In this document: positions 1 through 41,072 of the stretch, in pieces | How the letters are laid out: the number at the start of each line of letters is the position of its first letter | Position numbering within the stretch: position 1 is the first letter of the stretch | From: Anaerolineales bacterium | GTDB taxonomy: Bacteria > Chloroflexota > Anaerolineae > Anaerolineales > Villigracilaceae | Length of the DNA stretch: 41,072 nt | Direction: 5' to 3' | Assembly (NCBI GenBank): GCA_016789365.1 | Contig: JAEURH010000023.1 | Location: 1 to 41,072 of the forward strand | Position numbers and translations under genes: made by a program | The notes under the pieces: model-generated | Told to the model about the DNA's origin: nothing | The model's database searches: none | The model's input: only the letters and a program-made list of their open reading frames with translations

Positions 1-1447
1 GCTCACCACCGGAAAGCATGGATACTTTTTTATACACATCTTCGCCACTGAATAAATATTTTCCAAGATAATCGCGAATTTGCCCTGGTAACCAATTCGG
101 CATAATCGAATCAATTTCTTCGAGCAAAGTTTTATTCGGGTCAAGACCTTCATGTGCTTGTGCAAAATAACCGATGTGTAAACTTGAGCCGAGAATCACT
201 TCACCAGCCAGAGGTTCTAATTGACCTAAAATCGTTTTCAAGAAAGTAGATTTCCCTGCCCCATTCGGACCAATCAATGCGGCACAATCTTGTCGTCTCA
301 ATTCAATATCAGGTGACTTGAATAAAAATTTGTCGGTGAAACCGACTTGTAAATCTTTTGTGCGAATGACCAAATCACCAGAGCGTTTTTCAGAGCCAAG
401 TCTCAAATGCAAATTCGGTAAAGTTCGCACAGGTGACTTTAACGCATTAATCCGCTTGCCTGCTTCTTCTACACTCATAATAGAAGTTGTGACAGAAATT
501 TCGTCTGCGGTTTCGCTCCATTTTTGATTCAACGCCGCTTCAAACCCAACTTGTTCAATGGCTTGAATTAAACGCGACAAACGTTTCAATCTGCCTTTTG
601 CTTGCAATACATTTTGTCCCGCAACATTTTTGCGGATGTATTCCATCTCTTTATTTAATTTTTCTTTTTCACTTTCAAACACTTCTTGTCTGCGAGCAAT
701 GCGCTCTTCACGTTGTTTTAAATAGGCTGTGTAATTTCCGTAATACGTTTCACTGGCACCGGGCAACATTTCAAAAATAATGTTACTTACTTTATCCAAG
801 AAATATCTATCATGCGAAACAATGACTGCCGCGCCTTCCCACTGATTCAAATATCCTTCAAGCCATTCAACAGCACGAATATCCAGATGATTCGTAGGTT
901 CGTCGAGCAGTAACAAATCTGGGTCAGAAAGTAAGAGGCGTGCTAAAAAGGCACGCGTGCGTTGTCCGCCAGATAAATGCTCCAAAGAAAGTTCATAATC
1001 CGCAGTATCAAATCCTAAACCTGTTAACACTTGCTTGATGCGCGTTTCATAGGTATATCCGCCAGCACGTTCAAAATCCTGTTGCAACTTTCCATATTCT
1101 TCCAGCACATCGTGATTCGTCGCCATCAATTCTTCGAGGCGATGCAATTCATTTTGCTGCTTGATTAAATTTTCGAAGACGGAATGACACGCATCCCAAA
1201 GCGTGCCTTCCATTTTGAAATCGGCTTCTTGCGATAAATATCCGCTTCGGACTCCCTTCGAGCGGGTGACTGTTCCTTTGGAACTTTCATCATCCCCAGC
1301 CAGGATTCGCAACAGCGTGGTCTTGCCCACGCCATTCGGACCGACAATGCCCAAGCGTGAACCTTTCTCAATCGAAAGAGTGAGGTTGGCGAAAATATCC
1401 GTCGCGCCGTATGATTTGGTGAGTGAGTTGGTGGTGATGAGTGTCAT
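1..1447 (-). CDS. ABC-F family ATP-binding protein (partial, C-terminus beyond window)
   Basis: ABC-F proteins are soluble twin-ATPase proteins that act on the ribosome (translation factors or antibiotic-resistance proteins) and have no membrane domain. The reading frame is open from an ATG at 1447 to the window edge, about 482 codons. The first ATPase domain has Walker A GPNGVGKTT (residues 36-44), the signature LSGGQ and Walker B LLLLDEPTNHLD. A charged linker (KQREERIARRQEVFESEKEK) follows, then a second Walker A GPNGAGKST near residue 395, and the sequence runs off just after the second signature MLSGGE at the window start. Two tandem ABC domains joined by a charged linker and no membrane segment is the ABC-F arrangement. 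The subfamily (Uup, EttA or resistance type) cannot be set from this part. The last 100 or so residues lie outside the window. Confidence 0.93.
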   Translation of the reverse strand, partial: MTLITTNSLTKSYGATDIFANLTLSIEKGSRLGIVGPNGVGKTTLLRILAGDDESSKGTVTRSKGVRSGYLSQEADFKMEGTLWDACHSVFENLIKQQNELHRLEELMATNHDVLEEYGKLQQDFERAGGYTYETRIKQVLTGLGFDTADYELSLEHLSGGQRTRAFLARLLLSDPDLLLLDEPTNHLDIRAVEWLEGYLNQWEGAAVIVSHDRYFLDKVSNIIFEMLPGASETYYGNYTAYLKQREERIARRQEVFESEKEKLNKEMEYIRKNVAGQNVLQAKGRLKRLSRLIQAIEQVGFEAALNQKWSETADEISVTTSIMSVEEAGKRINALKSPVRTLPNLHLRLGSEKRSGDLVIRTKDLQVGFTDKFLFKSPDIELRRQDCAALIGPNGAGKSTFLKTILGQLEPLAGEVILGSSLHIGYFAQAHEGLDPNKTLLEEIDSIMPNWLPGQIRDYLGKYLFSGEDVYKKVSMLSGGE

Positions 1448-1482
1448 AGTTAAAAATGCCCCCGAATTATAAAGCAGTATTT

Positions 1483-1514
1483 TTGCGTTAGTTGCGTAAC
1501 TTGCGTTAGTTGCG
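1483..1514. repeat. Tandem direct repeat, 18-bp period, two copies
   Basis: The 14-mer TTGCGTTAGTTGCG occurs at 1483-1496 and again at 1501-1514. The second copy supplies the -35 hexamer of the promoter described next, so the repeats could be an operator. The role is inferred. Confidence 0.55.
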
Positions 1515-1529
1515 GAAGTTGGCTATAAT
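1501..1529 (+). promoter_or_regulatory. Sigma-70-type promoter for a candidate small RNA
   Basis: A -35 TTGCGT (1501-1506), a 17-bp spacer and a perfect -10 TATAAT (1524-1529) predict a start near 1536. No plus-strand protein gene follows before the convergent DUF3800 gene, so the product would be a short untranslated RNA. Confidence 0.6.
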
Positions 1530-1535
1530 GTAATC

Positions 1536-1633
1536 ATTAATAAAACGGTTAGACCGTTTTACCCGCCCCAAACAATAAGGTAGCCAAGAGAGGCTGTCTT
1601 TCTCGAAAGAGAATAGTTTGGGGTGTTTTATTT
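1536..1633 (+). ncRNA. Candidate structured small RNA ending in an intrinsic terminator
   Basis: From the predicted start, the sequence holds a perfect 9-bp stem-loop (TAAAACGGT at 1541-1549 with ACCGTTTTA at 1553-1561). It continues with a domain closed by CCCCAAAC (1566-1573) and GTTTGGGG (1616-1623). Inside that domain are an AGCC/GGCT hairpin and a TCTC-GAAA-GAGA tetraloop hairpin. The closing stem is followed by TGTTTTATTT (1624-1633), so it doubles as a terminator. I do not recognise an RNA family. The promoter, multi-helix fold and terminator in under 110 bp support a real transcript. It could instead be only a bidirectional terminator between this spacer and the convergent gene, whose stop codon overlaps the T-tract. 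Confidence 0.45.
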
Positions 1634-2246
1634 AAGGGATTTTCCAATAATCTACAATTCGAGGGGAAATCATTTGAAAATGTTCTATTGAAATTTCCAT
1701 TGCCTGCAAACGAACTGCTCCAGCAATCATATCAGCCAATTGCAAACCATCTTCATTCTTTGAGTCAGCACCAATAATATTTTTGAATGGTCTGATTCTT
1801 TCTTCTCTTTTACATCTTTCAGAAAATTGAACTCGCAAATTCCTAGAGAACGAAGGTGTTGCACCATCTATGATTAGAACATCATTTGAGATATCTAATT
1901 CACTGGCTCGCATTGTTAATCTTACTAGCAATTCAATGGTTAATTGCTGTGGAGATAAATTGTCAAACATAAAACCAATCATGGATTTATCTAATACTGC
2001 AACTCGAACACGAAAAGGGATTTCTAATATATCTTTGAAAAAACGGTCTTTTTGGCTACTTGTGGTTTTATGATACTTAAACTCAAATATGGGAGATAAA
2101 TTCAAAGTCTTTCGCAAATTCACTAATGGAGTTAAAGAAACTCGTTCAGGCAGTTGAACCATTGCAATCACAAAATGACTAGAAGAACTTGCTTGTCCTT
2201 CCAGACCCGCATCTCCAGATTCATCAGTGAAAAAGTATTGAGTCAT
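1632..2246 (-). CDS. DUF3800 domain protein
   Basis: A 204-residue protein with the two hallmarks of the DUF3800 family. The N-terminal FTDESGDAG (residues 6-14) and the C-terminal DGLQLADMIAGAV both carry conserved acidic residues; the family is thought to have an RNase H-like fold and is common in defence islands and mobile DNA. Biochemical function is not established. It is divergent from the ATPase-nuclease gene and shares a roughly 120-bp AT-rich spacer with it, so the two may be co-regulated. Base composition is AT-rich like the next two genes and unlike the housekeeping genes around them. It appears intact, whereas its two neighbours carry in-frame stops. Confidence 0.85.
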   Translation of the reverse strand: MTQYFFTDESGDAGLEGQASSSSHFVIAMVQLPERVSLTPLVNLRKTLNLSPIFEFKYHKTTSSQKDRFFKDILEIPFRVRVAVLDKSMIGFMFDNLSPQQLTIELLVRLTMRASELDISNDVLIIDGATPSFSRNLRVQFSERCKREERIRPFKNIIGADSKNEDGLQLADMIAGAVRLQAMEISIEHFQMISPRIVDYWKIP

Positions 2247-2365
2247 AATAAATTATCCCAAGTCTTTTTAATCTAAAAGTTGATGAATTTTAACCTATTC
2301 ACGATTTTATTTTGGCTTATAATAATCGCACACTTGTTCCATTAACGCCTAAATGCGAGGAAAAG

Positions 2366-4900
2366 ATGGCTAAACAAAATCCTATATTCACAACAATTGG
2401 AAAGAAAACTAATGAAATTCCTGTTGAAATTAGCTATAAAATCTTAGAGTTATTTTCGGGCGGTTTATATTCAAGCCCCACTAAAGCAATAGAGGAATTA
2501 GTAGCAAATTCATTTGATGCGTTTGCTAGTTGGGTGCATGTTCTTATTTCACAAGACATAGATTCTGAAAATGCTATCATTGCAGTAGTAGATGATGGTG
2601 ATAGTATGGATATTGATGGATTAAAAGCATTATGGAAAATAGGAGAGAGTGCTAAAGCGGACGAGCAGAAGATAGACAAAAATAAAAGGTTGCCAATTGG
2701 GAAATTTGGAATTGGTAAATTAGCAACTTGGGTACTTTCGAGAGAGTTAACTCATATCTGCAAGCAGAAAAATAAATATCTTGCAGTTACTATGTTTTAT
2801 TCAAATTTAGATAATAACAAAACAGCAGAAAATTCAAAGTTGAATCTTGACGTAAGAAATTTAAGTAAAGACGAAGCTAAGGAGGCCTTAAAAACTTTAG
2901 CAACAATGAACTTTGACTTAAATATATTATTTAACAATAATGTCGATTCTTGGACAGTTTCTATACTGAGCAATTTGAAACCAATGGTTAAGGATTTAAA
3001 ACCGGGTAGGCTTGAATGGGTCTTATCAACTGCTATGCCACTTACGCCAGATTTTAAGTCTTATTTAAACAATAAAGAAATTAAGCCTATTAAATTAGAT
3101 ACGAAGCCAATTAATAAACTAATTATTGGAAAAAATGACAAAGTTGCTGACAATTTAGGCTTCATTTCCGACAAAAATGACATGCTACCTGACGAAGAGA
3201 AATTTGGTGTAACTCTCCCAACATTAGGGAGAATAACCGGATTTGTATAAATATATGAAAATACCTTGACAGGGGGGAAATCAGCGGAATGGGGAAGAAG
3301 TCATGGTTTCTTTGTTATGGTTATGAATAGATTAATAAATATGCATGATGAATTATTTGGTGTTCATCCACTTTCGCATAAAACTTTTAACAGATTTAGA
3401 CTAGTTGTTCATTGTAATGGTTTGAATAAATTCTTACTTTCAAGTCGAGAAGGTGTTGCTGAAAAGGACGCCACCAACGAATTAAAGAAATACTTAACTG
3501 CAAAGTTTTATGAAGCTGGAAGTTGGTATGAAAAATGGATTATAGAAGAGTCGGATAAAAAATTACTTTCTATACGGCTTGGAAAAATACCCCAAGGTTT
3601 TCTTAAACGTCCTATAGTTGAAATGGTAACAAAAGCTATACAAGGTCAAATACCTTTTCCACGTTTAACAAGAATTCCTACAGGACTAACTAAAGAAGAA
3701 AATCAACAATTTGTTGAAAAGTTAGTAGACGCTACTGCAATAGACTCTGAAAAAGAATTCGTAAAAGACATTGTATTTGAAGCATTGGGTATTGAGTCCC
3801 CAATAGCTATGTTTGATGCAGTAAACAACAATATAGTTATTAATAGTCTTCACCCATTTTATGTTAATTATCAGGATTATTTCAAGAATCAAGAGCCTCT
3901 TCAAATTTGGGGAGTAGCTGAAATTCTTACTGAGGCACATCTCTATAGCATTGACATGCACTCTGAAGATATTAATGAAATTCTCTCAAAAAAAGATAAT
4001 TTTCTTCGAGAACTTGTTTATTCATCTGATCGCCTTAGTGCTCCATTGGTTGCACAAATGCTACGGGAATCTGCTAGTGATGAGGGTGCGCTAGAAAAAG
4101 CTTTAGCCAAAGGTTTTCGAAGTTTAGGGTTTGATGTAGTGCCTTTAGGACTAGCTGGAAAACCTGATGGATTAGCCACTGCCAATTTAGGTTTTCGCCA
4201 AGATGTTCAAGGTGTAGCAAAATACTCAATTACATATGATGCTAAAAGCACAAAGAATGACCGCGTACAAACGGGTAATGTAAATATTTCAGGAATAGCC
4301 CGACATCGGCAAGACTATAAGGCTGATTTTTCTGTAGTGATTGGTAAGCAATTTTCTGATAAAAAAGAAGAAAACTCTGCTGTAATCAAGGAAGCTAGAA
4401 TGCAAGGAAAAATAACTCTTATTGAAGTTGAAGATTTCGCATTACTAGTTGAAACAGCATCTACAAAACGATTAGGTCTGCACAAACTAAGAGGTCTTTT
4501 TGAAAATTGTTGTTCACCTTCTGAAAGTCGAAAATGGATTTTGGATTTTGTAAATGAAAGCGTATCTGTTCCTCCAATTTCAGAGATCTTACATGTAATA
4601 TACAAAATGCAATCTACCACAAAAGAATCTGTACAAATTGCTGATATTAAATGGCAAGATGACAAACTTAAACCACTAGGAAAAAAAGAAATCCTTGAAT
4701 GGCTTCAATCAATTTCTTCGTTAGTGCCTGAATATATAAGTATTCAATCTGGGGATGTTGTAGAGTTACAGACCCATCCTGATAAAGTTTTAGAGGCAAT
4801 TGGAAACGCTTTGAAACAAGAAACTCCATCTACAACAAGTAAAGCTTTACTGAAAAGTATCGAAAATTCTGAAAAAAAGAATAAGATTAAAAAGAAATAA
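2366..4900 (+). pseudogene. MORC-like GHKL ATPase fused to PD-(D/E)XK nuclease, interrupted by one in-frame TAA
   Basis: A single 845-codon frame from ATG 2366 (good Shine-Dalgarno GAGG upstream) to 4900, broken only by TAA at 3248-3250 (codon 295). Before the stop are GHKL ATPase motifs: N-box ELVANSFDA (residues 44-52), DDGDSMD (76-82) and GKFGIGKLA (112-120). After it the same frame continues with TLTGGKSAEWGRSHGFFV, as expected for the next strand of the ATPase/S5-like region, so the two parts were one gene. The C-terminal part has a nuclease-like arrangement: GFRSLGFDV, then KPDG (Asp601), then YDAK (Asp625, Lys627), matching PD-(D/E)XK. GHKL ATPases of the MORC/MutL type are known from restriction-modification loci, and a DNA methyltransferase follows at once. 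Usual reading: nonsense-mutated restriction ATPase/nuclease. Readthrough or a sequence error are alternatives. Confidence 0.75.
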
Positions 4901-4901
4901 A

Positions 4902-6275
4902 ATGACACAAAAAACTATTAGAAATCTTAGTAAAAGGGGTCATAAAACAGTAAAACAGTTACCGAAGGCTCCTGAACAAGGAGCCTCTTATTGGATAGAT
5001 TCCCCAAATGGCAAACGCGAGTTTACTCATCCGCTGTTTAAGTTCCCTGCCAAATTTCATCCCCCAATCGTCAGATGGGCAATAGATACTTTTTATGAAG
5101 ACGGCGTAATTCTTGACCCCTTTATGGGGAGTGGAACAGTTCAAGTAGAAGCACTAGCAAAAGGAATAGATTCAATTGGAATTGATGTTGATCCAATAGC
5201 AATTTATATTAGCAAAGTAAAGTCTACACCTATAGAGCCTGAAACTTTAAAAAAAGAGTTTGAGGTATTAAAAAGAGCCTTATCAAATAAAATCGAGTTA
5301 CATTCTAAAGTAGAAAAAATAGAAGGAGGGGATATAAGTGTTAGGAAATTTAATGTAGAAAAAAACAGATTGCCAATTCCGCCTATACCTAATATTCCGC
5401 ATTGGTTTAGATTGTATGTAATTATTGATTTAGCACAGATATTAAAAACTATAGACTCCGTAAAAATAAGAAACAAATCACGTGATTTTTTCAAAGCTTG
5501 TTTTGCTTCTATTATTCGACGTGTCTCTAATGCAGAACCTGGTACTGTATCCGGGCTAGAGGTAACCTCTATTCAATCTAAAAAAAATAAAACAAGAAAA
5601 ATAAGTGTTTATAAAACTTTTTTCTCTAAAGTTGAATCTGAAATCCAAAACATGGCAGAACTTTGGAAAGCTTCTAAAAAATCCGCTGACAATGTTTCTG
5701 TAAATATATTTTCAGGCAATGTGAACGATATTCTTAAAAAGAAGAAATCTTTTGAAGATGTTTCTTTAATTATTACCTCACCACCTTACTGCCGTGCTGT
5801 TGAGTATAGTCGTAGGCATTATTTAGAGATGTATTGGCTTAAGTTTGTTAAAAGCCAAGATGAGCAAGTTTCATTAACACATACCTATATTGGCAGAAAA
5901 TTAGTTCGTCGCTTAGATTGGGATTAACAAGTTGTATTTAATATTCCTGAATTAGATAAGACAATTAAGAAAATTGAAAAAATAAATAAAGTTAATGGAC
6001 GAACTGTTCGCCATTATTTTTATGCGATGGATAAGTTTTTTAAATTATTGGCACAAGCAACACCAAATTTATCAAAAGCTATTTTTGTAGTTGGTGATTC
6101 TGTATGTTGTGGAATACCTGTAAAAACTGCAGACTTTATTTCAAAATTAGCCTCTAAAAACTTTAAGTTTGAAAAAAATTTCTCGTATGCTATTCAACAT
6201 CATCATATGAAATATGGGTTATGGAATGGTGATGGGATTAAGAAAGAGCATGTATTAATTCTTAGTAAAAAGTAA
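4902..6275 (+). pseudogene. DNA methyltransferase (SPPY type) interrupted by one in-frame TAA
   Basis: One base separates it from the upstream ATPase-nuclease, so both belong to one transcript. A 458-codon frame runs from ATG 4902 to TAA 6275 with a single internal TAA at 5925-5927 (codon 342). S-adenosylmethionine binding motif I is LDPFMGSGT (residues 71-79) and catalytic motif IV is SPPY (293-296). SPPY is typical of N4-cytosine and related amino-methyltransferases. The order is motif I then motif IV, with about 215 residues between that could hold target recognition. After the stop the same frame continues VVFNIPELDKTIKKIEKIN to a plausible C-terminus ending HVLILSKK. The truncated product keeps both motifs but loses about 115 residues. 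It was likely the modification partner of the upstream nuclease. It ends one base before the convergent proC stop codon. Confidence 0.78.
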
Positions 6276-6276
6276 T

Positions 6277-7119
6277 TTACTTCTCCTCCTCCACATCCAC
6301 ATGACCCGGCTTTTCCTTCCCCAACTCCAGTGACCTTTGATATGCCGCCCAAACCGCACGTGAAATGGCAGTGCGAAAACCTGCTTTCTCTAAATAATAC
6401 AACGCCTCAGCAGATGTCCCGCCCGGCGAAGTGACTTGATTTCTCAAAGTAGCAGGATGTCTACTTTGTCCTTGATAAAACGAAGCCGAGCCTTTAATGG
6501 TTTGCAAAACCAATTGTTCTGCAATTCTTCTTGGAAAACCCATGTGCACACCAGCATCAATCAAGGCTTCGGTGAAAAGAAAAACATAAGCAGGTCCTGA
6601 GCCTGATAATGCTGTTGCCATATCCAAATACGATTCATCTTCTACAAAAACTTCTTCACCTAATGCGCCGAGAATCGCACGAGTCATTTCTTGCTGTTCT
6701 TTCGTCACTTCTTTGGATGAAGTCCAAACTGTAATCCCTTCGCCAATTTGACCAGGTGTATTCGGCATCGAACGAACAATGGCTTTATGTTTGAGTCCAG
6801 TACTTATTTTTTTGATATTCGCGCCAGCAATAATAGAAAGAACCAAAGCATCCGAACGAATCCCTTTCAGTCCTTTCATCACTTCGGTTAATCTTTGCGG
6901 TTTGACAGATAACACAACTACATCCGCGCCATGAATTGCAGATGAATTATCGGTTGTGGTTTTAATTCCATATTTTTTATTTAATTCATTCATCCGTTCG
7001 TCACGCGGACCAGACGCAATAATGTTTTTCGCGTCCGCAAGTTTTTTGCGTAGCAAACCTGTGATCATCGCTTCTGCCATCACGCCTGGTCCGATAAATG
7101 CAATTTTCTTTTTTAACAT
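6277..7119 (-). CDS. proC: Pyrroline-5-carboxylate reductase
   Basis: Catalyses the last step of proline synthesis, NAD(P)H-dependent reduction of 1-pyrroline-5-carboxylate, in the cytoplasm. The 280 residues match the family length. The Rossmann motif FIGPGVMAEAM is at residues 8-18, SVKPQ at 71-75, SMPNTP at 117-122, and the C-terminal signature runs LSGSGPAYVF (171-180) to QVTSPGGTSAEAL (228-240). ATG 7119 is chosen because GGAG lies six bases upstream; an in-frame ATG at 7137 has no such site. The gene follows ruvA on the same strand, separated by a palindromic repeat. Its 3' end abuts the defence island with one base between stop codons, so no terminator of its own remains there. Confidence 0.97.
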   Translation of the reverse strand: MLKKKIAFIGPGVMAEAMITGLLRKKLADAKNIIASGPRDERMNELNKKYGIKTTTDNSSAIHGADVVVLSVKPQRLTEVMKGLKGIRSDALVLSIIAGANIKKISTGLKHKAIVRSMPNTPGQIGEGITVWTSSKEVTKEQQEMTRAILGALGEEVFVEDESYLDMATALSGSGPAYVFLFTEALIDAGVHMGFPRRIAEQLVLQTIKGSASFYQGQSRHPATLRNQVTSPGGTSAEALYYLEKAGFRTAISRAVWAAYQRSLELGKEKPGHVDVEEEK

Positions 7120-7137
7120 ATTGTCTCCATATAACAA

Positions 7138-7166
7138 TGTAGGGGCGAGGTCACCTCGCCCCTACA
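7138..7166. repeat. Palindromic repeat (GGGGCGAGG type)
   Basis: A perfect inverted repeat between ruvA and proC: TGTAGGGGCGAGG (7138-7150), a 3-base loop, CCTCGCCCCTACA (7154-7166). A related imperfect copy lies at 33713-33738. It could act as a REP-like mRNA 3'-end or processing element. There is no long T-tract. Confidence 0.8.
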
Positions 7167-7187
7167 TAAAATTTAACAAAGAAATAA

Positions 7188-7763
7188 TTATTGGAAATAT
7201 CCCAAAGTCAATCGCAATCTTTCTTCTACATCGGTTGGTGCATCTTTTGGCAAAGATTGTATCGCTGCTTGTGCTTCCACGACGGAATAGCCCAAGGCAG
7301 TCAATGCCGCCAACACTTCACTGTCATAATCTGCTAGTGCTCCAAGTTTTGAAAGTGCATCGGTTGGTTTCAATTTATCTTTCAAATGCAACGCCATTTT
7401 TTGGGCAGTCTTTTTTCCCACACCTGGCACTTTGCTTAATAAGTCGCCTTCGTCTGCAAAAATGGCTCGTTGAATTGCATCTAACGTCATAGATGATAAA
7501 ACAGATAACGCTACTTTCGGTCCGACTCCATCCACGCCGAGTAATGTGTTGAATAAATCTTTATCCGCCTGTGACTCAAATCCATACAACGTCAACGCAT
7601 CTTCCCTGACCTGTAAATGGGTGAACAAAAACAGCATTTCTCCTGCCTTAGACCTTGTACGCAGTGGCGCAGGGACGAAGACTCTTAATCCCACACCACC
7701 AACTTCAATGATGAGGGCATTGTCTTCGATATGAGATATTTGTCCTTGTAAGGTTGCAATCAT
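7188..7763 (-). CDS. ruvA: Holliday junction branch migration protein RuvA
   Basis: DNA-binding subunit of the RuvAB branch-migration motor in recombinational repair. It has 191 residues, the usual size. The N-terminal OB-fold begins MIATLQGQISHIEDN; the two helix-hairpin-helix motifs are GVDGVGPKVALSVLS (near residue 75) and VPGVGKKTAQKMAL (near 115). The C-terminal RuvB-binding three-helix domain, with DYDSEVLAALTALGYS and a final YFQ, is intact. ruvB and ruvC are not in the window. A promoter overlapping the end of map (TTGTAA/TATAAT) predicts a transcript starting about two bases before the ATG, so this mRNA may be leaderless; no Shine-Dalgarno site is visible. Confidence 0.96.
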   Translation of the reverse strand: MIATLQGQISHIEDNALIIEVGGVGLRVFVPAPLRTRSKAGEMLFLFTHLQVREDALTLYGFESQADKDLFNTLLGVDGVGPKVALSVLSSMTLDAIQRAIFADEGDLLSKVPGVGKKTAQKMALHLKDKLKPTDALSKLGALADYDSEVLAALTALGYSVVEAQAAIQSLPKDAPTDVEERLRLTLGYFQ

Positions 7764-7771
7764 ATATATTG

Positions 7772-7801
7772 ATTATATTTCATTCTTGGGGCTTGTTACA
7801 A
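7772..7801 (-). promoter_or_regulatory. Promoter of ruvA (possible leaderless transcript)
   Basis: On the minus strand, -35 TTGTAA (7801-7796, overlapping the map stop codon), an 18-bp spacer and -10 TATAAT (7777-7772). The expected start near 7765 is two bases upstream of the ruvA ATG. Confidence 0.5.
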
Positions 7802-8539
7802 AGTCAAAATAATCGGCTCATTCTTTGTGACAATAATCGTATGCTCGAATTGTGCGGCGATGGTTTTATCTGCTGTTTGTAAAGACCAGCCATCTTTCTT
7901 TTCCACCACGCGACCTTTGCCGGTGGTAAGAAAAGGTTCAATAGCAAGAACCAAGCCTTCGTTAAGTGTGCGGCGGTCTGATGGGTTATGAAAATTATGA
8001 ATGTTCGATGGCTCATCATGTAATTTGCGCCCAATGCCATGACCCGTCAAATCATAAATGACACCATAGCCTTTGCGAGTTGCTTCATCTTGAATCGTTT
8101 TTCCAATTGAATTTAATAACGCGCCTGCTTTAGCGGCATGAACGGCTTTATTCAATGCTGATTTTGTTGCATCCAAAAGTTTTTCAAGTTCAGGAATTCT
8201 TTTTGCAACAATCATCGAAGCACCTGTATCTGCAAAATAACCATCGAGCTCAGCCGATACATCAATATTAATTAACTCGCCTTCTTTCAAAACATAATCA
8301 TTCGGAATGCCATGCGCAATGACGGGCGAAATGCTAATGCAGGTTGCGCCGGGAAAATCATACATGGCTTGCGGCGCAGACTTAGCACCTTCTTTTTCAA
8401 GAAATTCTTTGCCGATGTTATCCAACTCGGCAGTGGTGATGCCGGGCTGTGCATGTTTCATCATTTTTTTCAATGCGCCTGCCACCACACGCCCTGCGGC
8501 TTTTAGATATTTAATATCAACTTCTGATTCTGCTGTCAT
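7796..8539 (-). CDS. map: Type I methionine aminopeptidase
   Basis: Removes the initiator methionine from nascent proteins. The 247-residue pita-bread fold is complete. By alignment of motifs to the E. coli enzyme, the metal ligands are Asp93 (NIDVS), Asp104 (FADTGAS), His167 (TGHGIG), Glu201 (LAIEPF) and Glu232 (FEHT). His76 (AHGIP) and His174 (LHDEPSN) are the substrate-binding histidines. There is no N-terminal zinc-finger extension, as expected for bacterial type Ia. It lies just upstream of ruvA in the same direction. The start ATG is followed by a short polar stretch typical of the family; a palindromic repeat lies directly upstream of the gene. Confidence 0.97.
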   Translation of the reverse strand: MTAESEVDIKYLKAAGRVVAGALKKMMKHAQPGITTAELDNIGKEFLEKEGAKSAPQAMYDFPGATCISISPVIAHGIPNDYVLKEGELINIDVSAELDGYFADTGASMIVAKRIPELEKLLDATKSALNKAVHAAKAGALLNSIGKTIQDEATRKGYGVIYDLTGHGIGRKLHDEPSNIHNFHNPSDRRTLNEGLVLAIEPFLTTGKGRVVEKKDGWSLQTADKTIAAQFEHTIIVTKNEPIILTL

Positions 8540-8553
8540 TGTTTTTATCCGGG

Positions 8554-8607
8554 ATGCGTCGCACTGAAAGATTTAAGATTCGTTTTCATTTATGATGTGC
8601 GACGCAT
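8554..8607. repeat. Inverted repeat, GTGCGACGCA family
   Basis: ATGCGTCGCAC (8554-8564) pairs with GTGCGACGCAT (8597-8607), separated by about 32 bp that include AAGATTCGTTT-like sequence. The copy at 15262-15344 has the same arms and an AAAGATTCGTTT core, so this is a dispersed element. It fills most of the 80-bp spacer upstream of map. Confidence 0.75.
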
Positions 8608-8619
8608 TCTTCATATAAA

Positions 8620-9120
8620 TTACTTTAATCCTCGTTCAATCGTTTCACGATGTTCAAGAAAATGTTCTGTAGTATCGCCCAACACCCATAATAAGATAGG
8701 ACGTTTTTCTGGGTCATCTTCACGACGTGGCTTTAACAAATCTTCATACGACATTGATTCTAAACGCGCCTCTAGTTGACCGTACACTTGATTCAGCTTC
8801 GTCATCATTTCTTTTCGCGTTAGGTTTTTGTTTTTATCAAATAATATTGGATTAATCACTTCAATTTCCCATTCAGGCAATTGCTCTTTTGAAATTCCAA
8901 TCACTTCATGAGCAGGCTTTTTATCTATATGATATCCCAATAAAATATTCATCCACTCTGCTAAATGCGCCAAATTATCTTTTGGTGACCATCCACCTGA
9001 ATCAGGTTTGGTCATTTGTTCATCTGTCAAAGATTCGGCTAGGTCAATTAATAACTTCCATTCCTTTTTAATTTCAGACATTAATTCTTTTTTATTGCTC
9101 GGCATCCATTGTTCGGTCAT
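8620..9120 (-). CDS. DinB/ClbS-like four-helix protein
   Basis: A 166-residue protein resembling the DUF1706/ClbS-DfsB branch of the DinB superfamily. Characterised members are four-helix-bundle proteins; ClbS protects against the genotoxin colibactin, and other DinB relatives are metal-dependent thiol S-transferases. The segments seen are MPSNKKELMSEIKKEW at the start, the helix GGWSPKDNLAHLAEWMN with a conserved His, and a C-terminal TTEHFLEHRETIERG whose spaced histidines could bind metal. Substrate is unknown and self-protection is only a family analogy. It stands alone between map and a HEPN/MNT pair, all on the same strand. Confidence 0.75.
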   Translation of the reverse strand: MTEQWMPSNKKELMSEIKKEWKLLIDLAESLTDEQMTKPDSGGWSPKDNLAHLAEWMNILLGYHIDKKPAHEVIGISKEQLPEWEIEVINPILFDKNKNLTRKEMMTKLNQVYGQLEARLESMSYEDLLKPRREDDPEKRPILLWVLGDTTEHFLEHRETIERGLK

Positions 9121-9140
9121 GTTTTTATCTCTATTAAAAA

Positions 9141-9524
9141 TTATTTAAGAATTTCTTTCGTTTGTTCAAGAAAACTTTCTGCAACCTTTACTGAACGGAT
9201 TGCTTCTCCCTCTGGCACATGCTCAGACACACCATAATCTCCAACGCCTCGAATTTCAAACAGCCAATTTAGGTTTTTCCCTTCTTCTTTACTTAGTTTT
9301 CCTGTTTTCACAAAATGCTGGTGAATTAAAGCAATTACGCCGCTATGCTTACTTGTATCAAGACCTTCACTTAATAACAAAGCACTGGCGGCATAAAAAG
9401 CAGAGTAATAAGCACGAGCCGCGGCTATATCAAAATATTCTTTTTCAATTAAATCTTTAGCGGCTTGTAAATTGGTTTCTGCTCTCTCTAAATTAGCAGA
9501 TATTTCTTTAGATTTATCTTTCAT
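9141..9524 (-). CDS. HEPN domain protein (putative toxin of a HEPN/MNT pair)
   Basis: An all-helical HEPN protein of 127 residues. In HEPN/MNT (type VII) toxin-antitoxin modules the HEPN partner is an RNase toxin, neutralised by AMP transfer from the nucleotidyltransferase. Seen here are the helix AAARAYYSAFYAASALLLSEG (as AAARAYYSAF, residues 34-43) and, near residue 92, RGVGDY, the R-x4-Y form of the HEPN motif; the His of the classic R-x4-6-H motif is absent. Whether RNase activity remains is therefore uncertain. Its ATG overlaps the stop codon of the upstream nucleotidyltransferase (TAATG), which implies translational coupling. The order, antitoxin first, is usual. Confidence 0.85.
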   Translation of the reverse strand: MKDKSKEISANLERAETNLQAAKDLIEKEYFDIAAARAYYSAFYAASALLLSEGLDTSKHSGVIALIHQHFVKTGKLSKEEGKNLNWLFEIRGVGDYGVSEHVPEGEAIRSVKVAESFLEQTKEILK

Positions 9525-9841
9525 TAAACTTTCACGCCCTCTCTCCTTGCGTTGCGATACAAAGATAGATTCCCCATCTCAAAATCATTATACAAAACTG
9601 GTTTTGCAGAAATTAATTGTTCTGATTCAAGTTGGGTTGGATACAAAACATCTACAAGTTGACGAAGTTCAACAAAATAGTCGAAAGGTTGGTCAAGTAA
9701 AACAAGCAAGTCAATATCACTATCTGGAAGAGATTCTTTTCTTGCCATTGACCCATACAAAACAACACCCTTTAATCTTTGGCCATATACTTTCGTAAGG
9801 GCTTCTTTACACTTTCGGATGACTTGCTCTGAATTACTCAT
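9524..9841 (-). CDS. MNT-type nucleotidyltransferase (putative antitoxin)
   Basis: A minimal DNA-polymerase-beta-like nucleotidyltransferase of 105 residues. The catalytic GS-x10-D-x-D motif is exact: Gly30-Ser31, then ten residues, then Asp42-Ile-Asp44 within YGSMARKESLPDSDIDLLV. This is the motif of MntA antitoxins, which AMPylate the HepT toxin. ATG 9841 begins MSNSEQVIRK; a longer in-frame start at 9982 would run back through tmk and is rejected. The stop codon overlaps the HEPN start. The pair sits as an insertion between tmk and the ClbS-like gene with a repeat at its upstream edge. Confidence 0.88.
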   Translation of the reverse strand: MSNSEQVIRKCKEALTKVYGQRLKGVVLYGSMARKESLPDSDIDLLVLLDQPFDYFVELRQLVDVLYPTQLESEQLISAKPVLYNDFEMGNLSLYRNARREGVKV

Positions 9842-9878
9842 AAAAATTATTATACAGCAAGAGACCTTCGACTTGTGA

Positions 9879-9898
9879 CCCTTCGACAGGCTCAGGGC
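9879..9898. repeat. Short repeat reading CCTTCGACAGGCTCAGGGC
   Basis: A 20-base element (9879-9898) of a kind widespread in bacterial genomes as a mobile, intergenic palindrome-like repeat. Here it overlaps the last codons and stop of tmk, so the element seems to have supplied the tmk 3' end. Confidence 0.5.
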
Positions 9899-10515
9899 AA
9901 CGCCTTCAACCTCCCAACAACCACTTTCCTTAATTCTTCCTGTACAGACTTCCATTCTTGATCCGAATTCACAACAACCCATCTCTTCGGCTCTTGCTTG
10001 ACCATTTCTAAATAACCATTTCTTACACGCTTATGAAATTCAACTGTATATGCATCCAAACGATTCCATTCCACTTCATTTTGAGTTTTTCTTTTCATAC
10101 CCACTTCAATATCTAAATCAAGCAAAATGGTTAAGTCTGGATTTAATCCGCCAGTTGCATACTTAACTAAAGAACGAATTTCATCTAAGTTTTGTTGATG
10201 TCCATACCCTTGATAAGCAATTGTCGAATCATAATATCGGTCTGAAATCACAATTTCTTTGTCTGCTAATCTCGGCTTGATGACTTGTTCCACAATTTGA
10301 GCACGTGCAGATTGATATAACAACGTCTCCGTGCGCGGGTGCATTTCCGCATTTTTCATGTCATGCAAAATATCGCGAATCTGCTCGCTGATAGATGTGC
10401 CGCCCGGTTCACGGGTTGGGAATACGACATGTCCCTGCTCGCGCAGATGTTCCACGAGATGCGGGATGTGAGATGTCTTGCCAGAGCCTTCGGGTCCTTC
10501 GAGAGTTATGAACAT
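9892..10515 (-). CDS. tmk: Thymidylate kinase
   Basis: Phosphorylates dTMP to dTDP. The 207 residues fit the family. The P-loop GPEGSGKT is at residues 6-13, REPGGT follows (near 36-41), and the DRYYDSTIAYQGYG substrate region and LDLDIEVGMKRK are intact. ATG 10515 starts MFITLEGPEGS, the usual N-terminus. A promoter with a 17-bp spacer places the predicted transcription start exactly on this A, consistent with leaderless translation; no Shine-Dalgarno site is seen. The last residues and the TGA stop lie within a repeated element, so the C-terminus may differ from that of relatives by a few residues. Confidence 0.96.
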   Translation of the reverse strand: MFITLEGPEGSGKTSHIPHLVEHLREQGHVVFPTREPGGTSISEQIRDILHDMKNAEMHPRTETLLYQSARAQIVEQVIKPRLADKEIVISDRYYDSTIAYQGYGHQQNLDEIRSLVKYATGGLNPDLTILLDLDIEVGMKRKTQNEVEWNRLDAYTVEFHKRVRNGYLEMVKQEPKRWVVVNSDQEWKSVQEELRKVVVGRLKALP

Positions 10516-10521
10516 TATGGA

Positions 10522-10550
10522 AGTATAAATTAGACAAGAAAACAAGTAAA
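10522..10550 (-). promoter_or_regulatory. Promoter of tmk (leaderless)
   Basis: Minus strand: -35 TTTACT (10550-10545), 17-bp spacer, -10 TATACT (10527-10522). The start expected seven bases downstream of the -10 falls on 10515, the A of the tmk ATG. Confidence 0.6.
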
Positions 10551-10556
10551 CAGTTA

Positions 10557-11063
10557 CTATGTATCGTCTCTAACCCATTCTTCTACAATTTCTTCTAAAT
10601 CTTCTTCTAACTCACATAATGCTAGTGGAGCAGGATTTTCCTCCTCTGAACCACAAAAAATAAATCCGTAGTGCCAAATTTGTTTATTTACCCCATCGAT
10701 ATTTACAGTTAATGTGATTGAAGCTAAATCAGTAGGTCCAGCAATATATTTATCGTTTAAAGAATAAAAATCTGCTTTTTTGAATTGAGTTAACAAGCTA
10801 CTGACTTCTTCTTGAGAAAGAAATTTAATTTGCATTCCTTGCGTTTTGACAAAATCTATACCTTCATATACAACTAAGCCACTTCCATAAATAATCATAT
10901 TATATATTGGGCAAGGACCAAAACATGGCGATCTTTCAAATTTTATGATCACTTCTTGATTGTTCGAAGTAAAAGGTAATCTATTGCTATAAGAACGAAT
11001 CCCTAAAACTACTACAATACATAAAACGATTAACGAGGAACTCACTAATAATTTTCTATTCAA
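10557..11063 (-). CDS. Membrane-anchored DUF6438-like protein
   Basis: A 168-residue protein of unknown function. The N-terminus has one hydrophobic segment (LLVSSSLIVLCIVVVLGI, about residues 5-22) that would anchor it or serve as a signal peptide. The outer domain contains FERSPCFGPCPIYNMIIYG and GLVVYEG, the Cys-x3-Cys-Pro-x-Tyr pattern I associate with DUF6438. An acidic C-terminus (ELEEDLEEIVEEW) follows. The start is a TTG at 11063 with GGGAG upstream; no ATG precedes the hydrophobic segment. It is flanked by tmk and, upstream, by a perfect 16-bp palindrome, so it probably forms its own unit. Confidence 0.65.
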   Translation of the reverse strand: MNRKLLVSSSLIVLCIVVVLGIRSYSNRLPFTSNNQEVIIKFERSPCFGPCPIYNMIIYGSGLVVYEGIDFVKTQGMQIKFLSQEEVSSLLTQFKKADFYSLNDKYIAGPTDLASITLTVNIDGVNKQIWHYGFIFCGSEEENPAPLALCELEEDLEEIVEEWVRDDT

Positions 11064-11083
11064 GATTATGACTCCCTAAGATC

Positions 11084-11116
11084 AGACAAAGAAACAAACA
11101 GTTTGTTTCTTTGTCT
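11084..11116. terminator. Long perfect palindrome, likely terminator
   Basis: AGACAAAGAAACAAAC (11084-11099) and its exact complement GTTTGTTTCTTTGTCT (11101-11116), between the AAA-R3H gene (ending 11124) and the DUF6438 gene. The stem itself is T-rich. It probably ends the AAA-R3H transcript, although no long T-run follows. Confidence 0.55.
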
Positions 11117-11123
11117 CCTAATA

Positions 11124-12716
11124 TTATTCCCTAAATATTCTCACATGCCGTCTCGGTTCTTTGCCATACGAATGAGAAACCAATTCTGCTTTGCGAGCCA
11201 TCTCATGTTGAAGCCTGCGTACTAATGAAGGACCAGGTGGTAAATCTACCCAGCGTTCACCATTCAAAACAGCGGCAATGGCTTGTTGTGTTTCACTACG
11301 TACATCATCCATCGTGTCACGTGGTGTGTGTTCGGTTAAGTTATACAAGTCACCGATGAATTGTTCTACTTGCGAAACGGAATTCGCACGCAATACATAA
11401 ATCGGCATGCCGCGAGATTCAGCATCAATCACAGTTTGTTCGCGGTTGCGATAATACGTTCGCAATGTCACCAATACATCGGCTTCGTTCACATCCGCAA
11501 CCACAACGGCAGGCACACCGAGTCGCTTGGCGGCTTGCATGAGCCTGTTACGAGCCACACCATACGCAAAAATTTTTACGGTTTGTAACTTTGTTCCATT
11601 GTTATTAATCACTGGCGGATTAATTGATTCGGAGCGAAGATTCGGCTTGGGTTCAGGAACAACTTGACGCTTAGAACGAGGCGTGGTTTTTGTCGCTTCT
11701 GACTTAATTTTAGCGGGTGCTGTTTTCTCAATCACCACTTGGCCCGATTCATCTCGCGTGCGAATCTCTGGTGGCATGGGAACATCACGCAATAACGAAT
11801 CCACCGCCGACATAATATCAAGATGAACTGCAAAACGTTCGCGATGTTGAATTTCAATCAACACATCAAACGTTGGTGGCGCACGTCTTTCCAAAACAGT
11901 TTTTTGCGTGCCACGTCTGCGTGCTTCTTCATCAGAAAGAGTCACGGCTTCAATACCACCGACCAAATCACTTAAGGTTGGGTTGAGCAAAAGATTATCA
12001 AGTGTTTGACCATGCGCCGTGCCGATGAGTTGTACACCACGTTCTGCAATAGTACGCGCGGCGAGTGCTTCAAGCTCACGTCCAATTTCATCAATGACGA
12101 TAACTTCGGGATTATGATTTTCAACCGCTTCAATCATCACTTCATGTTGTTGCGTTGGAACTTTCACTTGCATACGACGTGCTTTACCAACCGCAGGATG
12201 TGGCACATCACCATCGCCACCAATTTCATTGGATGTATCAACGATGACAACACGTTTATTTTCTGCAAGAATACGCGCGGCTTCACGGAGTAATGTTGTT
12301 TTACCAACACCAGGTCTTCCGAGAATCAAAACGGATTTTCCTGATTCGATAATATCTTGAATAATATCTACGGTTCCGTAAACGGCGCGCCCCACACGGC
12401 AAGTTAAACCAACAATGGCACCACGTCTGTTACGAATAGCAGAGATGCGATGAAGGGTACGCTCCATACCCGCGCGATTATCGGCATCAAAATCTCCGAT
12501 GCGTTCGGTGATATGGTCAATTTCTGTGCGTGTGATTTCTTTATCAGATAATGAAATTTCGTTTTCAACAAAACGTGCGGCAGGCAAGCGCCCCAAGTCA
12601 ATGACGATTTCGATTAACTTGTCACTGTTGTTGGCTTTTTCAACTGCATGACGCAGATTGGCTGGAAGAACATCTAAAAGGACATCGAGGTCATCTGTAA
12701 TTTTATGTTGTGTCAT
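11124..12716 (-). CDS. Ycf45/SpoIIIAA-like AAA ATPase with C-terminal R3H domain
   Basis: A 530-residue cytoplasmic ATPase. The N-terminal helical part (1-100) precedes a RecA/secretion-type ATPase core: Walker [10 protein letters not shown] at 133-141, [15 protein letters not shown] at 160-174 and Walker B VIVIDEIG at 205-212. The [14 protein letters not shown] segment follows. A low-complexity linker (about 325-380) leads to a domain of the Ycf45 type and then a C-terminal R3H single-stranded nucleic-acid-binding motif, Arg500-x3-His504 in [13 protein letters not shown]. This matches the cyanobacterial and plastid Ycf45 family, whose exact function is unsettled; nucleic-acid-linked ATPase is the safe statement. 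A long leader of more than 200 bases precedes it. Confidence 0.85.
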
Positions 12717-13050
12717 ATTTTAAGTTTCTATGTAAGTTTCAGGTTGAAGGTTGCAAGTTGCAGGTCAATCTGAAACGTGAAATGCAAAAAGAGGAAAGAA
12801 GAAAGAGGCGCGCGAAATCTGCTCGCGGCTTGGGTTTTGCAAAAGGGGGAATTAGAAGAGAGAAATGTTGAACATGGCGAAATACCTGCCTTGTTAGTGG
12901 AATGTGGCGCGCCGAGGGATTGGTCACGTCCACAGATATTATAGCAGGGTGGCGGTTAACAGAGAATTAAAGAGTTATATTAATTTTTTCAAGGTTTTAC
13001 CACAGAGACCACGAAGAACACAGAGGGATAAACTAAAAAACTCTGTGAAC
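12717..13050. other. Non-coding leader and repeat region upstream of the AAA-R3H gene
   Basis: A 334-bp gap. On the minus strand a -10 TATAAT (12943-12938) lies 220 bases before the gene start, with a poor -35 (TTCTCT), giving a possible long leader. The leader includes GC-rich hairpins (GGCGCGCC near 12906 and CGCG arms near 12810-12826) and, close to the gene, GTTTCAG/CTGAAAC arms enclosing GTTGAAGGTTGCAAGTTGCAG-like simple sequence (12735-12775). Next to the other gene (12992-13052) is a decayed repeat of the CCACAGAGACCACGAAG kind with CACAGAG/CTCTGTG arms. A 64-codon minus frame here has odd composition and no support. I recognise no known RNA. Confidence 0.5.
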
Positions 13051-13875
13051 CTATGGGTTTGCGAACTTTTTATGCCAATTTTTCAACACTAGATATGCCA
13101 CTGGCAAGCCGATGTTTAATCCAGAAATGCGGATATTTTTCCCATCTTTTGAATTGAGTGAAATGAAATATTGTTTCCCACCTCTACGGGTGCGAGTGTG
13201 AGCGAAAAATATAGAAGCAACATCGTTTGCCGAAAAATTCTTTTCACCCAGCAGATACTTAACTTGCAAGTTATTATTTTCTATTGTCAGAGATTGTGGG
13301 CTGGAAAGAAATGTCCACATAAAGAAAATGAGAAAAAAGGCAATGAAAGCCGCAGAAAGTAATGAATCGGATGAAAAATCTGACATCATAAAAAAGGCGA
13401 TTATGATGCCTGCAAACAAAAGCCCAATGGCAAAGAATCCAAGATACGAAAAAAGTCCGCGACGCATTTCGCTAAACTCTTGATGAGAAAAAATATCAGC
13501 GCGTTTTTGACCGATAATTTCTATAATTTCTTCAATGCCGGGCAAGCGTGAACTAATGGAAACTGTCGTATCTTCACTATGTAATTTGATTCCGCTTCCT
13601 GTACCAGAAGCGCGGTTAATTTCCGTCCACCTTAATGTTTTGGGAATAAAAAGATAAGAAGAGGTAATTTCATCTTCTGTGATAGTGACTTTTGACGTGT
13701 AAGAAAAAAGCGAAATTAAGAAGGCAATTCCAAACAAACCCAAGATAGGAATGATGAACCATAAATCTGCTAGAGTATTCGACACAAAAAATATAATGCC
13801 ACAAGAAAACATCATCATAATAGCGGAAAGAAAAACGCCGAAAAGGGGTTGTTTGTAAACGCGTGGTTCGTTCAT
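13051..13875 (-). CDS. Membrane protein with two PH-like domains
   Basis: A 274-residue unrecognised membrane protein. Two hydrophobic hairpins are visible: the first near residues 10-60 (FGVFLSAIMMMFSCGIIFFV, then LWFIIPILGLFGIAFLISLF), the second around 145-200 (FFAIGLLFAGIIIAFF and SAAFIAFFLIFFMWTF). Each is followed by a stretch of alternating beta-like sequence, VTITEDEITSSYLFIPKTLRW and SLTIENNNLQVKYLLG, the pattern of bacterial PH domains of the YdbS/EbsC-like type. ATG 13875 has AGGAG 8 bases upstream; a start at 14016 lacks one and would overlap the divergent gene. A TATAAT at 13902-13897 is a likely -10. Function unknown. Confidence 0.6.
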   Translation of the reverse strand: MNEPRVYKQPLFGVFLSAIMMMFSCGIIFFVSNTLADLWFIIPILGLFGIAFLISLFSYTSKVTITEDEITSSYLFIPKTLRWTEINRASGTGSGIKLHSEDTTVSISSRLPGIEEIIEIIGQKRADIFSHQEFSEMRRGLFSYLGFFAIGLLFAGIIIAFFMMSDFSSDSLLSAAFIAFFLIFFMWTFLSSPQSLTIENNNLQVKYLLGEKNFSANDVASIFFAHTRTRRGGKQYFISLNSKDGKNIRISGLNIGLPVAYLVLKNWHKKFANP

Positions 13876-13939
13876 GCTTAATCTCCTATGGATTACATTA
13901 TAAATTAATATAGACTGAAACAATATAAAAATTGCTTCT

Positions 13940-13968
13940 ACGGCAGACCGTGGTCTGTGGTCAGCCGT
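13940..13968. repeat. Nested palindrome between divergent genes
   Basis: Outer arms ACGGC (13940-13944) and GCCGT (13964-13968) enclose a CAGACC/GGTCTG hairpin (13944-13957). It resembles the short repeats found elsewhere in this window, but no second copy with the same arms was seen. Confidence 0.5.
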
Positions 13969-14019
13969 CAAAATTATTTCCTCTTTATAATTCATCCTTC
14001 CGCCTGTATAATTCATTTC

Positions 14020-15255
14020 ATGTCATTTCCTGACGAACAAATACAACCTAGCGAAGCACCCCGTAGAAGACGCACCACACGCCGTTCATCTATCCCGACC
14101 GATGCAGAAGGTCAAGCCACGTTAATTGCCGCATTAGCAAGGCGGGCGTATCCATCCATTGAGTTATTTGTTTTTTCATTGGTTTGTGGTGCAATTTTAG
14201 GGCTAGGTTTTTTACTCGATTCACAAGCCGTATTATTGCTCGGCATTCTTGTTGCGCCATTAATGGTTCCGTGGGTAGGATTTTTACTTTCTATCCTCAC
14301 AGGCTCAGTCCGTTTTCTATTTGAAACAGTAATGGCGTTAATCATCAGTCTGATTTTGGTTTTCATTGGTGGGTTAATCGTTGGGTTTGTAACACTCGCA
14401 TTACCACAAATGACGCACGATAATATTTACATTCATACCCGCTTGTGGATTCCATCATTGGTTGTATTTGTCATTGGTGCAATTACATTAGTCGCATCTT
14501 TTGCACGTTCAGAAGAAAAACCATTTTTACCAAGTGTTATTATTGCTTACGCATTTTTTCTGCCTATCAATGCCGTTGGGTTTGGTATCAGTTCTGGTTT
14601 GCAAAATGTTTGGGTTCAAGGCTTAATCGTCTTTGGCTTTCATTTTGCATTTGCAAGCATTCTGGGTTTAATCACATTATTTGTTTTGAGATTAAGACCC
14701 TCTGCGGGGGGTATTGTCTTAAGTGGAATCACAATCTTGTTGTTTGCAGTGCTGATGTTGTTGGTAACAAGAACAGGTTCCACGTCAAGAAATGAAGCGG
14801 TGACGAATCTACCGCCTGCTACGCCTACGAATCAAACGCTTCTTACATCGACCCCCAGCCTGACTCTGAATCCCACATCGACTCCTCGCGTGAACACACC
14901 TACGCCCGGCACACCTAGCCCTGTTCCTGTAACGCTTGATATTACGTTACCTCCAAGTGAAACACCAACCATTACATTGACAATTCAACCCACGCCAACA
15001 TATGCGCGAATTCAAGCCAATGAAGGTGGCGGTGCAAACTTGCGCGAGGCGCCAGGTCCTGATGGTAAATATATAATGACTTTATTAAACGGCACAATTG
15101 TTGAAACGTATGGCGAGTTTGAAGTGGTAAGCAATATCACTTGGGCGAAAGTATATGCCACGTTGAATGGTCAAAAAATTGAAGGCTGGTTATTAGAATC
15201 AGTGATTGCCTATGCAACCCCTGCACCAAATTTTGGTGCAACCTCTACACCATAA
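14020..15255 (+). CDS. DUF389-like membrane protein with Thr/Pro linker and C-terminal SH3b domain
   Basis: A 411-residue composite protein. After a basic N-terminus (APRRRRTTRRSS) come about six to seven membrane segments (residues 46-250) with GLGFLLDSQAVLLLGILVAP, very like the DUF389 core. A Thr/Pro/Ser-rich linker follows (about 265-330: TNLPPATPTNQTLLTSTPS), then a bacterial SH3 domain: ANEGGGANLREAPGPDGKY, LLNGTIVETYGE and GWLLESVIAYA. The linker and SH3b would lie outside the membrane and could contact the cell envelope. ATG 14020 is preferred over an upstream in-frame start at 13957; TATAAT at 14007-14012 ends eight bases before it, so the mRNA may be leaderless. Function unknown. 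Confidence 0.72.
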   Translation: MSFPDEQIQPSEAPRRRRTTRRSSIPTDAEGQATLIAALARRAYPSIELFVFSLVCGAILGLGFLLDSQAVLLLGILVAPLMVPWVGFLLSILTGSVRFLFETVMALIISLILVFIGGLIVGFVTLALPQMTHDNIYIHTRLWIPSLVVFVIGAITLVASFARSEEKPFLPSVIIAYAFFLPINAVGFGISSGLQNVWVQGLIVFGFHFAFASILGLITLFVLRLRPSAGGIVLSGITILLFAVLMLLVTRTGSTSRNEAVTNLPPATPTNQTLLTSTPSLTLNPTSTPRVNTPTPGTPSPVPVTLDITLPPSETPTITLTIQPTPTYARIQANEGGGANLREAPGPDGKYIMTLLNGTIVETYGEFEVVSNITWAKVYATLNGQKIEGWLLESVIAYATPAPNFGATSTP

Positions 15256-15261
15256 GCTGGG

Positions 15262-15344
15262 GTGCGTCGCACTTTGATTAATAGAATAAATCTAAAGCAA
15301 AGATTCGTTTGCTAATAAAATTTTATCATTGTGGTGCGACGCAC
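15262..15344. repeat. Inverted repeat, GTGCGACGCA family
   Basis: GTGCGTCGCAC (15262-15272) and its complement GTGCGACGCAC (15334-15344). The spacer contains AAAGATTCGTTT, shared with the copy at 8554-8607. Each arm is itself a 5-bp palindrome round one base. Confidence 0.75.
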
Positions 15345-15373
15345 TTATTCAAAATTAAAAAGGAAAAATATAA

Positions 15374-16822
15374 ATGCCCATTCATTTTGGTACCGACGGC
15401 TGGCGCGCCGTGATTTCAGATAGTTTTACATTTAGTAATTTACGCATGGTTTCGCAAGCCATTGCTGATGCAGTTGCTTCAGAACATTGGGATAAATCAG
15501 ATACGGTTGATACAAAAAAAATTGTGATTGGATTCGATACTCGCTTCCTGTCTGACCGTTTTGCTGGGGAAGTAGCCCGGGTGCTTGCGGCTAATGGGTT
15601 TACTGTTTTATTAGCCCAATCCGATTCACCAACGCCTGCCATTTCTTATGCTGTTAAAAATAATAATGCCATTGCTGGCGTGATGATTACTGCATCACAT
15701 AATGCACCACGTTATAACGGTTTGAAATTAAAAGGCGGTTTTGGTGGTTCTGCTTTGCCAGAACAATGTCGCCGTGTGGAAGTGTATATCAATGACAATG
15801 AAGAGCAAGCACGTGGTCCGAACTTAATGGATTTTCAAAAAGCGCGCGAGGCGGGTTTGATTCAGAAATTTAATCCATTGCCTGCTTATTTTGAACATTT
15901 GAGAAAATTAATTAATACCGACATTATTGCTGAAAATCCACAACGCTTTGTGGTGGATGCTATGTACGGCTCTGGACGTGGCACGATTAAATCTTTCTTG
16001 CAAGGCACAGGTTGTGAAATTTACGAAATTCGTAATGAAATGAACCCTGGCTTTGGTGGCGTGCATCCAGAACCAATTGCAAAATATTTAGGTCCGTTAG
16101 CAAGTGCTGTGAGTTCTGGCTTTGGCAATTTTGGCGTAGTGACAGATGGCGATGCCGACCGAATCGGTGCGATGGATGAACGTGGCAACTTTGTTGACCC
16201 ACATAAAATCATGGCATTATCTTTGAAATATTTGGTTGAAAAGAAGAAAATGTCTGGCGCGGTTGTAAGAACAGTTTCTACAACGCGTATGATTGATAGA
16301 TTAGCAAAACGATATGGTTTGAAATTATATGAAACGCCTGTCGGTTTTAATCACATTGCCGATTATATGATGCAAGAAGATGTATTAATCGGTGGTGAAG
16401 AATCAGGTGGCATTTCATTCAAAGGACATATCCCTGAAGGTGACGGTCCGATTATGGGATTGTTGTTAGTAGAAATGTTGGCTGAATCTGGCAAGTCACT
16501 TGGTGAAATGGTAGATGATTTACTCAAAGATGTCGGTCCTGCTTTATACGAACGGGCAGATTTACGTTTGAGTCGTCCAGTAGCCAAAGCAGAAATGGTA
16601 GAGTTTCTTACCAAGCAAGCACCAAAAGAAATTGGTGGTGAAGCGGTAAGTGAAATTAGTCAGCGTGATGGCGTGAAATATATTATGGGTGATGATTCAT
16701 GGTTATTGATTCGCCCATCAGGTACAGAGCCTGTGTTGAGAGTTTATGCTGAAGGTAGAACGCAAGAGATGGTGAAGGCTTTGTTAGGGTATGGGAAAAA
16801 AGTTGCTGAGAGTGTGGTGTAA
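15374..16822 (+). CDS. Phosphoglucomutase/phosphomannomutase family protein
   Basis: An alpha-D-phosphohexomutase of 482 residues that interconverts hexose 1- and 6-phosphates. All four domain signatures are present: FGTDGWRA (5-12), the phosphoserine loop TASHN (Ser108), the metal loop DGDADR (258-263), the sugar-binding GEESGG (341-346) and the phosphate-binding RPSGTEP (447-453). Substrate preference (glucose or mannose) cannot be fixed from motifs. It would feed glucose-1-phosphate to the glgC product encoded 10 kb away and sugar-nucleotide precursors to the glycosyltransferases at the window end (inference). An AAGGA lies about ten bases upstream of the ATG. Confidence 0.93.
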   Translation: MPIHFGTDGWRAVISDSFTFSNLRMVSQAIADAVASEHWDKSDTVDTKKIVIGFDTRFLSDRFAGEVARVLAANGFTVLLAQSDSPTPAISYAVKNNNAIAGVMITASHNAPRYNGLKLKGGFGGSALPEQCRRVEVYINDNEEQARGPNLMDFQKAREAGLIQKFNPLPAYFEHLRKLINTDIIAENPQRFVVDAMYGSGRGTIKSFLQGTGCEIYEIRNEMNPGFGGVHPEPIAKYLGPLASAVSSGFGNFGVVTDGDADRIGAMDERGNFVDPHKIMALSLKYLVEKKKMSGAVVRTVSTTRMIDRLAKRYGLKLYETPVGFNHIADYMMQEDVLIGGEESGGISFKGHIPEGDGPIMGLLLVEMLAESGKSLGEMVDDLLKDVGPALYERADLRLSRPVAKAEMVEFLTKQAPKEIGGEAVSEISQRDGVKYIMGDDSWLLIRPSGTEPVLRVYAEGRTQEMVKALLGYGKKVAESVV

Positions 16823-16846
16823 AAAGAACATTTTATTTAAGTGGTG

Positions 16847-17623
16847 TTATGTATTGGAAGTCTCATCTTGTTTGAGACTTCCATCTATTTCTAGATCTCC
16901 CTTAAAGTTAATCTCTACAACTTTTTCTTTTCTAAACCTTTGCCAAAGGAATATCCCAGAAATTTCTAGTGTTATCAGATAAATTCCTTTTGTTGCTTTG
17001 TATTTATAAGATTTATTATTCCCCACTCCTTGTGGGTTAGTTGCAAGCCAAAAAGAGTCATTCGGGTTTCTGTTGCAAACAGCAATACTTGCTTGGGCAT
17101 GTTTCTTTCCCAAAACATCCATTGTGTCACTATTAGACTCTATCCATATTAATTTTCTGTCTTTATCGTTTTTGTCGATAAAGTCTGGAATTGGAGAAAA
17201 ATGAGAACTAGTATTTATAGCATTTAATATAGTAACAACGCAATCTTTTATTTTTTTATCAGTCTCGTTGTAAATTAATAATGTTATATGCTTTTGCCCT
17301 GGGAATCCTTCTAATTTAGATAAATCAAAATGAACATTTGTTTGTTCGAAACCACCTAATTCCTCAAACATGTTAACTGGAGTTTTTATAACATATTTGA
17401 GGACGCGCAAAATTATTAAGATGCCAATAGGAATTAATGAATAGAAGATATATAACCAAGTCTGCTCAATAAAAAAATTACTTCCGCCATAAATAAAAGA
17501 TAAGATACCACCTACAATCAAAGCTAATACGGAATTGCGTGTGTCTTTTTGGTCGATTAAAAGTATTGATCGAAGAAATTCTATGAAATATAAAAAATAA
17601 TATTGCCTAGTTTTTTTATTCAT
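16847..17623 (-). CDS. Unrecognised two-helix membrane protein
   Basis: A 258-residue protein I do not recognise. Two hydrophobic segments lie near the N-terminus (SVLALIVGGILSFIYGGSNFF at about 31-50, and TWLYIFYSLIPIGILIILRV at about 55-74), preceded by a basic, aromatic-rich start. The rest is a soluble domain with beta-like sequence (KHITLLIYNETDKKIKDCVV; KGIYLITLEISG) that could be an immunoglobulin-like fold. It is AT-rich relative to its neighbours and stands alone between the phosphohexomutase and the MutL operon, so it may be a recent arrival. A hairpin lies inside its last codons. Function unknown. Confidence 0.6.
   Translation of the reverse strand: MNKKTRQYYFLYFIEFLRSILLIDQKDTRNSVLALIVGGILSFIYGGSNFFIEQTWLYIFYSLIPIGILIILRVLKYVIKTPVNMFEELGGFEQTNVHFDLSKLEGFPGQKHITLLIYNETDKKIKDCVVTILNAINTSSHFSPIPDFIDKNDKDRKLIWIESNSDTMDVLGKKHAQASIAVCNRNPNDSFWLATNPQGVGNNKSYKYKATKGIYLITLEISGIFLWQRFRKEKVVEINFKGDLEIDGSLKQDETSNT
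16855..16883. terminator. Hairpin at the convergent gene ends
   Basis: TGGAAGTCTCA (16855-16865) and TGAGACTTCCA (16873-16883) with a 7-base loop. It sits inside the last codons of the minus-strand membrane gene, 33 bases beyond the phosphohexomutase stop, so it may end transcription of the latter. No strong T-run follows. Confidence 0.45.
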
Positions 17624-17662
17624 ATCAAGTTTCCCATTTAACTATTTTAATAAAACCTATTA

Positions 17663-17692
17663 AAAAAAGACTCTCAGCTGAGAGTCTTTTTT
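17663..17692. terminator. Strong bidirectional intrinsic terminator of the MutL operon
   Basis: A perfect palindrome, AAAAAAGACTCTCAG (17663-17677) followed by CTGAGAGTCTTTTTT (17678-17692), 11 bases beyond the last gene of the minus-strand operon. On the minus strand the stem ends in a T6 run. Confidence 0.88.
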
Positions 17693-17703
17693 ATTGCAAA
17701 TTA

Positions 17704-18303
17704 TTATCTTGTTGGTGAGGCGCGTAACCTTCTGGCTAACAAAATAACCATGACAAATGCCAATGCCATTACGGCTAAACCTGGTACACCGTAATCGTCA
17801 ATAAAGCCGGTATTGGGTAAAGCGGTAGTTGTCGGTACAATCGTCAATTGAGCAATTGCCGCTTGCGTCAGCGCCGCGCCTACGGTGGCAGTTGCGGCGG
17901 CGGGTGTACCTGCATCTAGCGGGGCTATTGCGCCACCTGATGAATCTGCTGTGGCGTTGGGGTCTGGCGTATTAGTAGTAGTAGCAATATTTACAACAGG
18001 TGTTGCTGTCGGAGGTTCAGTAGCAGTCGGCAAAATAGCTTGTGCTTCGGCAGTGGCAGTGAGGGCTTGATTAATAAAATTGTTAGATGCGGCGGCAGTT
18101 TGAGTGGCGGCATCAATTTGGGCTTGTTGAGTAGTTTGATTATTGCGGTTTACTAAAAAGATACCAACGATGCAAGCAACTGAAAGCAGAATAATTCCGC
18201 CCAGAATGCCAACTGCAATTAAGAAGGTGCGATTATTACTCGACTCTTCTGGGAGTTGTTCTTCTTCATCTATATTTTCAAAATTGTTGTTATCGAAAGA
18301 CAT
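17704..18303 (-). CDS. Bitopic Thr/Ala-rich membrane protein with LPNTG-like C-terminal signal
   Basis: A 199-residue protein, last gene of the MutL operon. After an acidic N-terminus a membrane segment spans about residues 25-50 (FLIAVGILGGIILLSVACIV). A low-complexity Ala/Thr/Pro stretch follows, including TPDPNATADSS. The C-terminus has LPNTGF near residue 162, then a hydrophobic segment (VPGLAVMALAFVMVILLARR) and a basic tail, the layout of a sortase sorting signal. No sortase gene lies in the window, so sorting is only inferred; the C-terminal helix may simply be a second anchor. Thirty bases separate it from the upstream gene. Confidence 0.65.
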   Translation of the reverse strand: MSFDNNNFENIDEEEQLPEESSNNRTFLIAVGILGGIILLSVACIVGIFLVNRNNQTTQQAQIDAATQTAAASNNFINQALTATAEAQAILPTATEPPTATPVVNIATTTNTPDPNATADSSGGAIAPLDAGTPAAATATVGAALTQAAIAQLTIVPTTTALPNTGFIDDYGVPGLAVMALAFVMVILLARRLRASPTR

Positions 18304-18333
18304 GCAACACGCTCCTGATTGGTATTGGCGATA

Positions 18334-19392
18334 TTATCCCACAACTTCAAGGTTAACGAGCGGGGCAATCACGGTCTCGCCATTTTCTAACTTAATTTCG
18401 GCAGATGGCGCGCGTAACCCGCTGGGTAGTGTGGTTAAGCCAGGTTTTATTGAAACGATAGAACCTATCATCCCCATAAAAGGTGGGCGACGCATTCGCA
18501 CTTGTAAGCCGGGTGCAAATTCTTCCACTTCTTTAGGAGATAAAGGGTCTGACGAAGTTGGTAGTGGAATAATCACTTCGGGTCTGGCACCTGTGTATCT
18601 ATCATAAAATTCTGCATTCACAGTCACTTCACGTTTGGCGTTGGTGCTGAGTAATTTATACGCGGCTGAATTCATGGGTAAAGAACCAAAACCATCAGTC
18701 ACCAAAATTGGGTAACGCATTTCACGCGCTTTGGCAAGCAAGGACGGATAAATACTGGCAATGATTAATCCACGGGCGGGTAATTCGGCGGCGGCTTCTA
18801 AGGTATCTACATCTTTCACTAAGCCAGCCAAAATGACAGAACCTCTCAAACTCACATCTAAACGATTGGGCGTAAGAATCGCATCGGGTGCATCTGCCAA
18901 GTTTGCTAGTATGCCTGAATCGATTCTTCCATTGCCCCACACACCTTGAATTAATCCGCCAGCAGTTTGAATCACAACGCCTTTGTTGGGCAAAATCTGA
19001 ATCACAGTGCCGGGAATGCCAGCGCGTAATTCTATTTTTGTTTCGCCGGCTTCCATCAATACTTGTCCGCCGCCCACTGCTACCACACGCCCGGCGCGCG
19101 GCGCACGGATAGATTTTGCAAACATGCCTTTGCCCATTGCAATTTCTGCATTGGCTTTTAATTCGTCATTGACATTGCATTTGATTAAACGGTCTGCCGC
19201 ATTGGGTGAAATATTTAATAAGCGTGCCACATCTAACAAAACATGTTCACGCGCCCATCTGGTTTCAGCCACCACATCATTCGGGGTGACCTTTTGTTGA
19301 ATGCGTGCAGTCACATTGCCTGAAATCGGCAACACTCTTTCACGCACAATAGATGTAAGACCAATAATATGATGAACAGGTGCTTGCATCAT
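18334..19392 (-). CDS. Uncharacterised beta-rich protein of the MutL operon
   Basis: A 352-residue protein with no membrane segment and no family I can name. The middle (IRAPRAGRVVAVGGGQVLME and ELRAGIPGTVIQILPNKGVV, about residues 95-150) looks like a barrel-sandwich (biotinyl/lipoyl-like) fold. The C-terminal part with FMGMIGSIVSIKPGLTTLPSG resembles a KOW-type beta-barrel. A segment near 240 (RYPILVTDGFGSLPMN) is Rossmann-like. ATG 19392 is chosen: it overlaps the MutL stop as ATGA and has GGAGG just upstream; a start at 19416 is less likely. Overlap with the ATPase gene implies the two products work together (inference). Confidence 0.65.
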   Translation of the reverse strand: MMQAPVHHIIGLTSIVRERVLPISGNVTARIQQKVTPNDVVAETRWAREHVLLDVARLLNISPNAADRLIKCNVNDELKANAEIAMGKGMFAKSIRAPRAGRVVAVGGGQVLMEAGETKIELRAGIPGTVIQILPNKGVVIQTAGGLIQGVWGNGRIDSGILANLADAPDAILTPNRLDVSLRGSVILAGLVKDVDTLEAAAELPARGLIIASIYPSLLAKAREMRYPILVTDGFGSLPMNSAAYKLLSTNAKREVTVNAEFYDRYTGARPEVIIPLPTSSDPLSPKEVEEFAPGLQVRMRRPPFMGMIGSIVSIKPGLTTLPSGLRAPSAEIKLENGETVIAPLVNLEVVG

Positions 19393-21146
19393 CCGCCTCC
19401 CAGTGTCCAATTCCATTTTTTGATGAGTTCGCGTCTTCTGACGGGGTCATCTGGTAAATCAAGTGGGCGACCTCTGCCATCGAAGACGACGCCTAACGCC
19501 CCACCACTGACAGGAATTGTGCCTCCGCGTCCAGGTCCAAAACCAACATCTGCACCGCGTAAAACTTGGATTGTTAATTTACCTGTTTCACCATTGGCAA
19601 GCGGCAGGGTTTCAATGCTTCCAAATTTCAAATCTATATTTGCTTCGGCACCATTTTCGTAACTAAGTTTTGCTTTCAAAATAGATGTGCCATATCTTGC
19701 CGAAACAACTGGCGAGACGACTGTGCCAACGCTTAAGAAAGCGCCACTTTCTAATACTTGCACGGGCAAAATATTATTTTGTGATGCGGCAACACCTAAC
19801 AATGGTAATAAATTATTTTGGTCAAGAATGATGGTGGTAATGCCAACAGGTTGGATTCCGTCGAGGAGCAGTAACAGGCTTTGGCCAGGCCGCGAAGCGT
19901 CGCTCAAGGCGCCGCCTCCAGCAAGAATCGGTTCAAAGAGCGGAGTCAAATTTGGTTTTATGTTGGCAATATTTTGTGGAAAATCTTTTTTGGCAGTTTG
20001 CATGGCGAGATATAAGGCTTCGCGTGCAATGGCTTGAGAAATGGCGAGGTCTTCTTGCGTGGCGGCGATGGTGGCTGGATATAAAGATTTTTGATGTAAA
20101 TAATCGAGCAAAACGCCGCTGGAAATATCTAATGATGACCACTCTAAAATATTATCAAGCGTGGTGTAATTTAATAAGCCGACCAAATTTTGACCCAAAC
20201 TAAATTGTGGCAAAACTTTTAATGTGGATTTGTTTTTGAATCCACCTGCAATCACGGTTGCAGAGGCACCCATATCCACGCTTAAGATTCCTTTTTGTGA
20301 ACCATATACTTTTGAAAGAAAACGCACCATGCGCCCAGTTGCATAAGCAGTTGGAAGCATGTGACCACCCGACCATAAATCTAACAAATCTACACCTTTG
20401 ATTTGGCGTTTGCGAATGTTAATAATCATGCGGGCGAGTTCGCGTTCGGCAGGGTCAATATCTTCTGTTTCAAGAGATGGGCGAATGTTTGGGCTGAAAT
20501 GTAAAGAAGTTGATAATGAACCAACCAATGTTTTTACTTCTTCTTCCATTTTTTGGTTGCCAGCAAATAAAACAGTGGGGCGTTTTTCTTCTGGCATTAA
20601 GAAACTTGCTAAACCAATTGGCTCTAATAATTTTTGAATCGAACGAGATGCGCCACCATCTGTTCCACCAGCAATGACGACAAGTTCTGGGCGAACGCGC
20701 ATCAAACTGTCAATTTGTTGGTCAGGCTTACGCTGGTCACTCAGGCTCATCGAGTCCATGATGCGGGTGTAGGTGGTTTCGGTGAGTCGGCGTGCGCTAT
20801 CTAATGAAACATCTTTTAACAACCCAACCACGACAGTTTTGACAGTGGGTCCAGCAGATAAAGTGATGACTAACGCATCAACCCCTGACCCGTTTGCTTG
20901 TGTGGGTGTAATGATGCCTCTGGATGAATCTAGCAAAGTTTTGCCTACGATTTTTTGTAGGTTAGCAACAGCATTTCTCGCACCTTCGGCTACATCTTTG
21001 ATAGGTGCTTCGGCAGTGCTAGGTGCAATGCCTGATGCAATGAAACGATATTCGCCTTCAATTACGTCAAACAATACAGCGCGTGTGTTTGCCGCACCGA
21101 CATCTATTGCTAATAAAGAGTTGCTGGTGATGATAGAAGAAGGCAT
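19389..21146 (-). CDS. MutL/GlmL-type ASKHA ATPase (glutamate-mutase MutL family)
   Basis: A 585-residue relative of MutL/GlmL, the actin/Hsp70-fold protein often encoded with adenosylcobalamin-dependent glutamate mutase (not the mismatch-repair MutL). The N-terminal phosphate-1 motif is LLAIDVGAANTRAVLFDV (about 12-29). IAGGTDGGA (about 161-169) and the second phosphate motif SVDMGASATVIAGG follow. LAGGGALSDA near 400 is the adenosine-binding loop. The C-terminal 150 residues extend past the core, ending in a beta-rich region with GADVGFGPGRGG. No mutase subunit (mutS/mutE) is seen in the window. It is coupled by overlaps to a membrane protein upstream and a beta-rich protein downstream, so it probably serves an envelope-associated complex here (inference). 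Confidence 0.82.
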   Translation of the reverse strand: MPSSIITSNSLLAIDVGAANTRAVLFDVIEGEYRFIASGIAPSTAEAPIKDVAEGARNAVANLQKIVGKTLLDSSRGIITPTQANGSGVDALVITLSAGPTVKTVVVGLLKDVSLDSARRLTETTYTRIMDSMSLSDQRKPDQQIDSLMRVRPELVVIAGGTDGGASRSIQKLLEPIGLASFLMPEEKRPTVLFAGNQKMEEEVKTLVGSLSTSLHFSPNIRPSLETEDIDPAERELARMIINIRKRQIKGVDLLDLWSGGHMLPTAYATGRMVRFLSKVYGSQKGILSVDMGASATVIAGGFKNKSTLKVLPQFSLGQNLVGLLNYTTLDNILEWSSLDISSGVLLDYLHQKSLYPATIAATQEDLAISQAIAREALYLAMQTAKKDFPQNIANIKPNLTPLFEPILAGGGALSDASRPGQSLLLLLDGIQPVGITTIILDQNNLLPLLGVAASQNNILPVQVLESGAFLSVGTVVSPVVSARYGTSILKAKLSYENGAEANIDLKFGSIETLPLANGETGKLTIQVLRGADVGFGPGRGGTIPVSGGALGVVFDGRGRPLDLPDDPVRRRELIKKWNWTLGGG

Positions 21147-21838
21147 TAGAAAATTCCGAAGAAGTTAATCAAAGATGAAATGCGTTCAATAAAAGCAGTC
21201 AATGCGGCGGCATACACGCCAGCAAAGATGACACCTAATGTGATGCCTATGAAAATTCTTCCGATAAATGCAAAGAATTCAATCAAAACAAAACGGCGTG
21301 GATTTCCATTCGTTTGTGGACGTGCGCCAAAATGAAAATAAGATAATGTAGTCACTACGCCAACAAGCACAATTGCACCATTGCCCATAACTTCGAGTAA
21401 ATCAATGTTTCTAGCGGCGGCGAGACGGGGGTCAAAGAAGTTAATGCTTGCAGAAACTTGTGGAATGATTGTCCCAATCAATGCGCCGGCGATAATCACT
21501 GCCGCACCTGCCCCAACAAGAAACGCCATGGTGATACTAGCAATCTTTGATAAACGTGGTGAAATTTTCATCAAAATAAAAACCGCACCGAGCCATGGAA
21601 CAATGATGATGGCTCGTTCAATCATCGAGCCTGCGAACAAAGCAGGAATAGTTGGCGAGAATAAACGCGGCGTGAGCACTTGCCACCAAATCACAGAAGC
21701 GACATAACCCGCAGTAATGCCGACAAAAAGATAAATAGCAATTCTAAATAATGGGTTATCTCCGATGAGATAACTCAAAATTAAAAGTGTGAAAAGAAAA
21801 CTTAATACGCCAGTGATGAGGTCAAGAGAAATTTGCAT
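21146..21838 (-). CDS. Polytopic membrane protein of the MutL operon
   Basis: A 230-residue integral membrane protein with about six to seven hydrophobic segments, beginning DLITGVLSFLFTLLILSYL and ending IFIGITLGVIFAGVYAAAL. No catalytic or transport signature is visible and I do not recognise a family. ATG 21838 is two bases before the upstream gene's TAG and has GGGAGGAG at good distance; the stop overlaps the MutL ATPase start (TAATG). The ATPase may be recruited to the membrane by this protein (inference). Confidence 0.72.
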   Translation of the reverse strand: MQISLDLITGVLSFLFTLLILSYLIGDNPLFRIAIYLFVGITAGYVASVIWWQVLTPRLFSPTIPALFAGSMIERAIIIVPWLGAVFILMKISPRLSKIASITMAFLVGAGAAVIIAGALIGTIIPQVSASINFFDPRLAAARNIDLLEVMGNGAIVLVGVVTTLSYFHFGARPQTNGNPRRFVLIEFFAFIGRIFIGITLGVIFAGVYAAALTAFIERISSLINFFGIF

Positions 21839-21839
21839 A

Positions 21840-24410
21840 CTATTTCTCCTCCCTTCGTTCACGCAAACCGAGTATCAAATTCCACAAACCACCGCCTAAC
21901 ATCAAAGCCATTGCAATTAACATACCAATACTATAAGCATCCCAATAATTTCTAGAGGTTCCCGGTCTGCCCGCGTTGTATTGTTCAAAAATTGCTCCGC
22001 CGTATAAACCGGGCACAATTCCCGTTACTTGACCAGAGTCATAATACGGTTGAATCATTGGTGCGGCTTGTGCGCTGGAAATTACAATGAAAGGAATATC
22101 TCCACGTAAACCTTGTGTTTGTTCCACCCAAACACGTGCGGCATCGGCATTGTCGGTGATTAATATTATGGCTGTAAATTGATTAAGTGAAGTCACACCT
22201 TGAAGCGGAGCAGATGCCCAAGCAGGCTGACCAGAAATGTCAGATGATGATATGACACTTGGGTTTTGTGCAAAAGCACGAATCCCAAGTTGACCACCGG
22301 GTAAATAACCCAAGTTTGAGTAAGTAACTCCGCTTTGGTAATTGTGAACAGCCAGAGGTCCAGCAATGAAGCGTTCTGCTAGTACAGAGCCAGTTTCACT
22401 CGTAGAAATAAACGTCAAACGCGGATGTTTCAATAAAAGAAGGTTATCAAACAAAGGTGCGGCGGCGGCTTCCATTTCACCTGCACGGGCAGGTTCATAA
22501 TCAAATGCAACGAGCAAAGGCGCATTTTCTGGAATGGATTGCGCAACTTGAATTGTTCTGCCTACTTCGCTAGGAATACCGCGTGGCAGTGAAAAAATTT
22601 GTGTTCGCAAAAAGACAGTGCTAAAAACAATTGCTAACATCAAAAGTGATAAAGCCCAACGCAAAGCACGTGATGATAATAATGTTGAAAACGATTCAAT
22701 TGGCACAGGCGAAGTTTCTGCCGAGAGAATATCTTCTAAAATACCAGCGTGTCTTAATTGTTCAGCACTTGCATTTAATTTTAATGAGTAGGCTTTCGGT
22801 TTGCTGGTTGGTGTAAAACCTGGCACGGCAGGTAATACCCCTTGCAACCCAGCCAATGCGCCACGTGATTCTAGCGTTTGGTCACTAGCAGAAGATGTAA
22901 GCTGTGAAAACCCACTATCACTGGGGCGCATCGCCTCTACCCACGAAGGCAAATTGCTCGAAGGCAAAACATCTTCATTTGTAATGGGTGTTGGTGTTGA
23001 AGATGAAGGTAAAGGTTGTTCACTAGCACTGCTCAACCAATCTGGCATTTCGGTAAACAAACCTTCTAGGCTTTCATCACTTTGTGAATCTAATGTAAAG
23101 GCTGGCATAGAAGCGAATGGGTCAGACTTTTCTGGCTCAATATTACTTTCAACTTCTGTTTCGCCAGAAGGTTGAATCGCTGAAAACCAATCTGTGGCAC
23201 CCGAAGAATCAACTTCCGATTTCAATTCATCTTGTGAATCAAAAATAGTTTTTTCTGGCGCGGCGGCTTTTAACCAATCTGGCACGTCACCGAGTAAATC
23301 ATCTTGTGTGGCTGGTTCTTCTTTTGTTTGGTCGGGATAAACTGTTTCTTCAGCAGATGATAACCACGCAGGTAATTCTGGTTCTTGCGATTGCACTTGT
23401 GGCTTCAACCACAATGGCGTAGTTGTATCTTGAGATGGCTTTTCTTCTTCAACTTCGTTTGAACTTTTCAACCAATCGGGCATATCCATTGGAGGAAGTG
23501 ATTCCGCTTCTTTCTCAGGGACATTTGATTCTGTAAAAGCGGCGGGTTCTATGCTGGAAGTGTTGTCATCTGCACCACCTAAAGTACTTAACCAATCTGG
23601 TGTATCAATATTTAATTCAGGTGCATCTTGCGGAGTTTTTGCTTCTACAGGCTCAGCATTGGCTGACATTTGCTTAAGCCAATCTGGTGTGTCAGCATCA
23701 AATTGTGAATCACTAGCAGGTTGTGATGAAACCTGTTGAGATTTTGATTCTGCCTCTGCAGACATTTGCTTTAACCAATCGGGTGTATCTTCTTGTGATG
23801 GTGTAAAAACAGGCGGCTCTTCTTTCAAAGGTTGTTGAGGTTCGCTTACATCTCGCGCCCAATCTAGCAATTCATCTTTTTCAGGTGCAGATTCGTTTTG
23901 TAAACCTGCTAACCATGATGGAACGTCATCATCCTGCCCACCACGTGATGGCGGTTGGGCTAAGATGTTTTCACTTTGTGCAAAATCATCTTTTCCGCCC
24001 ATCTCTACCCAACGAACATCGGTAGCGGGTTCATCCTTAGCAGGTTTTGATTTTGGCGAAGCACCCGTGATACTGGCAAGCCAGTCTGGTACTTCTTCTT
24101 CATCGTCACCTCCTGCTTGAGATTGCAAACCTGCTAACAAGTCAGGTTGTGAGGCGACGGGTTTCGGTTTATTTTCAGTTGTTTGCAAAAAATCTGGCGA
24201 ATCATCTTGCGGGTCTACGTTGCGAGCGGCATTTCGTGCATCTCTTAACCATTGTGGCAGAATCGGTTCAAGCTCGGCGGTGTGTTTTTTAGTCGGTGCT
24301 TGCCCAGAAGGAATATTTGATTTTGGTTGCAATTGAGAACGACAATTGGTGCATAACTCTAATTCAGCCGAGTTCATTTCTCCACAAATGGGGCATTTAA
24401 TATCTGCCAT
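21840..24410 (-). CDS. Zinc-ribbon membrane protein with tandem Pro-x-Trp-Leu motifs
   Basis: An 856-residue protein. The N-terminal zinc ribbon has Cys6-x2-Cys9 and Cys20-x2-Cys23. Residues 50-500 or so are acidic, disordered-looking and punctuated by about twelve P-x-W-[LV] motifs, including VPDWL, TPDWLKQM (twice), MPDWL, LPAWL and LPSWV, spaced roughly 25-50 residues apart; they look like docking motifs. A membrane helix (LRWALSLLMLAIVFSTVFL, about 575-595) leads to an outer domain of 230 residues (SIPENAPLLVAFDYEPAR and PFIVISSAQAAPM), then a C-terminal helix (GMLIAMALMLGGGLWNLI) and a charged end. Overlaps the genes on both sides. The domain order suggests a membrane scaffold with a cytoplasmic recruiting arm. 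Confidence 0.75.
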   Translation of the reverse strand: MADIKCPICGEMNSAELELCTNCRSQLQPKSNIPSGQAPTKKHTAELEPILPQWLRDARNAARNVDPQDDSPDFLQTTENKPKPVASQPDLLAGLQSQAGGDDEEEVPDWLASITGASPKSKPAKDEPATDVRWVEMGGKDDFAQSENILAQPPSRGGQDDDVPSWLAGLQNESAPEKDELLDWARDVSEPQQPLKEEPPVFTPSQEDTPDWLKQMSAEAESKSQQVSSQPASDSQFDADTPDWLKQMSANAEPVEAKTPQDAPELNIDTPDWLSTLGGADDNTSSIEPAAFTESNVPEKEAESLPPMDMPDWLKSSNEVEEEKPSQDTTTPLWLKPQVQSQEPELPAWLSSAEETVYPDQTKEEPATQDDLLGDVPDWLKAAAPEKTIFDSQDELKSEVDSSGATDWFSAIQPSGETEVESNIEPEKSDPFASMPAFTLDSQSDESLEGLFTEMPDWLSSASEQPLPSSSTPTPITNEDVLPSSNLPSWVEAMRPSDSGFSQLTSSASDQTLESRGALAGLQGVLPAVPGFTPTSKPKAYSLKLNASAEQLRHAGILEDILSAETSPVPIESFSTLLSSRALRWALSLLMLAIVFSTVFLRTQIFSLPRGIPSEVGRTIQVAQSIPENAPLLVAFDYEPARAGEMEAAAAPLFDNLLLLKHPRLTFISTSETGSVLAERFIAGPLAVHNYQSGVTYSNLGYLPGGQLGIRAFAQNPSVISSSDISGQPAWASAPLQGVTSLNQFTAIILITDNADAARVWVEQTQGLRGDIPFIVISSAQAAPMIQPYYDSGQVTGIVPGLYGGAIFEQYNAGRPGTSRNYWDAYSIGMLIAMALMLGGGLWNLILGLRERREEK

Positions 24411-25021
24411 TATTTACCCCCATACGGACGGTCTATGCCGAATAACACGCGTAACCCTGTGACAAGTGTGCCAAGTGCTACGCCAATCAAAATTCCGCGT
24501 GCGCCGCCCAATGCCCAAATTTGGCTGACCCATGGGCGAATCAATGTTCCAACTATTGGCACATCACCAGTTGGTAATGTGGCTGAACCGAGAAAAATTA
24601 ACACAGCAGTAATAATGAAGAAAATACTCATTACATCTGCACGGCGGCGTAAGAGACGAATGGCGGCATATAGCAATGTGATTGTGAGCAAGCCCATCAA
24701 AGTGGCTTCAACGGGCAGAATGATTCCGTTGAGAATCACTTGCATTATCTGATGTTGTGGTTGCAGAATTAACCCAAAAACAAAAGTTGCCACCAATGCA
24801 ATTACAAGAAGTGCGCTATATACACTGCCTTTTTCTGCACGGCGAATTTTATCGGTATGTACTGCAATTAAATTAAAAATACCAACCAATGAAGCAACAC
24901 CTGCAAGAATGATTGCCCAATTTAATAATAAAGTTTGAATGCCAACAAATCCAGCAAAAAAATAACCAAGCAAAACCATCAAACCAACTGCAATTGCAAT
25001 GACGGCGGTGAAAACGCGCAT
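24410..25021 (-). CDS. Polytopic membrane protein of the MutL operon
   Basis: A 203-residue protein with about six hydrophobic segments, starting MRVFTAVIAIAVGLMVLLGY and including ALLVIALVATFVFGLIL. The C-terminal GTLVTGLRVLFGIDRPYGGK is short and basic. ATG 25021 overlaps the upstream stop (TAATG), and its own stop overlaps the zinc-ribbon gene start in the same way, so the three genes are translationally coupled. A longer start at 25081 would overlap the upstream gene by 60 bases and is rejected. No family assigned. Confidence 0.7.
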   Translation of the reverse strand: MRVFTAVIAIAVGLMVLLGYFFAGFVGIQTLLLNWAIILAGVASLVGIFNLIAVHTDKIRRAEKGSVYSALLVIALVATFVFGLILQPQHQIMQVILNGIILPVEATLMGLLTITLLYAAIRLLRRRADVMSIFFIITAVLIFLGSATLPTGDVPIVGTLIRPWVSQIWALGGARGILIGVALGTLVTGLRVLFGIDRPYGGK

Positions 25022-25761
25022 TAAATCACCCCCACAAACTTTGCGGCGGCACCACCTATCAATGTAGCGATAATTAACCAACGCAAAATATCTTGCACAG
25101 TCAGGCTAGCAGAATGGGATGTGCCTGCACCTAAATATGCACCCGTTGCAAATAATTCTTCACCAATTAATGCATCTTGCGTGCTGGCATATAAAACGGA
25201 TTGACCTGCTAAATTATCGCTGGCACCAATCAGAGTGACATAATCACGGTCAGAAATATCAGCCAGTAAACCGGCTTCTGGTCCAAAGTGACCAATCATA
25301 ATATTTGTGGAAACATTTTCATTAGAAGCAATGTGCATCGCCCCAGCGGCATAACTAAATGGCGTTAACCCAGTGACACGGCTTGTGGTCGGCACATATA
25401 ATTCTTCTACCCCAGCGGCGTGATAGCCCGCTTGCATAGTATCTTGTGTTAACAAGCCAAGTGCAGGGTCGCCCGCAGAGGCAACAGAAGGCATATCGCT
25501 AACAGATGTTTTTTCTGAAATGATTCGCAAAGCGGCAAGCCCAGCAAAAGCAGAGCCACCACGTTCATCTAATAAACTGCCATGACCTAATGAAATGTGT
25601 AAGCGTTTGCCATCTTCGACGCTTAATCCCAAAGTTCGCACGAGGCGCGTGAGTGCAGGAATTTCTCGAAAGCGAGGGGTTGAATTTCTCGTGAGCAAAG
25701 CAACCACGAGTAATAAAATTGCGGTGAGGGAAAGAATGCCTAAGGCAAGCAGAAATGTCAT
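25021..25761 (-). CDS. DUF6754-like membrane protein of the MutL operon
   Basis: A 246-residue protein with an N-terminal membrane helix (LLALGILSLTAILLLVVALL), a soluble domain of about 190 residues and a C-terminal helix (WLIIATLIGGAAAKFVGVI). The middle carries LHISLGHGSLLDERGGSAFAGLAAL (as LGHGSLLDERGGS), MIGHFGPEAGLLAD and TLIGASDNLAGQ. I believe this matches DUF6754, a family of unknown function, but cannot test it here. It overlaps the first gene of the operon by four bases (ATGA) and the next by one. Confidence 0.65.
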   Translation of the reverse strand: MTFLLALGILSLTAILLLVVALLTRNSTPRFREIPALTRLVRTLGLSVEDGKRLHISLGHGSLLDERGGSAFAGLAALRIISEKTSVSDMPSVASAGDPALGLLTQDTMQAGYHAAGVEELYVPTTSRVTGLTPFSYAAGAMHIASNENVSTNIMIGHFGPEAGLLADISDRDYVTLIGASDNLAGQSVLYASTQDALIGEELFATGAYLGAGTSHSASLTVQDILRWLIIATLIGGAAAKFVGVI

Positions 25762-26003
25762 GGATGTGACCCCGTTTGAGTTAAGAAAGATGCGAAAGCC
25801 CGCGCTTCAGATTCATCTTCCAGCATGGTTGCTAAAGCAGTGAGTTGGTCATTCTTTACAAATCCGCCACTGAAATACAGTGCTTGCGCCCCAATCAATG
25901 CAAGCGGACTTGTGGCTTCGAGCAACGAGGCGGCTACATCTTGAAGTTGATAACGGCGCAAGGACTCAGCCCAGCGATGCCAAAATTCGCGCGATGACTC
26001 CAT
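25758..26003 (-). CDS. Small helical protein, first gene of the MutL operon
   Basis: An 81-residue protein of unknown function with no signal or membrane segment sure enough to call; the middle (PLALIGAQALYFSGGF) is moderately hydrophobic. Its stop overlaps the next start (ATGA), and candidate promoter elements lie just upstream, so it opens the operon. No Shine-Dalgarno site is visible before ATG 26003. Confidence 0.65.
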   Translation of the reverse strand: MESSREFWHRWAESLRRYQLQDVAASLLEATSPLALIGAQALYFSGGFVKNDQLTALATMLEDESEARAFASFLTQTGSHP

Positions 26004-26031
26004 AATTAAGGAAAGTATAGCATAACTTAGG

Positions 26032-26059
26032 GTTATACTTTGCGATAATAGGCTTGCAA
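26032..26059 (-). promoter_or_regulatory. Candidate promoter of the MutL operon
   Basis: Minus strand: -35 TTGCAA (26059-26054), 16-bp spacer, -10 TATAAC (26037-26032), giving a start near 26025. A second TATACT at 26019-26014, closer to the ATG, is an alternative -10 without a clear -35. Confidence 0.4.
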
Positions 26060-26088
26060 TTTAATTAAATAAACGACTTATAAAAGAA

Positions 26089-26123
26089 GAAAGAGGAAAA
26101 AATTATCAATTCTTTCCTCTTTC
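26089..26123. terminator. Intrinsic terminator after glgC
   Basis: GAAAGAGGAAA (26089-26099) pairs with TTTCCTCTTTC (26113-26123). On the minus strand, after the glgC stop, the stem is followed by TTCTTTTAT. Confidence 0.7.
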
Positions 26124-26129
26124 TTTATA

Positions 26130-27377
26130 TCACGGTGCAATTGTTGTCCCGCTTGGTATCTCTGTATCTTTAGGAATAATCACAATGCCATCGCGCACAT
26201 ACCATTTTTCATTATCAATATCGGTATTGCGCGGAAACGGTTTAATGGTGACGTTATTTCCAATATGACAATTCTTATCCAAAATCGCATTTTCAATATG
26301 GCAATTCGCACCAATGCCAATTGGTAATTCTTTTGTATCTCTTTCATAATAATCAGCACCCATCACAATGCTATCTTTAATCACACATCCGCTCGCAATT
26401 TGACTACGAATGCCAATAATGGAATGTGTGATTTGAGATTTCAAAATTTTGCTTCCCTCAGCAATTAACACATCTTTCAAAGTTGAATCTTCTACAATGG
26501 ATGCAGGCAAATAACGTGTATCGGTATAAATCGGAAGTTTGGCATCGTAAAAATCAAACGGGGTTTCAGCAGTTGTTAACATCAAATTGGTTTCATAAAA
26601 CGAACGGATAGTTCCAATATCTTGCCAATATCCTTCAAAATCAAAACCATACACGGCATGTGTCTTAATCGCATTTGGAATAATATCACTCCCAAAGTCA
26701 TCGTAATCTGGAAAATCCTTCAAAAAATCTAGCAAGACTTTGGTGTTGAACATGTAAATTCCCATCGAACCTAAAAATGGGCGTTGCTCATCATCGCGGC
26801 TGATATATTTATTTTGCGTTTCAGTGTCTTTCGGTTTTTCTACAAAATCAGAAATCTTTCCATTTGATTCGCGTTTCAAAATCCCAAAGCGACTTGCTTC
26901 GCCTCTAGTTACGGGTTGAACTGCTACTGTGATGTCGGCATTATTCTTCCAGTGATACTCTGCCATCTCTTTATAATTCATACGGTAAAGATGGTCACCT
27001 GCTAATATCAAAACATATTTTGCACTGGTCGCTTGAATTTCTAACATCTGCTTGCGGACGGCATCTGCCGTACCTTGATACCAATTTTCACTTTCCATCG
27101 TCTGTTCTGCCGCCCAAATTTGTACCCAGCCTTGATGAAAATTGTCAAAGTTGTAGGAGCGAGTAATATGCCGATGGAGAGAAACAGAATTGAACTGAGT
27201 CAGAATCGCAATGCGAAAAATTTCCGAATTAATACAATTACTAATCGGAATATCAATCAGACGATATTTGCCTGCAATCGGCACCGCAGGTTTAGAGCGC
27301 ATTTGAGTTAACGGAAACAAACGAGCACCACGTCCCCCACCGAGAATCACAGCCAAGACTTCATTCAACGACGGCAT
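26130..27377 (-). CDS. glgC: Glucose-1-phosphate adenylyltransferase (ADP-glucose pyrophosphorylase)
   Basis: Makes ADP-glucose from ATP and glucose-1-phosphate, the committed step of bacterial glycogen synthesis. The 415 residues match the family. The nucleotide loop LGGGRGARLFPLT is at about 12-24, followed by KPAVPIAGKYRLIDIPISN (about 28-46). WYQGTADAVR, LAGDHLYRM and FVEKP are the catalytic and sugar-binding segments, and the C-terminal left-handed beta-helix (hexapeptide repeats such as IGANCHIENAILDKNCHIG) is complete. ATG 27377 has GGAGG upstream. No glgA or glgB is in the window. A small membrane ORF and a strong promoter precede it. Confidence 0.95.
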   Translation of the reverse strand: MPSLNEVLAVILGGGRGARLFPLTQMRSKPAVPIAGKYRLIDIPISNCINSEIFRIAILTQFNSVSLHRHITRSYNFDNFHQGWVQIWAAEQTMESENWYQGTADAVRKQMLEIQATSAKYVLILAGDHLYRMNYKEMAEYHWKNNADITVAVQPVTRGEASRFGILKRESNGKISDFVEKPKDTETQNKYISRDDEQRPFLGSMGIYMFNTKVLLDFLKDFPDYDDFGSDIIPNAIKTHAVYGFDFEGYWQDIGTIRSFYETNLMLTTAETPFDFYDAKLPIYTDTRYLPASIVEDSTLKDVLIAEGSKILKSQITHSIIGIRSQIASGCVIKDSIVMGADYYERDTKELPIGIGANCHIENAILDKNCHIGNNVTIKPFPRNTDIDNEKWYVRDGIVIIPKDTEIPSGTTIAP

Positions 27378-27419
27378 AAAAGCCTCCAATAATGGGTTGT
27401 CTTACAAACTAGATTCTCG

Positions 27420-27524
27420 TTATTTTACACCTAACCCCTTACGAATGCGATACATGAGATAGACAAATGGATATGCCAAAAGGATGAGAAAGTCTATGAG
27501 GAGGAAGAAGAATTGAAGTTTCAT
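27420..27524 (-). CDS. Small single-helix membrane protein (34 residues) upstream of glgC
   Basis: A 34-codon frame with GGAG eight bases before ATG 27524. The product starts MKLQFFFLLIDFLILLAYPF and continues with VYLMYRIRKGLGVK: one hydrophobic helix and a basic tail on the cytoplasmic side. It ends 43 bases before glgC and lies in the leader of the transcript from the promoter at 27622-27594. No family is recognised. The strong promoter, ribosome site and membrane-helix character support it as a real small gene. Confidence 0.55.
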   Translation of the reverse strand: MKLQFFFLLIDFLILLAYPFVYLMYRIRKGLGVK

Positions 27525-27593
27525 GTTGTAATCTCCAGAGAATAAGTAAAACGTTTCAAGAAGATTTACGCTATTGACTCATTTTATGTTGCT

Positions 27594-27622
27594 ATTTTAT
27601 AAATTAGAAAATCTTAAGTCAA
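27594..27622 (-). promoter_or_regulatory. Promoter of the small ORF and glgC
   Basis: Minus strand: -35 TTGACT (27622-27617), 17-bp spacer, -10 TAAAAT (27599-27594). The predicted start near 27587 gives a 63-base leader to the small ORF. Confidence 0.7.
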
Positions 27623-27637
27623 TTCTTTTGAATACAA

Positions 27638-27680
27638 CTTATATAAAACTCAAACATCCTCTGTTCAGAGGATGTTTGAG
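27638..27680 (-). terminator. Intrinsic terminator after tRNA-Leu
   Basis: A 15-bp perfect hairpin, CTCAAACATCCTCTG (27649-27663) with CAGAGGATGTTTGAG (27666-27680) and a 2-base spacer. On the minus strand it is followed by TTTTATATAAG. Confidence 0.85.
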
Positions 27681-27706
27681 ATACCATAAGGTATAATCTT
27701 CGACTG

Positions 27707-27788
27707 TGCCGAAGGAGGGAATCGAACCCTCATTCCCGAAGGAACGCGATTTTGAGTCGCGCGCGTCTGCCTATTCCGCCACTTCGGC
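27707..27788 (-). tRNA. tRNA-Leu (anticodon CAA)
   Basis: A complete 82-base class II tRNA. Acceptor arms GCCGAAG (27788-27782) and CTTCGGC (27714-27708) pair, followed by discriminator A at 27707. The anticodon loop CTCAAAA lies on the stem CGCGA/TCGCG and gives CAA, reading UUG. A long variable arm (TTCC-TTC-GGGA type) and the T-loop GGTTCGAATCC confirm class II leucine identity. CCA is not encoded. It has its own promoter and terminator. Confidence 0.95.
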
Positions 27789-27802
27789 TCACAGCGAACG
27801 CA

Positions 27803-27830
27803 AGTATACCACTTCTAACTTGTAGAGCAA
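27803..27830 (-). promoter_or_regulatory. Promoter of tRNA-Leu
   Basis: Minus strand: -35 TTGCTC (27830-27825), 16-bp spacer, -10 TATACT (27808-27803), start near 27796, eight bases before the mature tRNA 5' end. Confidence 0.65.
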
Positions 27831-27841
27831 GATTAAATTTA

Positions 27842-27896
27842 CCGTCCCGCAGGTTTCTTTACAAAACTTAAGTAATGAAACCCAACCTGCGGGACG
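27842..27896. repeat. Inverted repeat, CGTCCCGCAGGTT type
   Basis: CGTCCCGCAGGTT (27842-27854) and AACCTGCGGGACG (27884-27896), perfect arms of 13 bp, in the leader of ychF. The arms at 36266-36316 (CGTCCCGAAGGTT) differ by one base, so this is a dispersed family. Confidence 0.75.
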
Positions 27897-27910
27897 TTCA
27901 TAAGGAAACA

Positions 27911-28972
27911 ATGAAACTAGGAATTATCGGATTACCCCAATCAGGAAAAACAACTTTATTCAATGCAATCACACGAGGCAATGCTCCCACCACAGCATCT
28001 GCCGGAAGAATTGAAGTACATCAAGCAGTCGTTGATGTGCCAGACCCACGTGTTGACATTCTTTCAAAAATGTTTAACCCCAAGAAAACAATTTATGCAA
28101 AAGTTACCTATGCAGATATTGCCGGGCTTGAAACAGGTTCTGCAAAAAGTGGCATTTCAGGTCAACTATTAAATCAACTCAACCAAATGGATGGATTGAT
28201 TCTGGTCGTGCGTTGTTTTGAAAATGATAACGTCATGCATCCAAACGGAAATGTAAATCCATTGCGCGATGTTGAAACGATGACCAGTGAATTGCTATTA
28301 AACGATTTGGTTGTCGTTGAAAGAAAACTCGAAAAATTAAAAGATGAAAAGAAAAAAGGCGGCACCGATAAAACAATCAACGCCCGCCAAATTGAATTAT
28401 TTGAAAAACTAAACGCGGCATTATCTGAAAGCAAACCTTTAAGATTTTTAGAATTTACCAACGAAGAGGATAAAGAACTTTCAAGTTTTGGACTCTTAAC
28501 CAGAAAACCGCTTCTGACGGTCTTCAACTTGGGTGAAGGACAACAAGCCCCTGATTCATCTTCATTAGACCACCCCTCTGTGGCGTTGATGTGCAAATTA
28601 GAAATGGAAATCGCACAACTTTCTCCAGAAGATGCAGAAGTATTTATGCAAGAATATGGCATCAAAGAATTAAGTTTGAATAGAATGATTAACATCTCTT
28701 ACGAGTTATTAAAAGAACAAACCTTCTTCACAGTCGGTGAAGATGAAGTACGAGCATGGGTCACACATCGCGGAGCCACTGCACAAGAAGCGGCTGGTGA
28801 AATCCACACCGATTTATCTCGTGGGTTTGTTCGGGCTGAGGTAGTGGCATACGAAGACTTGACCAGTTTAGGGTCAATGAATGAAGCGAAAGCAAAAGGC
28901 AAGTTCAGACTCGAAGGCAAAGAATATATCGTCAAAGATGGCGATATCATGCACGTTCGGTCGAGTTTATAA
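27911..28972 (+). CDS. ychF: Ribosome-associated GTPase/ATPase YchF
   Basis: An Obg-family P-loop NTPase (353 residues) that in characterised bacteria prefers ATP and associates with ribosomes. The P-loop is GLPQSGKTT (residues 7-15), where the common family form is G-x-P-N-V-G-K-S; the Gln-Ser version is a divergent one. VPDPRVDIL and DIAGLETGSAKSG (G3 region) follow. The C-terminal TGS domain, with FFTVGEDEVRAWVTHRGATA and YIVKDGDIMHVRSS, is intact. ATG 27911 has AAGGA upstream; a start at 27875 lies inside a repeat and is rejected. It is monocistronic, followed by a palindromic repeat. Confidence 0.93.
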   Translation: MKLGIIGLPQSGKTTLFNAITRGNAPTTASAGRIEVHQAVVDVPDPRVDILSKMFNPKKTIYAKVTYADIAGLETGSAKSGISGQLLNQLNQMDGLILVVRCFENDNVMHPNGNVNPLRDVETMTSELLLNDLVVVERKLEKLKDEKKKGGTDKTINARQIELFEKLNAALSESKPLRFLEFTNEEDKELSSFGLLTRKPLLTVFNLGEGQQAPDSSSLDHPSVALMCKLEMEIAQLSPEDAEVFMQEYGIKELSLNRMINISYELLKEQTFFTVGEDEVRAWVTHRGATAQEAAGEIHTDLSRGFVRAEVVAYEDLTSLGSMNEAKAKGKFRLEGKEYIVKDGDIMHVRSSL

Positions 28973-28974
28973 AA

Positions 28975-29029
28975 TATGGAGTCAGGGAGCTTGCTCCCGT
29001 ATTTCGCCAGCAAGCTGGCTGATTCCATA
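28975..29029. repeat. Cruciform-like nested repeat
   Basis: Outer arms TATGGAGTCA (28975-28984) and TGATTCCATA (29020-29029) (one mismatch) enclose two inner hairpins, GGGAGCTTGCTCCC and GCCAGCAAGCTGGC. It lies between ychF and pepF. The layout suggests a REP/MITE-like element. Confidence 0.6.
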
Positions 29030-29091
29030 CTAGAGAATGGTTTGAAAATATTTTTAATTGTGATAAAACACTAACAAAGGAGATAAAAATT

Positions 29092-30954
29092 ATGGCTTAT
29101 AAACTTTCAAAATGGGATTTATCCGCTTTGTATCCGGGTTACGATAGTGCGGAGTTGCAAAGTGCGTTCGATATGATTGAAGAACAAGTGACTTCGTTTG
29201 AAGGCTTGCGCGATAAATTGAAACCCGATATGCCTGAAGAACAATTTTTACAAGCAGTCAAATCAAGCGAAGAGACAGCGCGTGTTGCAAACAAAATGTA
29301 TTCATTTGCAGGTTTATCTTTTTCTGCTGATACGCAAGACCAACAAGCGCAATCTTTACAAAATCGCGTTTTACAATTTTTAGCCGAAGTTGAAAACCGC
29401 TCTATGTTTTTTAGTTTGTGGTGGAAAGAATTAGATGACGAAAATGCAAAACGTTTGATGGCAAATTCAGGTGATTACAAATATTATCTCGAAGCCATTC
29501 GTTTGTATAAACCGCATACATTGAGCGAACCAGAAGAAAAGATTATGAACATCAAGAACATCACTGGTTCAAATGCTCTCACGAATTTATATGATTCAAT
29601 TACGAATCGTTATACGTTCAAGATGAAAGTAAATGGCAAAGAAAAAGAAATGACTGCGGCGGAATTATTTTCTTTCCGTTACAGCACAGACCCAAAAGTG
29701 CGTGCTGAAAGTTATCAATCACAATTCAAAGTGTATGCAGAAGATGGTCCGATTCTTGGACAAATGTATCAAACTCGCGTGCGTGATTGGCACAATGAAA
29801 ATGTGAATCTGCGTAAGTTTAAGAGTCCAATTGCCGCACGCAACTTAGGCAACGATGTCCCAGATGAAGCAGTAGATGCTTTATTAGATGTTGCCAAGAA
29901 AAATGTCGGTATCTTTCAAAGATATTTCAAGATGAAAGCAAAATATATCGGCATGAAGAAAATCCGCCGTTATGATATTTATGCGCCCGTTGCCGCTTCA
30001 AAGAAAACCTATAGTTGGGATGATGCCGTTACTATGGTTTTGGATGCGTTCAATGCCTTTGACCCCAAAATAGGCGAGTTAGCAAAACGTGTCTTTGACC
30101 AAAATCGTATTGATAGTGAAATTCGTAAAGGCAAACGCGGTGGCGCATTCTGTTGGTCTTATTTGCCAGAAGAAACGCCGTATGTGTTGGTCAATTATCA
30201 AGGCACTGGACGTGAAGTTGCTACACTTGCACATGAATTAGGTCATGCCATGCACTCGATGTTGGCATCACATCACAATACATTTACATTCCATTCATCA
30301 TTACCTTTGGCTGAAACTGCATCTACTTTTGCAGAAATGGTCTTGATTGATAAATTGCTCGCTGAGGAAAAAGACGAATCAGTCCGCCGTGATATTCTCT
30401 TCAAACAAATGGATGATTCGTATGCCACTATCATGCGCCAATCATATTTTGCGATTTTTGAAAAAGAAGCGCATGACTTGGTGATGAAAAATGCTTCAGT
30501 GGATGATTTATGCAAAGCCTATTTAGATAGTTTGAAACAACATTTTGGTGATTCACTTGAATTGAGTGACGAATTCAAATGGGAATGGGTGGGTATTCCG
30601 CATATTTATCACACGCCATTTTATGTCTATGCCTATGCGTTTGGTCAATTGTTGGTGTTGGCTTTATATCAACAATTCAAAGCGGAAGGTGAATCCTTCA
30701 AACCGAAATATCTCAAAATTCTTTCGGCTGGTGGCTCCGAAGCGCCAGAGAAAATTTTGAAAGAAGCCGGCATCAATATCCGCGACCCGAAATTCTGGCA
30801 AGGCGGTTTTGATGTGCTAGAGAAATTGGTCAGCGAATTAGAGAAGTTGCCGGTTGAGTCCAAGAAGGCGAAACCTGCGGCGAAGAAAGCAGTCAAGAAA
30901 GTTGCTAAGAAGGCAGTTGCTAAAAAGAAAGTTGTCAAGAAGAAAAAGAAATAA
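29092..30954 (+). CDS. pepF: Oligoendopeptidase F, M3 family, with Lys/Ala-rich tail
   Basis: A zinc metallopeptidase of 620 residues that cleaves oligopeptides in the cytoplasm. Catalytic HELGH is at residues 381-385 (LAHELGHAMHS), with the third zinc ligand Glu probably in AETASTFAEMV about 25 residues later. The family start LSKWDLSALYPGYDS and the C-terminal GGSEAPEKILKEAGINIRD are intact. The last 35 residues, KKAKPAAKKAVKKVAKKAV and KKKVVKKKKK, are a very basic Ala/Lys/Pro tail of histone-H1 type not usual in this family. AAGGAG precedes the ATG. A clear terminator follows. Confidence 0.94.
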   Translation: MAYKLSKWDLSALYPGYDSAELQSAFDMIEEQVTSFEGLRDKLKPDMPEEQFLQAVKSSEETARVANKMYSFAGLSFSADTQDQQAQSLQNRVLQFLAEVENRSMFFSLWWKELDDENAKRLMANSGDYKYYLEAIRLYKPHTLSEPEEKIMNIKNITGSNALTNLYDSITNRYTFKMKVNGKEKEMTAAELFSFRYSTDPKVRAESYQSQFKVYAEDGPILGQMYQTRVRDWHNENVNLRKFKSPIAARNLGNDVPDEAVDALLDVAKKNVGIFQRYFKMKAKYIGMKKIRRYDIYAPVAASKKTYSWDDAVTMVLDAFNAFDPKIGELAKRVFDQNRIDSEIRKGKRGGAFCWSYLPEETPYVLVNYQGTGREVATLAHELGHAMHSMLASHHNTFTFHSSLPLAETASTFAEMVLIDKLLAEEKDESVRRDILFKQMDDSYATIMRQSYFAIFEKEAHDLVMKNASVDDLCKAYLDSLKQHFGDSLELSDEFKWEWVGIPHIYHTPFYVYAYAFGQLLVLALYQQFKAEGESFKPKYLKILSAGGSEAPEKILKEAGINIRDPKFWQGGFDVLEKLVSELEKLPVESKKAKPAAKKAVKKVAKKAVAKKKVVKKKKK

Positions 30955-30968
30955 GTAATAAGTAACAA

Positions 30969-31005
30969 AAAAAGATGACTCAATAGTAAATTGAGTCATC
31001 TTTTT
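30969..31005 (+). terminator. Intrinsic terminator after pepF
   Basis: AAAAAGATGACTCAA (30969-30983), a 7-base loop and TTGAGTCATCTTTTT (30991-31005), starting 15 bases after the pepF stop. Confidence 0.9.
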
Positions 31006-31066
31006 ATTTCAATTTTCACTTTTCACACCCGCCAATTACCGACCATTGAATACTGAATATTATCAA

Positions 31067-31450
31067 CTACTCAACATCATAATCGCCGGGGTCTTCTTCC
31101 ACCATCATCGGCTCTTCTTTTTCGCGCTTGTCTAAGAACTGCAAGGTTTGAGCAACGACTTTCGTAAAATACTTCGTCTCGCCATTGGATTCGTATTTAT
31201 CAGTCTTCAAGCGACCTTCTACGAAAACCAAACTTCCCTTTTTGAGATATTCCTGACAAACTTCTCCGAGCCGCCCCCACGCCTCAATATTGACCCATTC
31301 GGTGACTTCTTTTGTCTCGCCGTTTTTGTCCTTCCAGCGATTGCTCACGGCAAGGCTAAAGTGGCAGACCTTCTTACCAGTGGGGGTGAACTTGCTCTCA
31401 GGGTCCTTCCCCAAACGCCCAATCAATTGTACGCGGTTTAGAGTTGGCAT
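31067..31450 (-). CDS. ssb: Single-stranded DNA-binding protein
   Basis: The OB-fold SSB of 127 residues that coats single-stranded DNA in replication and repair. LNRVQLIGRLGKDPE (4-18), FSLAVSNRW, TEWVNIEAWGRLGEVCQEYL and KKGSLVFVEGRLKTD are the family segments. The C-terminal tip, EEDPGDYDVE, is acidic but lacks the usual terminal Pro-Phe that binds partner proteins. The start ATG 31450 has an AAAGGGG site about nine bases upstream. A 20-codon ORF with a strong ribosome site overlaps this start. Confidence 0.95.
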   Translation of the reverse strand: MPTLNRVQLIGRLGKDPESKFTPTGKKVCHFSLAVSNRWKDKNGETKEVTEWVNIEAWGRLGEVCQEYLKKGSLVFVEGRLKTDKYESNGETKYFTKVVAQTLQFLDKREKEEPMMVEEDPGDYDVE

Positions 31451-31500
31451 GATAGCACCCCTTTCGTTTCATAACTTTTAGATGCTTGTGTACGTGTCAT
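31438..31500 (-). CDS. Twenty-codon leader ORF overlapping the ssb start
   Basis: An ATG at 31500 with GGAG seven bases upstream opens the frame MTRTQASKSYETKGVLSCQL, which stops (TAA) at 31438, 13 bases inside ssb. It is in a different frame from ssb. The strong ribosome site and placement suggest a leader peptide or translational coupling. No homology is claimed. Confidence 0.45.
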   Translation of the reverse strand: MTRTQASKSYETKGVLSCQL

Positions 31501-31571
31501 AATTAGTCTCCTTTTTTAATCTAAAAGAACAAGCTATGTGATTGAACAGGGTTATAACAGCGTTATACTTA

Positions 31572-31787
31572 TTACGACCCTGTGCTTTCCGTGTTTGAGG
31601 AAGCGGCTGGTGCTTCTGCTTGAACTTTCTTCAGCACGAGCATACCCGTCTTCATTTCGACTACATTGTAGCCAGCAGGCACTGCGTCTAACGCACCCGC
31701 TTTGATTTCCTTCGAGAAGAAAAACATCTTGCCGTTGGAGTGTAAGTAATAGGTAGCGCCTTTTGAGTTAGTATGTGAATAAGCCAT
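31572..31787 (-). CDS. Small protein of a widespread unnamed family
   Basis: A 71-residue soluble protein. MAYSHTNSKGATYYLH starts it, then MFFFSKEIKAGALDAVPAGY, NVVEMKTGMLVLKKV and a low-complexity Ala/Ser tail. This AYxHTNSKGxTYYLH...VPxGYxVVE pattern recurs in bacterial genomes, but I know no function. ATG 31787 has AAGGAG with good spacing; a start at 31829 is rejected. It lies upstream of ssb with about 70 bases of spacer containing GTTATAAC/GTTATAC repeats. Confidence 0.7.
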   Translation of the reverse strand: MAYSHTNSKGATYYLHSNGKMFFFSKEIKAGALDAVPAGYNVVEMKTGMLVLKKVQAEAPAASSNTESTGS

Positions 31788-31874
31788 TTTTATCTCCTTT
31801 TGATTAAGTGTAACAAGAGTGTAGAACAAAAATTCTAGCCTGTCAAGCCCTCAAAAAGGATATTGTATAGACAA

Positions 31875-32708
31875 ATGAACATCCTCTCTTCCCTTCTTGA
31901 CCTAAGAACAAAACGCCTCTCTCTTGACGGGAAAGTTGGTCTTGTTCCAACAATGGGATATCTACACCCAGGCCATCTCTCTCTTGTTTCAAGAGCAAAA
32001 GCAGAGAACGACCATGTGATTGTGACTATCTTTGTCAACCCCACGCAGTTTGGAGCAAACGAAGACCTCTCCAAATATCCACGTGACCTAGAAAGAGACT
32101 TAGAACTGCTCAAACCTTTAGGGGTAGACGTGGTCTGGAATCCATCAGCCGAGATAATGTATCCTAGCGGCTACCAGACTTGGGTTAATGTCGAAGCGTT
32201 AACAAATCCGCTGGAAGGGGCGATGAGACCAGGTCACTTCAAAGGGGTGACAACAATCGTATCCAAAATATTCAACGCCACGCAACCGCACAAAGCCTAT
32301 TTCGGGCAAAAAGATGCGCAACAAGTGGCGGTGATTCGGCGCATGACGTTGGATTTGAATTTTCCGATTGAAATTGTAGTTTGCCCCACCTTGCGCGAGG
32401 ATGATGGTTTGGCAATGTCTAGCCGCAATAAATATTTGAATGACGAAGAACGCAAAGCCGCGACTGTTTTGTTTCGTTCATTGAGTGAAGCAAAAAAATT
32501 ATTTGATGCTGGTGAACGTGATGCAGATGTGTTGCGAAATAAGATGAAAGAAGTTTTGGGGAGCGAACCGTTGGCAAATGTGCAATATGTTTCATGTGCT
32601 GATTACGATTCGTTAGAAGAATTAAATTTAATTGAGAACAAGGCTTTGCTTTCAATGGCTGTGTTTATCGGCAAAACTCGTTTGATTGATAACTTTGTGT
32701 TGGGATAA
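31875..32708 (+). CDS. panC: Pantoate-beta-alanine ligase
   Basis: Joins pantoate and beta-alanine with ATP to make pantothenate, the precursor of coenzyme A. The 277 residues fit the family. VPTMGYLHPGHLSLV (HIGH-type adenylation motif), NPTQFG, FGQKDAQQ and MSSRNKYL (KMSKS-type loop) are present. ATG 31875 gives MNILSSLLDL; an in-frame TTG at 31863 is possible but less usual. Other pantothenate genes (panB, panD) are not in the window. Confidence 0.95.
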   Translation: MNILSSLLDLRTKRLSLDGKVGLVPTMGYLHPGHLSLVSRAKAENDHVIVTIFVNPTQFGANEDLSKYPRDLERDLELLKPLGVDVVWNPSAEIMYPSGYQTWVNVEALTNPLEGAMRPGHFKGVTTIVSKIFNATQPHKAYFGQKDAQQVAVIRRMTLDLNFPIEIVVCPTLREDDGLAMSSRNKYLNDEERKAATVLFRSLSEAKKLFDAGERDADVLRNKMKEVLGSEPLANVQYVSCADYDSLEELNLIENKALLSMAVFIGKTRLIDNFVLG

Positions 32709-32716
32709 GTATGCGT

Positions 32717-32811
32717 CGTCATTGCGAGCCGCGCTCTTGATCCTCGCGGTGAAGCAATCTCTAGGATTATCGTTGAGATTGCTTCGGGCAACAAACGCCC
32801 TCGCAATGACG
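32717..32811. repeat. Long inverted repeat, CATTGCGAG...GAAGCAATC type
   Basis: Arms CGTCATTGCGAG (32717-32728) and CTCGCAATGACG (32800-32811), with inner arms GAAGCAATCTC and GAGATTGCTTC. A second copy begins at the window end (41047-41072). This element type is common in bacterial genomes and is probably a non-autonomous mobile repeat. Confidence 0.85.
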
Positions 32812-32824
32812 AAGACTAAAATTA

Positions 32825-33715
32825 ATGAATCAAAAAATTAACTTTCGTTACGTTTTCAATATTTTTTCAGCCATTATGCTTAGCATAGCGTTGGCGATTA
32901 TATTTTTATCTATTTATCTTATTAATGTATGGACTCAAGTAATCCTTCACCCTGCACGAGCAATTCCCACTGGAAATTTTCTTAAAGAAAATAATATCGA
33001 ATATCAAGATGTGACATTAATTACAAAAGATGGAATCAAACTTTCGGCTTGGTACACGCCGCCCAAAAATGGCGCGGTGATTTTATTGGCACATGGCTAT
33101 AACGATAATCGTATTGAAAGTTTGTATGTGATGTTTGCTGAAAATGGCTACGGTGTTTTAGCATGGGACTTCCGCGCACATGGCGAAAGCGAAGGCGAAA
33201 TTTCTACGCTTGGCTATTATGAACAGTTAGATGTTGAAGCGGCGTTAGATTTTGCTTTGGCGCAAGAAGGCGTTGAAACTATTGGTGCATGGGGTGGTTC
33301 GATGGGCGCATCCACTGTTTTATTAACTGCATCCAAAAGAAATGAAATCAAAGCCGTAGTCGCTGATAGTGCGTACCCTTCATTAGAATCTGTGCTGAGA
33401 TTAAACATGCCCGTAGAATTTGCACAACCATTTGTTTTATTTTTATGGGAATATAAAACAAACGCACAAATTGAAGATGTAAATGTAGAAAATGTGATTG
33501 CTCAAATTAGTCCGCGAGCGGTGCTTATCATTGATGGTTGGTTCGGTGGCGCGATTCTGATGAATTCCCCATACCGTTTATATGATTCTGCGAATGAACC
33601 AAAACAAATTTGGGTAGAAGATGGTGTTCCGCATTTAGGAACGTATGCTTACAATCCACAAAGATATGAAAATAGAGTGATTAAATTTTTTGCTGAATGG
33701 TTGTTAAACAAATAA
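32825..33715 (+). CDS. Membrane-anchored alpha/beta hydrolase
   Basis: A 296-residue serine hydrolase with an N-terminal membrane helix (ALAIIFLSIYLINVWTQVIL, about residues 22-41). The hydrolase core has the oxyanion HG at 90-91, the WDFRAHGES segment (114-122) and the nucleophile loop GGSMGAS (157-163, Ser159); His in VPHLGTYA near 272 completes the triad. It resembles the YqkD/dienelactone-hydrolase-like class. The catalytic domain may face outwards (inference). Substrate unknown. The stop codon lies in a palindromic repeat. Confidence 0.85.
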   Translation: MNQKINFRYVFNIFSAIMLSIALAIIFLSIYLINVWTQVILHPARAIPTGNFLKENNIEYQDVTLITKDGIKLSAWYTPPKNGAVILLAHGYNDNRIESLYVMFAENGYGVLAWDFRAHGESEGEISTLGYYEQLDVEAALDFALAQEGVETIGAWGGSMGASTVLLTASKRNEIKAVVADSAYPSLESVLRLNMPVEFAQPFVLFLWEYKTNAQIEDVNVENVIAQISPRAVLIIDGWFGGAILMNSPYRLYDSANEPKQIWVEDGVPHLGTYAYNPQRYENRVIKFFAEWLLNK

Positions 33716-33738
33716 GGGCGAGGCTTGCCTCGTCCTTA
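33713..33738. repeat. Palindromic repeat (GGGCGAGGC type)
   Basis: TAAGGGCGAGGC (33713-33724) and GCCTCGTCCTTA (33727-33738), one mismatch. Related to the copy at 7138-7166. It supplies the stop codon of the hydrolase gene. Confidence 0.75.
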
Positions 33739-33741
33739 CAG

Positions 33742-34002
33742 TTATACCTGCTCAAAATGATTGACTGGCACTACAAATAACGTGGCGCGTTTTGCATCGC
33801 CTTTTGGTGGAAGTGAATCTCTCACAACTTGAATAGCAGAATCCACTTGATTATCATCCACGCCCAACAACATAGTCACATTGCCGGAGCGTAGAAATCC
33901 GCCGGTAGAAGCAACCCGAGTCACCCGAAAGTTTGAAGCGGTAAAGGCTTGAGTCAACGTATCGGCATCGTTATCTTTAATAATCACAATTATCATTTTC
34001 AT
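33742..34002 (-). CDS. DarA/PstA-like PII-family protein (putative cyclic-di-AMP receptor) 1
   Basis: An 86-residue PII-like protein of the DUF970 family, which includes DarA/PstA, trimeric receptors for cyclic-di-AMP in Gram-positive bacteria. The signature ASTGGFLRSGN (residues 31-41), then VTMLLGV, matches the family. ATG 34002 gives MKMIIVIIKDNDAD and has GGAG at good spacing; a longer start at 34098 is rejected. It is the downstream member of a tandem pair. Ligand binding is not shown by sequence. Confidence 0.85.
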   Translation of the reverse strand: MKMIIVIIKDNDADTLTQAFTASNFRVTRVASTGGFLRSGNVTMLLGVDDNQVDSAIQVVRDSLPPKGDAKRATLFVVPVNHFEQV

Positions 34003-34051
34003 TTTCTCATCTCCAATAGACTTATCAGACCTGTTAGACCTATAAGACTTT

Positions 34052-34387
34052 TTATATTTGTTCAAACCGTTCCACAGGCAAAGCAAACACAGTTGCACCG
34101 CCTACCGTCACAGGCACAGGCGCAGGCATAGGCATAGCAGAACCTTCTAAAGGTAATGTCATGTATTCAATGCGTTGGCGGCAAGCCTCATGCAATGCTT
34201 TTAAGGCTTCATCTTTTTTATTTGTTGGCAAGCCAATTAACAACGTGGCATTGCGCCTACCCAAAAAACCGCCTGCGCTCGCCAAATACGTTAACGATGC
34301 ACCTGTTGATTGCAAGGCTTTGGTTGCAGGTTCAATGTCTTGGTCTTGAATCACTGCCATCAACAACAGATAAGATGGATTTTCCAT
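34052..34387 (-). CDS. DarA/PstA-like PII-family protein (putative cyclic-di-AMP receptor) 2
   Basis: An 111-residue paralogue of its neighbour: SAGGFLGRRN (residues 37-46), then ATLLIGL. The C-terminal half differs in an insert (GSAMPMPAPVPVTVGG), a Pro/Met-rich loop before the last strand VFALPVERFEQI. Both end with the same H/R-F-E-Q-[VI] tail, so they arose by duplication. ATG 34387 has AAGGAG upstream. The two genes are separated by 49 bases that include ATCAGACCTGTTAGACC. Confidence 0.85.
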   Translation of the reverse strand: MENPSYLLLMAVIQDQDIEPATKALQSTGASLTYLASAGGFLGRRNATLLIGLPTNKKDEALKALHEACRQRIEYMTLPLEGSAMPMPAPVPVTVGGATVFALPVERFEQI

Positions 34388-34481
34388 AATACTTCTCCTT
34401 TGGATACAAAACCGCTTCAACCTGACTTGAAACTTGGTTCTGCACCCAATTCCTTTTTCTTACTTCGATATTCTAATGATT

Positions 34482-35765
34482 TTACATCCAACGGAAAAAA
34501 ATTGCATACAAAATGCTGGAAATTAAACAAGTCAATAACATAACAGGCAAACCGCGCCGATTCCAAATTTTAGATGTAATCGGTGTGGATGTTTTCTCTG
34601 AAAGCGTAGCCACAATGATATTTGCAGAAGCACCGATGATAGTACCGTTTCCGCCGAAGCCTGCGCCGAATGCCAATGCCCACCACAGAGGAGAAATATC
34701 TAAGCCGTTTTCGCCCAAACCTTTAATAACGGGGATTAAGGCAATCGTAATTGGCACATTATCTACAATAGCAGATAAAGCCGCCACTACCCAAATCATG
34801 CCGACGCCAAAAAGAAGCGGGTCTATATCAGAAAATTGCACGAACACGCTCACAATCAAATCCATCACGCCAGCATGTTCTAACCCACCGACCATCACAA
34901 ACAACCCTGCAAAGAAAACCAAAACGCTCCACTCAATGCGCTTAAACATTTCATGCACATCGGGCTGTACCCAAACGAGAGCAATTGCCGCCGCGCTGAG
35001 CGCCACCACTGCCGGGCTGATGTGCAAAGTGTGATGAATGAAAAAAAAGAAAATTGCTCCACCTAACACAATTAAGATACGACGCGCATCTTTGGGTTGA
35101 TTTAATGATTCGGATGGATTCAAACGCATAATGGCTTTGATGCTTTTGGGCTTTTTTGATAACTCTTTACGAAAGAGATAACGCAATAAAATTAACGCAC
35201 CCGCCCAAACGAAAATAACGATGGGAAAAGAATAAATTAAAAAGTCATTGAACGATAAATTTGCCGCCGAGCCGATTAAAACATTTGGCGGGTCGCCGAT
35301 GAGTGTGGCAACGCCGCCTGTATTAGAGAGCAATGCCTCTGCTACAAGAAATGGCATGGCACTAATACCGATGATTTGACTAATTAAAATGGTGACAGGT
35401 GCAATCAAAACGACTGTGGTCACATTATCTATAAACATAGACAGAACCGTTGTAATTGTGCCAAGTAAAACAAATAAGCGCACTGGGCTTCCTTTGGAGG
35501 CGCGCGCCGCTTGCACTGCCAAATATTGAAAGAAGCCGGTCGGCTCTAACATGGCAATCAAAATCATCATGCCAAATAAGAGACCTAACGTATTAAAGTC
35601 AATGGCTTCGAGCGCGCCACTCTCGGAATAAAAGCCAAGTATTTTCCCAATAAAAACCATCAATGCCGCGCCTGCAATGGCAGTGATGGTACGATGTATT
35701 TTTTCAGACAAAATTAAAGCCAAACACCCCAAAAAAAGAACACTGGAAACGATAGTAGAAATCAT
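34482..35765 (-). CDS. ArsB/NhaD-type ion transporter
   Basis: An integral membrane protein of 427 residues with about eleven or twelve helices, of the ArsB/NhaD/SLC13 superfamily. The two pseudo-symmetric signatures are FIDNVTTVVLIAP (about residues 112-124) and AIVDNVPITIALIP, the paired helical-break regions; GDPPNVLIGSA is the classic GDPPN motif. Family members carry Na+/H+ or arsenite, or citrate; the substrate here cannot be fixed. Three bases separate its start from the upstream CBS gene stop, which implies coupled expression. Confidence 0.88.
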   Translation of the reverse strand: MISTIVSSVLFLGCLALILSEKIHRTITAIAGAALMVFIGKILGFYSESGALEAIDFNTLGLLFGMMILIAMLEPTGFFQYLAVQAARASKGSPVRLFVLLGTITTVLSMFIDNVTTVVLIAPVTILISQIIGISAMPFLVAEALLSNTGGVATLIGDPPNVLIGSAANLSFNDFLIYSFPIVIFVWAGALILLRYLFRKELSKKPKSIKAIMRLNPSESLNQPKDARRILIVLGGAIFFFFIHHTLHISPAVVALSAAAIALVWVQPDVHEMFKRIEWSVLVFFAGLFVMVGGLEHAGVMDLIVSVFVQFSDIDPLLFGVGMIWVVAALSAIVDNVPITIALIPVIKGLGENGLDISPLWWALAFGAGFGGNGTIIGASANIIVATLSEKTSTPITSKIWNRRGLPVMLLTCLISSILYAIFFRWM

Positions 35766-35768
35766 AGA

Positions 35769-36230
35769 TTATTTTTTTGCCTTTTGCCATGTGGATAAAA
35801 TTTTCGCGCCTACATCTACCCGCGATACAATGCCGACTAATTTTTTTGTTTTTGAAACCACAGGCAAGTATTGCAAGTTATGTTGCAACATAAGGGCATA
35901 CGCCAATAAAAGCCCGCAATCTGTTTCGATGGTGAAAGCAGGCTTCATAATTGTTTTTACAGATTTGTTCAATACTTTGAGTGGCGGGCGGGTATTTTCT
36001 ACTGCTCCAAAATCGTGGACGAAATCTACATCTGACAAAAAGCTGACAAAGCCCGGCAGTTCAAGCGCGAGCAAATCGCCTATGCTGACGATGCCAATTG
36101 GCTTTTTCTCATCATCTACCACTGGCAATAAGCCAATATGTTTTTTGACAAAAATTTTAGCGGCATCCTTAATGCTGACGCTTTCATGCACCGAAACGAC
36201 GTTTTTTTCCATGCAAGCGGTTATGTTCAT
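35769..36230 (-). CDS. CBS domain pair protein
   Basis: A 153-residue protein made of two CBS motifs: VSVHESVSIKDAAKIFVKKH (as VHESVSIKDAA) with LLPVVDDEKKPIGIVSIGDLL, and FTIETDCGLLLAYALM with YLPVVSKTKKLVGIVSRVD. CBS pairs bind adenine nucleotides and commonly regulate transporters and enzymes. Its tight coupling to the ion transporter suggests it senses nucleotides for that transporter (inference). ATG 36230 has GAGAGG upstream; a start at 36386 would overlap the neighbour and run through a repeat and is rejected. Confidence 0.88.
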   Translation of the reverse strand: MNITACMEKNVVSVHESVSIKDAAKIFVKKHIGLLPVVDDEKKPIGIVSIGDLLALELPGFVSFLSDVDFVHDFGAVENTRPPLKVLNKSVKTIMKPAFTIETDCGLLLAYALMLQHNLQYLPVVSKTKKLVGIVSRVDVGAKILSTWQKAKK

Positions 36231-36265
36231 ACAACCTCTCAAAAGTTTCACGAGTTTACACGCAA

Positions 36266-36316
36266 CGTCCCGAAGGTTGTGTGAAATCTGAGTTGAATTC
36301 GTAAACCTTCGGGACG
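36266..36316. repeat. Inverted repeat, CGTCCCGAAGGTT type
   Basis: CGTCCCGAAGGTT (36266-36278) and AACCTTCGGGACG (36304-36316), perfect 13-bp arms between the CBS and Usp-glycosyltransferase genes. Related to the copy at 27842-27896. Confidence 0.75.
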
Positions 36317-36345
36317 ATATTCTCAATAAAGTATAACGCGAAATA

Positions 36346-38151
36346 TCAACCGCGCTTAAACTTTTCATGGTATTCTGGCAATTCAATCATGGGCGGGCGT
36401 TCACGCTCGGCAATCTCTTCTACACTCAAAGAATACCCTTCGCTGGAAGTATATCGAATCAACTTCATAGATTTATTTACTTCTTCTACTGCCGCACGCC
36501 CGAAGCGTTTTTCTTGTTTACGAAGTACGGCTTGAATAATCGCAAAAGACATTTTGCTCAACGCTTCTAAATGCTGATTGTGATGGATTCTTTCCAACAA
36601 ATCTACTTGGGCAATTCCATGAATCCCAAATTCTTCATAAATATCAATCAATAAACCTGTTTCCACGCCATAGCCTGAAAAGAAAGGAATTTTTTCTAAT
36701 GCAGTGCGTCTGCCACCATATTCACCAGAAAGCGGTTGCACCACGCCTGAAAGTTCTGGATAAAAAAGATTCAACAAAGGTCGCGCGGTTAATTCAGTCA
36801 CACGTCCGCCGCCGCCTGCTTGTAATTTTTCGCCCACGCGCAAAGGTCGGCGATAAAAGCCTTTCACCAATTGCACTTGCGGATTTAATAACAACGGTCC
36901 AATAATCCCATACACAAAACGTGGATGAATATTGACAATATCGGTATCAATCCACACGATAATGTCGCCTTTTGTTACAAGCAAACTTTTCCACAACGCC
37001 TCTCCTTTTCCACGTCTAGGTTTGAGGCGTTCTAAAATTTGTTGATGAATATAAACAGGCACGCCTTCTTTTTTTGCAATCTCGCGCGTGCGGTCTTTTG
37101 AGTTTGAGTCAATCAAAACAATTTCATCAAGCAACGGGAATTTTTGCATCAACTCTTTTTTCATCATGCGAATCACTTTGCCAACTGTTTCTTCTTCATT
37201 CAAAGCAGGCAAAGCCAAACTAATCGTTAATTTTTGTTGTTTCTTTAATTCAACCAAATCTTTCAAATTCTTAAACTCATCAGCCTCAAATGTATTTTCG
37301 CCAAACCATTTATCTACCAAAATCGTAATGGCTTCCACGCCCGCGCTTTCATCATATTCCGTTTGAATGCCAGACGCTTTCTTAACAGCAATTACCGTAC
37401 TAGGTGCTTCACGCAAAACTCTATCTGCTACATAACCCAACGAAGCCGAACTTGAAAATGACTGCGCGGTTGTACCCAACACGATGATGTCATTGTGCTT
37501 TGATTTTTTGATAATAGACTCAGCCGCTTCATCTGTGACTTCAAACTGTTTCTGCACCTCAGGCATTTGTCTTAACACCCGCTCTAGCCCAATAAAGGGA
37601 GCATCGGTGCCAGCCATCGGGTCATCTGTTTTACGAATGTGCAAAGCAGTGACTCCTTTTGGGCTTAACCCCAAGCCAACCTTCAATGCCAATTCTGCAT
37701 GTGGACCACCCCTAGCAGGCACAAGAATTTGTTTTGGTTTATTTGGTATTTTGCCACGCACCAACGCTACATCACATGGCGGGTTGGATAAAACATCATG
37801 TGGTGTAACTCTTAAAGCGTTGATGTGAGTTTCCCATTCTAAAAATAATAAATCAGGCTGTTCATGTTGCAACATCACCGAAAGTTCATGCCATGGATGA
37901 TGAGACACAATCACTTGTGTTTTGCTGATGATTTGTTTGTCTCTGCCATATTCACGCAATTTCTTTCGTAAAGCACGCGCTGAAATTGCACCTACACTTA
38001 ATGATTGACCTTCTGGCACAACCACAATCCCTACTAAAACAATATCAGCATCAAAATGACGGGCGGCTTCTATCATGCTTTCGCCAGGTCCATCATGGAT
38101 TAAAGGAATAAAAATAGTGTGGATGGGTGAAAATTCTGAATGTTTCTGCAT
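36346..38151 (-). CDS. Double universal-stress-protein domain fused to glucosyl-3-phosphoglycerate-synthase-like glycosyltransferase
   Basis: A 601-residue multidomain protein. Residues 10-135 and 138-258 are two Usp-like domains (second with GTTAQSFSSSASLGYVADR). Residues 281-601 are a GT81-type glycosyltransferase: ALPALNEEETVGK (313-325), KPRRGKGEAL (377-386), the metal DTD at 402-404, GFYRRP, GGGRVTELTARPLLN, QPLSGEYGG and GYGVETGLLID. This is the glucosyl-3-phosphoglycerate synthase (GpgS) type, which makes the precursor of the compatible solute glucosylglycerate. Donor and acceptor are inferred. A Usp-GT81 fusion would link stress signalling to solute synthesis. Upstream lie two GT4 genes on the same strand. 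Confidence 0.82.
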   Translation of the reverse strand: MQKHSEFSPIHTIFIPLIHDGPGESMIEAARHFDADIVLVGIVVVPEGQSLSVGAISARALRKKLREYGRDKQIISKTQVIVSHHPWHELSVMLQHEQPDLLFLEWETHINALRVTPHDVLSNPPCDVALVRGKIPNKPKQILVPARGGPHAELALKVGLGLSPKGVTALHIRKTDDPMAGTDAPFIGLERVLRQMPEVQKQFEVTDEAAESIIKKSKHNDIIVLGTTAQSFSSSASLGYVADRVLREAPSTVIAVKKASGIQTEYDESAGVEAITILVDKWFGENTFEADEFKNLKDLVELKKQQKLTISLALPALNEEETVGKVIRMMKKELMQKFPLLDEIVLIDSNSKDRTREIAKKEGVPVYIHQQILERLKPRRGKGEALWKSLLVTKGDIIVWIDTDIVNIHPRFVYGIIGPLLLNPQVQLVKGFYRRPLRVGEKLQAGGGGRVTELTARPLLNLFYPELSGVVQPLSGEYGGRRTALEKIPFFSGYGVETGLLIDIYEEFGIHGIAQVDLLERIHHNQHLEALSKMSFAIIQAVLRKQEKRFGRAAVEEVNKSMKLIRYTSSEGYSLSVEEIAERERPPMIELPEYHEKFKRG

Positions 38152-38168
38152 TGCATATCCTTTTGAGA

Positions 38169-38364
38169 GTGCGTCGCGCTTTTAACCTTTAGAGATTTTT
38201 TGAAAACTATTTTTAACCAGAGATGAACAAAGATGAACAGAGTTTTATGTTTTATTTTCTGAGTTTTTTTTCAAAAATCTTCGTTTATCTCCGTTTATCT
38301 CTGGTGAATTTTGACTTATTAAACAGTCTCTTAAGATAAACTTACCATAAAAAGCGCGATGCAC
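38169..38364. repeat. Nested inverted-repeat region
   Basis: Outermost arms GTGCGTCGCGC (38169-38179) and GCGCGATGCAC (38354-38364) (one mismatch) resemble the GTGCGACGCA family. Inside are AGATTTTTTGAAAA/TTTTCAAAAATCT-type arms and ACCAGAGAT (38216-38224) paired with ATCTCTGGT (38297-38305), plus a duplicated AGATGAACA. It fills the 220-bp gap upstream of the Usp-glycosyltransferase gene. I see no gene in it. Confidence 0.6.
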
Positions 38365-38372
38365 CCCGTTAA

Positions 38373-39584
38373 TTACAAAATTGGCACGATATGTTGACGA
38401 TAAATCGCTTCCCAACGAAAATTCAAACGTACCCGCATTGATAACTGAGTGGCAGATGAAGTTTTGAAATAATTTGCAATTAAGTTCGCAACAACATTTG
38501 GTTTTTCATCTGCTGAAAAATAAGTGACATCATCTAAACCTAATTCACGCAGTGGAGGAATATCTGCACAAAAGGCTGGGATGTGACTAAATGCCGCTTC
38601 GATTAATGGAATGCCAAAGCCTTCTTCACGGCTGGGGAATAATAACGCATCGGCAACACGATAAAAATCGGCAATCATTTCATCAGGTAAAAATCCGTCA
38701 ACAAGTTCGGCGAGAAAATGAGCGGAATTTTCTAAATTCAATTCTTTTCTTAAATTTTTCAGCAGTTCAAAATATTTGATGTTATCGCCGTTATGCGGAC
38801 CCAAAGGACCCGTCACGACCAATGTCGCTTGCGGATATTCTTTCTTTAATTCAAATAATGTCCGCAATGCCAATTCAATATTTTTTCGCGGCGTAACGCG
38901 CACTGGCAATAACAAAATCGGTGCAGAATCTAATAGTTTCATTTTTTGAATTATTGTTTGTGTTTGCGATTCAAGTTTATAAAAGCGCGAAGCATCCACG
39001 CCGTTTGGAATAACATGAATAGATTGCAAATTTAATTTCATTAAATCTGCCAGTTCTTTTCTTCTTAATTCTGAAACCACAACATGCGTTGTATTCTTCC
39101 AATCGGTGCGTAACAAATCCCAGGGATAGCCATTATGAAGTTCGGGTAAATAGCGTGGCGTTGTCCATGCTAAATCGTGATGCCAGAGAATCAATTTTGG
39201 CAATTTTTTCTCAATGTGTAATTTATACAACGCGGCTGTTAACGCCAGATTTTTGTTGAGTGAACAAACGTTATGAGCGATTAAAACATCTGTATCTTTT
39301 AATGCTTTTTGTAATTCATTCATTAATTCATCGCGCAATGATTCAAACTCTTTTGTCGCTTCACCTTTATCCAATTGCGCTTTGACTTGACTGACACGTT
39401 CATGGCGTGAATCAGCCAAAGGGATTTTTGTTATTGTAATCTTTTCATCTAATGCTTCACCACGTGCGGCGATTAAATTAACATCATGCCCATCTGCCGA
39501 CATTAAGCGGGCATGATGTGCAATCACACTTTCTACACCGCCGACAATGGGCGGAACGGAATAATGCAAAATCGAAATTTTCAT
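38373..39584 (-). CDS. GT4 family glycosyltransferase
   Basis: A retaining GT-B glycosyltransferase of 403 residues. The N-terminal PPIVGGVESVIAHHARLM is the acceptor-side Rossmann start; IPNGVDASRFY and LLLPVRVTPRKNIELALRTL are typical; the donor-binding EX7E motif is SREEGFGIPLIEAAF near residue 330. Sugar and acceptor cannot be set. ATG 39584 has AGGA upstream. It lies between the Usp-glycosyltransferase and another GT4, so it may add to the same glycoside (inference). Confidence 0.9.
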   Translation of the reverse strand: MKISILHYSVPPIVGGVESVIAHHARLMSADGHDVNLIAARGEALDEKITITKIPLADSRHERVSQVKAQLDKGEATKEFESLRDELMNELQKALKDTDVLIAHNVCSLNKNLALTAALYKLHIEKKLPKLILWHHDLAWTTPRYLPELHNGYPWDLLRTDWKNTTHVVVSELRRKELADLMKLNLQSIHVIPNGVDASRFYKLESQTQTIIQKMKLLDSAPILLLPVRVTPRKNIELALRTLFELKKEYPQATLVVTGPLGPHNGDNIKYFELLKNLRKELNLENSAHFLAELVDGFLPDEMIADFYRVADALLFPSREEGFGIPLIEAAFSHIPAFCADIPPLRELGLDDVTYFSADEKPNVVANLIANYFKTSSATQLSMRVRLNFRWEAIYRQHIVPIL

Positions 39585-39609
39585 TCAAATCCTTTTTGTT
39601 TCTTTGCTC

Positions 39610-39665
39610 TTCGAGGGTCTGTGACCCTCGAAATGTATTGCGATACACGGCGGTCACAGACCGCC
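39610..39665. repeat. Double palindrome
   Basis: TTCGAGGGTC-TGT-GACCCTCGAA (39610-39632) followed by TGTAT-TGCG-ATACA and GGCGGTC-ACA-GACCGCC (39649-39665). The cores GGTCTGTGACC and GGTCACAGACC are complementary, so the whole can fold as one larger structure. Confidence 0.65.
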
Positions 39666-39682
39666 TATGAGCAAGAATTTTT

Positions 39683-41026
39683 TTACACTTGGTATCCCAA
39701 ACAATGCTCTATTAATGATTGCAAACGAATTTGAAGCACAGAATAAGAAAAATATCGCTTAGCAAGTTGATAATTCATCTCAGCCCATTCTTGCATTTGG
39801 TCTGGGTTTTTCAGTGCATATCTTACTGCTGTAAGTGTACTTGTACTAATGAAACCATCAAACCAAACCGTGTGAAAGCCTTTGGGTTTAATGTCTACTT
39901 CGTAAATCGAATAATTATTAACCAAAATTAAACGATGATAATATACTGCTTCTAAAAAGGCGTTACCAAAACCTTCAATGCTGGAAGGGTATGTCACTAA
40001 ATCTGCATGTGGATAGACATCACCCAATGTGTAAATCTTTTTGCCATCTTTGGTAGTGCCACGTTGTTCTTGTACTTGGTCGGCTTCAAAACGCACAATC
40101 ACATTTAATAGATGAGCATATTCGCGTACACGTTGTTCATAATCATTGCCTTCGTCACCAGCGGCGTGCGAGATAATTAATTTTGCAGGGAGTTCGAGTC
40201 GCTTCACAAGTTCTACAGCATGTTCAATGCCTTTGCGTTGAATCACACGCGTGGGTTGTAGAAAAAAGTATTCGCCAGAACCAATGCCGAAGTCGGAGCG
40301 AACAGTTTGCGTATAAGAATCTGAAGCGGGCGGGGGTGAGTCAAAATCCATCACATTGGGAATCACGCGTGCAGAGAGTCCATGTCGTGAAGCAATTTCC
40401 TGCGCTTGAATCGAATTAATGACCACATGCCGAATGGATGGCAAATTTGGTGGGAATGCAGTTGCGAGATAATCGGTGACGCAATTGACTTGAAAACGTT
40501 GACGCTCCCAATGAAAATCGTGATGATGCGCGATGGTTGGAAAACCTGTTTCGGCAATAAATTCTGTAATGGCTAAACCCAACGGTAAATTTAACGGAAT
40601 GGTGACAGCATTTTCAATGATGAGAATTTCTAAATCAAACTTATGTGCAAATTTATATAACTCTTCTTTAAGATGTTCTTTGATTTCAGTCACGCGACGC
40701 GTCATTTGTGGGGGACGAATGTAGATTGAAAAAAAATCTTTGTGCAATGCGGCGATTTCTGGGTGCGCTTGTCGCGCTTCTTGTGTCACCGTCCAACTGC
40801 CTGAATATGCCATTTGATTTAATTTATCAATTTCGGGGTGACGATAAAACGCTTCTTCCACGACGTGCGAGATGTTCGGGTCGCGGTCACATTCGCCTGC
40901 AAAATAAAAACATTTGTGACCCATGCGCTCTAGCACGGTTGCCCATTTTTCTGTTTCGAGTGAAACACCATCTGTGCCTGCGAATCGAGTGGAGATAAAA
41001 CCGATGTTATGTGAAGTGGGAGTCAT
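39683..41026 (-). CDS. GT4 family glycosyltransferase
   Basis: A 447-residue GT4-like glycosyltransferase. It begins HNIGFISTRFAGTDGVSLET, has HHHDFHWERQRF (about residues 168-179), IPNVMDF, PTRVIQRKGIEHAVELV and the EX7E motif SSIEGFGNAFLEAVYY near residue 360. A long linker and acidic N-terminal part distinguish it from the neighbouring GT4. The FISTRFAGTDGVS start resembles enzymes that build mannosyl/glucosyl-glycerate solutes, but I cannot confirm that. The start is at ATG 41026 with GGAAAGG upstream. It is the first gene of the minus-strand cluster in this window. Confidence 0.88.
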   Translation of the reverse strand: MTPTSHNIGFISTRFAGTDGVSLETEKWATVLERMGHKCFYFAGECDRDPNISHVVEEAFYRHPEIDKLNQMAYSGSWTVTQEARQAHPEIAALHKDFFSIYIRPPQMTRRVTEIKEHLKEELYKFAHKFDLEILIIENAVTIPLNLPLGLAITEFIAETGFPTIAHHHDFHWERQRFQVNCVTDYLATAFPPNLPSIRHVVINSIQAQEIASRHGLSARVIPNVMDFDSPPPASDSYTQTVRSDFGIGSGEYFFLQPTRVIQRKGIEHAVELVKRLELPAKLIISHAAGDEGNDYEQRVREYAHLLNVIVRFEADQVQEQRGTTKDGKKIYTLGDVYPHADLVTYPSSIEGFGNAFLEAVYYHRLILVNNYSIYEVDIKPKGFHTVWFDGFISTSTLTAVRYALKNPDQMQEWAEMNYQLAKRYFSYSVLQIRLQSLIEHCLGYQV

Positions 41027-41046
41027 AATACCTTTCCTATTATTAT

Positions 41047-41072
41047 GTCATTGCGAGCCGAAGGCGAAGCAA
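41047..41072. repeat. CATTGCGAG...GAAGCAA repeat, cut by window end
   Basis: GTCATTGCGAG (41047-41057) followed by GAAGCAA at the end matches the left arms of the element at 32717-32811. Confidence 0.7.

Follow-up and report, generated by a model that had tools for sequence, protein, structure and literature searches.

Results

The window, that is, the whole stretch of 41,072 nucleotides that was analysed, carries an operon of eight genes, here designated A to H, all of which lie on the minus strand between 26003 and 17704 and are followed by a strong terminator; the preliminary description had proposed this layout, and open reading frames, junctions and folding energy all agree with it. Gene A (25758..26003) encodes a small soluble helical protein of 81 aa without a Pfam family, and gene B (25021..25761) a protein of 246 aa in which two membrane helices enclose a domain predicted to be cytosolic. 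Genes C (24410..25021, ~203 aa) and E (21146..21838, ~230 aa) each encode six predicted membrane helices, and between them lies gene D (21840..24410, 856 aa), whose product consists of an N-terminal zinc ribbon, 12 PxW[LV] peptides, a membrane helix, a Rossmann-like domain and a second membrane helix. Gene F (19389..21146) encodes a MutL-type ASKHA ATPase of 585 aa with an extra C-terminal domain bearing D-x-R-G-R-P ... W, and gene G (18334..19389) a protein of ~351 aa with strand-rich N-terminal, swivelling-type and KOW domains. The accessory gene H (17704..18303) encodes 199 aa, with a membrane helix, a Thr/Ala-rich stretch, LPNTG, a second helix and RR.

Read from the DNA, the A/B junction is ATGA, those of B/C, C/D and E/F are TAATG and that of F/G is TGATG, while D and E are one base apart and the G/H gap is 30 bases. 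For three genes the starts at 25021 (C), 21838 (E) and 19389 (G) fit the relatives better than those of the ORF caller; gene C probably starts at ATG 25021 rather than at TTG 25081, and gene E probably at ATG 21838. The intrinsic terminator after H (17662..17692, minus strand) is a palindrome with a T-run, and the 61-base stretch containing it folds at -17.3 kcal/mol (z -4.4), with none of 200 shuffles as good. Membrane segments are predicted in B (two), C (six), D (two), E (six) and H (two), which makes five of the eight proteins; two marginal hydrophobic windows of F, which fall inside the ATPase fold, were left out of the count.

The gene set is conserved. In all 39 named Anaerolineales loci the order A to H is kept as far as the contigs extend, with absences at contig ends only and few interrupted reading frames (e.g. 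F in L041 and L070). Gene A occurs in 34 of these loci, the remaining five being cut by contig ends, gene C in 35, gene E in 37 and gene H in 36; among 40 distant loci the respective counts are 19, 22, 22 and 7, and gene A is also found upstream of F-G in L165-L167. The membrane set B-C-D-E together with the ATPase F is present in 22 of 38 distant genomes, a sample picked by the author. DUF6754, the family of B, was detected in 57 of 61 order-level relatives and in 56 of 251 genomes of the phylum, and in 44 of these 56 it lies 2.8-7.3 kb from F. The genes therefore stay together rather than being scattered, as had been predicted. Many lineages, however, retain F-G alone or zinc ribbon-F-G without B, C and E, which indicates that the membrane part is dispensable. 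Proteins like DUF6754 and G probably also exist in phyla other than Chloroflexota.

The core of the system is the pair of F and G, which is its most widely kept unit. G is found in 143 of the 251 genomes, and a divergent F adjoins G in 19 of 20 further G loci, the twentieth (L175) holding a probable F-G fusion.

F matches PF13941 with an E-value of 4.6e-57 and 194 bits (cut-off 27) over positions 2-447 of 450. The NCBIfam GlmL match has an E-value of 6e-25, and the curated GlmL models all remain below their cut-offs (NF040745, 87.9 against 475 bits; TIGR01319, 63.5 against 204.05; NF040744, 49.9 against 600). F thus shares the ASKHA fold family with GlmL/MutL, the accessory protein of adenosylcobalamin glutamate mutase, but differs from it in length (585 versus ~460 aa), in its new C-terminal domain, in phosphate-2, where the second Asp that GlmL has is missing from 24 of 24 F rows, and in the absence of mutase genes. 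The motif residues of the C-terminal domain are present in 19 of the 24 F rows and in none of six mutase-type rows, and in the tree the F clade is separated from mutase-type MutL with a support of 100/100. No kinship of this C-terminal domain with parts of G was found.

The MutL match by itself is no sign of glutamate mutase, because 104 of the 251 genomes pass the MutL cut-off and only four pass that of the mutase (PF06368). None of the four is the source genome, whose assembly is 86% complete, and the ORF list and the Pfam search of the operon revealed no mutase gene in the window. In G176, a mutase-type MutL lies beside GlmE, and the operon-type F belongs to a separate cluster at a distance of ~490 kb. 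An ATPase operon independent of glutamate mutase, as originally suggested, is thereby confirmed, and a role of F as mutase helper was rejected in view of the GlmL scores, the lack of a mutase E subunit, the separate clade and the additional C-terminal domain. F could instead be a MutL-like chaperone or reactivating factor for another enzyme; with G as its adaptor, it would spend ATP on reloading or refolding a membrane protein that binds a cofactor (e.g. C, E or B). Its membership by sequence in the MutL family and the fusion of B12-binding and MutL domains in L113, within the same phylum, speak for this reading; nevertheless, neither Pfam nor NCBIfam revealed a cofactor-binding enzyme family among the eight proteins, and the missing E subunit, the clade and the C-terminal motif weigh against it as well, so we regard it as unlikely.

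The preliminary description had likened the ATPase to FtsA, PilM and MreB, and the analogy to PilM gained slight support. The profile of F could be aligned with structures of PilM across both phosphate motifs (phosphate-1 and phosphate-2) at E 0.0046, with no single stretch significant, and the PilM-type phosphate-2 motif D-x-G-A-x-x-T was seen by eye in part of the 24 F rows. As in type IV pili (PilM) and FtsA systems, the operon combines a cytosolic actin-fold protein with membrane proteins of the bitopic and polytopic kinds. However, in Pfam F matched only MutL at E <= 1, with neither PilM_2 (PF11104) nor FtsA (PF14450), no PilN, PilO or PilP was detected among A-H at the same threshold, and the PilM-like matches of the source genome are on another contig. 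The acidic residue (D) of phosphate-1 and that of phosphate-2 are each retained in 21 of the 24 F rows; they are lost in some F proteins, and the L175 fusion is without a recognisable ATPase domain. Hydrolysis can therefore not be a universal requirement. The F profile also matched Pelota (E 0.0012, best single stretch 1.2), which was taken as chance. F as a stand-in for a missing MreB was also considered, and was rejected because no clean replacement pattern emerged: MreB matches occur in 189 of the 251 genomes, twice in the source genome (G000), and MreB accompanies F-G in many genomes, while several F-G holders (f20, f28) are without it.

G is strand-rich, which bears out the beta-rich protein listed earlier among the partners of the ATPase; the same description overlooked F and G as the most widely kept unit. 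In the predicted-structure model, the N-terminal domain is barrel-sandwich-like and is followed by a swivelling-type domain at ~154-285 and a KOW domain at ~298-360 (numbering of the 360-aa model). No Pfam or NCBIfam family covers this three-domain arrangement of the window's G over its cut-off. An NGN domain before KOW was unmatched by Pfam and unlisted there by VIA, whose silence excludes no fold. An internal duplication of G was not found, and its match to the lysozyme family CW_7 (E 1.9e-5, no single stretch significant) was taken as chance, since it covers a short stretch with a WGNG string.

The last domain of G resembles in fold NusG, Spt5 and L24, and its middle domain the swivelling domains of UPF0107, rifampin phosphotransferase and the small part of aconitase X. 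Such a composition might suggest a membrane-tethered link to RNA, transcription or translation, in which the KOW and an RraA- or swivelling-type domain of G would recruit RNA polymerase, ribosome or RNase components to the membrane scaffold. We consider this quite unlikely, as no RNA-processing, ribosomal or transcription gene recurs beside the operon, the best VIA matches of the middle domain are the three families just named and not RraA, and KOW-type barrels also act as protein-binding modules.

G is remote from F in Chloroflexia-type genomes, where it has two-component genes as neighbours; this counts against a single machine encoded by the operon. These neighbours, response-regulator genes by Pfam (five proteins, four loci), among them a REC-GAF-HisKA-HATPase kinase in L153 and a protein in L154 that matches Roadblock weakly (E 0.005, below cut-off), could rather point to a signalling-controlled polarity or surface-motility system like those of gliding bacteria, in which the operon would provide the envelope motor and G would be the part under regulation. 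Several holders of the system are presumably filamentous gliders, and H weakly matches the gliding protein GltJ (E 8e-5, far below cut-off). That match, however, sits in low-complexity sequence, and the F-G pair also occurs in many lineages for which no gliding is known, so that a motility role appears rather improbable.

Besides the ATPase, which had been described as the sole member of a named family, B also belongs to one: it matches DUF6754 (PF20539) with an E-value of 5.3e-20 and 72.1 bits (cut-off 27). Averaged over 39 rows, K+R is 0.03 ahead of the first helix and 4.0 behind it, and this charge bias places the domain inside. DUF6754 has no described function, and a literature search on DUF6754, PF20539 and PF13941 found none among the papers covered. 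The membrane part might also form a transporter or channel, with C and E as the pore, B and the Rossmann-like (then RCK-like) domain of D as regulators and F-G gating it with ATP, which we judge to be very unlikely.

D accords with the zinc-ribbon protein with repeated motifs that had been described: CxxC...CxxC lies at its N-terminus, and its 12 PxW[LVMI] motifs far exceed the shuffled sequences (mean 0.44, maximum 3 in 1000 shuffles). In the source genome, codons for PDWL are clustered only in D (7) and in one TPR protein (7), with 19 others scattered (control, 13), and both proteins have the common consensus [DE]-x-P-D-W-L, of which the TPR protein holds 12 copies. The feature varies among relatives: the PxWL count is 0 in D of L117, L122, L123 and L133 and 1-3 in seven others, the CxxC pairs are absent from 8 of 33 distant D proteins, and G118 has no second PDWL codon cluster among the matches listed, D itself having only 5 there. 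As judged from the charges, the Rossmann-like domain between the two helices of D probably lies outside. Homology between the domains of B and D was not detected by hhalign.

H is a late and loosely attached accessory, as its presence in only 7 of the 40 distant loci illustrates. It had been called LPxTG-like, which is a weak label: LPNTG is present in the window's H, but its match to PF00746 (16 bits) stays below the cut-off of 20, and an intact LPxTG was seen in 28 of the 36 H proteins from named loci and in 4 of the 7 from distant ones. The source genome has five sortase matches over cut-off.

A phage or defence origin was considered and rejected: no PADLOC match at E <= 0.01 was obtained for B, C, D, E, F or G, no PHROG match for F, G or B, and two weak ones for D (E 0.008) fall in its zinc-ribbon part. 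Plasmid homologues of B and D were not found.

Discussion

Based on these findings, we propose that the operon encodes one membrane-anchored machine, in which a PilM/FtsA-like ATPase switch docks on an envelope complex, and we give this reading about an even chance (probability about 0.5). In the cytosol, the ATPase F and the adaptor G would form an obligate pair that, like PilM or FtsA, switches upon binding ATP, rather than serving as a mutase chaperone. D may anchor this pair at the membrane, its long tail offering ~12 [DE]-x-P-D-W-L peptides for multivalent docking and its Rossmann-like domain being displayed, between the two helices, on the outer face. From B would come a domain in the cytosol and from C and E the polytopic portion in the membrane, with A as a small cytosolic subunit, whereas H may be a loosely attached surface protein in Anaerolineales. 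A further candidate partner is the TPR protein with its 12 copies of the D peptide.

The work of such a machine would most likely be the building or organising of the cell envelope. Hints in this direction come from the neighbourhoods, as an L,D-transpeptidase gene adjoins G in two Chloroflexus-type loci, an mreB-mreC-mreD-PBP cluster lies 3.6 kb from F in L134, and mreB is found within ~8 kb of F-G on the same contig in all five genomes of that genus. However, the mre neighbourhood is limited to this one genus and has unrelated genes in between. Clustering of the flanking genes also revealed no partner outside A-G in more than six loci, the commonest being an ABC-type ATPase, and that no recurring neighbour points to a pathway counts against the proposed machine.

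More tentatively, and on balance rather doubtfully, the system could be a phylum-wide, undescribed actin-fold ATPase machine, in which F-G as universal switch would dock through PDWL on the DUF6754 complex, organise an unusual monoderm-type envelope and recruit TPR-based clients through the same peptide code. If true, it would join MreB, FtsA, ParM, MamK and PilM as another class of actin-fold systems in bacterial cell biology.

G is present in more than half of the Chloroflexota genomes sampled (143/251), but the operon fits no system described so far, and F may easily be mislabelled as a glutamate mutase protein. The cell biology of Chloroflexota is poorly known, and the operon gives defined handles on it, namely an ATPase whose motifs can be read, its obligate partner and a short peptide code, as well as copies in relatives that can be cultured, glide or are phototrophic and have complete genomes.

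Conserved eight-gene operon in Anaerolineales

In this 3.8-Mb assembly of an Anaerolineales-type Chloroflexota bacterium, G000 (398 contigs, completeness 86.5%), the ORF list places eight minus-strand genes, A to H in transcription order, between an upstream glgC (26130-27389) and an unrelated gene (16847-17623) beyond H. The six junctions within A-G, read from the DNA, are overlaps of 1-4 bases or a one-base spacing, the gap between G and H is 30 bases, and a strong hairpin with a T-run lies 3' of H. These features confirm the eight-gene operon of the preliminary description, although three start codons need a small correction.

Genome contigs were scanned with F, the MutL-type ATPase, which yielded 39 Anaerolineales loci whose ORFs were then searched with the window proteins. 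Gene order A to H is invariable across them, so the eight genes do stay together in these relatives, a point that the preliminary description had put up for checking. F was found in all 39 loci, G in 38, E in 37, D and H in 36 each, B and C in 35 each and A in 34, and missing genes coincide with contig ends. The upstream glgC is present in 31 of the 39 and a downstream phosphomannomutase-type gene in 22, and DUF6754, the family of the membrane protein B, occurs in 57 of 61 close relatives. Because relatives of the 16847-17623 gene were found in 0/39 loci, the operon ends at H; the product of that gene, a predicted membrane protein of 258 aa, matched no family.

Pfam and NCBIfam name two of the eight proteins, F and B, so the statement that only the ATPase belongs to a named family stood for F but not for B. 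PHROGs, PADLOC and PDB sequence searches named no system, and a search of an open-licence library yielded nothing on DUF6754, PF20539, PF13941 or Chloroflexi MutL with glutamate mutase. As a system the operon appears to be new, with folds that are already known.

The operon ATPase is not a mutase helper

The operon F is not a helper of glutamate mutase. As first described, the ATPase occurs without the mutase: no PF06368 match over cut-off was found at this locus or in G000, and such matches occur in only 4 of 251 genomes of an even phylum-wide sample. One genome (G176) holds both kinds: a MutL neighbours GlmE, and an operon-type F is encoded far from it. The two groups separate with support of 100/100 in a tree built from 51 F-like and 5 mutase-type sequences; four branches are long and composition is uneven, which leaves the inner branching order unsure, and full operons are interspersed with reduced ones. 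The acidic Asp residues of phosphate-1 and phosphate-2 are each kept in 21/24 operon-type rows, and the second Asp of the GlmL phosphate-2 motif is missing in all 24. An exact DxRGRP stands in the C-terminal part of 19 of these rows; none of the 6 mutase-type rows, among which one gene is represented twice, has the motif.

The F-G core and its full and reduced contexts

The core of the operon is F plus G, its partner protein with swivelling-type and KOW domains. In 20 stretches round G, taken from genomes where PF13941 missed F or scored it weakly, an F profile detected a divergent F gene immediately 5' of G in 19 (weakest in L177, E 2e-9), and the small soluble protein A stands before F in three (L165-L167). 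An 854-aa protein of L175 (6099-8663) appears by eye to be a fusion in which the F end (LGLIIDTRPR) runs into a whole G; Pfam assigned it no family, and no recognisable ATPase domain is left. In Chloroflexia-type genomes G is present in 9 of 10 tested (G116 lacks it), away from F, and adjoins response-regulator genes in L151-L154 and L157-L159, one regulator having a weak Roadblock-like end. In two Chloroflexus-type loci an L,D-transpeptidase gene adjoins G.

A profile search covered 40 distant stretches from 38 genomes of other families, chosen for holding F or B. Of the 38 genomes, 22 have B, C, D, E and F grouped, in one case across two contigs; G is next to F in these, except in the Chloroflexia-type ones and at a single locus truncated by its contig. 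Reduced sets comprise a D-like gene with F and G only (L125, L126, L127, L128, L130, L133, L138, L140, L141), a D-like gene and F without G (L124), and F and G alone (L129, L134, L135, L137, L139). L107 and L113 carry a mutase-type MutL without other operon genes. At L113 (4233-8027), in a genome without the operon, the protein has 1264 aa, with a MutL domain at the end and a B12-binding-like stretch near the start (E 4e-5, below cut-off).

In the phylum survey, G occurs in 143/251 genomes, MutL in 135 at E <= 0.001 (104 over cut-off) and B in 56. B and F lie on one contig, 2.8-7.3 kb apart, in 44 of these 56 and on different contigs in 11, and one has no F among the matches listed.

PDWL peptides in D and a TPR protein

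The zinc-ribbon membrane protein D carries 12 PxW[LVMI] motifs with the consensus [DE]-[TLV]-P-D-W-L. The D of L118 has 49 and several others have none to three, and the motif is thus not universal. The PDW[LF] codon pattern occurs 33 times in G000 (7 in D, 7 in one TPR protein, 19 scattered), against 13 for the reversed-pattern control. That TPR protein (C387:5545-8418, locus L186; 957 aa), with TPR repeats at both ends, carries 12 motifs that share the D consensus and is the only place besides D where such a codon cluster was seen; its gene precedes one for a nucleoside diphosphate kinase. In G118, no second cluster appeared among the places listed.

Proposed working and envelope role

We propose that F-G could act as an ATP-dependent switch, which would be docked through D onto a complex that B, C, D and E would form in the membrane. 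The comparison of F with PilM draws on its gene company and on a weak alignment of profiles spanning the two phosphate motifs. The system may serve the cell envelope; the hints, none of them decisive, are protein topology, the LPxTG-like H together with sortases, the L,D-transpeptidase neighbour, and an mre cluster in one genus. In that genus (f32; L134, L137), mreB, mreC, mreD and a penicillin-binding protein gene, identified by Pfam on L134, lie near F-G on the other strand, separated from it by unrelated genes.

Other features of the window

A low-G+C block at 1632-5927 (G+C 0.33-0.34 over 2001-6000) contains two ORFs that were read by eye: one is GHKL-like, of the ATPase type, and seems to be split near 3250, and the other (4902-5927) is DNA-methylase-like. 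On this reading the block resembles an island of the defence or restriction type. The two halves of a 601-aa ORF at 36346-38151 appear by eye to be stress-protein-like and glycosyltransferase-like.
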